Shown here piece by piece: positions 1 through 64,000 of a stretch of 64,000 nucleotides of DNA. How positions within the stretch are numbered: the stretch's first letter is position 1; the number at the start of each line of letters is the position of its first letter. Made by a program: the position numbers and the translations under genes. The DNA is from Rhodoferax sp. (GTDB lineage: Bacteria; Pseudomonadota; Gammaproteobacteria; Burkholderiales; Burkholderiaceae_C), in contig NZ_JABBPD010000007.1 of NCBI RefSeq assembly GCF_012927445.1, positions 310,001 to 374,000 of the forward strand, given 5' to 3'. The notes below the pieces were generated by a model. It was not told the DNA's origin and made no database searches. It was given only the letters and a program-made list of their open reading frames with translations.

Positions 1-1435
1 CCATCTTGCAGGTGCCGCAGGGGTGGTATTCGGTGTCGGAGTGGTCGCGCAAAAACTGCTCGATCTGCACCGGGTTGTGGCGTTCCAGCGGGTAGAGCAT
101 CTTGCCGCGGTACGGGGCCAAAGCGGGGCTTTGCATGATGTCAAACCCGATCTGCGTGCCCTTGATGAGCGTCGCCATGTCGCGCGGATCGGTCAAAAAT
201 TGCGGATCGATCAAGGGTGCCTCCTGGGCGCTGGCGCTGTGCAGCGTCACCGTACCCCGGCTTTGTGGGCGCATCAGGGTGATATGCAGCGTGTAGCCGT
301 GCCCCAGGTGGTTTTTGCGCGTGTGGTCGTCCACGATGCCGGTGCACAGCGCCAGCTGGATGTCGGGCGCGGCCTCGCTCGGGTCGGTTCGCAAAAAGGC
401 CTGCGATTCGGCGACGTTGCTGGTGATGACGCCGGTGCGCTGGCGGCGCCACTCGAAGATGCCTTTGACGATCGTGACCAGCCCGGCCAGCGACAGCCCC
501 AACGTGGCGTCTTTGCGCGGCGTGCGGTAAATCAGCACGGTGGTGACGTGGTCGTGCAGGTTTTGACCGACGCCGGGCAGGTCATGCACCACGGGAATGC
601 CCTGTTGTTGCAGCTGGGCGGCGGGACCGATGCCCGACAACATCAGCAGTTGCGGCGAGCCGTAGGCGCCGGCCGACAAAATGACTTCGCGCCGGGCCTT
701 GACCTGCCGTGTTTGCCCGGCGTGCCGGAACTCGGCCCCGACGGCACGCCGGCCGTCCAGCAGCAGGCGCTGGGTGCGGGCCTGGGTGATCACGGTGAGG
801 TTGGGCCGGGCGCGATGCGGTGTGAGGTAGGCTTTGGCGGCACTGCAGCGTTCGCCATTTTTTTGCGTCACTTGCGCCGGGGCACAACCGAACTGCGAGG
901 CGCCGTTGTAGTCCGGCGTTGGCGGCACACCGTGCTCGGCGCAGGCGGCCAGAAACGCCGCATTAAGCAGGCTGGGGCTTGGCAGATAGCTCACATTGAG
1001 CGGGCCACCGCTGCCGTGGAGGGCGTTGGCGCCAAAGCATTCGCTGTTTTCGGCCCGCTTGAAGTAGGGCAGCACGTCGTCAAATCCCCAGCCCGGGTTG
1101 CCCAGCGCGGCCCAATGGTCGTAGTCCAGCCGGTTGCCGCGGGTGTAGACCATGGCGTTGATGGAACTGCTGCCGCCCAGCACCTGGCCGCGGGGCTGAA
1201 AACCACGTCGTCCGTTCAGGCCCGGCTGCGGCACCGTGTTGTAGTTCCAGTTGTGCAGGCCGAGTGCTGCGGTAGCGGCAAAACCCAGTGGCGCCTGGAT
1301 GAGGGCGGAGCTGTCGGGGCCGCCGGCTTCCAGCAAGCAGACGGAAATTTTCGGGTCTTCGGACAGGCGGCTGGCGACGACACAGCCGGCACTGCCGCCG
1401 CCGATCACGACGTAGTCAAATGATTGAGTCTGCAC
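1..1435 (-). CDS. GMC-family FAD oxidoreductase (choline/alcohol dehydrogenase-like), C-terminus cut by window edge
   Basis: This is a flavoprotein alcohol dehydrogenase or oxidase of the glucose-methanol-choline family, oxidising a hydroxyl group with FAD. The N-terminus carries the dinucleotide-binding motif VIGGGSAG (residues 10-17). GMC-type blocks follow, such as GGSSSINAM near residue 85, and the C-terminal active-site block HPCGTCKM lies at 471-478, where His471 is the likely catalytic base. The family is about 530-550 residues long, so roughly 55-70 residues lie outside the window. I chose the GTG start at 1435, which has AGGG just upstream and begins 22 bases after the stop of the upstream aldehyde dehydrogenase. 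Co-transcription with that gene suggests an alcohol-to-aldehyde-to-acid sequence. The substrate cannot be named. Confidence 0.88.
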   Translation of the reverse strand, partial: MQTQSFDYVVIGGGSAGCVVASRLSEDPKISVCLLEAGGPDSSALIQAPLGFAATAALGLHNWNYNTVPQPGLNGRRGFQPRGQVLGGSSSINAMVYTRGNRLDYDHWAALGNPGWGFDDVLPYFKRAENSECFGANALHGSGGPLNVSYLPSPSLLNAAFLAACAEHGVPPTPDYNGASQFGCAPAQVTQKNGERCSAAKAYLTPHRARPNLTVITQARTQRLLLDGRRAVGAEFRHAGQTRQVKARREVILSAGAYGSPQLLMLSGIGPAAQLQQQGIPVVHDLPGVGQNLHDHVTTVLIYRTPRKDATLGLSLAGLVTIVKGIFEWRRQRTGVITSNVAESQAFLRTDPSEAAPDIQLALCTGIVDDHTRKNHLGHGYTLHITLMRPQSRGTVTLHSASAQEAPLIDPQFLTDPRDMATLIKGTQIGFDIMQSPALAPYRGKMLYPLERHNPVQIEQFLRDHSDTEYHPCGTCKM

Positions 1436-1457
1436 TTTGGAAACCCTGCTGTGTTGA

Positions 1458-2900
1458 CTACTTGGTAAGGAAATTCAGGTACTTGGTGGCAAATTTTCCG
1501 TAGGGCGGCCACAGGAACTTGACCGCACTCCAACGGGCCTGGTAGAACACCGGGCGCATTTTGGAGAAGGTGATGAAACCTTCCTGGCCGTGGTAGTGGC
1601 CCATGCCGCTGTCGCCGACGCCACCAAACGGCAGGTCATGCTGGCCGACGTGGAACAGGCCGTCGTTGACGCTGACGCCACCCGACATCACGCGGTCCAG
1701 CAGCTGCTGGATGGTGGTTTTGTCATGGCTGAAGGGGTAGAGCGCCAGCGGGCGTGGGCCCTGGTTGATGGCCTGGATTGGCTCCTCCAGCGTGCGGTAT
1801 TCAATCACCGGCAGAATCGGGCCGAAAATTTCGCGGGTGCACAACTGGCTGTCGGCGGGCGCGTTGAGCACGATGTGGGGCGCGATTTTCCGGCTGACGG
1901 CGTCCCATTTGGGGCCCGGAATCAGCTGCACCAGCGTGGCGCCGCCGGCCTCGGCTTCGTCCAGCGCCTGGGTGAGCCGCTGGAAGGCCTTGTCGTCAAT
2001 GATGGCGGTGTAGTCGGGTGACGCCAGTTGCGGGTAGCGCTTGGCCACGATGGCCTTCGCCGCCGCCACAAAGGCGGGCGTCTTGCCCTGCGGCACATAG
2101 ACGTGGTCGACTGTGGTGCAAATTTGCCCGGCGTTGAGCAGCTTGACAAACAGCAGCCGCTCGGCCGCCTGCACTACCGGGTAATCGTCGCAGAGGATGG
2201 CGGGGGATTTGCCACCCAGTTCCAGCGTCACCGGGCACAGGTTTTGCGCGGCGGCAGCCATCACGGCGCGACCGGTTTGGCCGGAGCCGGTGAACAGCAG
2301 GTGGTCGAACTTGAGTTGCGAAAACTTGATGCCGACGCCGCCGGTTTCATCAAAGAAAGCCAGCTTGTCGGGCGGGAAATAGGCCGGAATTTTGTCGATC
2401 AGGAACTGGGCCAGATGGCGTGAATTTTCCGACATCTTGACCATGGCGCGGTTGCCGGCGGCAAAGATGTAAATCAGCGGGATGAAGCTCAGGTTGATCG
2501 GAAAGTTCCACGGCACCAGGCAGCCGACCACGCCCAGTGGCTGGGGAATGACGCGGTTGCGGGCACCCAGGAAATTGCGCAGATCAATGCCGCGTTTCTG
2601 TGGTTTCATCCATTGCTTGAGGTGTTTCAGGGTGTGGTTGACCGCGTCGATGGCCGGAAACAGTTCGGTAAACAGGGTTTCGTGTTGCGACCGGTGGCGA
2701 TAGTCGGCGTTGATGGCCGCCACCAAGCCGGCCTTGTTCTCGCGAAGAAAGGCCTGCAGCTTGCGCAGATCGGCGCGGCGTTCGTCCAGGCTCGGGATCG
2801 GGTGCGCCAGGTAGGCTGCGCGCTGCAGTTTGAGCGTGGCGTCCAGTTCCTGGCGCACCCGGTTGGCGGGCGGGCTGCCGGAGAAAGCGGTGGTAGTCAT
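1458..2900 (-). CDS. NAD(P)-dependent aldehyde dehydrogenase, coniferyl-aldehyde-dehydrogenase type
   Basis: This is a 480-residue aldehyde dehydrogenase. The general-base motif is LELGGKSP (Glu227) and the catalytic nucleophile is Cys261 in NAGQICTTVDH. The short N-terminus, the TTVDH sequence after the cysteine and the C-terminal stretch rich in aromatic and basic residues resemble the coniferyl aldehyde dehydrogenase (CalB) branch, whose members also act on long-chain and other aromatic aldehydes. Its ATG overlaps the stop of the upstream class II aldolase gene in an ATGA, which indicates translational coupling. A GMC oxidoreductase follows 22 bases downstream. The aldehyde could be the product of either neighbour. 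The subfamily is likely and the substrate is uncertain. Confidence 0.9.
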   Translation of the reverse strand: MTTTAFSGSPPANRVRQELDATLKLQRAAYLAHPIPSLDERRADLRKLQAFLRENKAGLVAAINADYRHRSQHETLFTELFPAIDAVNHTLKHLKQWMKPQKRGIDLRNFLGARNRVIPQPLGVVGCLVPWNFPINLSFIPLIYIFAAGNRAMVKMSENSRHLAQFLIDKIPAYFPPDKLAFFDETGGVGIKFSQLKFDHLLFTGSGQTGRAVMAAAAQNLCPVTLELGGKSPAILCDDYPVVQAAERLLFVKLLNAGQICTTVDHVYVPQGKTPAFVAAAKAIVAKRYPQLASPDYTAIIDDKAFQRLTQALDEAEAGGATLVQLIPGPKWDAVSRKIAPHIVLNAPADSQLCTREIFGPILPVIEYRTLEEPIQAINQGPRPLALYPFSHDKTTIQQLLDRVMSGGVSVNDGLFHVGQHDLPFGGVGDSGMGHYHGQEGFITFSKMRPVFYQARWSAVKFLWPPYGKFATKYLNFLTK

Positions 2901-3652
2901 GTTTTGTAGCTGGGGTCCAGACGGTCAAGTTTTCGCAGCAGGGCCGGCCAAGCCAGCGCGGCACCCAGGCCGGCGGTGGCCACTTTCATGACGCCAGCGA
3001 TCCTGGCCACGATGTGCGGGTTCACCAGCGTCAACTCGCCACCGGCCTGGGCATCGATCTGGATGCGGCAGGTGTTCTCGAAGGTGTACATCGCCAGAAA
3101 GGCATCGGGAATAGTTTTACCCACCGTGAGCAGACCGTGGTTGCGCAACATCAAGTAGTTGGCAGTGCCCAGGTCGGCCTGCAGGCGCGGTTTTTCCTCC
3201 TCGTGCAGGGCCACGCCTTCGTAGTTGTGGTACGCCAGCGAGCCCAGCACAAAGGTGGATTGCTGGCTGATCGGCAGCACGCCGCATTTTTGCGCGCTGA
3301 CCGCGATACCGGCCCGGGTGTGGGTGTGCAGCACACAGCCGGCGTCGGCACGGCCCTGGTGGATGCAGCTGTGGATGGTGAAGCCGGCCGGGTTGACCGG
3401 GTAGGGCGAGGCGCTCAGTTTGTTGCAGTCCTGGTCAATCTTGACCAGGCTGGAGGCGGTGATTTCATCAAACATCAGCCCGTAGGGGTTGATCAGGAAA
3501 TGATGTTCCGGGCCGGGAATGCGGGCCGAGATGTGGGTGAACACGAGGTCGCTCCAGCCGTAGGCGGCCACCAGCCGGTAGCAGGCCGCCAGATCGCAAC
3601 GCAGCTGCCATTCGTCGGCACTGACCGTTTCTTTGAGGGAGAGGGTGGGCAT
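2897..3652 (-). CDS. class II aldolase/adducin family protein
   Basis: This 251-residue protein has the class II (Zn-dependent) aldolase/adducin fold. Metal-binding histidines are visible in CVLHTHT (His109, His111) and LRNHG (His172), and FTHISAR near residue 40 is the usual N-terminal block. The catalytic glutamate of fuculose aldolase is not evident: the corresponding stretch reads NPAGFTIHS. This variant is common in proteobacterial proteins of unknown reaction. An in-frame opening extends upstream to 3787, but the ATG at 3652 starts exactly at the conserved domain. It is the first gene of an operon with an aldehyde dehydrogenase and a GMC oxidoreductase. I would not assign a substrate. 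Confidence 0.85.
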   Translation of the reverse strand: MPTLSLKETVSADEWQLRCDLAACYRLVAAYGWSDLVFTHISARIPGPEHHFLINPYGLMFDEITASSLVKIDQDCNKLSASPYPVNPAGFTIHSCIHQGRADAGCVLHTHTRAGIAVSAQKCGVLPISQQSTFVLGSLAYHNYEGVALHEEEKPRLQADLGTANYLMLRNHGLLTVGKTIPDAFLAMYTFENTCRIQIDAQAGGELTLVNPHIVARIAGVMKVATAGLGAALAWPALLRKLDRLDPSYKT

Positions 3653-3842
3653 GAGGGGCTCCAAATGGACGCTCCAGCACGCTGCCGGAATCGCCGTCCA
3701 GCAGAATAAGCCCGCACGGGTCATTTGGCTGTCAAGTAGTGGACAGGTCAGGGTATTCACCGGGCGGAAATAGGGTGCGCGGTCCAAATGGGCGGCCCGA
3801 GTTGGCGCGCCGGCGACTGCGTGGCCGGCGTCTTTGGTTTTA

Positions 3843-3890
3843 TGCTATTAAATTAATAGCTAGTTGCGCAGGGTAGACGGGGGCTGGCGG
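3843..3890 (+). repeat. dispersed AATAGCT/GACGGGGGCTGG palindromic repeat, copy A
   Basis: The copy begins TGCTATTAAATTAATAGCT (an inverted repeat) and continues with TTGCGC and GACGGGGGCTGGCGG. The same order of blocks recurs at about 8261, 11432, 24531, 25966 and 40690, in both orientations. This copy lies in the non-coding gap before mnmG. Confidence 0.75.
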
Positions 3891-3924
3891 CATTTTTTAT
3901 TATAAATTTCGGGCGCTGGCCGCC

Positions 3925-3948
3925 CGTGGCCAGCTACTGCTGGCCACG
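3925..3948. other. perfect 9-bp stem-loop upstream of mnmG
   Basis: The arms CGTGGCCAG and CTGGCCACG flank a 6-base loop, about 120 bases before mnmG. There is no U-tract, so it is not a standard terminator. It could be a leader structure or a residue of a repeat. Confidence 0.45.
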
Positions 3949-4069
3949 ATCAAAAGCGTCATACCCTTGAGAATCACCAAAAGAGGGGTGGCCCGGTAAA
4001 ATCAGGGCCTTGCCTCACGGCGCGCCGGGCGAGCGCCTTTCACTCCCGCCCATCAACTTACCCACAGCC

Positions 4070-6100
4070 ATGCTTTATCCAGAAAATTTCGACGTCATCG
4101 TCGTCGGCGGCGGCCATGCCGGAACCGAGGCTGCGTTGGCAGCCGCCCGCATGGGCTGCAAGACTTTGCTGCTCAGCCACAACATCGAAACCCTGGGCCA
4201 GATGAGCTGCAATCCGTCGATCGGCGGTATCGGCAAGGGGCATCTGGTGAAGGAGGTGGACGCCATGGGCGGCGCCATGGCGGCGGCCACCGATGAAGGC
4301 GGCATCCAGTTTCGCATCCTCAACTCCAGCAAAGGCCCCGCGGTGCGCGCCACCCGCGCCCAAGCGGACCGGGTGCTGTACAAGGCGGCGATTCGCCGCC
4401 GGCTGGAAAACCAGCCTAATTTGTGGCTGTTCCAGCAGGCGGTGGACGACCTGATGGTGGAGGGCGACCGGGTGGTGGGGGCGGTGACGCAGGTCGGCAT
4501 CAAGTTCCGCGCCAAAACCGTGGTGCTGACGGCCGGCACTTTTCTGGACGGCAAGATCCATGTCGGCATGAACAACTACGCGGCCGGCCGGGCGGGGGAC
4601 CCGCCGGCGGTGTCCTTGAGCGCGCGGTTGAAAGAATTGAAGTTGCCGCAGGGCCGCCTGAAAACTGGCACGCCACCGCGGCTGGATGGACGCTCGATTG
4701 ACTTCAGCAAATGCATCGAGCAGCCGGGCGACGGCATGCCCGGCGGCATGAGTCCGGTGATGCCGGTGTTCAGCTTCATGGGGCGGGTCGAGCAGCATCC
4801 GCCGCAAATGTCGTGCTGGATGACGCACACCAACCAGCGCACCCACAACATCATTCGCAGCGGTTTTGACCGCAGTCCGATGTTCACCGGCAAGATCGAG
4901 GGCGTCGGCCCGCGCTATTGCCCCAGCGTGGAAGACAAGATCGGCCGCTTTGCCGACAAAGACAGCCACCAGATTTTTCTGGAACCCGAAGGTCTGACGA
5001 CCAACGAGTATTACCCCAACGGCATCAGCACCAGCCTGCCGTTCGACATTCAGTACGCCCTGGTCCGTTCGATGGCCGGGCTGGAGAACGCCCACATCCT
5101 GCGCCCGGGCTACGCCATCGAGTACGACTACTTTGATCCGCAGCAGCTCAAGAGCAGTTTCGAGACCAAGGCGATCGGTGGCCTGTTCTTTGCCGGCCAG
5201 ATCAACGGCACCACCGGCTACGAAGAAGCGGCGGCGCAAGGCATGTTTGCCGGCATCAACGCCGCCTTGCAGGCCGGTGCCAAAACCGCCTGGACGCAGG
5301 ACACCTGGGTGCCCGGCCGCGATGAAGCCTACCTGGGCGTGCTGGTGGACGATCTGATCACCAAGGGCGTGACCGAGCCCTACCGCATGTTCACCAGCAG
5401 GGCCGAGTTCCGGCTGCAACTGCGAGAAGACAACGCCGACATGCGCCTGACGGAAGTCGGGCGCCAATTGGGTCTGGTGGATGATGCGCGCTGGGCAGCT
5501 TTCAGCCGCAAGCGTGACGCTGTTTCACGTGAAACAGAACGCCTGCGGTCGCTCTGGGTCAGCCCGAAAAATCTGGCAATCGCCGAGGCGGAGCGGGTGC
5601 TGGGCAAGGCGATTGAGCATGAATACAGTTTTTCGGAGTTGTTGCGGCGCCCGGATGTGAACTATGCGAGCTTAATGACCTTGAGTGCGGGCAAATATGC
5701 CAGCGCGGAACTGGAGGCCTATGTTTCACGTGAAACCGGCGACCTGGCTGTGGCGGACACGACATTTGCGGCGGTGGTGATTGAGCAGGTGGAAATCACA
5801 GCCAAGTATGCCGGCTACATCGATCGGCAAAAAGAGGAGATCGGGCGCGCCGCGCATTATGAAAACCTCAAACTGCCGGAGGCGTTGGACTATATGTTGG
5901 TGGCGGCCTTGAGTATCGAAGCCCGGCAGAAGCTGAGCAAGCACCGGCCCGAAACGCTGGGGCAGGCCTCGCGCATTTCCGGCATCACGCCGGCGGCCAT
6001 TTCCCTGTTGCTGGTGCACCTGAAAAAAAGCAAGTTCAAAGGCTTCGTGACGCCGGGAAAAATGGCGGATGCGAGTGACGCCGAAGAGGGGATTGCTTGA
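4070..6100 (+). CDS. mnmG: tRNA uridine-5-carboxymethylaminomethyl modification enzyme MnmG (GidA)
   Basis: This 676-residue protein is full length for MnmG, the FAD subunit that works with MnmE to modify the wobble uridine of several tRNAs. The N-terminus has the FAD motif [12 protein letters not shown] and the family block [18 protein letters not shown]. The KTGTPPR block and the C-terminal helical domain with YAGYI and LKKSKFKG are also present. I chose the ATG at 4070 because conserved sequence begins there; a longer frame opens at 4010. The stop overlaps the rsmG start by one base (TGATG). Two parS sites are embedded in the 3' third, both read in the same frame as Val-Ser-Arg-Glu-Thr. 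Confidence 0.97.
5521..5536. promoter_or_regulatory. parS centromere site 1 (inside mnmG)
   Basis: The sequence is TGTTTCACGTGAAACA, a perfect match to the canonical 16-bp chromosomal parS palindrome bound by ParB. It lies within the mnmG coding region, about 3.3 kb from parB. Confidence 0.95.
5722..5737. promoter_or_regulatory. parS centromere site 2 (inside mnmG)
   Basis: The sequence is TGTTTCACGTGAAACC, 15 of 16 bases of canonical parS, with only the last base differing. It sits 201 bases after site 1 in the same gene and frame. Confidence 0.92.
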
Positions 6101-6759
6101 TGCGCGCCCTGGAAAAAGACTTGCGCCAGGGGTTGGTCGATCTGGCGTTGCTGCTGGACGACGCGCAAATTACCCACCTGCTGGACTACCTGGCATTGAT
6201 CGAGAAATGGACCAAGGTCTACAACCTGACGGCGGTGCGCGACCCGGCCGAGATGTTGACGCACCATTTGCTGGACAGTCTGGCCGTGATTGCTCCCTTG
6301 CGCCAGCAGTTGGCCGCGCTCAGTCCGACCGAGTCGGCACGGCGTATCAAGCTGCTGGATGTGGGCTCCGGTGCCGGTCTGCCCGGTATTGTGATTGCGA
6401 TTTGCTGTCCCGAGGTGGCGGTGGACTGTGTCGACACCGTCGCCAAAAAAGCGGCCTTCATCCGGCAGGTGGCGGCCACCCTGCGGCTGCCCAATCTGCG
6501 GGGGCTGCATGCGCGGGTTGAGAGTCTGACCGAGCAGTACGACGTCATCAGTTCGCGCGCGTTTGCTTCTCTGCTTGATTTCACCAGCTGGTCCTCGGCC
6601 GCGTTGGCGGAGCACGGGGTCTGGCTGGCCATGAAGGGCAAGCGTCCGGCGGACGAAATCGGCGTCTTGCCGGCAGAGATCGTTGTGTTTCACGTGGAAC
6701 AACTGACGGTGCCGGGGTTGCATGCCGAGCGCTGCATTGTCTGGATGCGCAAAGCGTAA
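6100..6759 (+). CDS. rsmG: 16S rRNA (guanine-N7) methyltransferase RsmG (GidB)
   Basis: This 219-residue protein is the expected length for RsmG, which methylates N7 of G527 in 16S rRNA. The class I SAM-binding motif LLDVGSGAGLPGIVIAI is near residues 85-101. The upstream block LIEKWTKVYNLTAVRDPAEM, with the HHLLDSL sequence after it, is diagnostic. The ATG at 6100 overlaps the mnmG stop by one base and is preceded by GAGGGG; the TTG three bases earlier is a weaker alternative. Gene order mnmG-rsmG-parA-parB is the classical origin-proximal arrangement. A near-perfect parS lies near its 3' end. Confidence 0.96.
   Translation: MRALEKDLRQGLVDLALLLDDAQITHLLDYLALIEKWTKVYNLTAVRDPAEMLTHHLLDSLAVIAPLRQQLAALSPTESARRIKLLDVGSGAGLPGIVIAICCPEVAVDCVDTVAKKAAFIRQVAATLRLPNLRGLHARVESLTEQYDVISSRAFASLLDFTSWSSAALAEHGVWLAMKGKRPADEIGVLPAEIVVFHVEQLTVPGLHAERCIVWMRKA
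6686..6701. promoter_or_regulatory. parS centromere site 3 (inside rsmG)
   Basis: The sequence is TGTTTCACGTGGAACA, 15 of 16 bases of canonical parS. The single change (A to G in the right arm) is the kind tolerated in secondary parS sites. Confidence 0.88.
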
Positions 6760-6766
6760 GCCCATC

Positions 6767-7381
6767 ATGTTTGGCATCGCCGACTACGGCTCTTTTGTGG
6801 TCGCCATTCTGGTGTTCTTGCTGATTCCCGGTCCGGGGAATTTGGCCTTGATCACGTCCACGGGCAAGGGCGGCATCAAGGGTGGCTTGGCGGCCACCTT
6901 GGGCGTGATTGTGGGTGACCAGTTTCTGCTGTGGCTGGCCGTGGCCGGGGTAGCGGCTTTGCTGGGCACCTATCCGGCCGCCTTTAATGCCGTGCAATGG
7001 CTCGGTGCCGGCTATCTGGCTTGGCTCGGCGGCAAGATGCTGTTGGCCCGACCGGGCGCCGCTCCGGTGTTGCACATCAAGCCGCACCACTATCTGCGTC
7101 AGGCGCTCACGATCACGCTGCTCAATCCGAAGGCGATTGTGTTTTACATGGCCTTCTTTCCTTTGTTCGTCGATCCGGTCCAGCATCAGGGCTTGACCAC
7201 CTTCGCCTTCATGGCGCTGACCATTGCGGCGCTGACCTTTGGCTACGGCCTGACGGTGGTGTTGCTGACCCACTTTCTGGCGGCGCGCTTGCGTGCCAAT
7301 CCGTTGATTTCGCGTGCGCTGGAAAAGCTGGCCGGCCTGTTTTTGATTGCTTTTGGTCTCAAGCTGGCGCTGGCGCGCTAA
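6767..7381 (+). CDS. LysE/RhtB-family amino-acid exporter
   Basis: This 204-residue inner-membrane protein has about six hydrophobic segments. The N-terminal signature is FLLIPGPGNLALITSTGKGG followed by a glycine-rich block, as in RhtB/LysE proteins that export homoserine lactone, threonine, lysine or similar metabolites by proton exchange. The central HHYLRQALTITLLNPKAIVFYMAFFPLF block is typical of the family. The start at 6767 lies 7 bases after the rsmG stop. It sits in the rsmG-parA interval without an obvious link to partitioning. The exported substrate cannot be told from sequence. Confidence 0.9.
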   Translation: MFGIADYGSFVVAILVFLLIPGPGNLALITSTGKGGIKGGLAATLGVIVGDQFLLWLAVAGVAALLGTYPAAFNAVQWLGAGYLAWLGGKMLLARPGAAPVLHIKPHHYLRQALTITLLNPKAIVFYMAFFPLFVDPVQHQGLTTFAFMALTIAALTFGYGLTVVLLTHFLAARLRANPLISRALEKLAGLFLIAFGLKLALAR

Positions 7382-7411
7382 GCGTGGGTTTCTTCGCTTA
7401 CATTTGCAGTC

Positions 7412-7427
7412 TGTTTCACGTGAAACA
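7412..7427. promoter_or_regulatory. parS centromere site 4 (upstream of parA)
   Basis: The sequence is TGTTTCACGTGAAACA, a perfect 16-bp parS, 45 bases before the parA start. Its position in the parA leader makes it a candidate for ParB-dependent autoregulation as well as nucleation of the partition complex. Confidence 0.95.
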
Positions 7428-7471
7428 CGGATCTCTCGTTCTGTTTTTATTTCATCTCAGGTAAGCACACC

Positions 7472-8257
7472 ATGGCCAAAATATTCTGCGTCGCCAATCA
7501 AAAGGGCGGTGTTGGCAAGACCACTACCACGGTCAATCTGGCAGCCGGACTGGCCAAGGTGGGGCAGCGTGTGCTGATGATTGACCTGGACCCGCAGGGC
7601 AACGCCACCATGGGCTCGGGGGTGGACAAGCGCAAGCTGGAACTCACGATCTATGACGTGTTGATCGAATCGGCCTCGGTGAAAGAGGCGCGGGTGCAAA
7701 GCGACAAGCTGATCGAGGCTGGCTGCGGCTACGACATCCTAGGCGCCAACCGGGAACTGTCCGGCGCCGAGATTGAGTTGGTGACGCTGGAGCGGCGCGA
7801 AAAACGCCTCAAGCAGGCCTTGACCGAAGTGGATGCTGATTACGACTTCATCCTGATCGATTGCCCGCCCAGCTTGTCGATGCTGACGCTCAACGGCCTG
7901 TGCAGCGCGCACGGCGTGATCGTGCCGATGCAGTGCGAGTACTTTGCGCTCGAAGGGCTGACCGACCTGGTCAATACCATCAAGCAGGTGCATGCCAACC
8001 TGAACAAAGACCTCTCCATCATCGGCTTGCTGCGCGTCATGTTTGACCCGCGCATCACCTTGCAGCAGCAGGTGAGCGAGCAACTCAAGGCGCATTTTGG
8101 CGGCAAGGTGTTCAACACCGTGATTCCGCGCAACGTGCGCTTGGCCGAAGCGCCCAGCTATGGCGTGCCGGGCGTGGTGTTTGACCCCGCCTCCAAGGGC
8201 GCGCAGGCGTTTGTCGCGTTTGCCCAAGAGATGGTCGAGCGCATCGATAAACTTTAG
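7472..8257 (+). CDS. parA: chromosome partitioning ATPase ParA (Soj)
   Basis: This 261-residue Walker-type ATPase has the deviant P-loop KGGVGKTTTTVNLA at residues 10-23, the switch region DLDPQGNAT, and FILIDCPPSLSMLTLNGL as Walker B. The small size and lack of an N-terminal helix-turn-helix identify a chromosomal (type Ib-like) ParA rather than a plasmid type Ia protein. It forms a nucleoid-bound gradient that moves ParB-parS complexes. The start is ATG with AGG nearby. A parS lies 45 bases upstream. A copy of the dispersed repeat follows directly after the stop and separates parA from the hydrolase and parB. Confidence 0.97.
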   Translation: MAKIFCVANQKGGVGKTTTTVNLAAGLAKVGQRVLMIDLDPQGNATMGSGVDKRKLELTIYDVLIESASVKEARVQSDKLIEAGCGYDILGANRELSGAEIELVTLERREKRLKQALTEVDADYDFILIDCPPSLSMLTLNGLCSAHGVIVPMQCEYFALEGLTDLVNTIKQVHANLNKDLSIIGLLRVMFDPRITLQQQVSEQLKAHFGGKVFNTVIPRNVRLAEAPSYGVPGVVFDPASKGAQAFVAFAQEMVERIDKL

Positions 8258-8260
8258 TCA

Positions 8261-8313
8261 AATCAGCCGTTGGCCCTTGTTAAACAAGCGCCAGCAGCTA
8301 TAAAAATAATAGC
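8261..8313 (-). repeat. dispersed AATAGCT repeat, copy B
   Basis: On the minus strand the copy reads GCTATTATTTTTATAGCT, then GGCGCTTGTT, AAGGGCC and CGGCTGATTT, matching the block order of the other copies. It starts three bases after the parA stop and ends two bases before the ATG of the hydrolase gene, so it forms that gene's whole leader. Confidence 0.75.
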
Positions 8314-8315
8314 AA

Positions 8316-8852
8316 ATGAACACTGCCCCTGTCCTGCTCCTGCCGGGTTGGCAAAACTCCGGCCCTGACCACTGGCAAAGCCTGTGGGAAACCGCGCACG
8401 CCTACCAGCGGGTGGAGCAGCACGACTGGCTGCGCCCCTTGCGCGGTGACTGGATTGCCCGGCTCGAAGACGTGCTGCTGCAGCAAAAGGCACCAGCGGT
8501 GCTGGTGGCGCACAGCCTCGGTTGTCTGCTGGTGGCGGCCTGGGCTGCGCACACGCGCAACCCGCATCTGGTGAAAGCCGCCTTGCTGGTCGCCCCGGGC
8601 GACGCCGAGCGCGAGGAACTGCGTCCGGTCCTGACCAGCTGGTCGCCGATTCCCATGCAGCCGCTGCCGTTCAAAAGCATCCTGGTCGGCAGCCGCAATG
8701 ATCCGTATTGCAGTCTGGCGCGGGCGCAAGCGTTCGCCAGCGCCTGGGGCGCTGACTTTGTCGACGCCGGCCCGCTGGGCCATCTCAATAGCGAGTCGGG
8801 TCTGGGCGTCTGGCCGCACGGGCATGAACTGCTGTGCCAATTAAGTAAGTAA
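8316..8852 (+). CDS. RBBP9/YdeN-type serine hydrolase
   Basis: This 178-residue alpha/beta hydrolase begins with the family signature VLLLPGWQNSGPDHWQSLWE. It has a nucleophile elbow VAHSLGC, a DPYCSL block carrying the likely catalytic Asp, and GHLNSESGLG near the C-terminus carrying the likely His. Such proteins are small cytosolic serine hydrolases, mostly without known substrate. It is inserted between parA and parB, 11 bases before the parB start, so it is probably co-expressed with parB. The ATG lies directly behind repeat copy B with no clear Shine-Dalgarno sequence. A role in partitioning is not supported by sequence. Confidence 0.88.
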   Translation: MNTAPVLLLPGWQNSGPDHWQSLWETAHAYQRVEQHDWLRPLRGDWIARLEDVLLQQKAPAVLVAHSLGCLLVAAWAAHTRNPHLVKAALLVAPGDAEREELRPVLTSWSPIPMQPLPFKSILVGSRNDPYCSLARAQAFASAWGADFVDAGPLGHLNSESGLGVWPHGHELLCQLSK

Positions 8853-8863
8853 GGAACTATCGA

Positions 8864-9817
8864 ATGGCTACCAAAAAACCCAAAGGCTTGGGCCGCGGAC
8901 TCGAAGCGTTGTTCGGGCCCAAAGTGAACGAGACCGCCTCGTTTGACTCGTCCGAAGGCAACCCCGCCAGTCCCGGCTTGCCGGCGTCGCTGCAGCTCAC
9001 CGACATGCTGCCCGGCATCTACCAGCCGCGCACCCGCATGGACGAGGGCGCCCTGTACGAGCTGGCCGAATCGATCAAGGCGCAGGGCATCCTGCAGCCG
9101 ATTCTGGTGCGGCAGCTGAAAGACGGTGCCCACCAGGGCAAGTACGAGATCATTGCCGGCGAGCGGCGCTTTCGGGCCGCCAAACTGGCCGGGCTGGACA
9201 GTGTGCCGGTGCTGGTGCGCGACGTGCCGAACGAGTCCGCCGCCGCCATGGCGCTGATTGAAAACATCCAGCGCGAAGACCTCAATCCGCTGGAAGAAGC
9301 GCAAGGCCTGCAACGGCTGGTCAAGGAGTTTGGTCTGACGCACGAACTGGCCGCCCAGGCGGTCGGGCGGTCGCGCAGCGCCGCCAGCAACCTGCTGCGC
9401 CTGCTGAATCTGGCCGAGCCGGTGCAAACCATGCTGATGGCGGGCGACCTCGACATGGGCCATGCCCGCTCGCTGCTGGTGCTGGACCGGGCGACCCAGA
9501 TCACGGCGGCGAGCCAGATCGTGGCCAAGAAAATGTCGGTGCGCGAAGCCGAGAGCCTGTCCAAAAAGCTCAGTGCCGAGTTCACGCTGACTGCGGTCAA
9601 GCCGAAAAAAGAAAAATCGCGCGACATGAAGCGGGTCGAAGAAGAGCTGTCGGACCTGCTCATGGCCGAAGTCGAAGTGCGGGTGAAAAAGCGCGTCAAG
9701 CGGGCTGGGCGGCTGGAGGAAATGGGCGAGATCAGCATCCAGTTTGGCTCGCTGGAAGAACTCAACGGCTTGATCGACAAGCTCAAGGCCGCCGCCATCC
9801 ACGCCGGCAGCCGCTGA
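8864..9817 (+). CDS. parB: chromosome partitioning protein ParB (Spo0J)
   Basis: This 317-residue protein binds parS and clamps and spreads along DNA as a CTPase. The N-terminus KPKGLGRGLEALFG is the ParA-interacting peptide typical of chromosomal ParB. The catalytic box GERRFRAAKLAG lies near residues 103-114. The helix-turn-helix is around ELAAQAVGRSRSAASNLLRLLNL, and the C-terminal dimerisation domain is rich in lysine and arginine. A purine-rich AAGGA precedes the ATG. Four parS matches within about 4.1 kb upstream support its function. Confidence 0.97.
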   Translation: MATKKPKGLGRGLEALFGPKVNETASFDSSEGNPASPGLPASLQLTDMLPGIYQPRTRMDEGALYELAESIKAQGILQPILVRQLKDGAHQGKYEIIAGERRFRAAKLAGLDSVPVLVRDVPNESAAAMALIENIQREDLNPLEEAQGLQRLVKEFGLTHELAAQAVGRSRSAASNLLRLLNLAEPVQTMLMAGDLDMGHARSLLVLDRATQITAASQIVAKKMSVREAESLSKKLSAEFTLTAVKPKKEKSRDMKRVEEELSDLLMAEVEVRVKKRVKRAGRLEEMGEISIQFGSLEELNGLIDKLKAAAIHAGSR

Positions 9818-9837
9818 GCCGTCAGCACCGCTCCAGC

Positions 9838-10629
9838 ATGTTTGCCCGTTTGCCCTGGCCGCTGCCGGCCTTGTTGGCCTGGGGCAGCGCCTGGGCCTTG
9901 TTTGGGGGCTTGCTGGGCCTGGGCGGGTCGCCCTGGCTGGCGCTGACGCTGGCCTCGGCCTTGGGTGTGGCCCTCAGCGTGCTGGCGGGCAGTTGGTGGC
10001 GCCGCGCCATCCTCGGCCTCGGCTTTCCGTTGTCGCTGGCGCTCTCGGGCCTGGCCACCTTGCCGGCCTGGGCCTGGTTGCTGCCGCTGGCGCTGCTGCT
10101 GCTGATTTACCCCTTGAATGCCTGGCGCGACGCGCCGCTGTTCCCGACCCCGACCCATGCCCTGCGTGACCTGGCGGCGCACGCGCCGCTGCCGGCCGGG
10201 GCGCGGGTGCTGGATGCCGGCTGCGGTCTGGGCGACGGCCTGAAGGCCTTGCGCGAGGCCTACCCACAGGCGCAGCTGCAGGGGCTGGAGTGGAGCTGGC
10301 CGCTGCGCGGCCTGTGTGCGCTGCGCTGTCCCTGGGCCCGTATTCGACAAGGGGACATCTGGCGTGCCGACTGGCACCCCTACGCCCTGGTGTATCTGTT
10401 TCAGCGGCCCGAGAGCATGGCGCGGGCGGTGGCGAAGGCGTCGGCCCAGCTGGCGCCCGGCGGCTGGCTGGTGAGTCTGGAATTCGAGGCGGTCGGGCTC
10501 ACGCCGCAGGCGGTGCTGCGCTGCCCGGACGGCCGCCCGGTCTGGCTCTACCGCGTCCCGTTTCAGCCCGCCAGGTCGGAACTGCCTCACCACGATATAA
10601 ATCGCAGTGCGAGCGCCGCCGTCGCCTAA
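9838..10629 (+). CDS. membrane-anchored class I SAM-dependent methyltransferase
   Basis: The first 95 or so residues of this 263-residue protein are three or four hydrophobic segments rich in Leu, Ala and Trp. A cytosolic Rossmann domain follows with SAM motif I VLDAGCGLGDGLKAL (about residues 124-138) and an acidic motif II around LQGLEWS. Class I methyltransferases with this N-terminal membrane module are seen in betaproteobacteria but have no assigned substrate. It starts 20 bases after parB, probably in the same transcript. Lipid- or quinone-like substrates would fit the membrane location, but that is a guess. Confidence 0.82.
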   Translation: MFARLPWPLPALLAWGSAWALFGGLLGLGGSPWLALTLASALGVALSVLAGSWWRRAILGLGFPLSLALSGLATLPAWAWLLPLALLLLIYPLNAWRDAPLFPTPTHALRDLAAHAPLPAGARVLDAGCGLGDGLKALREAYPQAQLQGLEWSWPLRGLCALRCPWARIRQGDIWRADWHPYALVYLFQRPESMARAVAKASAQLAPGGWLVSLEFEAVGLTPQAVLRCPDGRPVWLYRVPFQPARSELPHHDINRSASAAVA

Positions 10630-10660
10630 ACTGACGGCTTCAAGAAGATCAGAAGAAGTT

Positions 10661-11428
10661 ATGGAACACGGGAGCCCTATTTTGAATTCAACCGACAACA
10701 GCCAGCAAGCCGAGGCGAGTTCCGAGCTGACCGCCCTGACGGTTGCGGCTTTTGCCATGGCTTCGCTGGTGGAAACGCGCGACTCCGATACCGTGAATCA
10801 CATTTTGCGGATCCAGCATTACATCAGGTCGCTGGCGCAGCGGCTGCAGGGTCAGCCGTCATTTGCGGCGGTGTTGACGGACCATTACATCCAGCTTTTG
10901 TACCAGTTGGCGCCGCTGTACGACATGGGCACGATGGGTATTCCGGACCGCATTTTGCTCAAACTCACCAGTTTGACGCCGATGGAACACGCCATCATGA
11001 AAACCCACACCACGCTGGCGCGCGATGTGATCGCGCAAGCGGAGCGGACCCTGGGCCGCCAGTCGGAGTTGCTGACGACCCTGAAGGAGCTGGTGTTCTC
11101 GCACCACGAAAAATGGGACGGCAGTGGCTATCCGCAGGGGCTGGCGGGGACGCAGATTCCGGTGTCGGCGCGTTTGCTGGCGATTGCCGATGTCTACGAC
11201 GCGCTGATTTCAGACCGCGTGTACAAGGCCGGTATCCCGCACGACAAAGCCGTCGGCATCATTTTTCAGGGGCGGGGCAGCCATTTCGACCCCGACATGG
11301 TCGACGTCTTCATGGAGATGCAGGACGAGTTCCAAGCCATCGCCCAGCGCTTTGCCGACACCGAGTTGGACATGCAGCGCAAGATCGAATACATGGCCAA
11401 CGCCATCGCCGAGGTCGCTGAACTTTAG
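10661..11428 (+). CDS. HD-GYP-domain protein with degenerate HD motif
   Basis: This 255-residue protein is a stand-alone HD-GYP domain, the family that hydrolyses cyclic di-GMP. Conserved blocks are NHILRIQHYI (His47), HHEKWDGSGYPQGLAG (148-163, intact GYP) and IADVYDALISDRVYK. The HD motif is altered: the consensus LHDIGKIGIPD reads LYDMGTMGIPD, so the metal-binding His is Tyr87 and the Lys is Thr91. It may therefore be a c-di-GMP-binding or protein-interaction module rather than an active enzyme. The ATG at 10661 has AGAAGAAG upstream; a longer frame from 10607 overlaps the methyltransferase. Its stop is followed by repeat copy C. Confidence 0.87.
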   Translation: MEHGSPILNSTDNSQQAEASSELTALTVAAFAMASLVETRDSDTVNHILRIQHYIRSLAQRLQGQPSFAAVLTDHYIQLLYQLAPLYDMGTMGIPDRILLKLTSLTPMEHAIMKTHTTLARDVIAQAERTLGRQSELLTTLKELVFSHHEKWDGSGYPQGLAGTQIPVSARLLAIADVYDALISDRVYKAGIPHDKAVGIIFQGRGSHFDPDMVDVFMEMQDEFQAIAQRFADTELDMQRKIEYMANAIAEVAEL

Positions 11429-11431
11429 GTT

Positions 11432-11485
11432 AAATCAGCCGCTAGCCCCCGTCGAATAAGCGCAAGCAGCTATTTAATTTATAGC
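11432..11485 (-). repeat. dispersed AATAGCT repeat, copy C
   Basis: On the minus strand the copy reads TATAAATTAAATAGCTGC, then TTGCGCTTATT, GACGGGGGCTAGCGG and CTGATTTA, the best match to copy D. It fills the gap between two convergent genes and includes the stop codon of the FAD-linked oxidase (11479-11481). Confidence 0.8.
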
Positions 11486-12903
11486 GAGAAGATCTTGCCC
11501 GGGTTCATGATGTTGTTCGGATCGAGCGCCCGTTTGATGGTGCGCATCATGTCCACCGCGCCGGCACCGGCCTCGGTCACCAGAAAATCCATCTTGTGCA
11601 GGCCGACACCGTGCTCGCCGGTGCAGGTGCCGTCCAGGCGCAGGGCGCGCGCCACCAGCGCGTGGTTCAGCTGCTCGGCGAGGGCGCGTTCTTCCGGCTT
11701 GGCGGGGTCAATCAGGTAGCCAAAGTGGAAGTTGCCATCACCGACGTGGCCGACCAGAAAGTAGGGGATGCCACTGGCATCGGCCTCGGCCACCGAGTCC
11801 AGCAGGCAGTCGGCCAGTCGCGAGATCGGCACGCAGGTGTCGGTGGAAATAGCGCGGCAGCCGGGCTTGGACTGGATGGCGGCAAAGTAGGCGTTGTGGC
11901 GGGCGGTCCACAGCCGGGTGCGTTCTTCCGGCGTGGTGGCCCATTCAAAGGCGTTGCCGCCGAATTCGCTGGCAATCTCCTGCACCAGCTCGGCCTGCTC
12001 TTTCACGCCGGCCGGTGAGCCGTGAAACTCCATCAGCAGCAGCGGTTCTTCGCGCAGCCCGAGCTTGGCGTAGGCGTTGACCATGCGCACGGTGTTGCTG
12101 TCAATCAGCTCGACGCGCGCAATCGGAATGCCCATCTGGATGATCTGGATGGTGCTGCGCACCGCTGCCTCGATGCTCGGAAACGAGCAGATCGCGGCCG
12201 AGATCGCTTCCGGCAGCGGATACAGCTTGACCGTCACCTCGGTGATCACGCCCAGCGTGCCTTCCGAGCCGACCATCAGGCGCGTCAGGTCGTAGCCGGC
12301 GCTGCTTTTCTTGGCGCGGGTGCCGGTGCGGATGATGTCGCCGCTGGCGGTCACCACTTGCAGCGCCAGCACGTTCTCGCGCATGGTGCCGTAGCGCACG
12401 GCGTTGGTGCCGCTGGCGCGGGTGGCGCACATGCCGCCCAGCGTGGCGTCGGCACCGGGGTCAATCGGGAAGAACAGGCCGGTGCTTTTGACCGCCTCGT
12501 TCAGTTGCTTGCGCGTCACGCCGGGCTGCACCGTCACCGTCAGGTCGGAGGCAGCGATCGACAGCACCTGGTTCATGCGACTGACATCCAGGCTGATGCC
12601 GCCCTGCACCGCCAGCAAATGGCCTTCCAGCGAGGTGCCGACGCCAAACGGGATCACCGGCACGCGGTACGCACTGGCCAGCTTCACCGCATCGGCCACG
12701 TCCTGTGTGCTTTCGGCAAACACCACGGCCGCTGGCGGCGGCGCTTCAAAAGACGATTCGTCGCGCCCGTGCTGTTCGCGCATCACCAGCGCGGTGGAGC
12801 AGCGCTCGGCAAAGCGGGCTTTCAAGGCCTCGATCAGCGCCAGCGGCACCTCGCGCAGGTGAATGTCAGGGACAAGGTGAGAAACTGGGGTGGCTGCGTT
12901 CAT
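11479..12903 (-). CDS. FAD-linked oxidase, D-lactate/glycolate dehydrogenase (GlcD/Dld2-like)
   Basis: This 474-residue member of the vanillyl-alcohol-oxidase fold family probably oxidises a D-2-hydroxy acid with electrons going to cytochrome or quinone. The FAD-binding stretch includes VIPFGVGTSLEGHLLAV (about 80-96) and DPGADATLGGMCATRASGTNAVRYG (about 148-172, typical of D-lactate dehydrogenase cytochrome). The C-terminal block GTCTGEHGVGLHK carries the family's metal-binding His. The final residues NPGKIFSL match the usual NPGK end. Transcription is from its own upstream gap of 61 bases. D-lactate or glycolate are the most likely substrates; sequence does not decide. Confidence 0.9.
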   Translation of the reverse strand: MNAATPVSHLVPDIHLREVPLALIEALKARFAERCSTALVMREQHGRDESSFEAPPPAAVVFAESTQDVADAVKLASAYRVPVIPFGVGTSLEGHLLAVQGGISLDVSRMNQVLSIAASDLTVTVQPGVTRKQLNEAVKSTGLFFPIDPGADATLGGMCATRASGTNAVRYGTMRENVLALQVVTASGDIIRTGTRAKKSSAGYDLTRLMVGSEGTLGVITEVTVKLYPLPEAISAAICSFPSIEAAVRSTIQIIQMGIPIARVELIDSNTVRMVNAYAKLGLREEPLLLMEFHGSPAGVKEQAELVQEIASEFGGNAFEWATTPEERTRLWTARHNAYFAAIQSKPGCRAISTDTCVPISRLADCLLDSVAEADASGIPYFLVGHVGDGNFHFGYLIDPAKPEERALAEQLNHALVARALRLDGTCTGEHGVGLHKMDFLVTEAGAGAVDMMRTIKRALDPNNIMNPGKIFSL

Positions 12904-12964
12904 CGGGGTTCTCCGGGATTAGGGGCCCATTATCCCGAACTGCCGGGCGGGCGGCGGCCCTGCG

Positions 12965-13663
12965 TCAAGTGCCCGCGTAGCGAAAGAGCTGATCACCGGC
13001 CGGGGCGCGGATCTGCGCATTGAACGAAACAATGATGCGGTCGCGCTCGCCTGCATAGGGCATCGCCTTGTGCGGCAGGAAGGACGGAAACAGCACCAGA
13101 TCGCCCTCCTGCGGCGCCACATCCAGTGTGGCTTGCTGCAACCAGGCGTTGCCCATGTCGATGTGCGCCCCGCCCAGCAGCGGAAACATCGGGCTGTAAA
13201 AACGCGTCGCCCCGTTGAGGGCGCCCCATTGCGGATGCGCCACCCGTTGCGCCGGCGGATCGACCTGCACGTAATAGACCCCGGACCAGGAGCAGTTGCC
13301 ATGGGTGTGGACATCGTGAAAAGCAGCGCCGTTCTGGACCTGAAACCAGACCCCGATCAACTCCAGTTGCAGCCCATGGCGCCCCGCCGGCCAGACGCCG
13401 GTATTGGCCTGCTGCGCCGTGGCTTGCAGCGCGGCGGCGATGAATTGCAGTAAGGCCGTGAATTCAGGCAGGTCCACCCGCGTGAGCAAATCATCGGCGC
13501 TGGCATAGAAGCTGGCCGCTGCCGCCGTCGGATCGGTTGCGCGCAGGGCATTGAACACGCGCACCAGCACCGGGTTGACTTCCGCCGCGCCGGCAAAACG
13601 GTGCACGGCCATCGGCACCGGCCAGTGTTGCTGCAGGGCGCCGCCCGCCAGCCCCGGCGTCAC
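12965..13663 (-). CDS. putative 2-oxoglutarate/Fe(II)-dependent oxygenase coupled to the cox cluster
   Basis: This 232-residue protein resembles the small double-stranded beta-helix oxygenases of the TIGR02466 type. Likely Fe(II) ligands lie in FHDVHTHG (His116, His119, His121 region) and FPSFLPHKAM (His198), and RDRIIVSFN would carry the 2-oxoglutarate-binding Arg. GNCSWSGVYYVQV is the characteristic central strand. It begins with GTG overlapping the stop of the MocA-like gene in a GTGA, so it is translationally coupled to the last CODH accessory gene. Its substrate is unknown. Its place suggests a link to CODH maturation or to a metabolite made under CO-oxidising conditions, but this is inference. 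Confidence 0.75.
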   Translation of the reverse strand: MTPGLAGGALQQHWPVPMAVHRFAGAAEVNPVLVRVFNALRATDPTAAAASFYASADDLLTRVDLPEFTALLQFIAAALQATAQQANTGVWPAGRHGLQLELIGVWFQVQNGAAFHDVHTHGNCSWSGVYYVQVDPPAQRVAHPQWGALNGATRFYSPMFPLLGGAHIDMGNAWLQQATLDVAPQEGDLVLFPSFLPHKAMPYAGERDRIIVSFNAQIRAPAGDQLFRYAGT

Positions 13664-14334
13664 GCGGTCGCCTCAGTGGACGGTAGTTCCAGCTGCCAGC
13701 CGGTGCGCAGCGCCAGTTGCTGCACATCCGCCAGCGTGTCGAGATCGGTGACAAAGCGCGTGTTGGCAGTCTCGTGCACATGCACCAGTTCCGGCTGGCG
13801 TTCGATCAGGTGACGACAGCCCAGGTGGGTGTCACTCGCCAGAATTTGGGCTCGCGCCTGTGCATCCAACAGGATCGGGTTGCCGCGCTGGCCGTTGACC
13901 ACCGGCACCACCACGTTGCCGGCCGGGCGTTTCTTGAAGGCCGCGACCAACTCGGTCAAATCCGCTGACCCGATCAAGGGCTGGTCCGCCAGCACGATGA
14001 ACACGGCGTCAAAGTTGCCATTGAGGGCCGCCAGCCCCACCCGCACCGAGCCTTGCTGGCCTTCGCGGTAGGCCGGGTTGTAGGCCAGCGTGACCGGAAA
14101 ACTCTGCACCTGGGCTTCCACCGCCTCGCGCGCATGACCGGTCACCACGACCACTTCGTCCACGCCGGCGCCGCTGAGCGCAATCAGCTGCCGATTGATC
14201 AGCGGCACACCCTGCAGGCGGATCAGCGACTTGGCGACACCGCCCATGCGGACGCCTTCGCCGGCCGCCAGCAGCACGGCCCCAATCCGCAGACGGGGGT
14301 AGAGGCCGCCTCCCTGTTTTAGCAAGCATCCCAT
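13660..14334 (-). CDS. MocA-type molybdenum cofactor cytidylyltransferase
   Basis: This nucleotidyltransferase of about 224 residues has the signature VLLAAGEGVRMGG near the N-terminus, VVVVTGHA and FIVLADQPLI in the middle, and GQRGNPILLD later. These identify the MobA/MocA fold. MocA makes molybdopterin cytosine dinucleotide, the cofactor form carried by CO dehydrogenase and other xanthine-oxidase-family enzymes, which matches its place in the cox operon. I chose the ATG at 14334; a TTG at 14367 is possible. It overlaps the downstream oxygenase gene by four bases. Confidence 0.88.
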   Translation of the reverse strand: MGCLLKQGGGLYPRLRIGAVLLAAGEGVRMGGVAKSLIRLQGVPLINRQLIALSGAGVDEVVVVTGHAREAVEAQVQSFPVTLAYNPAYREGQQGSVRVGLAALNGNFDAVFIVLADQPLIGSADLTELVAAFKKRPAGNVVVPVVNGQRGNPILLDAQARAQILASDTHLGCRHLIERQPELVHVHETANTRFVTDLDTLADVQQLALRTGWQLELPSTEATA

Positions 14335-14375
14335 GGTGGTATTTCCTGAAGTTGTAAACGTCGTCAAAAGAAGGA

Positions 14376-15566
14376 TCAGGCCAGCAGCTCGGGCAGGCGT
14401 GCCAGGCTGGCCAGATTGTGCGCCGGCATGAAGCGCGTGACATGGGCTGCCGCTAGCCGCATCGCGGCCGACTGGGGCGCCTCAATCGTGGGGTGCAGCC
14501 AGCACACGCGGGCGCCGCGGGCCCGTACCTGCGCCAGCACCGTGGCCAAAGCTTCGGGCTCATCGGTGTCAAAGCCATCGCTGAACACCATGAACAGGTC
14601 CCCCCGTGCCAGCGCCCGCCCCAGATGCTGATGCAAAGCTTCGTGCAGGCAACTGGCAATGCGCGTGCCGCCGCCAAAGCCGAAAGTCACCGCGTTGATC
14701 TTTTCCTGCACGCGTTCGCTGCGTCGCTTCAGCAGCGGCGTAACCTCGGCCAGCCGGGTATGAAACACAAAGGCCCGGGCATCCATGACTTCGACCAAGG
14801 CCCGGGTCAGCCGCAGATAAAACTGCGCATGCACTTCCATGGAGCGGCTCACGTCCACCAGCACCACGACGCGCGGCTGGCGCCGCTGGCGGCGCACGTG
14901 GTGCAGCTTCACCAACTCACCGCCGGTGGCCAGCGCCGCGCGCAAGGAGCGCCGCACATGAATGACGCCACTGTCGCGGTGGCTCTGCAGGCGGCGCAGC
15001 AATTGCGCGCGCAAGCGGCGCTTGAGCGCTTCCACCAAGGGTTCGAAACGGTCCATGTCGGCCGGCATCCAGTCGGCGAAATCACGCTCATCCAGCGGGG
15101 CGGTGCGGCTGGCGCCGCCTTGGGCGCGTTGCGGCTCATGGCTGTCTTCGGCCTCGCTGGCGCCTGGCCGGTCGGCCATGCCCAGGGTTGGTTGGGACGC
15201 GCCGGGGGGCGTGTTGCCCATCTCACTGTGCAGCTGCTGCACCAGCTCCGGCAGAGTGCGCCCGCGCTGCGTCAAACCCGAACTGCGCGTCGACGCCCGG
15301 ACCTGGTGCGGGAACCAGAACGCCTGGTGTAATTCCGGGTACTTGAGCCACTGCCTGTGGCTGCCCGAGGCGATGCCGCGCCACAAGGCCTCGACCCGGG
15401 CCCATTGCGGCAGCGGCAAGGCGGCCGCCGCGCGCACCATCAGTTCCAGCTCGGCGTAGCCCAGCGCAAAACCGTGTTCACGCAAATAATGGGCGAACTC
15501 GCCAAGACGCTGTCTCGGGTCAATGGCCGGCGGATCGGTGGCGTTCATCGTCTCCGCCCCCGTCAT
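14376..15566 (-). CDS. coxE: CoxE-like von Willebrand factor A domain protein
   Basis: This 396-residue protein has a variable N-terminal half and a C-terminal VWA domain. The MIDAS metal site is visible as VVLVDVSRSMEVHAQ (DxSxS) with a later FSDGFDTDEPE. CoxE works with the CoxD ATPase in post-translational assembly of the Cu-S-Mo active site of CO dehydrogenase. The ATG overlaps the coxD-like stop in an ATGA. The order D then E, directly after the structural genes, matches known cox clusters. A middle low-complexity region rich in Gly, Ala and Ser separates the two domains. Confidence 0.9.
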   Translation of the reverse strand: MTGAETMNATDPPAIDPRQRLGEFAHYLREHGFALGYAELELMVRAAAALPLPQWARVEALWRGIASGSHRQWLKYPELHQAFWFPHQVRASTRSSGLTQRGRTLPELVQQLHSEMGNTPPGASQPTLGMADRPGASEAEDSHEPQRAQGGASRTAPLDERDFADWMPADMDRFEPLVEALKRRLRAQLLRRLQSHRDSGVIHVRRSLRAALATGGELVKLHHVRRQRRQPRVVVLVDVSRSMEVHAQFYLRLTRALVEVMDARAFVFHTRLAEVTPLLKRRSERVQEKINAVTFGFGGGTRIASCLHEALHQHLGRALARGDLFMVFSDGFDTDEPEALATVLAQVRARGARVCWLHPTIEAPQSAAMRLAAAHVTRFMPAHNLASLARLPELLA

Positions 15567-16501
15567 TTCATGGCACCGGCCACGCCTACCTCTTGCGCAA
15601 TGCGCGGCCCATCCATCAGCTTGCCGACACGCTCGGCCGTGACCTGCCAGCGGTCGTTGCGGGTCTTGAGCAGCGCGGCCAGTGTCGGCACCAGTTGCAG
15701 GTGATCCAGCGGCAGCTCGCCATGGCCCAAATGAAACAGCACGCGCACCCAGTCCAGCGTTTCCGCCACGCCCGGCACCTTGTCAAGATCTTCCCGGCGC
15801 AGGCGCTGGACAAAGGCCACCGCTTCTTCGACCAGCCGGGTCGCCGCTTCGGGCACCAGCGTGCGCACAATCTGCGTCTCGCGCGCCAACGACGGGTAAT
15901 CAAGGTAGTGAAACAGACAACGCCGGCGCAGGGCATCCGACAGGTCGCGCGTGCCGTTGCTGGTCAGGATGACCAGCGGCCGACTCAGCGCCTTCAGCGT
16001 GCCAAGTTCCGGGATGCTCACCTGGTATTCGGACAGCACCTCCAGCAGGAAGGCCTCAAAGGCTTCGTCCGCGCGGTCGATTTCGTCGATCAGCAAGACG
16101 CAGGGCTGCGGCGACCGGATCGCCTGCAACAACGGTCGCTGCAGCAAAAAGTCTTCTGAAAACAGGTTGTCGCGCAGCGCCGCACGGTCGCCTTGACCGG
16201 CTTCGGCGAGGCGGATCTCCAGCAACTGGCGGCTGTAGTTCCACTCATAGACAGCCTGGCTCAGGTCCAACCCTTCGTAACACTGCAGGCGCAACAAGGG
16301 CCGGCCCAGCGCGCGCGCGCAGGCGCCGGCGATGGCAGTCTTGCCGACGCCAGCCTCGCCCTCCAGCAGGAGCGGGCGCTCCAGCGTGAGGCCCATCCAG
16401 ATCAGGCTGGCCAGGTCTTCGTCGGCAATGTAGCCGGCCTTGAACAGGCGCTCGCGCAAGCCCTCGGGTGTGGTCAACGCGTCAGTGGCAGTGGAAGACA
16501 T
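15563..16501 (-). CDS. coxD: CoxD-like MoxR-family AAA+ ATPase
   Basis: This 312-residue ATPase has Walker A LLLEGEAGVGKTAIA (about residues 47-61), Walker B VLLIDEIDRADE and sensor ILTSNGTRDLSDALRRRC. CoxD is a membrane-associated chaperone needed to build the [CuSMoO2] centre of CO dehydrogenase. An in-frame opening extends upstream, but the ATG at 16501 begins the conserved region. It lies between coxG and coxE in a compact minus-strand run and overlaps coxE by four bases. Confidence 0.92.
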   Translation of the reverse strand: MSSTATDALTTPEGLRERLFKAGYIADEDLASLIWMGLTLERPLLLEGEAGVGKTAIAGACARALGRPLLRLQCYEGLDLSQAVYEWNYSRQLLEIRLAEAGQGDRAALRDNLFSEDFLLQRPLLQAIRSPQPCVLLIDEIDRADEAFEAFLLEVLSEYQVSIPELGTLKALSRPLVILTSNGTRDLSDALRRRCLFHYLDYPSLARETQIVRTLVPEAATRLVEEAVAFVQRLRREDLDKVPGVAETLDWVRVLFHLGHGELPLDHLQLVPTLAALLKTRNDRWQVTAERVGKLMDGPRIAQEVGVAGAMK

Positions 16502-16515
16502 GGTGCAGCACGAGA

Positions 16516-17112
16516 TCAGGATTTGCGGCGAAACAGGTCGGCGAAGAACTTGCGGATCATGGCCCACATGAAGGCCAGCGCATTGAATTCCTTGGCCACC
16601 ACTGGCGCGCTGGGTGCTGGCGCCGGCTCGGCACCGCCAACGGGTGCCGCAGCCCCTTGCAGCGCCTGCGCCTTTTGTGAAAAGACCTCGGCGAACTGCG
16701 CCAGAATCATGTCCGAGACCGAGGTCATCATGCGCCCGCCAAATTGGGCGAACTTGCCATTGACGATCACTTCGGCATGGCCTTGCAGGGTGCTGTGGCC
16801 GTTCTCTGCCGGGACCAAGGTGGCCGTCAGTTCCATCGAGGCGGAAGAGCCGCTCTTGTCGGCGCCCTTGCCCATCATCTTCAGCGTGCGGGTGGCCGGG
16901 TCCAGGGTCAAGACGTCAATGGTGCCGGCAAAGGCGGCCACCGCCGGCCCGACCTTGACCCGGACGCTGCCCTTGTAGTGGGTGGCATCGATATCTTCGG
17001 TGATTTGCGCGCCCGGCATGCAGGTGGCGAGCTCGTGCATGTTGGAGAGCACGGCCCAACCGGCATCAAGACCGGCCGCGACCGGGTACTGTTTATCGAG
17101 GACAACTTCCAT
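16516..17112 (-). CDS. coxG: CoxG-like carbon monoxide dehydrogenase membrane-recruitment protein
   Basis: This 198-residue protein has a START/Bet v1-like SRPBCC domain: the N-terminus runs from a DAGWAVLSN block to MPGAQITE, then KGSVRVKVGP and the region around FGGRMM. A low-complexity Ala/Pro linker of about 25 residues and a C-terminal amphipathic or hydrophobic helix ending FFADLFRRKS follow. CoxG proteins bind the inner membrane and deliver CO dehydrogenase and its electrons to menaquinone. The gene follows coxL but is separated from it by a strong stem-loop. The ATG at 17112 begins the conserved domain. Confidence 0.9.
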   Translation of the reverse strand: MEVVLDKQYPVAAGLDAGWAVLSNMHELATCMPGAQITEDIDATHYKGSVRVKVGPAVAAFAGTIDVLTLDPATRTLKMMGKGADKSGSSASMELTATLVPAENGHSTLQGHAEVIVNGKFAQFGGRMMTSVSDMILAQFAEVFSQKAQALQGAAAPVGGAEPAPAPSAPVVAKEFNALAFMWAMIRKFFADLFRRKS

Positions 17113-17135
17113 GGAAACTTTCTGAAAATACAAGA

Positions 17136-17163
17136 GGGCGGGTGCACCGCAGTGCACCCGCCC
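17136..17163. terminator. strong stem-loop between coxL and coxG
   Basis: Perfect 12-bp arms GGGCGGGTGCAC and GTGCACCCGCCC enclose a 4-base loop, 14 bases after the coxL stop. On the minus strand it is followed by CTCTTGTATTTTCAG, only partly U-rich. It could be a leaky terminator, or an RNA-processing or stabilising hairpin that favours the structural genes over the accessory genes. Confidence 0.6.
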
Positions 17164-17177
17164 TGGTCAATCGGATC

Positions 17178-19580
17178 TCAGCTGGCGATGCCGACAGCTT
17201 TGAGTTGTTGCCACACGCGGTAGGACGTGTGTGGCATGTTGAAGTGGGTCACGCCCAGGTGCGCAAAGGCGTCCACCATGGCGCTGGTAAAGGTCGGGAT
17301 GCTGCCGACGTGCGGCGACTCGGCCACGCCCTTGGCACCGAGCGGGTGGTGCGGGGAGGGCGTCACGGTGTAGTCGGTTTCCCATTTTGGTGTTTCCACG
17401 GCCGTGGGCAGGAAGTAGTCCATCAGCGTGTTGCCCTGGATGTTGCCTTGCTTGTCAAACGACAGCAGCTGCCCCATCGCCACGGCAAAGCCTTCGGTCA
17501 AACCGCCATGAATCTGGCCTTCGATGATCATCGGGTTGATGCGGGTGCCGCAATCGTCCAGCGCATAGAAGCGGCGGATCTTGGTCTCGCCCGTGCCCTT
17601 GTCGATGTCCACCACGCACAGGTAGGCGCCAAACGGGAAGGTGAAATTGGGCGGGTCGTAGTAATGCACCGCCTCCAGCCCCGGCTCTAGTCCTTCGGGC
17701 GGCTGGTTATACGCGGCCCAGGCGATGTCCTTCATGGTCTTGAACTTGTCGTCGTTGCCGCGCAGCTTGAAGCGGTCGATTTCCCATTCCAGATCGGCCT
17801 CGCTCACCTCCAGCAGGTGGGCGGCAATCTTCTTCGCCTTTGCGTGGATCTTGCGTGCCGCCATGGCAATCGCCGCACCTGCGACCGGTGTCGAACGGGA
17901 ACCGTAGGTGCCCAGGCCGTAGGGCGCCGTGTGGGTGTCGCCTTCCTCGATCTGGATCACTTCGGACGAAATGCCCAATTCGGTCGCAATGATTTGCGCG
18001 TAGGTGGTCTGGTGGCCCTGGCCTTGCGAGATGGTCCCCATGCGGGCAATGGCCGAGCCGGTCGGGTGGACGCGAATCTCGCAGGAATCGAACATGCCGA
18101 CGCCCAGAATGTCGCAAATTTTGCTCGGACCGGCGCCCACCACCTCGGTGAAGGTGACCAGGCCAATGCCCATCAGCGTCGGGCAATCGGGGTCCGCGCG
18201 TTTGACAGCCTGTTCGGCACGCAGCCCCTTGTAGTCCACGGCGGTCAGCACCTTGTCCATGGCGGTCTGGTAGTCACCCGAGTCGTACTCGAAACCGAAG
18301 GCCGAGGTGTAAGGGAACTGCTCGCGTTTGATGAAATTTTTGGAACGGATCTCGGCCTTGTCCATGCCCAGTTTTTGCGCCAGCACATCGACCATGCGCT
18401 CGACCAGGTACACCGCCTCGGTGACGCGGAACGAGCAGCGGTACGCCACGCCACCGGGCGCCTTGTTGGTGTAGACGCCGTCGACCCGGCAGTAGGCGCT
18501 GGGGATGTCGTAGCTGCCAGACACAATATGGAACATGCCGGCCGGAAACTTGGTCGGGTCGGCACAGGCATCAAAGGCGCCGTGGTCCGCGATCACATTG
18601 GTGCGCAGCGCCAGGATCTTGCCGTCGGCCGTGGCGGCCAACTCACCGGTCATGTGGTAGTCGCGGGCAAAGGCGGTGCTGGAGAGGTTCTCGATCCGGT
18701 CTTCGATCCACTTGACCGGCTTGCCCAGCACGATGGACGCCACGATGGCGCACACATAGCCGGGGTAAATGCCGACCTTGTTGCCAAAGCCGCCGCCGAT
18801 ATCGGGCGAAATGATGCGGACCTTGGACTCCGGAATGCCCGACAACATCGACACCACGGTGCGGACCACGTGCGGCGCCTGGCTGGTGATCCAGGTGGTG
18901 AGTTCACCGCGAATCGGGTCGAACGAAGCGACGGCGCCGCAGGTTTCCAGCGGGCAGGGGTGCACGCGCGGGTAATGCATGTCCTGTTTCACCGTGATCG
19001 GTGCGCTGGCAAAGGCCGCATCGGTCGCTTCCTTGTCTCCGGCATCCCAGGTGAAGATGTGGTTGTGGTGGTAGCGCTTGCCATGCGCGCCCTCGGTCTT
19101 GCCGACCAGGTCTTCCCGGATCACGGGGGCGCCGGGTTTGAGCGCCTCGAACGGGTCAATCACCGCCGGCAGTTCTTCGTACTCGACTTCCACCGCGGCG
19201 ACACCATCGGCAGCGGCATAGCGGTCGGTCGCAATCACCACCGCCACTTCCTGCATCTGGAAGTGGACCTTGCCGTCGGCCAGCACCGCCGCGACGTCGC
19301 CCGCCAGCGTCGGCATCCAGTGCAGTTTGAGGGGTTTGAGGTCTTCGGCGGTCAGCACCGCAACCACGCCTGGGACCTTCAGCGCTTCTTCCTTGTTGAG
19401 GCGCAGGATGCGGGCGTGGGCCACGGGCGAGCGCACGATGGCCATGTGCAGCATCTCGGGCAACTTGATGTCATCGACATAGTTGCCCTTGCCCTGGATG
19501 AAGCGCGCATCTTCCTTGCGCAGGCGGGACTCGCCCATGCCCATCAGGGCTTTTTCACGGTCACTCATTGGTGCGTTCAT
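17178..19580 (-). CDS. coxL: aerobic carbon monoxide dehydrogenase large subunit, form I
   Basis: This 800-residue molybdenum hydroxylase subunit oxidises CO to CO2 at a Cu-S-Mo centre. The form I signature AYRCSFR is present at residues 379-385, with Cys382 as the copper ligand; this separates true CO dehydrogenases from form II enzymes. Molybdopterin-binding blocks include IGGGFGNKVGIYPGY (about 261-275), and the C-terminal GAKGVAESPHVGSIP contains the active-site Glu. GGAGAC precedes the ATG. The order coxM-coxS-coxL is that of form I operons. With coxM, coxS, coxG, coxD, coxE and a MocA-like gene this is a near-complete CO oxidation set. Confidence 0.97.
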   Translation of the reverse strand: MNAPMSDREKALMGMGESRLRKEDARFIQGKGNYVDDIKLPEMLHMAIVRSPVAHARILRLNKEEALKVPGVVAVLTAEDLKPLKLHWMPTLAGDVAAVLADGKVHFQMQEVAVVIATDRYAAADGVAAVEVEYEELPAVIDPFEALKPGAPVIREDLVGKTEGAHGKRYHHNHIFTWDAGDKEATDAAFASAPITVKQDMHYPRVHPCPLETCGAVASFDPIRGELTTWITSQAPHVVRTVVSMLSGIPESKVRIISPDIGGGFGNKVGIYPGYVCAIVASIVLGKPVKWIEDRIENLSSTAFARDYHMTGELAATADGKILALRTNVIADHGAFDACADPTKFPAGMFHIVSGSYDIPSAYCRVDGVYTNKAPGGVAYRCSFRVTEAVYLVERMVDVLAQKLGMDKAEIRSKNFIKREQFPYTSAFGFEYDSGDYQTAMDKVLTAVDYKGLRAEQAVKRADPDCPTLMGIGLVTFTEVVGAGPSKICDILGVGMFDSCEIRVHPTGSAIARMGTISQGQGHQTTYAQIIATELGISSEVIQIEEGDTHTAPYGLGTYGSRSTPVAGAAIAMAARKIHAKAKKIAAHLLEVSEADLEWEIDRFKLRGNDDKFKTMKDIAWAAYNQPPEGLEPGLEAVHYYDPPNFTFPFGAYLCVVDIDKGTGETKIRRFYALDDCGTRINPMIIEGQIHGGLTEGFAVAMGQLLSFDKQGNIQGNTLMDYFLPTAVETPKWETDYTVTPSPHHPLGAKGVAESPHVGSIPTFTSAMVDAFAHLGVTHFNMPHTSYRVWQQLKAVGIAS

Positions 19581-19607
19581 GCATGTCTCCTCTGTGTGCG
19601 TCCGCGC

Positions 19608-20096
<489 letters not shown>

Positions 20097-20126
20097 CGAA
20101 AGTCTCCTTTTTGTTTTTGTTTCAGC

Positions 20127-20990
20127 TCAACTGCAACGGGCCGCCGCCGCGCGAATCGCCCGCTTGACCATTTCGCCCGCCATGGCGGTCTTGTACTCAA
20201 TGTCACCGCGCAGGTCTTCCGCCGGTTCGCACACCGCGCGCACCGCCTGAACCGCCAGCGCCAGCGTGGCGTCATCCAGCGGCTTGCCCATCAGGGCGGC
20301 CTCGGCGGCGCTGGCCCGCAGCGCGGTCGGCGCCACATTGGTCAGGCCGATGCTGATCTGCGTCACCACGCCAGCGGCCATGCGCAGCACCACGGCGGCA
20401 CCGGCGGTCGCCCAGTCGCCGGTTTTACGTTTGAGCTTCTGGTAGGCGTAACCGGTGCCGGCCTGAAACGGCGCCACCAGAATGGCGGTGAGGATTTCGT
20501 TTTCGGCCAGTGCCGTCATGTAGGTGCCGTGGAAGAAGTCCAACGCCTTCACCTGCCGCTCGCCCTGGGGCCCTTGCAACACAAACGTGGCGTCCAGCGC
20601 CATGGCGATCGCCGGATGGTCGTTGCCCGGATCGCCGTGCGCAATGTCGCCACCGATGGTGCCGCGGTTGCGCACTTGCGGGTCGGCAATCAGCAACGCC
20701 GCCTCCGGCAACAAAGGCAGGCGCTCCTGCAACAGTGGGGAGGCGATCAGGTCGCTCTCACTGCTCATGGCGCCAATGCGAATCAGGCCGCCTTCCTCGC
20801 GGATGCCGCGCAGTTCGGGAATGCGGTTGATGTCGATCAGTGCGCCCGGTTGCGCAAAACGCAGCTTCATCATCGGCAGCAGGCTGTGGCCGCCGGCCAG
20901 CAGCTTGGCGTCGTCGCCCAGGTCGGTCAGCAATGTCAGCGCCTCGCCAAGGGAGCGGGGGGCATGGTACGCAAATGAGGGTGGAATCAC
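20127..20990 (-). CDS. coxM: carbon monoxide dehydrogenase medium FAD subunit
   Basis: This 287-residue FAD-binding subunit has the two family motifs AGGHSLLPMMKLR (about 32-44) and TIGGDIAHGDPGND (about 111-124), which hold the flavin diphosphate. It takes electrons from CoxS and passes them toward the quinone pool. The start is GTG at 20990 with AGGAG eight bases upstream. It is the first structural gene, 172 bases downstream of the rcoM-like gene on the same strand, so its promoter probably lies in that gap. Confidence 0.95.
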   Translation of the reverse strand: MIPPSFAYHAPRSLGEALTLLTDLGDDAKLLAGGHSLLPMMKLRFAQPGALIDINRIPELRGIREEGGLIRIGAMSSESDLIASPLLQERLPLLPEAALLIADPQVRNRGTIGGDIAHGDPGNDHPAIAMALDATFVLQGPQGERQVKALDFFHGTYMTALAENEILTAILVAPFQAGTGYAYQKLKRKTGDWATAGAAVVLRMAAGVVTQISIGLTNVAPTALRASAAEAALMGKPLDDATLALAVQAVRAVCEPAEDLRGDIEYKTAMAGEMVKRAIRAAAARCS

Positions 20991-21162
20991 GTTGTCTCCT
21001 GTACGGCCTGATTGACCTTTAGAAGCGCAACTTTAGTGACAGCCCATGCGGCAGGGGAAGCTAAACAATCAACCGTCGTTCACACAGCACGAATGGCAAT
21101 AGCACTGCACGAACGAGCGGCCAGCGGGGGCCAGACCCCAGCAAGCGAGGGGCCGACCCAGG

Positions 21163-21966
21163 TCAGGTGGCTGTTTTGAGCACCACCGGGTCGCCCAGTC
21201 CCAACTGCTCCATCAAAAACGGCGCACTGGCGCGCGACACCGGAATCTCGACCGGCGCGGGCCCCATCATGCGCAGCGTCATGCGACCGTCGTGCCGCAC
21301 GATCTCATCCACATGCGACAGGTTGACGATGTAGCTGCGGTGCACCCGCAGGAACAGCTGCGGATCAAGCCGGCTCTCCAGGTCGCCAATATTGAGATTG
21401 CAGAACTGGCTGCCCTGCCCGGTGTGCACCCAGGTGTAATGCCCCTCGGAGCGGATGAAGGAGACACTCGGCACATCCACCAGCAACACCCGGTTTTGCT
21501 TGATGGTCGGTATCTTGCGCAGTTGGCGCTTGTCCCCGCCCTCGCGCGCGCCCTGTGCCGGGCTCGCTTTTGCCTCATGGCTGACCACCTCGGTGATGTC
21601 ATAGAACACCAGCGTGTAGCCGGTGGTGGCGCCTTGCGCATCGCCTATCTTGGACACTTTGATCAGCAGCACTCGATCCGGAATATTGATCATCATCGCC
21701 ATCGGCGGCGCGTTGTTCACCGGGCATTCGGCCTGACCCAACAGGAACTTGACTTTGGCTTTCGCCGCCTCGGGGTGAAACGAGGTCACGATCTTGCCAA
21801 AGGGCATCTTGTCCTGCAGCGGCAAGCTGCGCCGCGCATAGTCGTTCATGCCCATCACCCGCAGTTCCAGGTCCAGATTGACGACGCCGACGTCAAAGCG
21901 TTCCAGCAAATACAGCCAGGAACTCGACGGTGCGGCGGAAGGGGAACCGATGGGACAAGTTTTCAT
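21163..21966 (-). CDS. rcoM: RcoM-like haem-PAS-LytTR carbon monoxide-sensing transcription factor
   Basis: This 267-residue protein has an N-terminal PAS domain (about 15-125) and a C-terminal LytTR DNA-binding domain (about 155-260, with FIRSEGHYTWVHT and FLRVHRSYIVNLSHV). The PAS domain aligns with RcoM of Paraburkholderia xenovorans. HPE (His64) corresponds to the haem ligand His74. Cys81 corresponds to the ferric-state ligand Cys94. Met91 in MAMMINIPDR corresponds to Met104, which CO displaces. All three ligands are therefore present. The ATG at 21966 is preferred over a GTG at 22029. Directly upstream of coxMSL, it is very likely the CO-responsive activator of the locus. Confidence 0.93.
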   Translation of the reverse strand: MKTCPIGSPSAAPSSSWLYLLERFDVGVVNLDLELRVMGMNDYARRSLPLQDKMPFGKIVTSFHPEAAKAKVKFLLGQAECPVNNAPPMAMMINIPDRVLLIKVSKIGDAQGATTGYTLVFYDITEVVSHEAKASPAQGAREGGDKRQLRKIPTIKQNRVLLVDVPSVSFIRSEGHYTWVHTGQGSQFCNLNIGDLESRLDPQLFLRVHRSYIVNLSHVDEIVRHDGRMTLRMMGPAPVEIPVSRASAPFLMEQLGLGDPVVLKTAT

Positions 21967-22238
21967 CAAAATTACCCGTGAAGTTGTACGCGCGTCGCCG
22001 GGGGTGCTTTCGTGCCGGAAAACGGACACTCATGCATGTCAGGCGCGCTTCGTTCATACGTCTGGCAGTCCGCTGAAACGGCCGCTAGAGTCTCGTGCCT
22101 GAACTGGTTTGTTGATAAAGCAAACAATCCTCCAGGCCTTCGTGCGTATGACGCTGGATTTTGAGGTGACAAGGCCAAGGCCAATACGGGGTTTTCCCTA
22201 GCCCTCCGGTTTCATTTGTTGTGAGTAACACTATCTTC

Positions 22239-22931
22239 ATGAAGACGCTTCCCCACTGGCTGGCCCGCAGCATCGGTTCCGCCGTCCTGACCCCCGCCGT
22301 GCTGGTGCTGCTGGTGGGTGTGACGCTGTGGTCGGTCGAGCGATCAACGGCGATCGGCGCCACGAGCCACCCGTCCGGCGTCATTCTCCTCACGCTGGTG
22401 GCGGTCACGCTGGGGTGCGCCGCCCTAGCCTGGGTGCGCCCGCAGCGCGTCGGACTGTCACCGCCTCACGTCATGCTGTCGCTGGGGTTTGGCGGCATGT
22501 TGCTGGGGCTGCTGTACGACTTTTATAACGCGGGCCCGGCCCGACTCGACAGTTTGTGCGCGCAGTCGGCCGCGCTGGGCTTCATGGACAGCCTGCAACT
22601 GCACCTGCAGTTCCTGCCCGGCATGCACACGGGCATGCTGGCCGGTGGCCTGCTGGCGATCCCCAGCCTGCGCCTGCTGCGGCCCGATTGCGGCCGCTAC
22701 CTGTGTTCGCTCTTTGCCCAGAACCTGATGTGCTCCAGCTGGATGCTGGTCGGCATGACCGCCGGCGCCTTGTGGTTGTCGCGCTGGCAAGTCGCTGCGG
22801 GCATCCGCAATTTGGAGGGCATGCTGGGCGGCATGTTTGTCGGCATGACCTGGGGCATGGTCGTGAGCGTGGCTTTGTACCGGGGATTCTTCACGCTGCG
22901 CAACCGGGCGCACAGCAAAAAGGTAGCTTGA
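22239..22931 (+). CDS. multi-pass membrane protein of unknown function in the cox locus
   Basis: I do not recognise this protein of about 230 residues. It has about six hydrophobic segments (residues 10-27, 45-62, 75-93, 120-140, 160-182 and 195-220 roughly). Histidine and methionine residues are placed in or near them, for example LPGMHTGMLAGG and MLGGMFVGMTWGM. It differs from the MHYT sensors CoxC and CoxH. It is divergent from rcoM, and its stop overlaps the start of the XdhC/CoxI gene (TGATG), so the two are translationally coupled. A GTG at 22221 is an alternative start. Its location suggests a role in CO sensing, copper supply or membrane attachment; none is shown. Confidence 0.75.
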   Translation: MKTLPHWLARSIGSAVLTPAVLVLLVGVTLWSVERSTAIGATSHPSGVILLTLVAVTLGCAALAWVRPQRVGLSPPHVMLSLGFGGMLLGLLYDFYNAGPARLDSLCAQSAALGFMDSLQLHLQFLPGMHTGMLAGGLLAIPSLRLLRPDCGRYLCSLFAQNLMCSSWMLVGMTAGALWLSRWQVAAGIRNLEGMLGGMFVGMTWGMVVSVALYRGFFTLRNRAHSKKVA

Positions 22932-23914
22932 TGGAAAGTCTTGATCTGAGAGTTCTGGGCGACGCCCTGGCCTGGCGCACGGCCGGACATGCCGTCACGC
23001 TGGTGACCGTGGTGCAAACCTGGGGCAGTGCGCCGCGGCCACCGGGCGCCCTGTTGGCGGTGCGTGACGACGGCGTGGTGAGTGGCTCGGTCTCGGGCGG
23101 CTGCGTCGAAGACGATCTGATTGCCCGCACCAAGGCCGCGTTCAACGCCCCGAACCTGACGCCGGACCACCAGCGGCCGAGCCTGATCGTCTACGGCGTC
23201 AGCAAGGAAGAAGCGACCCGTTTCGGCTTGCCCTGCGGCGGCACCTTGCGCCTGGTGCAGGAGCCTGTGTTGGACGCCACCTGGATCGCGCAACTGCTGG
23301 CGCGCACCGCCGAGCACCAGCTGGTGGCACGCACGCTGACGCTGGCCACGGGCGCGGTGGTGCTCGGCAGCGCAGTGCGCGGCCAGGCCCTGCAGTTTGA
23401 CGGCGCCACGCTGACCACCGTGTTTGGCCCCCAATGGCGTCTGCTGCTGATCGGCGCCGGCCAGTTGTCGCAGGCGGTGGCGCAGATGGCGCTGATGCTT
23501 GATTTTGAGGTGCGGGTGTGCGATCCGCGCGAAGAATATGCCGCCACCCTGGTGGCCGGTGTGCCGGGCATCCAGCGCATGGACGGCATGCCGGACGATG
23601 TGGTGCGCGACCTGGTGCCGGATGCCCACACGGCCATCGTGGCCCTGACGCACGACCCCAAGCTGGACGACATGGCGTTGATCGAAGCGCTGCAATCCAG
23701 CGCCTTTTATGTCGGTGCCTTGGGCTCGCGGCGCAACCAGGAAGCGCGCAAGCAGCGCCTGGGCGAACACTTTGATTTGAGTGCGCCCGCGTTGGCGCGT
23801 TTGCACGGACCGGTGGGGCTGGCGCTGGGGGCTCAAACGCCGGCCGAAATTGCGGTGTCGATCATGGCCGAGATCGTGCAGGTCAAAAACAGGAAGACCG
23901 GCGGGGTGCTCTGA
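22931..23914 (+). CDS. XdhC/CoxI-family molybdenum enzyme maturation factor
   Basis: This 327-residue protein has the N-terminal XdhC/CoxI domain (VQTWGSAPRPPGALLAV, then GSVSGGCVEDD with the conserved Cys). A C-terminal NAD-type Rossmann domain has LLLIGAGQLSQAVAQMA and VCDPREEY. The ending YVGALGSRRNQEARKQRL and GLALGAQTPAEIAVSIMAEI is typical. XdhC proteins bind molybdenum cofactor and help sulfurate it before insertion, so this is the CoxF/CoxI-type factor for the CO dehydrogenase encoded opposite. It is coupled to the upstream membrane protein gene. Confidence 0.92.
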   Translation: MESLDLRVLGDALAWRTAGHAVTLVTVVQTWGSAPRPPGALLAVRDDGVVSGSVSGGCVEDDLIARTKAAFNAPNLTPDHQRPSLIVYGVSKEEATRFGLPCGGTLRLVQEPVLDATWIAQLLARTAEHQLVARTLTLATGAVVLGSAVRGQALQFDGATLTTVFGPQWRLLLIGAGQLSQAVAQMALMLDFEVRVCDPREEYAATLVAGVPGIQRMDGMPDDVVRDLVPDAHTAIVALTHDPKLDDMALIEALQSSAFYVGALGSRRNQEARKQRLGEHFDLSAPALARLHGPVGLALGAQTPAEIAVSIMAEIVQVKNRKTGGVL

Positions 23915-23950
23915 TTGGCGTGACAATAGTCGCGATTAAGGAGATTCATC

Positions 23951-24529
23951 ATGGGACAACGACTGACACAAATCGCCACCCGCACCGGCGACAACGGCAC
24001 CACCGGCTTGGGCGACAACACCCGCGTCTCCAAAAACAGCCTGCGCGTGCACGCCATGGGCGACGTGGATGAGCTCAATTCCAATATCGGTGTGCTGCTA
24101 TGTGAAGATATGCCGGAGAGTGTGCGCTCACTTTTGGTTGAAATTCAGCACCAGCTGTTCAACCTGGGCGGCGAGCTGTCGATCCCCGGTTTTGAGCTGC
24201 TCAAGCCGGAAGCCGTGCTGGCGTTGGACGCCGCACTGGCCCAACACAACGAGGCTCTGCCACGGCTGCAGGAGTTCATCCTGCCTGCCGGTAGCCGCGC
24301 CGCCGCCTTGTCTCATGTCTGCCGCACCGTGGCCCGCCGCGCCGAGCGCGCCGTGGTGGCGCTGGAAGGCCATGAGGCCTTGAAAGACACACCACGCCAG
24401 TACCTGAACCGGCTTTCTGACTTGATGTTTGTGCTGGCCCGCGTGCTGAACCGCCATCGCACCGACGGCACGGTGGGCGACGACGTCTACTGGAAGAGCG
24501 CCAAGCTGGCGCAAGCCGATGCCACCTGA
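23951..24529 (+). CDS. ATP:cob(I)alamin adenosyltransferase, PduO type
   Basis: This 192-residue enzyme transfers adenosyl from ATP to cob(I)alamin to give coenzyme B12. The N-terminal ATP-binding motif TRTGDNGTTGLGDNTR is diagnostic of the PduO family. The blocks GDVDELNSNIG, SRAAALSHVCRTVARRAERAVVAL and YLNRLSDLMFVLARVLNR complete the three-helix core. The ATG has AAGGAG nine bases upstream. It has no clear functional link to the cox genes. Repeat copy D begins directly after the stop. Confidence 0.94.
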   Translation: MGQRLTQIATRTGDNGTTGLGDNTRVSKNSLRVHAMGDVDELNSNIGVLLCEDMPESVRSLLVEIQHQLFNLGGELSIPGFELLKPEAVLALDAALAQHNEALPRLQEFILPAGSRAAALSHVCRTVARRAERAVVALEGHEALKDTPRQYLNRLSDLMFVLARVLNRHRTDGTVGDDVYWKSAKLAQADAT

Positions 24530-24530
24530 G

Positions 24531-24590
24531 TGCTATTGAATAAATAGCTGCTTGCGCTTATTTGACGGGGGATTGCGGTCGATTTGGCTT
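24531..24590 (+). repeat. dispersed AATAGCT repeat, copy D
   Basis: The copy reads TGCTATTGAATAAATAGCTG, then CTTGCGCTTATTT, GACGGGGGATTGCGG and TCGATTTGGCTTGA. It occupies nearly all of the gap between two convergent genes and is the most complete plus-strand copy. Confidence 0.8.
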
Positions 24591-24601
24591 GAACCCGCCG
24601 G

Positions 24602-25024
24602 TTAACGCGGCGCCAACACCGCCATCGTGATGCGCGAGGCGCAGGTCAACTCGCCGGCATCGTTGCGCAGATCAATCTGCCAGACCTGCGTGGTGCGGCC
24701 AATGTGCACCGGGCGGGCGATGCCGGTGACCCAGCCACTGGTGGTGCCTTTGATGTGGTTGGCATTGATGTCCAGCCCGACGGCGCGATGCCCTTCCGGC
24801 GCGGCATAGGCGGCGCCACACGAGCCCAGGGTTTCGGCCAGCACCACGCTCACGCCCCCATGCAGCAAGCCATAAGGCTGCTGGGTGCGCGAGTCGACCG
24901 GCACGCGGGCCCGGATGAAGTCGTCCCCCACCTCCAGAAACTCAATGCCCAAGTGCGCCGTCGCCGTGTTAACGCTGATGGCGGTGAGCTCGGCCACCGA
25001 GATGGGTTTTTTCCAGATGCGCAT
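24602..25024 (-). CDS. hotdog-fold acyl-CoA thioesterase (PaaI/YdiI-like)
   Basis: This 140-residue single hotdog domain has QPYGLLHGGVSVVLAETLGS, the usual active-site helix region with the HGG loop and catalytic Glu, and later VGLDINANHIKG. This fits aromatic acyl-CoA thioesterases of the PaaI/YdiI/EntH group, which work as tetramers in the cytosol and relieve CoA sequestration. The ATG at 25024 begins the domain; an upstream in-frame extension to 25159 is low-complexity. The gene is monocistronic between repeat copy D and the acetoacetyl-CoA synthetase leader. The natural substrate is not determinable. Confidence 0.88.
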   Translation of the reverse strand: MRIWKKPISVAELTAISVNTATAHLGIEFLEVGDDFIRARVPVDSRTQQPYGLLHGGVSVVLAETLGSCGAAYAAPEGHRAVGLDINANHIKGTTSGWVTGIARPVHIGRTTQVWQIDLRNDAGELTCASRITMAVLAPR

Positions 25025-25220
25025 CAAATCTCCAAAATATAGGTAGCGGCAACTATAAACAATGGCAGGACCGGCACTTGTCAAAGGGGCGTCACCAGCT
25101 ACGGTTTGTATAGCAAAGCCGACGCTCGACCCCGCCAGGCTGCGGCCCTGGTGCGGCAACGACCGCCACCCGGCTGCGGGAAAACCCCGATGCTTTGAGG
25201 CGTCCAGGTGACGCGCAGGT

Positions 25221-25250
25221 GCTAGCCTGCGCGGGCTCGCTCAGGCTAGC
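25221..25250. promoter_or_regulatory. 9-bp inverted repeat at the acetoacetyl-CoA synthetase start
   Basis: Arms GCTAGCCTG and CAGGCTAGC flank a 12-base spacer and end eight bases before the ATG at 25259, so the right arm covers the ribosome-binding region. It may be an operator or an mRNA hairpin that limits translation. No Shine-Dalgarno sequence is visible between it and the start. Confidence 0.5.
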
Positions 25251-25258
25251 CTTGTGCC

Positions 25259-27322
25259 ATGACCCAACTCACCCCGCCGCCCCATGTGCCCCAGATCCGC
25301 CTCTACCAAAACTGGCTAAAGGCGCAACGCGGCCTGTCGTTCGAATCGTATGACGCGCTGTGGCGCTGGTCCACCACCGAACTGGAGGCGTTCTGGCAAA
25401 GCATCTGGGACTACTTTGATCTGCAATCGCCCACCCCCCATCGCGTCGTGTGTGACGGCGCGCCCATGCCGCGCACCCAGTGGTTTGTCGGTGCCCAGTT
25501 CAACTACGCGCAGCAGGTGTTCCGGCATGTGGCGGCGGCCGATGCCGCCGGCGTCGCTGCCATCCTCAGCCACAACGAAAAAAGCCTGGGGCAGGCCCCG
25601 GCCCGGCAGTTGAGCTGGCCCGAACTGCGCCGCCAGGTGGCCGCGCTGGCCCTGCACCTGCAGGCGCACGGCGTGCAGCCGGGCGATCGCGTCGCCGCCT
25701 ACCTGCCCAATATTCCCGAAGCCATGGTGGCGTTTCTGGCCACGGTCAGCATCGGCGGCGTGTGGAGCATCTGCGCCCCCGACATGGGCACCCATGCCGT
25801 GCTCGACCGCTTTCAGCAAATCGGCCCCAAAGTGCTGATTGCCTGCGATGGCGTGACCTACGGCGGACGCGACTTTGACCGCACCGGTGTGGTGGCCGAG
25901 CTGTGTGCGGCACTGCCCTCGGTGCAGCATGTGGTTCTGTTTGAGAACCTGGGGTTGTCGACAGATGCTATAAAAAAAGTAGCTGACTGCGCAAGTTTCA
26001 TGGGGGCTACAGCCCGGAATGATGCACAAACTGAGGCATTTCAGCCGCTCTGGCTGCCGTTTGACCATCCGCTGTGGATTGTGTATTCCAGCGGCACCAC
26101 CGGCTTGCCCAAGCCGATCGTGCACGGCCACGGCGGCATGGTGCTGGTAGCGCTGGCACTGAAAGGTTTGCACAACGATGTCGGCTGCAGCTACGACCCC
26201 AACTCGCTGGGCGAGCGCTTCCACTGGTACAGCTCCACCGGCTGGGTGATGTGGAACGCGCAGCTCAGCGGCCTGCTCAGCGGCACCACCTGCTGTCTTT
26301 TTGACGGCAACCCGGGTGGCCGCACGGTCGACGCCGCCGGCCACAAGGTGGCGCCCGACTGGACCACGCTGTGGCGTTTTGCCGCCGAACTGGACGTCAC
26401 CTTTTTTGGCGCCGGTGCCGCCTTTTATGCCAACTGCCAGAAGGCCGGTGTCGACTTGGGCGCCTGTGGCGACCTGTCCCACGTCCGGGCGCTCGGCAGC
26501 ACCGGCTCGCCGCTGAGCGCCGAGGCGCAGGCCTGGGGTACTGATCAGTTTCGAAAACTGCAAAACGTGGGCGAGCGTGGGGGCGACATCTGGTGGTGCA
26601 ACATTTCCGGCGGCACCGACTTCTGTGGCGCCTTCCTCGGCGGCAACCGCGAGTTGCCCCAGGTGCCGGGCGAGATGCAGTGCCGCTTGCTGGGTTGCGC
26701 CGTCGAGGCCTGGAACGAGCAGGGCCAGCCGGTGCTGGACGAAGTGGGCGAGTTGGTCTGCACCCAGCCGATCCCCAGCATGCCCTTGTATTTTTGGGGC
26801 GACGCGGGCAACCAGCGTTACCTGGCCAGCTACTTCGACACCTACCCTGGCGTCTGGCGCCATGGCGACTGGCTCAAGATCGGGGCGAACGGCGGCTGCA
26901 TCATCTATGGCCGCAGTGACGCCACCATCAACCGGCACGGCCTGCGCATGGGCACCAGCGAGCTCTACAGCGCGGTCGAAGCCTTGCCCGAGGTACTGGA
27001 CTCGCTGGTGGTTGATCTCGAATACCTCGGGCGCGAGAGCTATATGCCGCTGTTTGTGGTGCTGCGCGACGGTCTGACGCTGGATGACACCGTGCGCCGC
27101 AACCTTAACGAGGCGATCAAAACCGCGCTGTCGCCGCGCTTTGTGCCGAACGAGATTTTTCAGGTGGCGGAGATTCCGCGCACCCTGTCGGGCAAAAAAC
27201 AGGAACTGCCGATCAAGAAGCTGCTGCTGGGCCAGCCGCTGGAAAAGGTGCTCAACCGCGATGCCATGGCCAACCCGGGTTGCCTGGACTGGTATGTCGC
27301 GTTGGCACAGGCGCGACAGTGA
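25259..27322 (+). CDS. acetoacetyl-CoA synthetase (acetoacetate-CoA ligase)
   Basis: This 687-residue AMP-forming ligase activates acetoacetate, feeding ketone-body or polyhydroxybutyrate carbon into acetoacetyl-CoA. Adenylation motifs include VYSSGTTGLPKPIVHGHGG (about 276-294), the WYSSTGWVMWN block and YGRSDATINRHGLRMGTSELY near the hinge, with the C-terminal lysine in SGKKQELPIKK. Length is near the family norm of about 650-660 plus some 25 extra residues. The extra stretch (about residues 236-262, with sequence DAIKKVADCASFMGA) is encoded by a copy of the dispersed AATAGCT repeat lying in frame just before the P-loop domain. Confidence 0.94.
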   Translation: MTQLTPPPHVPQIRLYQNWLKAQRGLSFESYDALWRWSTTELEAFWQSIWDYFDLQSPTPHRVVCDGAPMPRTQWFVGAQFNYAQQVFRHVAAADAAGVAAILSHNEKSLGQAPARQLSWPELRRQVAALALHLQAHGVQPGDRVAAYLPNIPEAMVAFLATVSIGGVWSICAPDMGTHAVLDRFQQIGPKVLIACDGVTYGGRDFDRTGVVAELCAALPSVQHVVLFENLGLSTDAIKKVADCASFMGATARNDAQTEAFQPLWLPFDHPLWIVYSSGTTGLPKPIVHGHGGMVLVALALKGLHNDVGCSYDPNSLGERFHWYSSTGWVMWNAQLSGLLSGTTCCLFDGNPGGRTVDAAGHKVAPDWTTLWRFAAELDVTFFGAGAAFYANCQKAGVDLGACGDLSHVRALGSTGSPLSAEAQAWGTDQFRKLQNVGERGGDIWWCNISGGTDFCGAFLGGNRELPQVPGEMQCRLLGCAVEAWNEQGQPVLDEVGELVCTQPIPSMPLYFWGDAGNQRYLASYFDTYPGVWRHGDWLKIGANGGCIIYGRSDATINRHGLRMGTSELYSAVEALPEVLDSLVVDLEYLGRESYMPLFVVLRDGLTLDDTVRRNLNEAIKTALSPRFVPNEIFQVAEIPRTLSGKKQELPIKKLLLGQPLEKVLNRDAMANPGCLDWYVALAQARQ
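25966..26014 (+). repeat. dispersed AATAGCT repeat, copy E, inside a coding region
   Basis: The copy reads TGCTATAAAAAAAGTAGCTG, then ACTGCGCAAGTTTCAT and GGGGGCTACAG. It shares the block order of the intergenic copies but is read through in frame by the acetoacetyl-CoA synthetase gene, with no stop codon in that frame. Confidence 0.7.
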
Positions 27323-27359
27323 GCTGCATCGGTCACACTTGGACGGCATAATCTGAACG

Positions 27360-28817
27360 ATGAAGTGCGTCAGCCCGGCGCCGATAGGATCTATGACTGC
27401 CCGCCAACGCGTGACCAAGACCGAGTCCCCCTCGTTGGAACCAACGGACAACCTGGCGCAAGCGCTGCAAACCCGGATGGCGGACCTGTCACGCCTCAAC
27501 AACGACCTGAACCACCTGCTGGAGGACGCCGGCATCGGCGCCATCTTTGTCGACCCGCACATGCGCATCCTGCGCTTCACTGCCACCGCGTCCCAGCTGA
27601 TCAACCTGATTCCGAGCGACGTCGGGCGGACCCTGGATGACATCGTCACCAATCTGATGGGCAGCGACCACCTGGTGGTTGACGTGCAGGCCGTGCTGGA
27701 CACACAGACACCCCGGAACGTGCAAGTGCAGACGGCGGCCGGTTTATGGTTTGAAGCGCGCATCCGGCCCTACCGCACGCTGGAAAAAGTCATCGAAGGG
27801 GCCGTGATCACGTTTGTGGACATCACCGAACTCAAGCGCATGGAGCAGGCGCTGAGGAAGGGCGAAGAACACTATCGCGCCATGGTGGAGTGGTCGCCCG
27901 AAGCAATCAATGTGGTGCGGGATGGTCTATTTGTCTATGTCAATCCGGCGGCCATTCAGATGTACGGCGCCAGCACGGCGCAGGATCTATTAGGAACTCC
28001 GACGCGCGACCGGGTGCACCCGGACGATTACCAAGTTGCGCTCGGGCGCTTGAAGTTGCTGACCCACCAGCATGTCAGTGCACCCTTGGTCGAGATGAGA
28101 TTTCTCAAGCTGGATGGCACGGTGATTGAGGTGCAAGCCCAGGCCAAAGAAATTGACTACGATGGCGCACCGGCCATCCACGTTGCCTGGCGCGACATCG
28201 CGGAACGCAAGCGGGCGCAAACCGCCCTGCGAGACAGCGAAGCACGCATGCAAATGGCCGACCAGGTGCTGCATCTGGCGTTCTATGACGCGCTGACCAA
28301 CCTGCCGAATCGGCGTGTGCTGAATGACCGCTTGAACCAGACCATGATCACCAGCAAGCGCAATGGTTGTTATGGTGCCCTGATGTTTCTGGACCTCGAT
28401 AATTTCAAATCACTCAACGACACGCATGGGCATGAAGCGGGCGACTTGCTGCTGATCGAGGTGGCGCAACGACTGAAAAATTGTGTGCGCGAGATGGACA
28501 CCGTGGCGCGTTTTGGCGGCGATGAATTTGTCGTGATGCTCAGCAAATTAAGTGCGGACAAAACCGATTCCATATCGCAAGCCAAGAGCGTGGCTGAAAA
28601 AATAAGTGTTGCGCTATCCGACCCCTACCAGCTGAGCATCAAGCAGGTCGGCAAAGTCGATACCGCCGTCGAGCATCGTTGCACGGCAAGTATCGGCGTG
28701 GCCTTGTTCATCAACAATGAAGCGAGCCATGTCGACATTCTTAAATGGGCGGACACCGCCATGTACCTCGCCAAAAAGGCGGGGCGCAATTTAATCCGGT
28801 TTCATGACGGCGACTGA
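27360..28817 (+). CDS. diguanylate cyclase with two PAS domains
   Basis: This 485-residue soluble protein starts with a coiled stretch and a PAS domain of the type found next to CheR-like modules (about 50-155, ILRFTATASQLINLIPSDVGR). A second PAS follows (about 170-285, WSPEAINVVRDGLFVYVNPAA), then a GGDEF domain (about 305-480). The active-site motif is intact (RFGGDEFVVML), and the RxxD inhibitory site (REMD) lies five residues before it, so it should make c-di-GMP under product inhibition. No membrane segment is present. The ATG at 27393 is an alternative start. The PAS ligand is unknown. Confidence 0.92.
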   Translation: MKCVSPAPIGSMTARQRVTKTESPSLEPTDNLAQALQTRMADLSRLNNDLNHLLEDAGIGAIFVDPHMRILRFTATASQLINLIPSDVGRTLDDIVTNLMGSDHLVVDVQAVLDTQTPRNVQVQTAAGLWFEARIRPYRTLEKVIEGAVITFVDITELKRMEQALRKGEEHYRAMVEWSPEAINVVRDGLFVYVNPAAIQMYGASTAQDLLGTPTRDRVHPDDYQVALGRLKLLTHQHVSAPLVEMRFLKLDGTVIEVQAQAKEIDYDGAPAIHVAWRDIAERKRAQTALRDSEARMQMADQVLHLAFYDALTNLPNRRVLNDRLNQTMITSKRNGCYGALMFLDLDNFKSLNDTHGHEAGDLLLIEVAQRLKNCVREMDTVARFGGDEFVVMLSKLSADKTDSISQAKSVAEKISVALSDPYQLSIKQVGKVDTAVEHRCTASIGVALFINNEASHVDILKWADTAMYLAKKAGRNLIRFHDGD

Positions 28818-28828
28818 GGCATGAAAAA

Positions 28829-29323
28829 TCAGTAGCGCTGCGCGACGCCGTTTTCAATCCGCACCCGATCACCCACCCGAATATTGGGGTTGGTGGTTTG
28901 CGTCAAGGTTTGATAGGAACCATCGTTCATGCGGATGGTGAATTTGTAGGCGTCTGAAGTTTGCTGGTTGCGTTTTTCCAATTCGTGACCGGCATAGGCC
29001 CCGCCTGCCGCGCCAAGCACCGTCGCGGCCGTGTTGCCCTGGCCCTGCCCCACTTGGTGGCCAACGATGCCACCGATCACAGCGCCTGCGATGGTGCCCG
29101 CGCCTACGCCGCTACCACCAATGCCGCGGTTGTCCACCCGGACCAATTCAATCGCCTGCACGACGCCGTAACTCGCATACGCGCCGCTTTGATTGGTGGA
29201 TTGCGGATACGACGATCCCGAGTAATTCGGGTTGCCGTTGTTGTTCATGTCCGCGCACGCACCCAAGGTGAGGACGGCCGCCAAGCCCATCACGGGGCCA
29301 ATGATATTCAGAGGTTTCATCAT
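28829..29323 (-). CDS. glycine-zipper outer-membrane lipoprotein (SlyB-like)
   Basis: This protein of about 164 residues has a lipoprotein signal peptide ending in LTLGAC. An Asn/Ser-rich linker and a glycine-zipper 2TM segment (GAGTIAGAVIGGIVGHQVGQGQG to AAGGAYAGHELEK) follow. A C-terminal domain resembles the end of SlyB/PcP lipoproteins. Such proteins sit in the outer membrane and respond to envelope stress. GAAGGAG lies a few bases before the ATG at 29323; a second ATG follows immediately. It is followed on the same strand by no close gene and preceded by a BON-domain lipoprotein. Confidence 0.85.
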   Translation of the reverse strand: MMKPLNIIGPVMGLAAVLTLGACADMNNNGNPNYSGSSYPQSTNQSGAYASYGVVQAIELVRVDNRGIGGSGVGAGTIAGAVIGGIVGHQVGQGQGNTAATVLGAAGGAYAGHELEKRNQQTSDAYKFTIRMNDGSYQTLTQTTNPNIRVGDRVRIENGVAQRY

Positions 29324-29382
29324 CACTATCTCCTTCAAATGTGGCTAATCGCAAGAGCACAAGTACGCGCCTCAATACAGGC

Positions 29383-29697
29383 TCAAGGGCGGATGACGAT
29401 CTCGTTCTTGACCGCTTTCACACCCTTCACGTCGCGCGCAATTTTTTCGGCGGTGTTGCGTTCCATGCTGCTTTTGGCGAAGCCGGACAGCAAGACGGTG
29501 CCATTGAGCGTTTCGACCCGGATACTGCTGGCGGCCACATCGGTGTTGTCAACAAAGCGTGCTTTGATGGAGGTGGTGATCGCGGTGTCGTCAACGTAGG
29601 CGCCCACGGTTTCCTGGCCGCGGGTGACCGCACAGCCGGTCGCGGTAAGCAGCGTAACAGCCATCACGGCAACAGCAAGAGTGGTACGAATGTTCAT
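29383..29697 (-). CDS. BON-domain lipoprotein
   Basis: This 104-residue protein has a signal peptide with lipobox LTATGCAV. A single BON domain follows (about 35-104, with DDTAITTSIKARFVDNTDV, ETLNGTVLLSGFAKS and VKAVKNEIVI). BON proteins such as OsmY and DolP bind anionic phospholipids and protect the envelope under stress. It precedes the glycine-zipper lipoprotein on the same strand with a 59-base gap, so the pair may be one stress-induced unit. Confidence 0.87.
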   Translation of the reverse strand: MNIRTTLAVAVMAVTLLTATGCAVTRGQETVGAYVDDTAITTSIKARFVDNTDVAASSIRVETLNGTVLLSGFAKSSMERNTAEKIARDVKGVKAVKNEIVIRP

Positions 29698-29838
29698 GGT
29701 AAATCTCCGGTAGCAGTTGATGTGTGTTCGGGTTCAACCCACTGGTACGGGGCCAATCCCTACTGAACCGAAATGTAGTACGAAGCATCGACGATAGCAA
29801 GTCAATCCCGTAAGTTTGTAGGTTTTTTCTATCGCGCT

Positions 29839-32800
29839 TTAAGCGTCGGCCCACAGCGTTGTCAGCCGTTGGATAGATGCGCCGAGCGTCCGCATGACCG
29901 TCTGCATTTCATCGAACAAGACCGGCATCATGGCGGCTTGGCCGTCCAACAGGGTCGTCTCTGTTTTGGCCGCCAGGCGAGCCAGTTCCGTGGCCTGCAG
30001 AATGCTGGCCACGCCACTCAGGCCATGAATAAGATCGCGCGCGCCTTTGAGGTCAGCCGCATGGAACAGACGACGGGCTTGCTCGACGTCACCGCCGTGT
30101 TGCACGATGAACTTGTTCAGGATATCCCGATACCGCTTCTCGTCCCCCCCAAAGGCATTCAGGGCGGCCGCAATGTCCAGCCCCGGCAGCTGGAGCGCCG
30201 GAGCCCTGGCTGGCAAGGCAGGGTCGGGTCTGACGGGTGCTGACGCCAGCGGACCCCGGCGCTCCTTGGCCACCAGGTCGAGCAAATCCTCCACATCCAG
30301 CGGTTTGACAATGTGTCCCACCATGCCCGCCAGTCGGGATTTTTCACGGTCCTCGGGTCGGGCAAAGGCGGTCACCGCGATGATGGGCAGATCAAGTAGG
30401 CCCAGCTCCTCGCGGATGATCCGGGTCGCGCTATAGCCGTCCAGGACCGGCATCTGAATGTCCATCAGGACCGCATCAAAATGCGCACCGGGCACCTGCA
30501 GTGCCTTGACGGCGACGAGTCCGTTGGCCGCGATCACCACTTGGGCGCCCGCGCGGGTCAGGATCTGCTCAATCACCTCCTGGTTGAGCTCGTTGTCCTC
30601 GGCCACCAGCAGGCGCATACCAGCCAGGCGCCGATCGGTCTTGCCGGGTGGCGGCAGGAGGGAGTTCAATTCGCCTGAGTACGCCCGCGTAACGGCTTCC
30701 AGCAGGCTGGCGGGTGTCATCGGTTTGGCCGCAATGCCATCGAGGTCGAGGTCATCACTGGCCGCTACCGCTTGCTCCAGCTCAAATATGGAGGCCATCA
30801 AGACCACGAGCGGCAGACCGATATCGGGTGAGTCATACGCTTGCCGGAGCATCGCCAGCCCATCCAAGCCGGGCATGTGCCAGTCGAGCAACATCAGGTC
30901 GTAGTCGCGGCCTTCAGCCACACTGCGCCGCAACTCGTTCAGGCCGGCGGCGCCAGAATCAACGGCGGTCGCCTGCCAGTCGAAGGCGGCGCAGGTCTGC
31001 GTCAAAATGTCCCGCGCCAGCGGATGGTCATCAATGATCAGGATGCTCAGGCCGGCCGGAATATTGCTGGAGACAGACACAGGCACGTTCACCCCGAGCG
31101 CCAATGGCACGCTGAAGTGAAACTCGCTACCCGACCCCACGACGCTGTTCACCCCGATCTGGCCACCCATCAAACGCGCGAGCCGGGCACTGATGGCCAA
31201 CCCCAGGCCCGAGCCGCCATAAAGGCGGCTGGTTGACGCGTCCGCTTGGGTGAACCCTTCAAAAATAACGCCCAATTGGTCGCTCGGAATGCCGATGCCC
31301 GAATCGCGGACAGTAAATTGCAGCGTCACCCGTGTGGCTTCGCGGGCGAGACAGCGCACCGAAAGCACAATCTCGCCCGTCTCGGTAAATTTGACGGCAT
31401 TGCTGGTCAGATTCAGCAGGACCTGCTGCAAACGCAAGGCATCCCCGATCAGCGCATCGGGGATGTCCGGCGCCACCTCAAACAAGGCTTCAATGGGTTT
31501 GTCGCGCAGGCTAACGCCGACCACCGCCGCCGTGGTGCGCAGGAGGGCGTTCAGCGACAAGGGCGCCTGTTCCAGTCGCAATTTCCCGGCCTCGATTTTG
31601 GAAAAGTCCAGGATGTTGTCGATAAGCGCGCGCAAGGCCTGGGCCGATAACAGAATCTTGTCCGCGTAATCTCGTTGGCGGCGGCCCAGTGGTGAGTCAG
31701 CCAGCAGTCCTGTCAGGCCGACTACGGCATTGAGGGGTGTGCGCAGTTCATGGCTCATGGTGGCCAGGAAGGCGCCTTTCGCCAGGCTGGCCGCCTCGGC
31801 GTCCCGGACTTTTTCGGTCAGTTCGGCATTGAGTTCGGCGATCTCCTGTGTCCGTTCTTTGACCAGTTTTTCCAGTTGCTGCTGGTAGCGTGCCAGTTGG
31901 CTGCGGGCGCGCAGCGACTGCAGGCCAAAGGCCATGTCGTTGGCCAGTTCTTCCAGCGACTGCACTTCATTCATGCCAAACGCATCGGGCTCGGCTGAAT
32001 ACAGGGTCAAGGCCCCCAGCACCTGCTTGTCAATGATAAGCGGCAGCGCCACGCTCGATTGGTAGCCTCGGTTAAGAGCGGCCTCGCGCCAGGGCGCCAT
32101 TTTCGGATTGCTCAGGCAATTCTGATTGATCTGGGCAGTGCCGGTCCGGATGGCCGTGCCCGTCGGCCCGCAACCAATGGCTTGCTCACTGTCCCATGAG
32201 ACCTGAATGCATTCCAGATAACCCTCTTCGAAGCCGGACTGCGCGACCGGCCGTACTGATTTTTCAGCGTTCTGTTCGGCTATTCCGACCCACCCCATCA
32301 GGTAGCTGCCAGATTCCACTACCAACTGGCACAACTCGTCGAGCAGTTGGCCTTCATCCTTGGCGTGGACCAGCGCGATGTTGCAGTCACTGAGCAGGCG
32401 CAGGGCGTTGATGAGGCGCTTCTGTTCGGCCTCGGCATCGGAAAGTTCGGCCGTGCGTTCGGCGACCAGTTCTTCCAGATGGTCACGGTACAGATCCAGG
32501 GTGAGCTCGGCCTGCTTGCGCTGGGTGATATCGATGCCAATTCCGCGGTACCAGATCACCCGGCCATCTTTTTCCGGCACTGGGCGGGAGCGGGCCATCA
32601 GCCAGCGCGGGGCCGCGCCCGGGGGTAACTTGACCTGCCATTCGATTTCAAATTCTTTCTTTTGGGCTATTGCCGTCTTAACGATGTGCTCGGCTTGTTC
32701 CAGATCATCGGGATGCACGGTCTGCCGCCAGGTCTCGAAACACGCAGGGACAGAGTTCAATTCCAACCCGAAAAGCGCCCAGAGTTCGTCCGACCAGATA

Positions 32801-35800
32801 TCCACTCCGGTGTCGAGGTTCCACTCGCAGCAACCAGCGCCCGCCCCCTCCAAGGCCATCTTTAAACTCGTTTCGCTATCGCGTAACTTGACGTCAATCT
32901 GCCGTTGCTCTGTGATGTCTTTGACGGCACCCATCATCGACTGCGCCGTCCCGCTTTCATCAAAAGAGAACTCCCCGGTCTCCACGACCAGCCGCTCACT
33001 GCCGTCTGCCCATCTAAGACGGAATTCAGTTTGCCAAGTGGCTTTGTTGGCCAACGCTTGCAAGGCCATGTCCATGACGCGCTGACGGTCGTCCGGATGC
33101 ACCCGTGCAAAAAAAACATCCGGGGTCAGGACCGGTATGTCCTCCGGCCTGTAATCCATCAGCCGGTACATCTCGGCGGACCAGGTGACCGGATTATGGT
33201 TGAAGTTCTCCAGGTCAAGCAGTTCGATCGACCAGGCGCCGAGCTGGGTAATGCGTGCGGCCTGATTCAAGGTCAACTGGCTGCGTTGCAGCAGCGCCTC
33301 GGTGCGTTGGTGCTCCTGAATCTCGACTTGCAGACGTTCTTTCGATGCCGTGCTGACCTCCAGGGTGGTGGTCAGTTCGGCGGTGCGCTGCGCGACGCGC
33401 TGCTCCAGGCTGGTATTGAGTTCAAGCAGCGCCTCCTCCGCCTGCTTGCGCGCAGTGATGTCACGGATGATGCCGATGAAGTGGGTCAAGCGGCCATGCT
33501 CGTTGCACACGGGTGAGATGCTCAGGTCGTTGCAGAACAGTGTGCCATCCTTGCGGTAATTAAGGATCTCGCCCGTGAATTCGGTCCTGTTTTCCATGGC
33601 CCGGCGAATCGATGCCCGCATCCGTGGATCAGTGAGAGGGCCTTGCACAAAACTGCATGTCTGGCCCAGGACTTCTGCCGCGCTGTAGCCGGTGATCGAC
33701 AAAAAGGCATCATTCGCCGAGAGGATGCACCCGTCGGCACTGCTGATGAGGACGCCTTGCGAAATCGCCTTCAGGGCGAGGTCGCTCACCCGCAGCTTCT
33801 CGCTTGACTGTATGCGCGCGGAATTGTCGGTGCCGATCAGCAGGTAGCCGATGATGGTGTTTTGAACGTCACGCAACGCCGTGACCGACACCACTGCCGG
33901 AAAGCGGCTGCCATCCTTGCGGATGTAGGTCAACTCGTAGATGTCCTCGATGCCGCGCGAGGCTTTGAATACCAGGGCCTCGAAGCCCGGCTCAATTTGG
34001 GTTCCCAATTCGGCGGTCAGGGCCTTGGCGCGCGCAATCACTTCTTGCGGGTCAGAGATGTCGGCCGGGGTGATCTTGTTCATCACGTCAGCAGCGTCGT
34101 AGCCCAGCATGTGTTCCGCGCCAACGTTGAAAATCTGGATCACGCCCTGGACGTCGGTGGCGATGCTGGAGAAATTGGCGCTGTTAAAAATCGCGCGCTG
34201 CAAGGCGCCGGCCTTGAGCAGCGCGGCCTCCGCTTGCTTGCGCGCGGTGATGTCTTGCACCATGCCGTGGAGTTCGACCACCGTGCCGTTGGCATCGTAG
34301 GTGGCTTCACCGCGGGCGGTGATCCAGCGGTGAGTGCCATCGGCGCGCACCATCTCGGCCTCGCATTCGTAAGGCGTGCCGTGTGACCGGGCCGTCTCCG
34401 AAACCTCTTCAAAGCGAGCCCAACTGTCAGGCGTGTAATACGCTTGAATTGCTGAATAAGGCAGGGGCGGCAAGCTGGGGTCGATGCCGTAAAGGCGATA
34501 AATTTCCTCTGACCAGACACGTTGGTCGGTCCGCAGGTCCCAGCTCCAGCTACCCAGAGCCGCCATCTGCTGCGCCGCCCTCAATGCGAGCTCTTTGCTC
34601 TGGAGCGCGGCCTCTACTTCTTTGCGACGCTGGATGTCTTCGATCACCGAGATGAAGTAGTCGGGGCTGCCGTCAGGGTGCCGCGCCAGCGCGACGGTGA
34701 GGTGAACCCAGATGCTGGTGCCGTCCTGGCGCAGGTAACGCTTCTCCATCGAATAGGTTTCGAAGGCACCCGCCAACAGCTGCTCGGCCAAGATGAGATC
34801 GGCTTGAAGGTCGTCCGGGTGCGTGATGTCCTGGAAGGTTTTTTCCATCAGTTCGGCTTGCGTGAAGCCGGTGATGTCGCACAGTTTTTGGTTCACCTGC
34901 AGCAAACGCCCCGCCGGGGCGACCAGCGAGATGCCCACCGCCGCCTGCTCAAAGGTGGCGCGAAAGCGTTGCTCACTGTCGCGCCGGGCTGCTTCGGCTT
35001 GGTTGCGTTCCGCAAGCGACTGGTCCAACAGGCGGCGTACGACGGCGATTTCAGTGATGTACGGGACCGGTGCCTTCGGATTTGTGGTGTTTCCCAGCAG
35101 CGTCACTGATTTGGCGAGCCGGCGGCCGGCCAGTTTGCCACCGAGAACCCCGGCCAGGGTGGCGCCCAGAATGGCGAGCGCCAGTTGGGTGGCGGCCTCA
35201 AGTAGCGGTGCGAAATAGATATGGCGCGGAATTTCAAGCACCACGGACCATGGCGAAGTTTGAGAATGAACGACGAATCGCCCGGGGGTATCGCTTGCCG
35301 GGACCGTCTTTTCCCCCGGTGGTCCGCGGCGGGCAAGGGTCTCGCCGGCACCGTCCAACAGGGCGACGGACCATTCCTCAGGCAGTTCCAACTGCTCCAG
35401 GCGCTGCTGGAACTGGCGAGCCCCGGCAGGGGTGATCACGAGGAAGGCGATCTTGCCTTTGCGCTGGCCCGGCACCGCGATGCCGACCAGCGGCTCCTTG
35501 GAGTTCGGGCCAAAAAAGAGATCGCCAACGGCGGGCATGCCCGTTTGCATGGCGGTCAGTGCCGCGCTATGGCCCTGCGGCAGCATCGGCAGCATCGGCA
35601 GAGGCGTGCCGAACGGTTCGCGCGTGTTGAACAGCATGTGTTTTTGCAGGTCGGCGAGGATGACGTGGCTGCCGAAAGCCTGGTGAAAGCCCAGTGCCTC
35701 CTGGTAAAGCGCTTTGTGCTGCGAGGGCTGGTCCGCGAGCGGCGACGCAGCCAGAATATGCAGGGCATCAATGCGCGCTTTCAGGTCATGGTCCACCGCC

Positions 35801-35949
35801 TGGGCAAGGCTCTGGGCAAGGTGTTGGGCATCGACGTTGAGCTCTTTCTGGACATGATTGACATGGACAAAAGCCAAATAGGCGGCCAACAGGACCAGTG
35901 GCAAGACGCATAGCCAGATCAGCCGCGTCAGGAATTTATTCAGCGACAT
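29839..35949 (-). CDS. 2036-residue hybrid sensor histidine kinase (six PAS, GAF, HisKA-HATPase, two receivers, Hpt)
   Basis: TM1 (about 8-28) and TM2 (about 248-270) enclose a periplasmic sensor domain. PAS-type domains follow at about 325-445, 455-575, 580-715, 718-835, 890-1015 and 1030-1150, then a GAF domain at about 1180-1350. The kinase core has HisKA with ATMSHELRTPLNAVVG (His1400), and an N-box, DSGIGI and GGSGLGLAIS. Two receivers have phospho-acceptors Asp1689 and Asp1830, and a C-terminal Hpt domain has His1975 in IHGLSGVA. All phosphorelay residues are present, though the usual Hpt Lys is Ser. The fourth PAS is LOV-like, with Cys765 in GQTCSFVQ. There is no adjacent response regulator gene, so the output partner is elsewhere. 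Confidence 0.93.
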   Translation of the reverse strand: MSLNKFLTRLIWLCVLPLVLLAAYLAFVHVNHVQKELNVDAQHLAQSLAQAVDHDLKARIDALHILAASPLADQPSQHKALYQEALGFHQAFGSHVILADLQKHMLFNTREPFGTPLPMLPMLPQGHSAALTAMQTGMPAVGDLFFGPNSKEPLVGIAVPGQRKGKIAFLVITPAGARQFQQRLEQLELPEEWSVALLDGAGETLARRGPPGEKTVPASDTPGRFVVHSQTSPWSVVLEIPRHIYFAPLLEAATQLALAILGATLAGVLGGKLAGRRLAKSVTLLGNTTNPKAPVPYITEIAVVRRLLDQSLAERNQAEAARRDSEQRFRATFEQAAVGISLVAPAGRLLQVNQKLCDITGFTQAELMEKTFQDITHPDDLQADLILAEQLLAGAFETYSMEKRYLRQDGTSIWVHLTVALARHPDGSPDYFISVIEDIQRRKEVEAALQSKELALRAAQQMAALGSWSWDLRTDQRVWSEEIYRLYGIDPSLPPLPYSAIQAYYTPDSWARFEEVSETARSHGTPYECEAEMVRADGTHRWITARGEATYDANGTVVELHGMVQDITARKQAEAALLKAGALQRAIFNSANFSSIATDVQGVIQIFNVGAEHMLGYDAADVMNKITPADISDPQEVIARAKALTAELGTQIEPGFEALVFKASRGIEDIYELTYIRKDGSRFPAVVSVTALRDVQNTIIGYLLIGTDNSARIQSSEKLRVSDLALKAISQGVLISSADGCILSANDAFLSITGYSAAEVLGQTCSFVQGPLTDPRMRASIRRAMENRTEFTGEILNYRKDGTLFCNDLSISPVCNEHGRLTHFIGIIRDITARKQAEEALLELNTSLEQRVAQRTAELTTTLEVSTASKERLQVEIQEHQRTEALLQRSQLTLNQAARITQLGAWSIELLDLENFNHNPVTWSAEMYRLMDYRPEDIPVLTPDVFFARVHPDDRQRVMDMALQALANKATWQTEFRLRWADGSERLVVETGEFSFDESGTAQSMMGAVKDITEQRQIDVKLRDSETSLKMALEGAGAGCCEWNLDTGVDIWSDELWALFGLELNSVPACFETWRQTVHPDDLEQAEHIVKTAIAQKKEFEIEWQVKLPPGAAPRWLMARSRPVPEKDGRVIWYRGIGIDITQRKQAELTLDLYRDHLEELVAERTAELSDAEAEQKRLINALRLLSDCNIALVHAKDEGQLLDELCQLVVESGSYLMGWVGIAEQNAEKSVRPVAQSGFEEGYLECIQVSWDSEQAIGCGPTGTAIRTGTAQINQNCLSNPKMAPWREAALNRGYQSSVALPLIIDKQVLGALTLYSAEPDAFGMNEVQSLEELANDMAFGLQSLRARSQLARYQQQLEKLVKERTQEIAELNAELTEKVRDAEAASLAKGAFLATMSHELRTPLNAVVGLTGLLADSPLGRRQRDYADKILLSAQALRALIDNILDFSKIEAGKLRLEQAPLSLNALLRTTAAVVGVSLRDKPIEALFEVAPDIPDALIGDALRLQQVLLNLTSNAVKFTETGEIVLSVRCLAREATRVTLQFTVRDSGIGIPSDQLGVIFEGFTQADASTSRLYGGSGLGLAISARLARLMGGQIGVNSVVGSGSEFHFSVPLALGVNVPVSVSSNIPAGLSILIIDDHPLARDILTQTCAAFDWQATAVDSGAAGLNELRRSVAEGRDYDLMLLDWHMPGLDGLAMLRQAYDSPDIGLPLVVLMASIFELEQAVAASDDLDLDGIAAKPMTPASLLEAVTRAYSGELNSLLPPPGKTDRRLAGMRLLVAEDNELNQEVIEQILTRAGAQVVIAANGLVAVKALQVPGAHFDAVLMDIQMPVLDGYSATRIIREELGLLDLPIIAVTAFARPEDREKSRLAGMVGHIVKPLDVEDLLDLVAKERRGPLASAPVRPDPALPARAPALQLPGLDIAAALNAFGGDEKRYRDILNKFIVQHGGDVEQARRLFHAADLKGARDLIHGLSGVASILQATELARLAAKTETTLLDGQAAMMPVLFDEMQTVMRTLGASIQRLTTLWADA

Positions 35950-36191
35950 GCGGGACTCAGCCGGCGGCCGGATGGGAAGCGATGTTGTTCATGACGATGG
36001 CCCTGTGTGATGAGCTCATGCAGGCGATTGCGCTGCGAGAGAAAACTTCTGATGCGGGTTGGCGACTTTGCCCCGTGCCATTTAATCACCTGAGGGGCAT
36101 CATGGCATACCAAGCTTGGCGATAGCTTGCCAACATAGCAGGCCGGTGGCGCTCAAGGGGGCGAGGGCGGTAAATACCCTGATGATATTTG

Positions 36192-36207
36192 TGGCACGAA
36201 ACTGGCA
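36192..36207 (+). promoter_or_regulatory. candidate sigma-54 promoter of the ABC operon
   Basis: TGGCACGAAACTGGCA matches the -24/-12 consensus TGGCAC-N5-TTGCA except for one T to G change. The invariant GG and GC are separated by the required ten bases. Transcription would begin near 36219. Confidence 0.5.
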
Positions 36208-36224
36208 TGCATCGATAGAATAAG

Positions 36225-36240
36225 TTGACCAACTGGTTAA
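36225..36240. promoter_or_regulatory. RutR-like operator
   Basis: TTGACCAACTGGTTAA matches the published RutR box TTGACCA-NN-TGGTCAA at all but one base. It lies just downstream of the predicted start site and about 55 bases before the ABC operon, whose last gene encodes a RutR-like TetR protein. Confidence 0.72.
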
Positions 36241-36295
36241 CTTTCAGTCTGTTTCGCTTCGTTGTGGTGCAGCCAACTTACTTTTTTGCGTGTCA

Positions 36296-37120
36296 ATGAA
36301 TACTTCTGAAGTGCCACCCCTGCCAGTTGCCAGTCCCTTGGTCAGCGCGCGGCTGGCCGTTCAAGTCCGCAACGCCAGCGTCATCTACCAGGCAACTGAT
36401 TCACCGGTGCACGCGCTGGCGGGGATTGACCTGGACATACACGAGGGTGAATTCGTCGCGCTGATTGGCCCTTCGGGTTGCGGCAAGACCACCTTGATGC
36501 GTGTCATTGCCGACCTGGAAAAGACCAGCGCGGGCCAGGTGCTGGTCAATGGCGTCACGCCGCACGAAGCCCGGCTGGCACGCGCTTACGGCTATGTCTT
36601 CCAGGCGCCGGCCTTGTTCCCATGGCGCACGGTGCTGGCCAACGTCACCTTGCCGCTGCAAATCCAGGGCCGCACCAAAACGGACAGCAAAGCCATTGCC
36701 CTGGCGCATCTGGCGCGGGTCGGGCTGACCGGCTTTGAGGGCAAGTACCCGTGGCAGTTGTCCGGCGGCATGCAGCAGCGCGTGTCGATTGCCCGCGCCT
36801 TGTCGTTTGAGCCCCGCATTTTGATGATGGACGAGCCTTTTGGGGCGCTGGATGAAATCACGCGCGACCGGCTTAACGAGCAGCTGCAGCAGCTGTGGCA
36901 GCGGGAACGCCGCACGGTGGTGTTTGTCACGCACTCGATTGCCGAGGCGGTGTATCTGGCGACCCGCATCGTGGTGATGTCGCCGCGCCCGGGGCGCATC
37001 GTCAAGGTCATTGACTCCCCGCTGCCGGATGAGCGTTATTTGGGGCTGCGCGACACCCCGGCCTTCATTGAAGTCGCCCATGCGGTGCGCGAAGCACTGG
37101 CGGTGGGTCACCATGACTGA
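36296..37120 (+). CDS. ABC transporter ATP-binding protein (nitrate/sulfonate/pyrimidine-type importer)
   Basis: This 274-residue ATPase has Walker A GPSGCGKTT (about 61-69), signature LSGGMQQR (about 155-162), Walker B ILMMDEPFGALDE and the switch His in VFVTHSIAEA. The subfamily is that of SsuB/TauB/ThiZ-like importers that use NMT1-type binding proteins. The ATG at 36296 follows a possible GTG at 36290. It overlaps the first permease by eight bases. The RutR-like operator upstream and RutR-like regulator at the end of the operon suggest pyrimidine or a related nitrogen compound as substrate. Confidence 0.9.
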   Translation: MNTSEVPPLPVASPLVSARLAVQVRNASVIYQATDSPVHALAGIDLDIHEGEFVALIGPSGCGKTTLMRVIADLEKTSAGQVLVNGVTPHEARLARAYGYVFQAPALFPWRTVLANVTLPLQIQGRTKTDSKAIALAHLARVGLTGFEGKYPWQLSGGMQQRVSIARALSFEPRILMMDEPFGALDEITRDRLNEQLQQLWQRERRTVVFVTHSIAEAVYLATRIVVMSPRPGRIVKVIDSPLPDERYLGLRDTPAFIEVAHAVREALAVGHHD

Positions 37121-38012
37121 CACCTTTAGGACCAGCCGCGTGACGCGCTTCCAGCGGCAGGGCTTGCCGGTGGCGGTGATGTTGCTGGCGGTCTTGCTGG
37201 TCTGGTACGGCGCCGCCTGGGCGCTCAATGCGCCGGGTGCGATCGAACGTGTGCTGCCCGCCGACGGGGCCTGGACCTGGCAAGAGTTGTTGCGCGCCAC
37301 CATGGCCATGCAGCGTCCAGTGCTGCCCGCACCGCATCAGGTGGCGCTGGATTTTTGGTCCAGCCTGGTGGACTGGCCGCTGGATTCGCCGCGCAACCTG
37401 CTGTTCCACGTCGCGGTCACGGCGGAGTCCACGCTCTGGGGCTTTGTGCTGGGCACCGCGCTGGGGCTGTTTCTGTCGGTCTGCATTGTTCATTCGCGCA
37501 CGCTGGACCGGGCCTTGCTGCCGTGGATCGTGGCGTCGCAAACCGTGCCGGTGCTGGCGATTGCGCCCATCGTGCTGGTGATTCTGGGCAGTCTCGGTTT
37601 TGCCGGGGTCGCGCCGAAAGCGGTGATCGCCATGTACCTGTGCTTTTTCCCGGTAACGGTGGCCATGGTGCAGGGCCTGCGCTCGCCGCAACGCATCGAA
37701 ACCGAAATGTTGCACACCTATGCCGCCACGCGTTGGCAGACCCTGTGGCTGCTGCGCCTGCCGGCTGCCTTGCCTTTCTTGTTTCCGGCGCTGCGGGTCG
37801 GCATTGCCGCCGGCCTGGTGGGCGCCATGGTGGCCGAGCTGCCCACCGGTGCGGTGGCCGGCCTGGGCGCACGGTTGCTGACCGGCTCGTATTACGGCAA
37901 CACCATTCAAATCTGGTCGGCGCTGGTGATGTCGGCGCTGCTGGGCTTGACGCTGACCACGGTGGTGGCCGGGGTTGAGCGTCTGGTGCTGCGGAACCGG
38001 CCCCAGTCATGA
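37113..38012 (+). CDS. ABC transporter permease 1
   Basis: This 299-residue inner-membrane permease of the BPD/SsuC type has about six transmembrane segments. The coupling loop has EMLHTYAATRWQTLWLLRLPAALPFLFPALRVG, the EAA-type motif that docks on the ATPase. The N-terminus has a first segment with MLLAVLLVWYGAAW, then a periplasmic region. The start at 37113 lies inside the ATPase gene, and the stop overlaps permease 2 in an ATGA. Two different permeases indicate a heterodimeric channel. Confidence 0.9.
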   Translation: MTDTFRTSRVTRFQRQGLPVAVMLLAVLLVWYGAAWALNAPGAIERVLPADGAWTWQELLRATMAMQRPVLPAPHQVALDFWSSLVDWPLDSPRNLLFHVAVTAESTLWGFVLGTALGLFLSVCIVHSRTLDRALLPWIVASQTVPVLAIAPIVLVILGSLGFAGVAPKAVIAMYLCFFPVTVAMVQGLRSPQRIETEMLHTYAATRWQTLWLLRLPAALPFLFPALRVGIAAGLVGAMVAELPTGAVAGLGARLLTGSYYGNTIQIWSALVMSALLGLTLTTVVAGVERLVLRNRPQS

Positions 38013-38947
38013 AGCGCACCCTCCAAATCAGCGCCCTGTTTGCCTTGGCCTGTCTGGCCGGCGGCGCGCTGTTGCTGCAATGGCTGGCAGCCATCGGCGA
38101 GGCCCCGCCGCCACTGCTGTTCTGGCTGGCCACCGGCATGCTGGCGTTGCTGGCTGTGCAGTCGATCCGGTTTTTGGCCGCGCTGGAGGGCGCCCGCCTG
38201 TTGACGGCGGCTTTGTTCGGCGTGTGGGTGCTTTACTTCTGGCAGTTGCTGGTGCTGGCGTTGGCGGTACCCAAGGTTTTGTTGCCGCCACCCAGCCTGA
38301 TTGCGCAATCGATTGCCCTGCACTGGCCCACGCTGTGGGACGACTTTGTGCAAACCGTGCTCAAGGCGGTGCTGATCGGTTGGGCGCTGGGCTCGGGGCT
38401 GGGATTTGCGGTGGCGGTGGCAATTGACCGCCTGCCATTTTTACAACGCGGCTTGTTGCCGCTGGCCTCCCTCAGCAGCACCATCCCGCTGGTGGCCGTG
38501 GCGCCGATCGCCGTGATGTGGTTTGGTTTTGACTGGCAGTCCAAAGCCGCGGTGGTGGTGTTGATGACGTTTTCCCCGATGTTGGTGTCCACGCTGGCCG
38601 GGCTCAAAGCGGCCGGCCAACTGGAGCGCGAGTTGATGCACAGCTACGCCGCCAGCTACGGCCGCACCCTGCTGGCCCTGCGCTTGCCGGCCGCGTTGCC
38701 CTTCATGTTTGGTGCGCTCAAGGTCAACGCGACGCTGGCCTTGATTGGCGCCATCGTGGCCGAGTTTTTTGGTTCACCCACGCAGGGCCTGGGCTTTCGG
38801 ATTTCAACCGAAGCCGCCCGCATGAACATGCCGCTGGTGTGGGCTGCCATCGCCGTGGCGGCGGTCACCGGTTCGGTGGCGTATGCCGTGCTGGTCCAGC
38901 TGGAGCGACGTGCCGCGTTCTGGCACCCGTCGGTGCGGGAGGGATGA
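38009..38947 (+). CDS. ABC transporter permease 2
   Basis: This 312-residue partner permease has two or three extra N-terminal hydrophobic segments before the BPD domain. The coupling loop is ELMHSYAASYGRTLLALRLPAALPFMFGALKV. The end, GLGFRISTEAARMNMPLVWAAI, matches permeases of thiamine-precursor/pyrimidine importers. It starts in a four-base overlap with permease 1, and the binding-protein gene follows after 54 bases. Confidence 0.9.
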   Translation: MKRTLQISALFALACLAGGALLLQWLAAIGEAPPPLLFWLATGMLALLAVQSIRFLAALEGARLLTAALFGVWVLYFWQLLVLALAVPKVLLPPPSLIAQSIALHWPTLWDDFVQTVLKAVLIGWALGSGLGFAVAVAIDRLPFLQRGLLPLASLSSTIPLVAVAPIAVMWFGFDWQSKAAVVVLMTFSPMLVSTLAGLKAAGQLERELMHSYAASYGRTLLALRLPAALPFMFGALKVNATLALIGAIVAEFFGSPTQGLGFRISTEAARMNMPLVWAAIAVAAVTGSVAYAVLVQLERRAAFWHPSVREG

Positions 38948-39001
38948 CGCTGCGCCGCCGTTATTGACTGAAGTTTTTTTCCCTAACCCAAGGAGTTTTC
39001 C

Positions 39002-40021
39002 ATGATTCTTCGTTCTTGCAAGATCACCCAGAGCCTGCTGGCGGCGCTGCTGGCCGTAGGTGGCGTGACCGTCGGCGTCAACGCCAGTGCGGCGGACAAG
39101 GTCACGGTGCAACTCAAATGGCTGCCGCAAGCGCAGTTTGCCGGCTACTACGTGGCACAAAGCAAGGGCTACTACAAGACCGAAGGGCTGGACGTGACCA
39201 TCAAGCCCGGTGGCCCGGACATCTCGCCGGTGCAGGTGATTGCCGGCAATGGCGCCGACGTGGTGGTGAACTGGATGCCCGATGCCCTGGCCGCGCGTGA
39301 AGCCGGGGTGCCGCTGGTCAACATTGCGCAGGTCTTCAACAAATCGGGGCTGATGCTGACCTGCAAAAAGTCCAGCGGCATCGCCAGTCCCAAAGACCTC
39401 AAGGGCAAAACCCTGGGTGTCTGGTACGGCGGCAACGAGTACCCGTTCCTGAACTGGATGGCCAAGCTGGGTTACAAAACCAACGCTGACATCAAGATTC
39501 TCAAGCAGGGTTTCAACGTCGACCCGTTGCTGCAAAACCAGGCCGCCTGTATTTCCACCATGATCTACAACGAGTATTGGCAGCTGGTGGATGCCGGCAT
39601 CAAGGAGAGCGACCTGATCACCTTCTTCTATGAAAAAGAAGGCGTTGCTTCGCTGGAAGACGGCTTGTATGTGCTGGAGTCCAAGCTCAAAGACCCGGCC
39701 TTTGTGGCACGCATGGGTAAGTTTCTCAAGGCCAGCTTCAAGGGCTGGAACGACGCCGTGAAGAACCCGGCCGAGGCGGCCCGGATCGTGGTGGCGGCGG
39801 ACATGTCGGGCAGCGCGACCGAGCAAGTGCAAAAACGCCAGATGGAAAACGTGGCCAAACTCATCACCACCGCCGGTACGCCGAAAATCGGCTACCTGGA
39901 GCCGGCCGCCTATGAACGCACCGTCAAGGTGTTGCTGGCCGCGGGCAGCTCACCGGTGATCAAGAAGGATCCGGGCAAAGCGGCCTACTCGCATGTGGTG
40001 TGGGAAGCGGCTGCCAAATAA
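39002..40021 (+). CDS. NMT1/THI5-type periplasmic substrate-binding protein
   Basis: This 339-residue protein has a Sec signal peptide of about 30 residues, ending near NASAADK. An NMT1/THI5-like fold follows: VQLKWLPQAQFAGYYVAQSKGYYKTEGLDV near the N-terminus, then VNWMPDALAAREAGVPLVNIAQVF and GKTLGVWYGGNEYPFLNWM. This group binds pyrimidine precursors, nitrogen heterocycles or related compounds. AAGGAG lies about seven bases before the ATG. It supplies the two permeases upstream. Confidence 0.9.
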   Translation: MILRSCKITQSLLAALLAVGGVTVGVNASAADKVTVQLKWLPQAQFAGYYVAQSKGYYKTEGLDVTIKPGGPDISPVQVIAGNGADVVVNWMPDALAAREAGVPLVNIAQVFNKSGLMLTCKKSSGIASPKDLKGKTLGVWYGGNEYPFLNWMAKLGYKTNADIKILKQGFNVDPLLQNQAACISTMIYNEYWQLVDAGIKESDLITFFYEKEGVASLEDGLYVLESKLKDPAFVARMGKFLKASFKGWNDAVKNPAEAARIVVAADMSGSATEQVQKRQMENVAKLITTAGTPKIGYLEPAAYERTVKVLLAAGSSPVIKKDPGKAAYSHVVWEAAAK

Positions 40022-40026
40022 GTGAC

Positions 40027-40686
40027 ATGCCAGCGCTTGCCAGAAGCCCGCTCACGGACGCCAGCGATGCCGCATCCAAAGGCCAGATTCGCCAAGCCAA
40101 TGAGGCCGTGATTCTGGCCGCCGCCGAGCGCGTGTTTGCCGGTGCCGGCTTTGGCGGGGCCACCATGGCCGCGATCGCCAAAGCCGCCGGCCTGCCCAAG
40201 GCCAACCTGCATTACTACTTTGGCAGCAAGCAGGAGCTCTACCGCACCGTGCTGGCGCGCACCTTGAAAGACTGGCTGCTCCCCGCGCTCAACATCACGG
40301 CCCAAGCGGACCCCAGGGCGGCGATTGAAAGCTACATTCGCGCCAAAATGGCCCTGTCGGCACTGCGGCCGCACGCCTCCAAGGTGTTTGCCAACGAACT
40401 GTTGCATGGCGCCCCGGTGGTCAAGGGTTTGCTGGCCACCGAACTGCGCGAGATGGTGCGGACCAAGGCGGCCGTGATCGACGGCTGGATTGCCTCCGGC
40501 CGCATGGCAGCGGTGGACCCGGTGCACCTGTTCTTCACCATCTGGGCCGCAACCCAGACCTATGCCGACTTTGATGTGCAGGTGTGCGCCGTGCTGGGGC
40601 AGCCCGAGTTGACGCCGCAGGATCATGCGCGCGCCACCGAGCATGTGGTGGCGCTGATTTTGCGCGGCTGTGGGTTGTTGAGCTAA
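40027..40686 (+). CDS. RutR-like TetR-family regulator
   Basis: This 219-residue repressor has an N-terminal helix-turn-helix (TMAAIAKAAGLPKANLHYYFGSKQELY, about 39-64). Its C-terminal domain resembles YcdC/RutR, with LRPHASKVFANELLHGAP and the HLFFTIWAATQTYADF block. RutR of E. coli binds uracil or thymine and controls pyrimidine use. The gene is last in the ABC operon, five bases after the binding-protein stop. A near-perfect RutR box stands before the operon. It therefore probably represses its own transporter. No pyrimidine-degrading enzyme gene is present in the window. Confidence 0.87.
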   Translation: MPALARSPLTDASDAASKGQIRQANEAVILAAAERVFAGAGFGGATMAAIAKAAGLPKANLHYYFGSKQELYRTVLARTLKDWLLPALNITAQADPRAAIESYIRAKMALSALRPHASKVFANELLHGAPVVKGLLATELREMVRTKAAVIDGWIASGRMAAVDPVHLFFTIWAATQTYADFDVQVCAVLGQPELTPQDHARATEHVVALILRGCGLLS

Positions 40687-40689
40687 ACA

Positions 40690-40736
40690 GGCCTCTAGCC
40701 CCCGTATCTATTGCGTAGGAAGCTATTAAAAATAGA
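40690..40736 (-). repeat. dispersed AATAGCT repeat, copy F
   Basis: On the minus strand the copy reads CTATTTTTAATAGCTTCC, then TACGCAATAGATAC and GGGGGCTAGAGGCC. It is a more diverged copy, directly after the TetR gene. Confidence 0.7.
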
Positions 40737-40844
40737 GCAGTTGTTTTGGTGAATTACGGCTCATGCAGGTACCGCCGCCAGTGAGCGCGCCGGAGCGTGT
40801 CTGCATAATCGTTCCTTCTCAACTCCGTGCACGAAAGTAGATCC

Positions 40845-41732
40845 ATGCGCAAAATCTCGGCGGCCATGTTCCTGGCTTTGAACTTTTCAATGGCAACCCA
40901 GGCGGCCCAGTTGGTTGACCTTGTGCAAGTCGCACCGGTCATCCCCTACGCGACAGGGGCTGAGTCGGCCGCGCCGGCGGTGAACCATGACTGCCACTGG
41001 AATACGCAAGTCGTTCAGGCCCTGATCAAGGAGTCCAAAGGTCGGGTCCAGCTGGCTGCGCAAGATCTGGGTGCCTTTGAAGGGCGCAAGCTTATCTTGT
41101 TTGCCAGCAGCAGTGCTGAAGCTGGCACCGCAAGCGAGACGGCGCCCAAGTGGCTGGCGGTGACAGGTCAGTTGCTGGACAAAAACACGCTCATCGGGGA
41201 CTTCAAGTTACGTCAGGAGATCACCAAAGGATCACTGCAGGATAGCAAAATCCTGAAGGAGATGAGCGGTGATTTGGGCGATGGCATGGCGCAATGGCTC
41301 GAAGAGCCGATGCGTGGCGTCAGCGTTGCGCCCGCTATGCCTGCTTTGAACAAGGATTCGGTTGACGATGAGGTGCTCAAAAACTGCCCATGGAATACTT
41401 TTATTCCCAAATATCTGGCGGAGAACACCCGTGGCCAAGTGAACATTGGGGCGCGAGATATCCACAATTTAAACGAGCGCAAATTACTGCTGACCGTGGT
41501 TGAAAGCCGCATCGCGGGGGGTGGGGTTTATTCGGGTGGCAAGTGGATAGACCTCACGGGTCAGCTGATTGAAAACGGCAACGACATTGGCAGCTTTGAA
41601 GCGAGTCGACACACCATCAAAGGCTGGAGCGGTTGCGGTGCGGCGAAAAATTTGAGTGAAGAGATTGGTGAGGACATTGCGAAATGGTTGAAAAAACCCA
41701 GCATGAACGCCAAGCTGGGCGATGCCAGCTGA
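40845..41732 (+). CDS. secreted protein with two tandem ~100-residue repeats, function unknown
   Basis: This protein of about 295 residues has a signal peptide (RKISAAMFLALNFSMATQA). Two related domains follow, about residues 50-155 and 180-290. Both begin with Cys-x-Trp-Asn-Thr (HWNT and PWNT after a Cys), then G-x-V with hydrophobic pairs, A-x-D, RKL, a Lys-Trp pair, TGQL, IG-x-F and a C-terminal W-L-x-x-P. It looks like an internal duplication. I do not recognise the family. The start at 40845 begins the signal peptide; an upstream ATG is unlikely. A decayed fragment of the same domain follows directly downstream. Confidence 0.78.
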   Translation: MRKISAAMFLALNFSMATQAAQLVDLVQVAPVIPYATGAESAAPAVNHDCHWNTQVVQALIKESKGRVQLAAQDLGAFEGRKLILFASSSAEAGTASETAPKWLAVTGQLLDKNTLIGDFKLRQEITKGSLQDSKILKEMSGDLGDGMAQWLEEPMRGVSVAPAMPALNKDSVDDEVLKNCPWNTFIPKYLAENTRGQVNIGARDIHNLNERKLLLTVVESRIAGGGVYSGGKWIDLTGQLIENGNDIGSFEASRHTIKGWSGCGAAKNLSEEIGEDIAKWLKKPSMNAKLGDAS

Positions 41733-41755
41733 GCGTCAACCTCCTGGGCATTGAG

Positions 41756-41920
41756 TAGACATCGGGGCCAGATTGCACTGGCCGATCGTCATGGCACTGA
41801 CATGAGTCTTTTAAAAAATCATCGCATTTTTCTCGCCACCAGCCGTGCTGAAGGTGGCGCTGCAAGCGAAACAGCGCCCAAGTGCCAATGCTTGACGGGG
41901 CGTTGCGTTGTTTTATTTGC
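41756..41920 (+). pseudogene. decayed fragment of the repeat domain of the upstream secreted protein
   Basis: One frame encodes RGQIALADRHGTDM, then RIFLATSRAEGGAASETAPK, closely matching the upstream protein's domain 1 (LILFASSSAEAGTASETAPK) and domain 2 (RGQVNIGARDI). The similarity breaks off after CQCLTG. No signal peptide, start context or downstream half remains, so it is a remnant of a third copy or of a deleted paralogue. Confidence 0.7.
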
Positions 41921-42132
41921 CAGGCACTTCACCCCATTGACATTTATCAAACGCTTTGTCATCAACGGGTTCAGGATTTGATTTGGTAGGACGTGCAAAA
42001 AAGGATGGGGCAATGTCAGATACCAATACGGGCAAGCTTTATAGAACTACATGTGCGTTTGCTCATGTTTTTGATGATCGTATGGCTGATGCATTCCACC
42101 GCGGCGCGCGGTCTACATTACGTTAAATCGCC
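41921..42132. other. intergenic stretch after the decayed fragment
   Basis: With the preceding fragment this makes about 400 bases between two genes. It is AT-richer than its surroundings. I see no further gene, strong hairpin or promoter boxes beyond the possible leader of the small lipoprotein at 42133. Confidence 0.4.
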
Positions 42133-42564
42133 ATGATGCCAACCAAATTTCTACCCTCATTGTTCGCGTCGATTGCTGTTTCCAGCCTTTTGCTAGGTTG
42201 CCAACTCCCTGCGCAACACACCGATAGGCCGCCGCCCTTCGGCTCCTTGGCGCAAATCACTTCTATCTCACCTGACACCCTCCAAGTCTTTAATTCTGGT
42301 GCACAAGTAAAACTGAAGGTGGATGTCAGTTATGTCCTGACCACAGAATCAGGAACGATGACGCTGGTCGTTCTCGCTGCGGACAATTCGGGCATTGCCC
42401 ACGATTTCAAGGTGATCAGCAAGGGTAGCGGGACAGCCACTCTGGAGGCTGAATTCACGGTCCCCCGCACCACGGTCATTCGCGTGTTTACGCCGCTTGT
42501 GGTTCAAGGCCAGAACTCAACATCGGTAGCCGATGGCAGAGAATTCAAGGTGCTTCCCAATTGA
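42133..42564 (+). CDS. small lipoprotein, function unknown
   Basis: This 143-residue protein has a lipoprotein signal peptide (SIAVSSLLLGCQLP, lipobox LLGC). The mature beta-rich domain of about 115 residues contains ISPDTLQVFNSGAQVKLKVDVSY and FTVPRTTVIRVFTPLVVQGQNST, suggesting an immunoglobulin-like sandwich. I do not recognise the family. A second ATG follows the first immediately. It stands alone between the decayed repeat fragment and the activator gene on the other strand. Confidence 0.65.
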   Translation: MMPTKFLPSLFASIAVSSLLLGCQLPAQHTDRPPPFGSLAQITSISPDTLQVFNSGAQVKLKVDVSYVLTTESGTMTLVVLAADNSGIAHDFKVISKGSGTATLEAEFTVPRTTVIRVFTPLVVQGQNSTSVADGREFKVLPN

Positions 42565-42755
42565 GGGTAGACCTAACATCCCAATCCAGCGGACCGGCAG
42601 CAACCACCAGGAGGCGGTGAGCACGATCAGGTTCATGGCTTGACCTTACTTCCACTGCGTATCACCATGGTTCAGTTAGGCACGCACAAAGCGCGTGCGG
42701 GAACGCGTCATGTCGGCATCAAATTTTCTGCACAAAGGTTTGGTTGATGAATGAA

Positions 42756-44468
42756 TCACAAGGTTCCGGGTTCGCTGTGAGGGTCGGTTGCTGACGCAGC
42801 GACACCTTGAATCTGGCGGTGCTTTAGCCGGTATGCCAATTGCGGTCGGGTCATGCCCAGCAAGCGTGCGGCCTCCGACAGATTGCCACGTGCGCGCGCC
42901 ACAGCGTGGTCCAGCACGAGTGCGTCGATATCTTCCAGTGAGCTGCCGCTGTCCAGAATCCGTGCACACAAGTCGTCATCTTGCGCACTGGGCAATTTGG
43001 CGAGATGGCCATGCGCGTCCAGGCTGGTCTGTACGGAATCAGGCTGGTTCGGAAACAGGTGCGCCACTTCGACCATGCCGGCCTGGGGCGCAAGGATGAC
43101 GCCACGCTCCACCAGGTTTTCCAGTTCGCGGACGTTGCCCGGCCAGTCGTGCTGCAGCAGCGCCTGCAGCGCCCGCTCTTCAAAGCCCAGCACCCGCTTG
43201 CCGTGCAGTGCGCAAAAACGAGCGAGCATGGCTTGGGCCAGTGGCTCAATGTCGGTTTTGCGCTCGCGCAAAGGAGGAATGCAAATCGGGTAAACATTAA
43301 GGCGGTAGAGCAAGTCAGCCCGGAAACGCCCGGCCAGCACGGCCTTTTGCAGATCGACATTGGTGGCCGCGACCAGGCGCACATTGACCTTGCGCGTGGT
43401 CTCCCCGCCCACCCGCTCGATCTCGCCTTCCTGCAAGACGCGCAGCAGTTTGGCCTGGGCGGCCAAGGGCAACTCGCCCACTTCATCGAGGAGCAGGGTG
43501 CCGCCATCGGCGCGCTCAAAACGACCCATACGCAGCGCATGTGCACCGGTGTAAGCGCCCTTTTCAACGCCAAACAATTCGGCCTCTACCAGCTCGGCGG
43601 GCAAGGCTGCGCAATTCACTGCCACAAAGGGCTTGTCGGAACGGCTGGAGAGCTCGTGCAGGGCACGCGCAAAGCGTTCCTTGCCGACGCCGGTTTCACC
43701 GGTCAACAGCACCGTAGCCTGCGTCTGCGCCACCTTTTGCATCAAGGTGTAGGCCTTGCGAAAGGCGGTCGAGTTACCAATCAGCTGGCCGCCCTGGCTA
43801 GCGGGCGCAAGCGTCGACTTCAATGCATCGACCTGCGATTGCAGGGCCTCCATCTTTTCCATCAGGGAATCGTCGTTGAAGTAGACGCGATGGGCTTCGC
43901 CATCAGGCCATTCTTCGATAGGGCGCCCGACGATCTGGCAATGTTCAGCACCACAGGCGGCGCACATGGTTTCCTTGTAAAGGATCAGGCGCCCCATGAA
44001 CGCGCTGGTGTAGCCGCTGGCATAGCCCAGCAGTGTCCAACAGGCCGGGTCTGTATCCAAACCATACTTTTGCTGGTGCGCATAGGCCTCCCAGGAATGG
44101 TCCCAACTGAATTCGCCGTAAAACTGGCCCGCCGCAATGTCGAAGCTGAGCTTGACGGGGGTGACATGGGCCGCCCCTTCGAGCATGAACAGTTGCGGGC
44201 CCACCATGAAACATTCATTCAATGTCATGTCGGGCCGCGTCTTTCTGGCGTACTCCGCATCACACATGCCCGCGGCGTAACCCATGCGCGTCAGAATGCG
44301 CCGCGCATGCTCGGCCCCGATAGAAGTGATCAGGTCCTGGCGCAATGCGGTCAAAGCCATGGTGTGCATCAGCACCATGCGCCGGTCGCCCAACCAGATC
44401 GCGCCGCTGTCCGGCTCAAAGCGAAGCAGGCGTCGCAAATCCTCATTGGGTGGATATTTGAAGCTCAT
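42756..44468 (-). CDS. sigma-54-dependent XylR/DmpR-family activator of the toluene monooxygenase operon
   Basis: This 570-residue activator has an N-terminal aromatic-sensing domain (about 1-200, ending in a V4R segment with a CAACGAEHC cluster). A linker and a AAA+ domain follow, with Walker [15 protein letters not shown] (Tyr in place of Phe in the sigma-54 contact loop GAFTGA) and [11 protein letters not shown]. The Fis-type helix-turn-helix is [22 protein letters not shown]. Members bind a phenol or toluene directly and open sigma-54 promoters. It is divergent from the tmo operon and nearly identical, over most of its length, to the activator at 54001-55707. It probably senses the substrate or its phenolic product. 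Confidence 0.93.
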
Positions 44469-44501
44469 AAACCTATGTCTGATAGTTGCGTCAACTAACG
44501 G

Positions 44502-44515
44502 TTTTCTCGATATTT
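44502..44515. promoter_or_regulatory. TCGA-centred motif at the activator 1 promoter
   Basis: TTTTCTCGATATTT is the reverse complement of AAATATCGAGAAAA. It is shared with 55742-55755, and its core matches the palindromes next to both sigma-54 promoters. Its centre is 40 bases from the activator start codon, against 41 in the second region. Confidence 0.6.
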
Positions 44516-44705
44516 ATCTATGAACCATTGCCAGGGCGATATTTTTCGGACTTCTGCCAGGATTTGATCATCCAAGCAAAAGTAGCGCTTATCACTTTAT
44601 CGGATGGTAAATATAACCGAGGAAGACCGACAGTTGAGCCAAGGGAAAGCCCTATTGCGCTGAAGTAAAAAAGCCAAATTGGGCTAAAAAGCACCTCGAA
44701 TGATT

Positions 44706-44733
44706 AGGGGTTATCCCTATAAATCTCGAGATT
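44706..44733. promoter_or_regulatory. conserved GGGGTTATCCC plus TCGA-palindrome element, tmo promoter
   Basis: AGGGGTTATCCCT is followed by the perfect 12-bp palindrome AATCTCGAGATT. The palindrome centre is 28 bases upstream of the -24 GG, exactly as in the phenol hydroxylase promoter. It is a candidate binding site for the activator or the GntR repressor. Confidence 0.65.
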
Positions 44734-44753
44734 AATGCCGGCCTAGGCAAAGT

Positions 44754-44769
44754 TGGCAAGGACCTTGCA
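44754..44769 (+). promoter_or_regulatory. sigma-54 promoter of the tmo operon
   Basis: TGGCAAGGACCTTGCA carries the -24 GG and -12 GC with correct ten-base spacing. It differs from the phenol hydroxylase promoter at only one base. Transcription should start near 44781, giving a leader of about 137 bases. Confidence 0.88.
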
Positions 44770-44917
44770 AAGTCACTCAGGCAGGACCTGCCATTTCATA
44801 GCCAAGGAAAACCGGCGTGCCACATCACCGGTATCCGCGCCAAAGACATGGCTAGAAGAATTCTTTTGTTGCATGCACCAAGGCACTTTCGCCACATCTA
44901 AAAAGAGGAGATTTGTA

Positions 44918-46423
44918 ATGGCTTTGCTGAATCGAATGGACTGGTATGACATCGCCAGGGCAACCAACTGGTCGCCGAAATATGTGACAGAGCTGGAGCT
45001 CTTTCCGGCAGACATGGCCGGTGACTATGGGCTGCCCCAGGAAGCGTGGGAAAAATACGATGAGCCTTACAAGCAAACCTATCCTGAATATGTGAAGGTT
45101 CAGCGCGAGAAGGACGCGGGGGCCTACTCGGTCAAGGCCGCGCTGGAGCGTTCCCAAATCTTCGAAAACTCGGACCCGGGCTGGAAGTCGGTGATCAAGT
45201 CCCACTATGGGGCGCTGGCGCGACTTGAATATGCGGCGGCCAGTGCCGAAGCGCGCATGATGCGTTTCTCCAAGGCGCCTGGCATGCGCAATATGGCGAC
45301 GCTCGGCTGTCTGGACGAGATGCGTCACGGGCAGATACAGCTCTATTTCCCGCACGAGCATGTGTCGAAAGATCGCCAGATGGATTGGGCGCACAAGGCC
45401 ATTGACACGAATCAGTGGGCCATGATTGCAGCGCGCCACTTCTTTGACGACATCATGATGACGCGCGATGCCATCAGCGTGTCCATCATGCTGACCTTCA
45501 GCTTTGAAACAGGCTTTACCAACATGCAGTTTCTGGGTTTGGCGGCGGACGCGGCTGAAGCCGGGGACCACACGTTTGCCAGCCTGATCTCCAGCATCCA
45601 GACCGACGAATCGCGCCATGCACAGATCGGCGGCCCGGCGCTGCAGGTGCTGATTGAAAACGGCAAGAAGGCCGAAGCCCAGAAAAAGGTAGACATCGCT
45701 TTCTGGCGTGCCTGGAAGCTCTTCTCCGTTTTGACCGGCCCGGTGATGGATTACTACACGCCCCTCGAACACCGCAAGCAGTCGTTCAAGGAGTTCATGG
45801 AGGAGTGGATCGTTGCCCAGTTTGAGCGCGCCCTGACCGACCTCGGTCTTGACCTGCCATGGTACTGGGACCACTTTCTGGAGCAACTCAGCGAGCAACA
45901 CCACGGCATGCATCTCGGCTCCTACTTCTGGCGGCCTACCATGTTCTGGAATCCGGCAGCGGGCGTGACGCCGGCCGAACGCGAGTGGCTCGAAGAAAAG
46001 TACCCGGGCTGGAACGACACCTGGGGCGAGTGCTGGGACGTGATCATCGACAACGTGGTCGACGGCAACATGGCCATGACCTATCCCGAGACACTGCCCA
46101 TGGTCTGCAACATGTGCAACCTGCCAATCAACTACACGCCGGGCAAGAAGTGGAACGTCAAGGACTTTCCGCTCGAGTACAAGGGCCGCCTGTACCACTT
46201 TGGCTCTGAACAGGATCGCTGGTGTTTCGAGCAGGAACCCGAACGCTATGCCGGGCACTTGAGCCTGGTGGATCGCTTTCTCGCCGGGATGATCCAACCG
46301 ATGGATCTGGGTGGCGCGCTCAACTACATGGGGCTGGCGCCGGGCGAGATTGGTGACGATGCGCACAACTATGCGTGGGCCGAGATTTACAAGGCTATGC
46401 GTGCCGAGAAAAAAGCCAGCTAA
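44918..46423 (+). CDS. tmoA: toluene/benzene monooxygenase hydroxylase alpha subunit
   Basis: This 501-residue diiron hydroxylase subunit is collinear with TmoA of toluene 4-monooxygenase. Iron ligands are all present: Glu104, Glu134, His137, Glu197, Glu231 and His234. Thr201 and the pocket residues Phe176, Phe196 and Phe205 are also conserved. Two pocket positions differ: residue 100 is Leu (Ile in TmoA) and residue 103 is Leu (Gly in TmoA), while Ala107 is kept. AGAGGAG precedes the ATG. It is the first gene of a complete tmoABCDEF-ordered operon. Confidence 0.96.
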   Translation: MALLNRMDWYDIARATNWSPKYVTELELFPADMAGDYGLPQEAWEKYDEPYKQTYPEYVKVQREKDAGAYSVKAALERSQIFENSDPGWKSVIKSHYGALARLEYAAASAEARMMRFSKAPGMRNMATLGCLDEMRHGQIQLYFPHEHVSKDRQMDWAHKAIDTNQWAMIAARHFFDDIMMTRDAISVSIMLTFSFETGFTNMQFLGLAADAAEAGDHTFASLISSIQTDESRHAQIGGPALQVLIENGKKAEAQKKVDIAFWRAWKLFSVLTGPVMDYYTPLEHRKQSFKEFMEEWIVAQFERALTDLGLDLPWYWDHFLEQLSEQHHGMHLGSYFWRPTMFWNPAAGVTPAEREWLEEKYPGWNDTWGECWDVIIDNVVDGNMAMTYPETLPMVCNMCNLPINYTPGKKWNVKDFPLEYKGRLYHFGSEQDRWCFEQEPERYAGHLSLVDRFLAGMIQPMDLGGALNYMGLAPGEIGDDAHNYAWAEIYKAMRAEKKAS

Positions 46424-46493
46424 ACCCCACTGACAGACCAAGTCGCCGGCCACCAGCGCTGGCGCAATGAATAACCCGATACAGGAGACCCCC

Positions 46494-46760
46494 ATGGCCT
46501 TATTTCCTTTGAGTTCAAATTTTGAAGGCGACTTCGTGCTGCAACTGCTGCCGGTCGATACCGAAAACACCATGGACGAAGTGGCTGCGGCCGCCGCCCA
46601 TCACTCGGTGGGGCGGCGCGTGCGTGCCCGTCCAGGCCAGATCCTGCGCATTCGCCGCCAAGGCAGTGAAGAACTCTTGCCACGCACCATGAAGGTGGCG
46701 GAGGCGGGCTTCAAGCCGACAGAAACGATTGAGATCATCTGGGAAGCCCCCAGCCACTGA
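46494..46760 (+). CDS. tmoB: toluene monooxygenase hydroxylase gamma subunit
   Basis: This 88-residue protein matches TmoB, the small ubiquitin-like subunit that caps the hydroxylase. FPLSSNFEGDFVLQLLPVDTENTMDEVA begins the fold and VRARPGQILRIRRQG follows. AGGAG lies eight bases before the ATG. It follows the alpha subunit after 70 bases and precedes the Rieske ferredoxin by 15. Confidence 0.95.
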   Translation: MALFPLSSNFEGDFVLQLLPVDTENTMDEVAAAAAHHSVGRRVRARPGQILRIRRQGSEELLPRTMKVAEAGFKPTETIEIIWEAPSH

Positions 46761-46775
46761 TCAGGAGACGCAAAC

Positions 46776-47111
46776 ATGACATTTAAAAAAGTGTGCACCC
46801 TCGATGACCTGTGGGAAGGTGACATGGAATCATTCGAGGTGGAGGGCCAGGACATTTTGCTGGTCTGTGCCGAGGGTGGCGTGATCAAGGCCTTCCAGGG
46901 AATGTGTCCACACCAGGACATCCCCTTGTCGGAAGGCAAATTTGATGGAAAAACAGTGATCTGCCGGGCGCATCTTTGGCAGTTCGATGCCTGCTCCGGC
47001 AAGGGCATCAATCCATCCGACTGCGCATTGGCCGAGTACCCGGTAAGGATCGAGGGCGAGGATGTGCTGGTCAAAACCGGGGGCATCACACCCCTGTTTG
47101 CGCACACATGA
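46776..47111 (+). CDS. tmoC: toluene monooxygenase Rieske ferredoxin
   Basis: This 111-residue Rieske protein carries the [2Fe-2S] motifs CPHQDIPL and CRAHLWQF (Cys-x-His and Cys-x2-His, 15-20 residues apart). It shuttles electrons from the reductase to the diiron hydroxylase. Its presence separates the four-component toluene monooxygenases from three-component phenol hydroxylases. AGGAGAC precedes the ATG. Confidence 0.96.
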   Translation: MTFKKVCTLDDLWEGDMESFEVEGQDILLVCAEGGVIKAFQGMCPHQDIPLSEGKFDGKTVICRAHLWQFDACSGKGINPSDCALAEYPVRIEGEDVLVKTGGITPLFAHT

Positions 47112-47140
47112 ATTCGGTAGAAAAAAACAAGGAGACAAAA

Positions 47141-47458
47141 ATGAGCAATGCAAATGTAGTTGTCAACAAGCACAGCAACAACCGGGTGGGCCCGGTGATG
47201 CGTGCGGGTGAGTTGGCCATGGCCGTGGCAGAGGCCGCGCGTGAAGACAACCCGGGGCGGGTGATACGGGTGGATGACAAACGCGCCTACCTGCGCATCG
47301 ATACCGATGACGAATTGATTCTGCGGCGCGAGACGATTGAAAACGCGCTGGGACGTCCGTTCAAGATGAATGATCTGGAGGTTGATCTCAGTTCCTTTTC
47401 CGGACGGATTGAGACACTGCCTGACCAGGTGCGTTTCTATTTCGCCACTCATCTTTGA
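47141..47458 (+). CDS. tmoD: toluene monooxygenase effector (coupling) protein
   Basis: This 105-residue cofactor-free protein corresponds to TmoD, which binds the hydroxylase near the active site and couples electron transfer to substrate hydroxylation. VGPVMRAGELAMAVAEAAREDNPGR and VRFYFATHL are typical of the MmoB/DmpM family. AAGGAGAC lies just before the ATG. A longer frame open from 46976 runs inside tmoC and is not used. Confidence 0.94.
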   Translation: MSNANVVVNKHSNNRVGPVMRAGELAMAVAEAAREDNPGRVIRVDDKRAYLRIDTDDELILRRETIENALGRPFKMNDLEVDLSSFSGRIETLPDQVRFYFATHL

Positions 47459-47515
47459 AGTAAACATCCGTGCCGCCCCCTGTCCGGAAACTAGTAATCC
47501 AATAGGAAACAGATC

Positions 47516-48502
47516 ATGTCAGAAGTTCAAGTATTAAAGCCGCTCAAGACCTGGAGTCACCTGGCCGCACGCCGCCGTAAACCCAGCGAATACGAAATCG
47601 TCAGCGCCAACCTGCACTACAACAACCGCGATGCCAACGCGCCGTATGAGCTGGACCCCGAATTGGCCATGAACAAGTGGTACAAGAAAAACACCTTTGG
47701 CAGTCCGCTTCAACATGACGACTGGAATGCCTTTCGTGATCCAGAGGAAGTGGTCTACCGTAGCTACAACATGATGCAGGACGGTCAGGAGAACTATGTC
47801 TCAGGCCTGTTTGACCAGTTCAACACGCGTGAACACGACAAGTCCCTTGACCCCCGTTGGGCCGGCACGCTGGCGCGACTCTACACGCCGGCACGTTACC
47901 TCTTTCACACCTTGCAGATGGCCTCTGCCTACGTGGGACAAGTGGCGCCAGCCAGCACCATCACCAACTGCCATTATTTTCAGATGGCAGATTCCTTCCG
48001 GTGGCTGAGTCATACCGCCTACCGCACCAAAGAACTCTCGCTGGCATTTGCGGACAAGGGTTTTGCGACCGATGAGCGCCATTATTGGGAAACTGATATC
48101 GCATGGCAGGGCTTTCGCGAGTTGATGGAAAAGGTTCTGGTGACCTGGGATTGGGCCGAGGCCTTTGTGGCCCTGAACCTGGTCGCCAAGCCGGCCATCG
48201 ACGAGGCTGTGTTGCGCAAGCTGGGCGAGTCAGCGCGCCACAACGGTGACATGTTGCTGGGCTTGCTGAACGACGCCCAACTGATTGATGCCGCACGCCA
48301 TCGCCGCTGGGCGACTGCGCTGGTGAAGATGGCGCTTGAAAAGCCGGGTAATTTAGAAGTTATCAAAGGCTGGATTGCCAAGTGGGAGCCCTTGGCCGAC
48401 AAGGCGATCGAGGCCTATTGTGGCGCGCTGGCCGATGTGCCTGACGCAGCCTCATCGGCAAAGCAGGCCACCCGCGACTTCCGCCATTCATTGGGGTTGT
48501 AA
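47516..48502 (+). CDS. tmoE: toluene monooxygenase hydroxylase beta subunit
   Basis: This 328-residue subunit has the ferritin-like helical fold of the hydroxylase without the metal site. Family blocks include LKTWSHLAARRRKPSEYEIVS at the N-terminus, LYTPARYLFHTLQMASAYVGQVAPASTITNC and WDWAEAFVALNLV. It assembles with alpha and gamma as (alpha-beta-gamma)2. A GGAAAC-type ribosome site precedes the ATG. A stem-loop separates it from the reductase gene. Confidence 0.95.
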   Translation: MSEVQVLKPLKTWSHLAARRRKPSEYEIVSANLHYNNRDANAPYELDPELAMNKWYKKNTFGSPLQHDDWNAFRDPEEVVYRSYNMMQDGQENYVSGLFDQFNTREHDKSLDPRWAGTLARLYTPARYLFHTLQMASAYVGQVAPASTITNCHYFQMADSFRWLSHTAYRTKELSLAFADKGFATDERHYWETDIAWQGFRELMEKVLVTWDWAEAFVALNLVAKPAIDEAVLRKLGESARHNGDMLLGLLNDAQLIDAARHRRWATALVKMALEKPGNLEVIKGWIAKWEPLADKAIEAYCGALADVPDAASSAKQATRDFRHSLGL

Positions 48503-48515
48503 GTTCGTTCCTGGC

Positions 48516-48548
48516 GTACCGCAGGCACCAGCTAGGCGCCTGCGGTGC
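48516..48548. other. stem-loop between tmoE and tmoF
   Basis: Arms ACCGCAGGC and GCCTGCGGT, extendable by a G-C pair, flank an 11-base loop in the 75-base tmoE-tmoF gap. There is no U-tract. It could slow or process the transcript so that less reductase than hydroxylase is made. Base composition becomes visibly more AT-rich after it. Confidence 0.5.
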
Positions 48549-48577
48549 AGCCAAAAACCCATTAATTGGAATTGTTT

Positions 48578-49600
48578 ATGACCCAAGCCAGAATAACGAC
48601 TGAAGGCGAAGAAAGTACCTTTGACCAAGTGGGCGGAGACACCGTCTTGCGTGCTGCCTTGCGCGCAGGTGTTGGTTTCCCTTACGAATGCAACTCAGGT
48701 GGTTGTGGTAGTTGCAAGTTCGAAGTGCTTGAAGGGGACGTTGAGAATCTTTGGCCGGAGGCGCCGGGCCTTACCGAGCGAGACCGACGAAAAGGGCGCC
48801 TGCTGGCCTGTCAATGTCGGGCCCGCACCGACCTGCGCATCAAGGTACGGATCGCACCAGAATGTTTGCACGTCATCACGCCCAAGCGTCTTCGCGCGAG
48901 ATTCGTTGCCATGCGCGAGATCACGCATGACATTCGCGAGTTCCGATTTGTCTCTGAAGGCAGCGCTGATTTTCTGCCTGGTCAGTACGCGATGCTTGCA
49001 ATTCCTGGGGTCAGCACGCCCCGTGCTTATTCCATGTCAAATGTCGGCAACAACGAAGGTGAATGGCACTTTCAGATTCGCCGTGTTGCCAATGGTGTGG
49101 CCACTGACAAACTATTTCATCATCTTCACGCCGGAGACGAGATCGAGATAGATGGCCCTTACGGCCTCGCCTATTTGAGAACAGAGGTCGCACGCGACAT
49201 CGTCTGCGTGGCGGGGGGGTCCGGCTTGGCGCCCATGGTTTCGATTGCCCGAAAGGCAGCGCAATCCGGCATGCTGAAGACGCGTCAGCTCCACTTTTTT
49301 TATGGCGGCAGAACACCAAGCGATATCTGTGGTGAAACCTTTCTGCGCGAGCTACCCGGCTATGGTGATCGCATTCATTTTCATCCGGTAGTTTCGCTGC
49401 CCCATGATGATTCTGGCGCACATTGGAGCGGTGAAACAGGTTTTGTCCATGAACTGGTGAGACGTGTTTTTGGGGATGCCTTGCCCAACTTTGAGTTTTA
49501 CTTTGCCGGTCCACCGCCGATGACGCAGACCTTGCAGGAAATGTTGATGGTGGGTTACCAGGTCCCTTTCGAACAAATTCACTTCGATCGTTTCTATTGA
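48578..49600 (+). CDS. tmoF: toluene monooxygenase NADH reductase
   Basis: This 340-residue flavoprotein has an N-terminal plant-type [2Fe-2S] domain (CNSGGCGSC, later Cys in LACQC). FAD-binding (RAYSMSNVG) and NADH-binding (VCVAGGSGLAPMVSI) domains follow. It takes electrons from NADH to the Rieske ferredoxin. The ATG at 48578 is used; a frame from 48566 adds four residues only. Codon use is more AT-rich than in tmoA-E, which hints that this gene and those after it have a different history. Confidence 0.94.
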   Translation: MTQARITTEGEESTFDQVGGDTVLRAALRAGVGFPYECNSGGCGSCKFEVLEGDVENLWPEAPGLTERDRRKGRLLACQCRARTDLRIKVRIAPECLHVITPKRLRARFVAMREITHDIREFRFVSEGSADFLPGQYAMLAIPGVSTPRAYSMSNVGNNEGEWHFQIRRVANGVATDKLFHHLHAGDEIEIDGPYGLAYLRTEVARDIVCVAGGSGLAPMVSIARKAAQSGMLKTRQLHFFYGGRTPSDICGETFLRELPGYGDRIHFHPVVSLPHDDSGAHWSGETGFVHELVRRVFGDALPNFEFYFAGPPPMTQTLQEMLMVGYQVPFEQIHFDRFY

Positions 49601-49689
49601 ATCCGAAGATCGTGGGCTTCAGTCCGCAATTTAAGGTTCTTATTCATTGGCAATAAAAATTTACTCAAAAAAATTGAGGAGACAAACAA

Positions 49690-51066
49690 ATGAAATCAAA
49701 AATCAATACGCTTAGCGTCATCGCCGTGGCGTGTCTGGCCGCAACATCTCAAATGGCCCATGCCACAGAAGTCTTCCGACTTGAGGGTTACGGACCAATT
49801 TCGCGTGCCATGGGCGGGACGGCCACGGCATTCAATGTAGGCGCCGCTGGCATGATGGCCAACCCGGCAACCTTGTCGTTGATGGCCCCAGGTTCTGAGT
49901 TTTATCTTGGACTGGATCTGATAAGCACCGACATTAAGGTAACGAACCAGGTAACGGGAGAAAGTATCTCGTCTAATACTCACTCCAGTAACAGAGGCCC
50001 CTATCTTGCGCCAGAGCTTGCTTTTACGCACCGAAATGGTGAACTGACATTGGGTGTTGGCGCCTTTGCCCAAGGTGGATTGGGGACTGAATATGGCAAT
50101 AGCAGCTTTCTTTCCCGTGCGGCTGGTGGGTTGAACACCGGGCTCGAAAACTCAAGCCGTCTGTTGGTATTGAACATTCCGTTTGTAGCGAGTTACCAAG
50201 TCAACGACAAGCTGACTGTTGGGGGGAGCATTGATGCGATGTGGCAAGGCTTGAACCTCAATCTATTGCTTGGCGCTGGCCAAGTTGGCTCGTTGATCGG
50301 ATCAGGACGAGTGCAAGGAAGCCTGTTGCCGGTGCTGGGTGGTCTACCGGACATGCGCGGCGCCCATTTCAGCATGACCAAGAACGAGCCCCTGGCCAGT
50401 GGTGTTGAATCCTGGGGCTTTGGTGGGCGTATCGGGATGACATACAAGGTGTCAAATGAGACCATGTTCGGGCTCGACTACGCCATGGAAAGCCAGATGA
50501 ATGACATGGAAGGGCGAGCCACACTCACAGCGATTGATGGCATTGCGGGGCAAATCCCTTTGCAAGGCGCGATCAAGCTGCGGAATTTCCAGATGCCCGC
50601 TAAGCTAGACCTCGGCTTGAGCCACCGCTTTAATGATCAGTGGATGATGGCAGTCGACGTGTCACAAGTATTCTGGGAGCACGCGATGAAAGATATCAGT
50701 GTTGGGTTTGTGACAGACAGCGGGCAAACCCTCGATATCCAATTGCCACAAAACTACAAGGATCAAACCATCTTGGCTTTTGGTGTTGCGTACCAGACCG
50801 GCAATTGGACGCTGCGTAGTGGGGCGCGGCTGGCGACCCAGGCGCTTCGCTCAGAAACGCTTTTGGCCGTGATTCCTGCAACCCCAAGAAAACATATTTC
50901 CGCCGGGTTTTCTTACGCTTTCTCCAAGGATGACAGCGTTGATTTTGCATATTTTCACGCCTTTGAAGAGTCTATGAGTAACGCAAGCTTGCCAAATACT
51001 GCGGATCCGATACAGACGACGCATTCGCAAAACAATGCGACTATCGGTTATACGCACAGGTTCTAA
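49690..51066 (+). CDS. FadL/TodX-type outer-membrane aromatic hydrocarbon channel
   Basis: This 458-residue protein has a signal peptide of about 25 residues, ending near MAHATEVF. The mature N-terminus RLEGYGPISRAMGGTATAFN is the hatch-domain signature of FadL homologues such as TodX and TbuX. A long series of amphipathic strands follows, and the C-terminus ends in Phe (YTHRF) as outer-membrane barrels do. It should let toluene or benzene cross the outer membrane. GAGGAGAC precedes the ATG. It follows tmoF by 89 bases without a clear terminator. The region is distinctly AT-richer than the hydroxylase genes. Confidence 0.92.
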   Translation: MKSKINTLSVIAVACLAATSQMAHATEVFRLEGYGPISRAMGGTATAFNVGAAGMMANPATLSLMAPGSEFYLGLDLISTDIKVTNQVTGESISSNTHSSNRGPYLAPELAFTHRNGELTLGVGAFAQGGLGTEYGNSSFLSRAAGGLNTGLENSSRLLVLNIPFVASYQVNDKLTVGGSIDAMWQGLNLNLLLGAGQVGSLIGSGRVQGSLLPVLGGLPDMRGAHFSMTKNEPLASGVESWGFGGRIGMTYKVSNETMFGLDYAMESQMNDMEGRATLTAIDGIAGQIPLQGAIKLRNFQMPAKLDLGLSHRFNDQWMMAVDVSQVFWEHAMKDISVGFVTDSGQTLDIQLPQNYKDQTILAFGVAYQTGNWTLRSGARLATQALRSETLLAVIPATPRKHISAGFSYAFSKDDSVDFAYFHAFEESMSNASLPNTADPIQTTHSQNNATIGYTHRF

Positions 51067-51354
51067 CAGGCTTCTGAAATACCCTCAGCCAGCTCACACC
51101 GACTGAGCCTCAAGCGTTTACTTGAGATCAGTTATCAGTAGTGTTTCAACGTTCTTCTCTGAAGAATGTTGGGCACTAATGATATTTTTTCTTGAGAAAT
51201 GCAATTTTTAGTGGGTCGCGGAATGACTAACCCACAGCACAAAATATGCCAAGAAGACGCTACACAAATATTCAAAAATGAGAGAAGAACAAGCTTCAAT
51301 TTTCTAAAGAAAAGATGCTTGAAGCCTACTTACTCCTATAAAACGCGAACCCCC

Positions 51355-53082
51355 ATGTATAAAAATATTCGTATCACCCATCGCATGTTGTCGGTATTGG
51401 TGATTTACTGGATTACTTTCTTGATCACGGTAGCCGTTGGCTGGACAGGTCTTCACTTAGCCAGTGAAAGCCTCAAAAGTGTGCATGAAATCCGTATGGG
51501 GTCGACACTGAAATTAAATAAAATTTCTAATCTTCTGGATCAAAACAAAAGTCAAATTTTGTTGGCGTTTCAGCATGACCCCGCTAGCCCACTCGCCTCA
51601 ATGCATGACCATCCTTTGGCTACTCACCTGGAGGTCATCAGCAAAAACAGTGAGGTCATTGAGAAGCTTTGGCGAGACTACTTGACCAATCCCCACTCGC
51701 CTGAAGAAGCCGTCTTAGCTAAAGAGGTTGAGATAAAGCGTGCTGCTTGGTTAGATAAATTTACGCAGACGGTTATCGCCCTAAATAATCAAGACTTCTC
51801 TTCGGCGACCATGGCCAAGTTTTTACTGGCCGCGCGAACTGAAGGCCAAGCGAATGTTGATGCCACGAGTGCCCTCATCGATCAGCAGACCCAAATGGCG
51901 AAAGAAGAAGTTGCAAAGGCTGAGCTGAACTACCACCGCATCTTGGTTGTATTTTTACTGGGTGCCGTGCTGGGTGGCCTGCCGGCGTCCGTCATCATGA
52001 CTACTGCGTTACGCCGCTTGAGCACAGGATTTGCGTTGGTGACGACGACTGCAGGCGCCATTGCGCAGGGTGATCTGTCCCAATCCGTCGCCGCTGACGG
52101 CCGTGATGAAATTGGACAGATGCTGAGTCAGTTGGCGCAGATGCAGGAAAACCTGGCGAAAGTTGTCGCCGACGTACGCATCGGCTCGGAGAGCGTGGCC
52201 ACCGCCAGTTCGCAGATTGCCTCCGGCAACCACGACCTCTCGGCCCGCACCGAACAACAGGCCAGCGCCCTGGAAGAAACCGCCGCTTCCATGGAAGAGC
52301 TCAGCGCCACCGTCAAACAAAACGCCGACAGTGCCCGCCAAGCCAACCAGCTGGCCCTGAGCGCCAGCACCACCGCCATCCAGGGTGGCGAGGTCGTCAA
52401 CCAGGTGGTCGACACCATGAAGCACATCAACGACAGCTCCAACCGGATCGCCGACATCATCAGTGTGATTGACGGCATTGCCTTCCAGACCAATATTCTG
52501 GCTTTGAATGCCGCGGTGGAAGCCGCCCGTGCGGGCGAGCAGGGCCGCGGCTTTGCGGTGGTGGCCAGCGAGGTGCGCAGTTTGGCCGGGCGCTCGGCGG
52601 AAGCCGCCAAGGAGATCAAGGGCTTGATCAATGCCAGCGTGGAGCGGGTCGAGCAAGGTTGCGTTCTGGTCGATCAGGCCGGCACCACCATGACGGAAGT
52701 CGTGAGCTCCATCAAACGCGTGACCGACCTCATGGGCGAGATCAGTGCCGCCAGCAACGAGCAAAGCCAGGGCGTGTCGCAAGTGGGCGAGGCGGTCATG
52801 CAAATGGACCAGGTGACGCAGCAAAACGCCGCCTTGGTCGAAGAAATGGCGGCGGCGGCCAGCAGCCTGAAGTCGCAGGCGCAAGAACTGGTCGGCACGG
52901 TGGCGGTGTTCAAACTGAGCTCGGGCACGGTCCCCGTTCGCGCGACCAGTCCGCAAAAACAGGCCTTTAAAGGCGTCGAGAAACGGAGCAACCGACCGGC
53001 CCGACTGACCCCGCCGCGTGTGGCCCTGCCACCCGGAAAATCAACATCGACCCAAAACAACACGGAATGGGAAAGCTTTTAA
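51355..53082 (+). CDS. methyl-accepting chemotaxis protein, apparently mosaic
   Basis: This 575-residue receptor has TM1 (about 14-35), a periplasmic four-helix-bundle-like sensor (about 40-195), TM2 (about 198-220) and a HAMP-like linker. A signalling domain follows with the hairpin [35 protein letters not shown], and the C-terminus EWESF is a CheR/CheB-binding pentapeptide. Behind a toluene monooxygenase and a FadL channel it probably mediates taxis to aromatic hydrocarbons. Base composition changes sharply near 52100: the sensor half is AT-rich and the signalling half is GC-rich, like resident genes. The ATG at 51355 is chosen; the long upstream extension lacks coding character. Confidence 0.92.
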
Positions 53083-53087
53083 GCACC

Positions 53088-53250
53088 GTGAGAACCAACC
53101 TACCCGTCACCGAGCGCGAATACCAGTTCCCTGGTAGGGAGACCTTGCTCTCTGACACTGACAAGACCAGTCACATTTCGTATGCCAATGCGGCGTTTAT
53201 CTGGACCAGTGGCTACGCCCCTTGCGAGTTGATGGCGCAAAGCGCTACCG
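53088..53250 (+). pseudogene. truncated 5' fragment of an Aer-type aerotaxis receptor gene
   Basis: Starting with GTG five bases after the chemoreceptor stop, the frame reads RTNLPVTEREYQFPGRETLL, then SYANAAFIWTSGYAPCELMAQ. This is the start of the PAS domain of Aer receptors. Similarity ends after about 50 residues; the FAD-binding rest of the PAS, the membrane anchor and the signalling domain are all missing. It is a fragment left at a recombination junction, immediately before the GntR gene on the other strand. Confidence 0.82.
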
Positions 53251-53290
53251 CTGCCAGCAGCATGGCCAACCAGCAAAGTGGAGGCGATGC

Positions 53291-54001
53291 TCATCCGAGC
53301 TGGGTCTGGCGTTTGACGATGTCGTGCGTCAAACGCACATGGGCCTCCAGGGCCAGGGCAGCACGCGCTTCCTGATGGTCAAGGGTGGCGCGAAAAATAT
53401 CTTCGTGTTCGCGGTGCACATCGCGCCCGCTGGCGTGGGCCGCGGTCAGGCGCCAGTTGATGTTGCGGTAGCGCTCGGCGTGGCGGTACAGGATCGACAG
53501 CAGGTACTTGCTCCAGGTCGAATCGAAGCCGGCAATCAGTGCCTCATGAAAGGCCTTGTTGCGCCGCTCCCAGCGGTCTGAGCCGGACTCTGCGAGATCC
53601 ACTTCGGTCTTGGTCAGCAGTTCGTAACTTTGAACCAGCGCGGCTTCCCATTGCGCATCGCCATGGCGGATGGACTGGCGCAAGGCCTCGGTTTCCAGCA
53701 TCACGCGCGTGTTGGTCACGTCTTCTAGATCGGCCAGTGAGATCGGTGTCACCCGAAAACCGCGCTGCCCCTCGGAGGTGACCAACGCGTCAGACACCAG
53801 CAGGGACAAGGCCTCGCGCAATGTCCCGGCACCGACCTCGTACTGGTCCTTCAGGTGCTCTACGCGCAGTCGCTCGCCGGGGGCGAGCTTGCCGCACACC
53901 ACGTCATGGCGCAGGCTTAAGTAAGCGCGTTCGACCAGGGTGCGGGGCACCACCGTGTCAGGGTCCGGGTCGGTCCCCAGTTTTTTTTGAATGGTTGACA
54001 T
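53291..54001 (-). CDS. GntR/FCD-family repressor of phenol degradation (AphS/PhcS-like)
   Basis: This protein of about 236 residues has an N-terminal winged helix (LRVEHLKDQYEVGAGTLREALSLLVSDALVTSE, about 45-77). An FCD C-terminal domain follows, with metal-binding-type residues in RRNKAFHEALIAG and HREHEDIFRATLDH. Its ATG overlaps the stop of the second activator by one base, so the two are co-translated. In Comamonas testosteroni a GntR repressor (AphS/PhcS) paired with an XylR/DmpR-type activator controls phenol hydroxylase, so the same role is likely here. Its operator may be the TCGA-centred palindrome repeated at both promoters. Confidence 0.88.
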   Translation of the reverse strand: MSTIQKKLGTDPDPDTVVPRTLVERAYLSLRHDVVCGKLAPGERLRVEHLKDQYEVGAGTLREALSLLVSDALVTSEGQRGFRVTPISLADLEDVTNTRVMLETEALRQSIRHGDAQWEAALVQSYELLTKTEVDLAESGSDRWERRNKAFHEALIAGFDSTWSKYLLSILYRHAERYRNINWRLTAAHASGRDVHREHEDIFRATLDHQEARAALALEAHVRLTHDIVKRQTQLG

Positions 54002-55707
54002 CAAATTGCTCCGGGTTCGCGGTTGAGTTCGGTTGTAGACGCGCCGCGATTCTGGCGCTGCTTTTGCCGGTAGGCCATTTGCGGACGGGTCAGACCCAGC
54101 AGGCGTGCCGCCTCCGACAAGTTGCCCCGGGCGCGCGCCATCGCATGGTCCAGCACGCGTGCCTCAATCTCTTCCAGTGAGCTGCCGCTGTCCAGAATGC
54201 GCGTGCTCAAGTCGTCGTCCTGCGCCGTTGGCAAGGGGACGAGATGGCCGTGCGCGTCCAGACTGGTCTGCGCCGCGTCAGGCTGGTTGGGAAAGAGATG
54301 TTCGACTTCGACCATGCCGGACTGGCTCGCAAGGATCACGCCACGCTCGACCAGGTTTTCCAGTTCGCGCACATTGCCCGGCCAGTCGTGCTGCAGCAGC
54401 GCCTGCAGCGCGCGCTCTTCAAAGCCCAGCACGCGCTTGCTGTGCAACACGCAAAAGCGGGCGAGCATGCCCTGGGCCAAGAGCTCGATGTCGGACTTGC
54501 GCTCGCGCAGCGGTGGAATACAGATGGGATAGATATTGAGGCGGTACATCAGGTCGCGCCGGAAACGCCCGGCCTCAACGGCTTTTTCCAGGTCGACATT
54601 GGTGGCCGCCACCAGGCGCACATTGACCTTGCGCGTGGTCTCTCCGCCCACCCGCTCGATCTCGCCTTCCTGCAAGACGCGCAGCAGTTTGGCTTGGGCT
54701 GCCAGCGGCATTTCTCCGACCTCGTCGAGCAGCAGGGTGCCGCCATCGGCGCGCTCAAAGCGGCCCGCACGCGCCGCGTGCGCGCCGGTGTAAGCGCCTT
54801 TTTCCACGCCAAACAGTTCGGCCTCAATCAGTTCGGCAGGCAGGGCCGCGCAATTCACCGCCACAAAAGGTCCACCGGCGCGGCTGGAGAGTTCGTGCAG
54901 GGCGCGCGCAAAACGCTCCTTGCCGACGCCAGTTTCTCCGGTCAACAACACGGTGGCCTGGGTTGGCGCCACCTTCTGCATCAAGGTGTAGGCCTTGCGA
55001 AAGGCGGTGGATTTGCCAATCAACTGGCCGCCCTGGCTGGCAGGCTCCAACGTGGATTTCAGGGCCTCCACCTGCGATTGCAGGGCTTCCATCTTTTCCA
55101 TCAGGGAGTCGTCGGTGAAATACACGCGATGCGCCTCGCCGTCCGGCCATTCCTCAATCGGTCGGCCGATGATCTGACAATGGTCCGCGCCACAGGCGGC
55201 GCACTCGGTCTCCTTGAACAGGATCAGCCGGCCCATGAAGGCACTGGTATAGCCGCTGGCATAGCCCTGCAATGTCCAGCAGGCAGGCTCGTCCACCAGG
55301 CCGAACTTCTGCCGGTGGGCGTAGGCCTCCCAGGAATGGTCCCAGCGGAAGTCACCATAAAACTGGCCCGCCGCAATGTCGAAGCTGAGATTGACGGGGG
55401 TGACACGTGCTGCGCCTTCGAGCATGTGCAGCTGGGGTCCGACCATGAAACTGTCTTGCAAGGTCTCGCCGGGGCGCATCTTTTTGGCGTATTCGGCATC
55501 GGACAGGCCTGAGGCGTAGCCCATGCGCGTCAGGATGCGCCGCGCATGCTCAGCGCCGACCGAGCTCATCAGGTCCTGGCGCAAAGCGGCCAGTGCGTTG
55601 GTGTGCATCAGCACCATGCGCCGGTCACCCAGCCAGATCGCGCCACTGTCCGGCTCGAAGCGCAACAGGCGCCGCAAGTCACTGTCCGGGGGGTATTTGA
55701 GGCTCAT
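54001..55707 (-). CDS. sigma-54-dependent XylR/DmpR-family activator of the phenol hydroxylase operon
   Basis: This 568-residue protein has the same architecture as the activator at 42756-44468: aromatic-sensing domain, V4R segment with [12 protein letters not shown]+ domain with GETGVGKE and GAYTGA, and Fis-type helix-turn-helix. Most residues are identical; differences cluster in the N-terminal sensor and the extreme C-terminus. It is divergent from the dmp operon and coupled to the GntR gene. Homologues (DmpR, PhcR, AphR) bind phenols directly. The pair probably arose by duplication of an activator plus its divergent promoter region. The ATG at 55707 matches the paralogue's start. Confidence 0.94.
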
Positions 55708-55741
55708 GTGCAGATCATCTCGCGGTAGGGCTAAAAGGCCA

Positions 55742-55755
55742 TTTTCTCGATATTT
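55742..55755. promoter_or_regulatory. TCGA-centred motif at the activator 2 promoter
   Basis: TTTTCTCGATATTT is identical to 44502-44515. Its centre lies 41 bases from the activator 2 start codon. It is a candidate operator for GntR or activator autoregulation. Confidence 0.6.
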
Positions 55756-55943
55756 TGAATCCGTGACCAAACAGTCAGATTGCCTGATCGACTTCCTCAA
55801 ATTGATCATTTGGTGAATTTTATCTGTTTTGAATGCATCAAATGCCGAAGTTTCCCTAATATGGCTGAATTATTGGTCTACGGGTAAGCCCTATCTCAGG
55901 CCAAATTCGACCCCGTTTCTTTGCGTGAGGTGGCCGGATTTGT

Positions 55944-55978
55944 AGGGGTTATCCCTTGAAATATCGAGATTTCAAGGG
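55944..55978. promoter_or_regulatory. conserved GGGGTTATCCC plus TCGA-palindrome element, dmp promoter
   Basis: AGGGGTTATCCCT overlaps a 26-bp inverted repeat with arms CCCTTGAAAT and ATTTCAAGGG around a TCGA core (one mismatched pair). Its centre is 28 bases upstream of the -24 GG, the same distance as in the tmo promoter. Confidence 0.68.
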
Positions 55979-55991
55979 GTTTGCCATTTTT

Positions 55992-56007
55992 TGGCAAGGT
56001 CCTTGCA
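55992..56007 (+). promoter_or_regulatory. sigma-54 promoter of the phenol hydroxylase operon
   Basis: TGGCAAGGTCCTTGCA has the -24 GG and -12 GC with ten-base spacing, and differs from the tmo promoter at one base. Transcription should start about 12 bases after the -12 element, some 17 bases before dmpK. Confidence 0.9.
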
Positions 56008-56035
56008 AAGTCATCACGGTAATACCCACCAAACC

Positions 56036-56311
56036 ATGAACATGACATTCGCCCCATCAACAGCCCCGACCTCAGGGACCAACGCGCCGTGCAACGGTAG
56101 CCAGGAGTTCTCGCCTGTGCCCGCTGCTGCCGATGGACTCCGCTGCGATGTCACGCGCAAGTTTGTCCGCATCAAGCAAGTTCGTGCCGACGGTCTGGTG
56201 TGTTTTGAGTTCGCCATTGGCTGGCCTGAGTTGTTTGTTGACTTGATGTTGCCTCAAGCTGCCTTTGACGATTTTTGCGTCCAGCAGCACGTGCAACGTT
56301 TAAGCGATTGA
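56036..56311 (+). CDS. dmpK: phenol hydroxylase assembly protein DmpK
   Basis: This 91-residue protein is the small first gene product of phenol hydroxylase operons. The conserved half is TRKFVRIKQVRADGLVCFEFAIGWPELFVDLMLPQAAFDDFC. DmpK-type proteins bind the hydroxylase and are thought to help insert iron into it, without being part of the active complex. The ATG at 56036 lies shortly after the sigma-54 promoter. A first part rich in Pro, Ser and Thr is variable in the family. Confidence 0.92.
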   Translation: MNMTFAPSTAPTSGTNAPCNGSQEFSPVPAAADGLRCDVTRKFVRIKQVRADGLVCFEFAIGWPELFVDLMLPQAAFDDFCVQQHVQRLSD

Positions 56312-56349
56312 TTCCCAGCGCAGTTTCTTTTCTAAAAAGGATAGTTCAC

Positions 56350-57348
56350 ATGTCAGTAGATCTTCACACCCGTGAAATTAAGCCGTTACGCAACACTTAT
56401 ACGCAGACAGCGAAATACGTTGGCAATGACAAACCTGCCTCGCGCTACCAGGAGGCGACTTTGGGTACGCAGCCGACGGCCAATTTCCATTACCGCCCCA
56501 CCTGGGACCCGGCGCACGAAATCTTTGATGCCTCCCGCTCGGCCATCAAGCTGCTCGACTGGAATGCCCTGCGCGACCCGCGGCAGTACTACTACGCCAC
56601 CTGGACCATGGCCCGTGCACGCCAGCAGGATGCCATTGAGGCGAGTTACGAGTTCGTGGACTCCCGTGGCCTGCTCGCCAAGCTGCCCGACGCCGTGCGT
56701 TCCAAGGTGTGCCAGGTGCTGATGCCGCTGCGCCACGTGGCCTGGGGTGGCAATATGAACAACAGCTCGATTGGCGCTTATGGTTACGGCACGCCGTTTA
56801 CGGCACCGGCCATGTTCCACGCCATGGACCAACTGGGCGCTGCGCAATTCATCACCCGCCTGGGCCTGGCGCTGGATGAGCCCGGTGTGTTGCAAGCCGG
56901 CAAGAACGACTGGCTGAAAGACGCCCGCTGGCAAGAGCTGCGCCACTACGTGGAAGACACACTGGTGTTGCAGGACCCGTTTGAACTCTTTATTGCCCAG
57001 AACTTTGCCCTGGACGGCCAGCTCTACCCGCTGATGTTCGGCAGCTTTGTGGACGATCACATCGTGCCGCAGGGTGGCACCGCGGTGGCCATGCTCACCG
57101 CCTTCATGCCCGAGTGGCACAGCGAGAGCGCGCGCTGGATTGATGCGGTACTCAAAGTCGCTGCCGCCGAATCGGCGGACAACAAGCAATTGATTGCTGG
57201 CTGGGTCAAGACCTGGGCCGATCGCGCCCAGATGGCGCTCGCTCCGGTGGCCGAACTCGCCCTGGGCGCTGAAGGCCAGCAGGCACTCCAGGAGGCACGC
57301 GCCAGCCTGGACCAGCGCGGCAAAAAGGCCGGCATCGCAGCCGCCTGA
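56350..57348 (+). CDS. dmpL: phenol hydroxylase beta (small hydroxylase) subunit DmpL
   Basis: This 332-residue hydroxylase beta subunit begins VDLHTREIKPLRNTYTQTAKYVG, typical of DmpL/PhcL. FHYRPTWDPAHEIFDASRSAIKL, WNALRDPRQYYYATW and the central LRHVAWGGNMNNSSIGAYGYG follow. It pairs with DmpN and DmpO in the (alpha-beta-gamma)2 oxygenase and lacks the diiron site. AAAGGATAG precedes the ATG. Confidence 0.95.
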   Translation: MSVDLHTREIKPLRNTYTQTAKYVGNDKPASRYQEATLGTQPTANFHYRPTWDPAHEIFDASRSAIKLLDWNALRDPRQYYYATWTMARARQQDAIEASYEFVDSRGLLAKLPDAVRSKVCQVLMPLRHVAWGGNMNNSSIGAYGYGTPFTAPAMFHAMDQLGAAQFITRLGLALDEPGVLQAGKNDWLKDARWQELRHYVEDTLVLQDPFELFIAQNFALDGQLYPLMFGSFVDDHIVPQGGTAVAMLTAFMPEWHSESARWIDAVLKVAAAESADNKQLIAGWVKTWADRAQMALAPVAELALGAEGQQALQEARASLDQRGKKAGIAAA

Positions 57349-57379
57349 GCATCACAAAAAAATAAAAGGAGACACCCCC

Positions 57380-57649
57380 ATGTCCAATGTATTCATTGCC
57401 TTCCAGGACAACGAAGATTCGCGTCCCATCATCGAAGCCATCCTGGCCGACAACGCCACGGCAGAGGCCAGCTACCCGACCGGTCTGGTGAGGATTGTTG
57501 CGCCCGACAGCCTGGTGATACGTCGCTCAACCATTGAAGAGCTGATTGGACGCTCCTTCAATCTGCAACAGATCCACGTCAACCTGGTGACTCTCTCAGG
57601 CCACATTGACGAAGACGACGACCAGCTCTCGCTGAGCTGGACGCACTGA
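57380..57649 (+). CDS. dmpM: phenol hydroxylase regulatory (coupling) protein DmpM
   Basis: This 89-residue cofactor-free effector has FIAFQDNEDSRPIIEAILADN, then GLVRIVAPDSLVIRRSTIEELIGRSFNLQQIHVNLVTLSGHIDEDDD, as in DmpM/MmoB. It binds the hydroxylase and stimulates turnover. AAAAGGAGAC lies eight bases before the ATG. It has 31 bases to dmpL and 26 to dmpN. Confidence 0.95.
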   Translation: MSNVFIAFQDNEDSRPIIEAILADNATAEASYPTGLVRIVAPDSLVIRRSTIEELIGRSFNLQQIHVNLVTLSGHIDEDDDQLSLSWTH

Positions 57650-57675
57650 ACCCGAACACCCTCAGGAGACAAAAA

Positions 57676-59235
57676 ATGGACACCCCTGTCATCAAGAAAA
57701 AGCTCGGTCTGAAGGACCGCTACGCCGCCATGACCCGCGACCTCGCCTGGGACACCACCTACCAGCCGATGGACAAGGTCTTCCCCTATGACAAATACGA
57801 GGGCATCAAGATCCACGACTGGGACAAATGGGAAGACCCGTTCCGCCTGACCATGGACGCCTACTGGAAGTACCAGGGCGAAAAAGAGAAGAAGCTGTAT
57901 GCGGTGATTGAGGCTTTTGCCCAGAACAACGGCCAGCTCGGCATCACCGATGCGCGCTATGTCAATGCGCTCAAGCTGTTCCTGACCGGTGTCACGCCGC
58001 TGGAGTATTACGCCTACCGTGGCTTCGCCCATGCCGGGCGCCAGTTCACCGGCGCCGGTGCCCGCGTGGCCTGCCAGATGCAGTCGATTGACGAGTTGCG
58101 CCACTACCAGACCGAGACGCACGCCCTCAGTCACTACAACAAGTACTTCAACGGTCTGCACAGCCCGCAGCACATGTTTGACCGTGTGTGGTACCTGTCA
58201 GTGCCCAAGTCCTTCTTTGAAGATGCCTACAGCGGCGGACCCTTCGAGTTTCTCACCGCTGTCAGCTTCTCGTTTGAATACGTGCTGACCAACCTGTTGT
58301 TCGTGCCCTTTATGTCGGGTGCCGCGCACAACGGCGACATGTCCACCGTGACCTTTGGTTTCAGCGCGCAGTCGGATGAGTCGCGCCACATGACGCTGGG
58401 CATTGAGTGCATCAAGTTCATGCTGGAGCAGGACCCTGACAACGTGCCCATCGTGCAGGGCTGGATCGACAAATGGTTCTGGCGTGGTTACCGCCTGCTC
58501 AGCATCGTGGCCATGATGCAGGACTACATGTTGCCCAAGCGCGTGATGAGCTGGCGCGAAAGCTGGGAAATGTATGTGGAAGATAACGGCGAAGCCCTGT
58601 TCAAGGACCTGGCCCGCTATGGCATCCGCAAACCCAAGGGCTGGATACAGGCTTGCGAAGGCAAGGACCACATCAGCCACCAGACCTTCGCGGTGTTCTA
58701 CAACTACAACGCCGCGGCGGCCATCCACACCTGGATTCCTGACGAGGGAGAAATGGCCTGGCTGTCGGAGAAGTACCCCGAGACTTTCGATTCGGTCTAC
58801 AAACCGCGCTGGGACTACTGGCGTGAGCAGGCCGCGAAGGGCAACCGCTTCTACCAGAAGACCCTGCCCATGCTGTGCCAGACCTGCCAGATCCCCATGA
58901 TCTTCACCGAGCCGGGCGATGCCACCAAGATCGCTTACCGCGAGTCCGACTACCTGGGCAACAAGTACCACTGCTGCAGCGACCACTGCAAGGAAATCTT
59001 TGACAACGAGCCCGAGAAGTATGTGCAGGCCTGGTTGCCACCGCATCAGATTTACCAGGGCAACTGCTTCAAGCCCGATGTCGATCCGACCAAGGAAGGC
59101 TTTGATCCGTTGCTGGCGGTGCTGGACTACTACAACATGAAGGTCGGCAGCGACAACTTCGACTTTGACGGTTCAGAAGACCAGAAGAACTTTGCCGCCT
59201 GGCGCGGCGATACCAACGAAGGAGCAAAAAAATGA
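57676..59235 (+). CDS. dmpN: phenol hydroxylase alpha (large oxygenase) subunit DmpN
   Basis: This 519-residue diiron oxygenase subunit has iron ligands visible as Glu110 (TPLEYYAY), Glu140 and His143 (DELRHY), Glu in SFEYVLTN, and Glu-x2-His in SDESRHMTLG. Pocket residues Val106 and Ala113, numbered as in toluene ortho-monooxygenase, are the usual ones, and Leu109 precedes the first ligand. The C-terminus has a YHS-type metal-binding segment (HCCSDHCKEIFDNEPEKYV). It hydroxylates phenol, and probably cresols and benzene, to catechols. Its stop overlaps dmpO in an ATGA. Confidence 0.97.
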   Translation: MDTPVIKKKLGLKDRYAAMTRDLAWDTTYQPMDKVFPYDKYEGIKIHDWDKWEDPFRLTMDAYWKYQGEKEKKLYAVIEAFAQNNGQLGITDARYVNALKLFLTGVTPLEYYAYRGFAHAGRQFTGAGARVACQMQSIDELRHYQTETHALSHYNKYFNGLHSPQHMFDRVWYLSVPKSFFEDAYSGGPFEFLTAVSFSFEYVLTNLLFVPFMSGAAHNGDMSTVTFGFSAQSDESRHMTLGIECIKFMLEQDPDNVPIVQGWIDKWFWRGYRLLSIVAMMQDYMLPKRVMSWRESWEMYVEDNGEALFKDLARYGIRKPKGWIQACEGKDHISHQTFAVFYNYNAAAAIHTWIPDEGEMAWLSEKYPETFDSVYKPRWDYWREQAAKGNRFYQKTLPMLCQTCQIPMIFTEPGDATKIAYRESDYLGNKYHCCSDHCKEIFDNEPEKYVQAWLPPHQIYQGNCFKPDVDPTKEGFDPLLAVLDYYNMKVGSDNFDFDGSEDQKNFAAWRGDTNEGAKK

Positions 59236-59588
59236 GCGTCATCGCCCTCAAACCCTACAGCTTTCCTGCCAAGGACGTGCGGGAAAACTTCCCCGCACCG
59301 CTGCTCTTCATCGGCTGGGAAGACCACCTGATGTTTGGCACACCGATTGCCTTGCCCCTGCCACCGGACACGCCGTTTGGCGCACTAGGCGCGGCGGTGC
59401 TGCCCGGCACCTATGGCTACCACCCGGACTTTGCCAAGATCGATTGGAGCAAGGTCGAGTGGTTGAAGTCGGGCCAACCCTGGTCGCCCGATCCGGCCAA
59501 GTCGCTGGCTGAAAACGGCTTGAAGCACAAGGACGTAATCCGCTTTCGCACCCCCGGACTCTCGGGCCTGAACGGCTCCTGCAATTAA
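59232..59588 (+). CDS. dmpO: phenol hydroxylase gamma subunit DmpO
   Basis: This 118-residue third hydroxylase subunit has the family blocks YSFPAKDVRENFPAPLLFIGWEDHLMFG and YGYHPDFAKIDWSKVEW. It surrounds the alpha subunit in the complex. The ATG overlaps the dmpN stop. The reductase gene follows after 17 bases. Confidence 0.95.
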   Translation: MSVIALKPYSFPAKDVRENFPAPLLFIGWEDHLMFGTPIALPLPPDTPFGALGAAVLPGTYGYHPDFAKIDWSKVEWLKSGQPWSPDPAKSLAENGLKHKDVIRFRTPGLSGLNGSCN

Positions 59589-59605
59589 GCGCCACTGGAC
59601 CGACC

Positions 59606-60670
59606 ATGAGCTACCAACTGACCATTGAACCGCTAGGCGCCATCATCGAGGTGGAGGAGGGACAGACCCTGCTGGATGCCGCCTTGCGCCAGGGCATCTA
59701 CATTCCACACGCTTGTGGCCACGGTCTGTGCGGTACCTGCAAGGTTCAGGTCAGTGACGGTGACGTGGACCATGGCCACGCCAACCCGTTTGCCTTGATG
59801 GACTTTGAGCGTGACGCCGGCAAGACCCTCGCCTGCTGTGCAACGCTGCAAAGCGATGCCTGCATCGAGGCGGACATTGACGAAGACCCGGACGCGCAGG
59901 TGATCCCGGTGCGCGACTTTCACACCACGGTGTCGCGCATTGAGACCCTGACGCCCACCATCAAGGCGATCTATCTCAAGCTCGATAGCCCGGTGCATTT
60001 TCAGGCCGGGCAGTATGTGCAGGTGGTGATTCCCGGCATCGAAGGCAGTCGCGCGTTCTCCATTGCCAACTCGCCGGCGCAGGTGCAGGCCACGGGTGAA
60101 ATTGAACTCAATGTGCGCATGGTTCCCGGCGGCGCGGGCACCACCTGGCTGCACCAGAGCCTGAAGGCGGGCGACAGCCTGCAGATCTCCGGACCCTATG
60201 GACGCTTCCTGGTGCGCAAGTCGGCCAAGCTGCCGCTGGTGTTCATGGCGGGCGGATCGGGCTTGTCAAGTCCACGCTCCATGATCCATGACCTGCTGGA
60301 AGAGCAGAGCCAGCAGCCCATGACCCTGGTCTACGGTCAGCGCACGCGCGAAGAGCTGTACTACGACGATGCGTTTCGTGAACTTGCCGCCCAGTACCCG
60401 CACTTCACGTATGTGCCGACGCTGTCCGGGGAACCTGAAGGATCAGATTGGGCGGGGGCGCGAGGCTATGTCCATGATGTGGCCAAGGCGCACTTTGGTG
60501 GCACCTTTGCAGGCCACCAGGCCTATCTGTGCGGACCACCGGTGATGATTGAAGCCTGCATTTCGACCCTGATGCAGGGACGGTTGTATGAGCGTGATAT
60601 CTACACCGAAAAGTTTCTTTCAGCGGCCGATACCAACCAGCAGCGCAGTCCGTTGTTCAAGCGAGTTTGA
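59606..60670 (+). CDS. dmpP: phenol hydroxylase NADH:acceptor reductase DmpP
   Basis: This 354-residue reductase has an N-terminal [2Fe-2S] domain (CGHGLCGTCKVQV, later Cys in LACCAT). FAD-binding (RAFSIANSP) and NADH-binding (VFMAGGSGLSSPRSM) domains follow. It passes electrons directly to the DmpLNO hydroxylase, with no Rieske ferredoxin in this system. It completes the dmpKLMNOP set. Confidence 0.95.
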   Translation: MSYQLTIEPLGAIIEVEEGQTLLDAALRQGIYIPHACGHGLCGTCKVQVSDGDVDHGHANPFALMDFERDAGKTLACCATLQSDACIEADIDEDPDAQVIPVRDFHTTVSRIETLTPTIKAIYLKLDSPVHFQAGQYVQVVIPGIEGSRAFSIANSPAQVQATGEIELNVRMVPGGAGTTWLHQSLKAGDSLQISGPYGRFLVRKSAKLPLVFMAGGSGLSSPRSMIHDLLEEQSQQPMTLVYGQRTREELYYDDAFRELAAQYPHFTYVPTLSGEPEGSDWAGARGYVHDVAKAHFGGTFAGHQAYLCGPPVMIEACISTLMQGRLYERDIYTEKFLSAADTNQQRSPLFKRV

Positions 60671-60682
60671 GGAGCCATCACC

Positions 60683-61030
60683 ATGTTGTTCGACACCCGC
60701 CCCAAGGTCAGCGTGCACGTCGCGCAAACCAACGAAACCTATCTGTGTGCGAATGATGAAAGTCTGTTGCAAGGCATGCTGCGCCTGGGTCGCAAAGGCA
60801 TCCCGGTGGGCTGCGTCAACGGCGGTTGTGGTGTCTGCAAGGTCCACGTTCTCGAGGGGCAATGCCGCCCCTTGGGCCCCATCAGCCGCGCGCATGTCAG
60901 TGCCGCAGAGGAAGCACACGGTTTTACCCTGGCCTGCCGTGTCGCACCCATCACTCCTGTTCAGTTGGAGGTGGTTGGTAAATTTGAAAAGCCGTTTCGC
61001 AGAGGGTTTACCACCGCGGTAAATCCCTGA
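60683..61030 (+). CDS. dmpQ: chloroplast-type ferredoxin DmpQ/XylT-like
   Basis: This 115-residue ferredoxin has [13 protein letters not shown] and a distal Cys in LACRV, the plant-type [2Fe-2S] pattern. XylT and DmpQ re-reduce the active-site iron of catechol 2,3-dioxygenase after inactivation by substituted catechols. It lies directly before the dioxygenase gene, as in other meta pathways. GAGGAG precedes the ATG. Confidence 0.92.
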
Positions 61031-61055
61031 TTATTTTTACAACGAGGAGACATCA

Positions 61056-62000
61056 ATGGGTATCTTACGTATCGGTCACGTCAGCCTTCGGGTGATGGAC
61101 ATGGCAGCCGCGCTCAAGCACTATGAAAACGTGCTGGGCATGAAAAAAACCATGGAGGACAAGCACGGTAACGTGTACCTCAAGTGCTGGGACGAGTGGG
61201 ACAAATACTCGCTGGTGCTGACCCCGTCCGACCAGGCTGGCATGAACCACGTCGCCTACAAGGTCGAGAGCGATGCCGACCTGGACGATCTGCAACAGAA
61301 GGTCGAAGCCTACGGTATTCCTACCACGGTACTGCCAGAAGGCACGCTGCCGTCGACCGGTCGCATGCTGCAGTTCAACCTGCCCAGCGGCCACGAGATG
61401 CGGCTCTATGCGATGAAAGAATACGTCGGCACCGAGGTCGGCACCGAGAATCCGGACCCGTGGCCCGACAACATCAAAGGCGCTGGCGCGCACTGGCTGG
61501 ATCACTGTCTGTTGATGTGCGAGCTCAACCCGGAAACCGGCGTCAACAAGGTGGCCGAGAACACCAAGTTTGTGATGGAGGTGCTCGACTTCTTCCTCAC
61601 GGAACAGATCCTGGTCGGCCCCACCGGTGACATGCAGGCCGCCACCTGGCTGGCGCGCTCCACCACGCCGCACGACATCGCCTTTGTCGGCGGCCCGCGT
61701 ATGGGTCTGCATCACATCGCGTATTTCCTGGATTCGTGGAACGACATCCTGAAGGCCGCCGACATCATGGGAAAAACGAAGACCAAGATCGACGTCGCCC
61801 CCACGCGCCACGGCATCACACGCGGCGAGACGATCTATTTCTTTGACCCGAGCGGCAACCGCAACGAAACCTTCGCCGGCCTGGGTTACCTGGCACAGCG
61901 CGACCGGCCTGTGACCACCTGGTCGGAAGACCATTTGGGCAGCGGCATCTTCTTTCACACGGGGGAGATGGTGTCGTCGTTCACAGAGGTGTACACCTGA
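61056..62000 (+). CDS. dmpB: catechol 2,3-dioxygenase (extradiol, meta cleavage)
   Basis: This 314-residue two-domain vicinal-oxygen-chelate enzyme has iron ligands at His150 (HWLDHC), His220 (GLHHIAYF) and Glu271 (GNRNETF). It opens catechol next to the diol to give 2-hydroxymuconic semialdehyde. The sequence resembles the I.2.C branch (for example TbuE), whose members accompany toluene monooxygenases in oxygen-poor aquifers; the branch is inferred by eye. AGGAGAC precedes the ATG. Confidence 0.95.
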
Positions 62001-62070
62001 TCTATCCCATGAACCCTTTGCACAGGCAAGCCCTGGTGCGAAGGGTTAACGCTGAAGAGAATGAGAACGC

Positions 62071-62133
62071 ATGAAAAAAACCATCATTGCCATGGCTGTA
62101 TTTTCAGTTGTGAATGACTTTGGGGGCGCTTAA
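62071..62133 (+). other. 20-codon signal-peptide-like open frame
   Basis: An ATG with GAAGAGAATGAG upstream is followed by KKTIIAMAVFSVVNDFGGA and a TAA. The basic then hydrophobic pattern looks like a signal peptide that lost its gene, or whose frame was broken from the GlcG/HbpS-type gene four bases downstream. It may be only a leader peptide or chance. Confidence 0.4.
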
Positions 62134-62137
62134 GCCT

Positions 62138-62617
62138 ATGAGCAGCACGACGACCAAATTCGCACTTCAGTGCAGGGGAGATGCGCAGTCTCTCAGCGTG
62201 CCATTGCGGACCATTGACTGGCACGCGGCCTACCAAGCCATCGGTGCGGCAGTGCAAGCCGCCGAGGCCCTGGGCGTGCGCGTCAATGTGGCGGTGGTGG
62301 ACGCTTCCGGCGTGCTGGCGGCTTTTTTGCGCATGCCGGGTGCGCCGCTGCATTCGGTCGACATCGCCATTGACAAGGCCTACACCGCCGCCAGCTTTGG
62401 CCTGGCGACCAGCCAGTGGACCGATGCCTTGCAGCAGCACTCCAGCGCCGTGCGGGAAGGCCTGGTGCTCCGACCGCGCTTCGTCGCTTTTGGCGGCGGC
62501 CTGCCGGTGCTGGAAAACGGTCAACGCATTGGCGGCATCGGCGTCTCTGGTGGCTCGGAGCAGGAGGATGAAGCCTGCGCCCGCGCCGGACTGACGGCCA
62601 TCGGATTGAACAACTAA
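62138..62617 (+). CDS. GlcG/HbpS-family protein of the meta pathway operon
   Basis: This 159-residue protein of the GlcG/HbpS (haem-degrading, heme-binding) fold has ALGVRVNVAVVDASGVLAAFLRMPGAPLHSVDIAIDKAYTAASFG and VAFGGGLPVLENGQRIGGIGVSGGSEQEDEACARAGL. Members recur in phenol and toluene operons between the dioxygenase and the semialdehyde dehydrogenase. Their role is unknown; suggestions include iron, haem or cobalamin handling. It lacks a signal peptide itself, but a signal-like frame lies just upstream. Confidence 0.88.
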   Translation: MSSTTTKFALQCRGDAQSLSVPLRTIDWHAAYQAIGAAVQAAEALGVRVNVAVVDASGVLAAFLRMPGAPLHSVDIAIDKAYTAASFGLATSQWTDALQQHSSAVREGLVLRPRFVAFGGGLPVLENGQRIGGIGVSGGSEQEDEACARAGLTAIGLNN

Positions 62618-62654
62618 GGGCGAAGAGCCAAGCACCATTTCACGAGAGAAAAAT

Positions 62655-64000
62655 ATGAAAGACTTCAAGAACTTCATCAACGGCGACTACGTCACCAATG
62701 TCAGCGGCAGAACCTACGAGAAGCGCAATCCGGTCGACAATTCGCTGATCGGCCTCGTTCATGAGGCTGGCCAACCCGAAGTCAATGCCGCCGTCGCCGC
62801 CGCCAAGGCCGCATTGCATGGCCCCTGGGGTCAGCTGTCGGTGGTGGACCGGGTCGCCATGCTGGACGCGGTGGCCAACGAGATCAACCGTCGTTTTGAT
62901 GACTTCTTGCAAGCCGAAATTGCCGACACCGGCAAACCGCTTAGTCTGGCCTCGCACATCGACATCCCGCGCGGTGCCGCCAACTTCAAGATTTTTGCCG
63001 ACACCATCAAAAACGCCTCGACCGAATCGTTCGAGATGCGCACCCCCGATGGCAAGACCGCGCGCAGCTACGGCGTGCGCACCCCGCGCGGCGTCATCGC
63101 CGTGGTCTGCCCGTGGAACCTGCCGCTGCTGCTGATGACCTGGAAGGTCGGCCCGGCGCTGGCTTGCGGCAACACCGTGGTCGTCAAGCCCTCCGAATGC
63201 ACGCCGGGCACCGCCACCCTGCTGGGCGAGGTGATGAACAAGGTCGGCGTGCCACCTGGCGTCTACAACGTGGTGAACGGCTTTGGCGTCGATTCCGCTG
63301 GCGCCTTCCTCACCGCGCATCCGGATGTGAACGGCATCACCTTCACCGGCGAAACCAAGACCGGCACCGCCATCATGAAAGCCGGCGCCGACGGCATCCG
63401 TCCGGTGTCGCTGGAGCTGGGTGGCAAGAACGCCGCCGTCGTGTTTGCCGACTGCGATTTCGAGAACGCCGTCAACACCGTCACCCGTTCGGCCTTTGAG
63501 AACTGTGGCCAGGTTTGCCTGGGCACCGAGCGCGTGTACGTCGAGCGCCCGATCTTTGACAAGTTCGTGGCCGCGCTCAAACTCAAGGCCGAGGGCATGA
63601 AGCCGGGCCGCCCGTTCGATGCCGACACCAAGATCGGCCCGCTGGTCAGCAAGATTCACCAGAAGAAGGTGCTGTCCTACTACGCCAAGGCCAAGGCCGA
63701 AGGTGCCACCATTGTCTTTGGCGGCGGCGTGCCCGACATGCCGGACGAGCTGAAGGACGGCTGCTGGGTGCAACCCACCATCTGGACCGGCCTGCCGGAA
63801 ACCGCCTCCGTCGTGCGCGAAGAAATCTTCGGCCCCTGCTGCCACATCCAGCCCTTCGACACCGAAGAAGAAGCGGTGCGTTTGGCGAACGACACCAAGT
63901 ACGGTTTGGCGACTTCGATCTACACGCAGGACATCAGCCGCGCCAGCCGTCTGGCGACGCAGATCGAAGTGGGTCTGTGCTGGATCAACAGCTGGTTTTT
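62655..64000 (+). CDS. dmpC: 2-hydroxymuconic semialdehyde dehydrogenase, C-terminus cut by window end
   Basis: The visible 448 residues match the XylG/DmpC family of about 486 residues, so roughly 38 residues lie outside. Catalytic Glu254 is in SLELGGKNA and Cys288 in ENCGQVCLG. PWNLPLLLMTWKVGPALACGN is the cofactor-binding block. It oxidises the ring-cleavage product to 4-oxalocrotonate with NAD. It follows the GlcG/HbpS-type gene, as in other dmp/phc/tbu clusters. The rest of the meta pathway should follow beyond 64000. Confidence 0.95.
   Translation, partial: MKDFKNFINGDYVTNVSGRTYEKRNPVDNSLIGLVHEAGQPEVNAAVAAAKAALHGPWGQLSVVDRVAMLDAVANEINRRFDDFLQAEIADTGKPLSLASHIDIPRGAANFKIFADTIKNASTESFEMRTPDGKTARSYGVRTPRGVIAVVCPWNLPLLLMTWKVGPALACGNTVVVKPSECTPGTATLLGEVMNKVGVPPGVYNVVNGFGVDSAGAFLTAHPDVNGITFTGETKTGTAIMKAGADGIRPVSLELGGKNAAVVFADCDFENAVNTVTRSAFENCGQVCLGTERVYVERPIFDKFVAALKLKAEGMKPGRPFDADTKIGPLVSKIHQKKVLSYYAKAKAEGATIVFGGGVPDMPDELKDGCWVQPTIWTGLPETASVVREEIFGPCCHIQPFDTEEEAVRLANDTKYGLATSIYTQDISRASRLATQIEVGLCWINSWF

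Follow-up and report, generated by a model that had tools for sequence, protein, structure and literature searches.

A window of 64,000 nucleotides from a Rhodoferax sp. contig, which is the whole stretch of DNA analysed here, contains a toluene monooxygenase (tmo) operon and a phenol hydroxylase (aph) operon. Each faces a divergent activator gene of the XylR/DmpR type, and one of the two activator genes is coupled to a gene for a GntR/FCD regulator. Similar palindromes occur twice in each control region. Which protein binds them, and can a single regulator gene act on both operons? A sequence-only reading of this DNA had proposed that the four palindromes are one operator linking both operons and both activators, plausibly bound by the GntR protein.

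The palindromes and their setting

The four TCGA-centred palindromes are present where that reading placed them and can be read directly in the sequence (Table 1). Its fourth site, given as 55953-55978, is indeed a 26-nt palindrome that encloses O2-aph, but the outer arms are absent from the other three sites. The promoter-side copies, described as lying about 28 bases upstream of the -24 GG, are centred 27.5 nt before the first G of the -24 element (44755 and 55993) in both regions, or 34 nt from operator start to GG. Activator-side copies were put at 40-41 bases from the start codon; the measured centres are at 40.5 nt (O1-tmo, activator 1) and 41.5 nt (O1-aph, activator 2). The two O1 sites have the same sequence over 14 nt, and the two O2 sites differ at two positions.

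Table 1. Features of the two control regions and neighbouring genes (positions in the window)
Feature	Position	Strand	Remarks
Activator 1	42756..44468	-	XylR_N + V4R + sigma-54 AAA + HTH_8; divergent from tmo
O1-tmo, predicted activator-side AphS-type operator TTTTCTCGATATTT	44502..44515		3 mismatches to 14-nt consensus
UAS candidate (XylR/DmpR type), tmo region	44564..44579		5/16 mismatches; best in this region but weak, reached by 139/1000 shuffles
Second element, tmo AGGGGTTATCCCT	44706..44718		2 nt upstream of O2-tmo
O2-tmo, predicted promoter-side operator AAATCTCGAGATTA	44721..44734		1 mismatch to 14-nt consensus
Sigma-54 type -24/-12, tmo operon TGGCAAGGACCTTGC	44754..44768	+	
Toluene monooxygenase genes and TodX/TbuX-like porin	44918..51066	+	TmoA-like, TmoB, Rieske, second Phenol_Hydrox subunit, reductase, porin
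GntR/FCD predicted repressor (AphS-like)	53291..54001	-	ATG overlaps activator 2 stop codon (TGATG)
Activator 2 (AphR-like)	54001..55707	-	XylR_N + V4R + sigma-54 AAA + HTH_8; divergent from phenol hydroxylase
O1-aph, predicted activator-side operator TTTTCTCGATATTT	55742..55755		3 mismatches to 14-nt consensus
UAS candidate (XylR/DmpR type), aph region	55802..55817		3/16 mismatches; reached by 2/1000 shuffles
Second element, aph AGGGGTTATCCCT	55944..55956		2 nt upstream of O2-aph
O2-aph, predicted promoter-side operator AAATATCGAGATTT	55959..55972		0 mismatches to 14-nt consensus
Sigma-54 type -24/-12, phenol hydroxylase operon TGGCAAGGTCCTTGC	55992..56006	+	
Phenol hydroxylase operon through catechol 2,3-dioxygenase	56037..62000	+	start approximate
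Phenol hydroxylase large subunit	57676-59235		within operon

Sites of this kind are rare by chance. For example, the 64-kb window has three copies of ATATCGAGA where 0.04 are expected (0/100 shuffles reach three); TCTCGAGA alone, found once, is at chance level (0.40 expected; 36/100 shuffles). At least two sites at ≤3 mismatches appeared in 7/1000 (tmo) and 5/1000 (aph) dinucleotide shuffles of the two intergenic regions. Exact matches to AATMTCGAKATT in the 3.94-Mb genome are the two promoter-side sites only. A search for a wider regulon gave no further exact 12-mer site in the genome, and all 19 places with one mismatch lie inside stop-to-stop open frames of at least 103 codons, a length that does not by itself prove coding. 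No regulon target beyond the tmo and aph regions is proposed in this genome.

The published operator of the regulators AphS and BphS is AAATmTCGAkATTT (PMC6449761). All four palindromes match it, the promoter-side sites closely and the activator-side sites poorly (Table 1). The protein encoded beside activator 2 has both domains of the AphS/BphS type (Pfam GntR, 1.9e-16; FCD, 1.7e-13), and its gene is placed like aphS, overlapping an aphR-type activator gene that is transcribed away from the phenol hydroxylase genes; an aphRS operon is given as the usual arrangement in the available text of PMC6449761. It is 64% identical to the Ideonella homologue, 61% to that of Achromobacter, and 45% to the GntR protein heading the bph genes in P. 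naphthalenivorans CJ2, which is taken for BphS on the strength of the same text. The genome has a single GntR of AphS type (the next best are 29% and 25% identical), which would then act on both regions. On this sequence evidence the four palindromes are very probably docking sites, as predicted, of one known repressor type, AphS.

The two activators are 85% identical. A scan of both control regions for sigma-70 promoters of the activator genes found none. The IHF consensus used is WATCAANNNNTTR. Between the UAS and the -24 element, where an IHF-dependent sigma-54 promoter would carry it, an IHF-like site was found in neither region, and 37 matches (≤1 mismatch) occur elsewhere in the window. 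A gene for a methyl-accepting chemotaxis receptor (TarH-type, 51199-53082) lies behind the tmo genes and porin and is convergent with aphS.

Co-occurrence of the motif with the repressor gene

The home family was represented by 349 genomes, 81 of which have 93 activator matches (E≤1e-150) and 53 a GntR match (E≤1e-40). Of 93 control regions, 92 were examined (90 from family genomes and the two of the window), with 700 nt scanned. Where the activator has an adjacent GntR gene and a divergent phenol hydroxylase, the motif was found in 27 of 37 regions at ≤2 mismatches and in 34 at ≤3; the three regions with no site at ≤3 mismatches are L117, where O1 is found at 4, L124 and L133. With an adjacent GntR gene and another neighbour (L102 and L107) the motif was present in 0/2 at ≤2 and 1/2 at ≤3 mismatches. 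Activators lacking an adjacent GntR gene had it in 0/52 regions at ≤2 and 1/52 at ≤3 mismatches; these comprise regions with no phenol hydroxylase (0/47 and 1/47) and regions with one (0/5 at both thresholds). The tmo side of the window, not counted among them, has the motif at both thresholds (1/1). In the five genomes with phenol hydroxylase and no operator, no GntR relative was detected at E≤1e-25. These counts, from many genomes of one family, support the view that in the home family the motif follows the GntR gene, not the activator.

The same counts bear on whether the XylR/DmpR-type activators could themselves be what binds there. The palindromes adjoin each activator gene and flank its presumed site, but the 52 empty control regions at ≤2 mismatches belong to related activators, and the UAS-like sequence differs from the palindromes and sits elsewhere in the region. 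This reading is extremely improbable and was rejected. Assignment of one common operator to tmo, phenol hydroxylase and both activators, for the GntR protein beside activator 2, draws support from the published motif and from the co-occurrence.

Another collection holds 66 GntR loci, 45 of which include an activator (L017 and L023 are incomplete). Of these 45, 44 have a site with up to 3 mismatches no more than 600 nt from the activator; only L033 has none. All 11 Azoarcus/Thauera-like loci have a site, and in nine the GntR gene is kilobases away from the activator. Plasmids of Ideonella dechloratans and Achromobacter pestifer carry GntR, O1 and O2, with O2 35 nt before the GG. One isolate, Rhodoferax ferrireducens OTU1, has two loci with this GntR type (L002 and L004). 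On a Pandoraea pnomenusa plasmid (L277) the aphS relative matches residues 12-169 only and an IS6 transposase gene is annotated just beyond, which suggests an interruption of the regulator gene.

Outside the home family the link between motif and GntR is looser. For 31 phenol hydroxylase loci, with 900 nt upstream scanned at ≤2 mismatches, the motif was found in 6/16 from genomes with a GntR match at E≤1e-25 (L211, L216, L223, L226, L227 and L228; the L216 site is without the TCGA core), in 1/3 from genomes with no match (L225), and in 0/12 from genomes not screened for GntR. The GntR-bearing genomes G504, G780, G551 and G952 had no site at ≤2 mismatches within these 900 nt.

Spacing and a second element beside the promoter-side operator

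The sequence-only reading was staked in part on related clusters having the motif at the same spacing, and that is where it is found. The two collections, which may share some genomes, supplied 62 non-identical promoters. In these the distance from operator start to GG-N10-GC is 34 nt in 39, 35 nt in 15 and 36 nt in 3, or 57 of 62. The other five read at 29, 30, 30, 33 and 46 nt, with a second reading of 35 nt for L130 and 34 nt for L030.

One conceivable mechanism is a DNA loop of about 218 bp, formed by AphS bridging O1 and O2; in its favour are the paired operators, separated by 214-221 nt in 39 of the 66 regions that have both. In the other 27 regions the O1-O2 distances lack 10.5-bp phasing (R 0.25), whereas the UAS-O2 distances are phased (R 0.77) in those 17 whose UAS has ≤4 mismatches. 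The p-values take no account of kinship; O1 was accepted at up to 5 mismatches if the TCGA core was present, so some O1 calls are possibly wrong. Phasing of the activator site and not of O1 with O2 argues against a repression loop, which is not favoured and appears unlikely.

Most of the related promoters examined have a second conserved palindrome, consensus TAGGGNTTWNCCCT, with only 1-2 nt between it and the promoter-side operator downstream. CCC stands just 5' of the operator in 61/64 promoters, and 58 have it 6 or 5 nt away. In two groups of promoters (n=32 and 27) positions -16 to -3 have 1.29 and 0.85 bits per column. The flank has 0.11 and 0.10, and the operator, to which the alignment was anchored, 1.56 and 1.47. 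A loose-consensus scan of both strands of 700 nt found the element at ≤2 mismatches in 37/38 AphS-type regions, but also in 18/49 and 3/5 others; at ≤1 mismatch the figures are 24/38 versus 4/49 and 0/5. Across the whole genome the consensus gave 97 forward and 81 reverse matches versus 52 and 63 for a reversed control pattern, and the consensus alone is therefore not specific.

The element also occurs where AphS is missing. When sequence upstream of -24 was scored with a matrix for 26 AphS-less sites, the near relatives L153, L160 and L161 scored 14-15 (0/200 shuffles), L157 scored 9.7, and the remainder 5.5 or less. A second run covered 19 further or repeated sequences, eight with a usable promoter. 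L265, from a genome (G315) classed as AphS-less by a GntR search at E≤1e-40, scored 12.5 (0/300 shuffles); L262, L263, L264 and L274 gave 3.7-5.4, at 59-60 nt; L161 repeated its result; and the AphS-bearing L272 and L273 scored 21.6 and 16.6. In L165 the element is visible by eye. The distance from CCC to GG is mostly 40-42 nt with AphS; without it the values are 29 (L153), 19 (L160 and L161), about 20 (L165) and 41 (L265). These distances, from about four lineages, suggest helical phasing. Among the 31 phenol hydroxylase loci outside the home family the element was above threshold in three: L223, which has a nearby GntR gene and the operator, and L225 and L237, with no GntR in the stretch examined. 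Some 30-45 nt upstream of O2, four Comamonas-like loci (L015, L016, L019 and L021) carry the element once more in inverted form, as GGAAAACCAT opposite ATGGTTTTCC or a near match.

The element occurs without AphS, and lineages differ in its distance to -24 (19-20, 29 and 40-42 nt) by roughly one or two turns of the helix; both observations could point to a separate factor binding there. We tentatively suggest, as a real possibility that we would stop short of favouring, that TAGGGNTTWNCCCT is an undescribed protein-binding palindrome of this family's phenol hydroxylase and tmo sigma-54 promoters; a factor, perhaps IHF-like architecturally, may bind it and AphS may exclude or block that factor. 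Among the papers listed by a literature search with the element strings, none concerned such promoters, judged by title, which is no proof of absence.

The tmo region, the proposed circuit and known systems

O2 is upstream of tmoA in all six distinct cases with a divergent activator (the window, L003, L011, L206, L004 and L012; L207 and L205 look like L004 and L012 again). On the tmo side L011 keeps both O1 and O2, L003 keeps O2 and has O1 only at 4 mismatches, and L206 has O2 alone at ≤3 mismatches. In L004 and L012 it is the activator-GntR pair that lies opposite tmo. The divergent-activator arrangement is not general, because 16 other genomes (14 family loci and L208-L210, one genome appearing twice) show neither activator nor operator in the 1.3-3 kb upstream of tmoA, although the operon start may lie further off. 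In four of these the tmoA relative is only about 50% identical; a search for GntR at E≤1e-40 was positive in 10 of the 14 family genomes, with only 41% identity in G266.

In a tree of 25 activators the tmo-side activator of the window forms one clade (100/99) with L003, L011 and L206 (L003 and L206 are fragments of 184 and 376 aa). This clade adjoins the aph-linked L013. L004 and L012 are elsewhere in the tree, so two changes of label are needed.

The 85% identity of the activators, the alignment of the two control regions and the place of the tmo-side clade next to an aph-linked activator would also fit matched sites and spacings that are leftovers of duplication, now functionless on the tmo side. 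Against this, that alignment shows O1, O2, the second element and -24/-12 conserved amid sequence much of which has drifted, and tmo-side sites are kept in L011, L003 and L206, whose activators are of the same clade. We regard mere leftovers as quite improbable. The results suggest instead that the tmo region joined a resident repressor by copying of the activator-plus-operator region, with aphS staying single: the tmo-side activator and control region would be a diverged aph-type copy that kept its operators, so that one aphS gene could act on both regions.

At the level of sequence, the motif, its placement and its co-occurrence with the repressor gene in the home family are established. Taken as a whole, it is highly likely that the palindromes are operators of the 53291-54001 repressor, with O1/O2 repression as proposed below and a copied tmo region. 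Without inducer, AphS dimers would occupy O2, between the activator site and -24/-12, and hinder activation by the XylR/DmpR-type activator at each sigma-54 promoter. Dimers on O1, beside the activator start codon, would lower activator expression and, on the aph side, that of AphS itself. O2 does not overlap -24/-12, and we infer its mode of repression. Cross-regulation of both operons by the GntR protein, as the sequence-only reading had it, is likewise supported by sequence comparison as a prediction for this locus; it is not general, as the 1.3-3 kb upstream of tmoA in the 16 other genomes show, nor is it new, having already been predicted in PMC6449761. Most of the circuit is ordinary, already predicted control, and the neighbouring element is the new question. 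The rigid position of O2 and that element are precise targets for studying GntR repression of a sigma-54 promoter that the repressor leaves uncovered.

The closest precedent is aphRS of Comamonas testosteroni TA441 (PhcS in strain R5), where, in the available text of PMC3063778 and PMC6763649, a GntR gene is right behind a XylR/DmpR-type activator gene, as in the window. In TA441 the aphR-driven activation of phenol hydroxylase is reported to be fully shut down by AphS, one of whose sites lies outside the UAS, at a putative IHF site (PMC3063778). Interference of AphS with IHF has been proposed in print; for the window this was set aside, as neither region has an IHF-like site (≤1 mismatch). 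In contrast to TA441, the window has a second, tmo-linked activator region with the same operators and no aphS of its own. BphS of biphenyl operons is a close AphS homologue with the same motif; it heads the biphenyl operon, and LB400 and CJ2 are described as having BphS but lacking AphR (available text of PMC6449761).

A literature search on the link between AphS and tmo found only PMC6449761 and PMC2907700. AphS control is predicted in the former, as far as its available text goes, for tmo and tbuX in R. eutropha JMP134 and R. pickettii 12J and for tmo-tbuX in D. aromatica RCB. These three strains, like the window, have predicted AphS sites at both toluene monooxygenase and aph genes (PMC6449761). 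Unlike theirs, the tmo operon of the window has its own divergent activator, the 85% identical relative of the aph-side one, together with an O1/O2 region.
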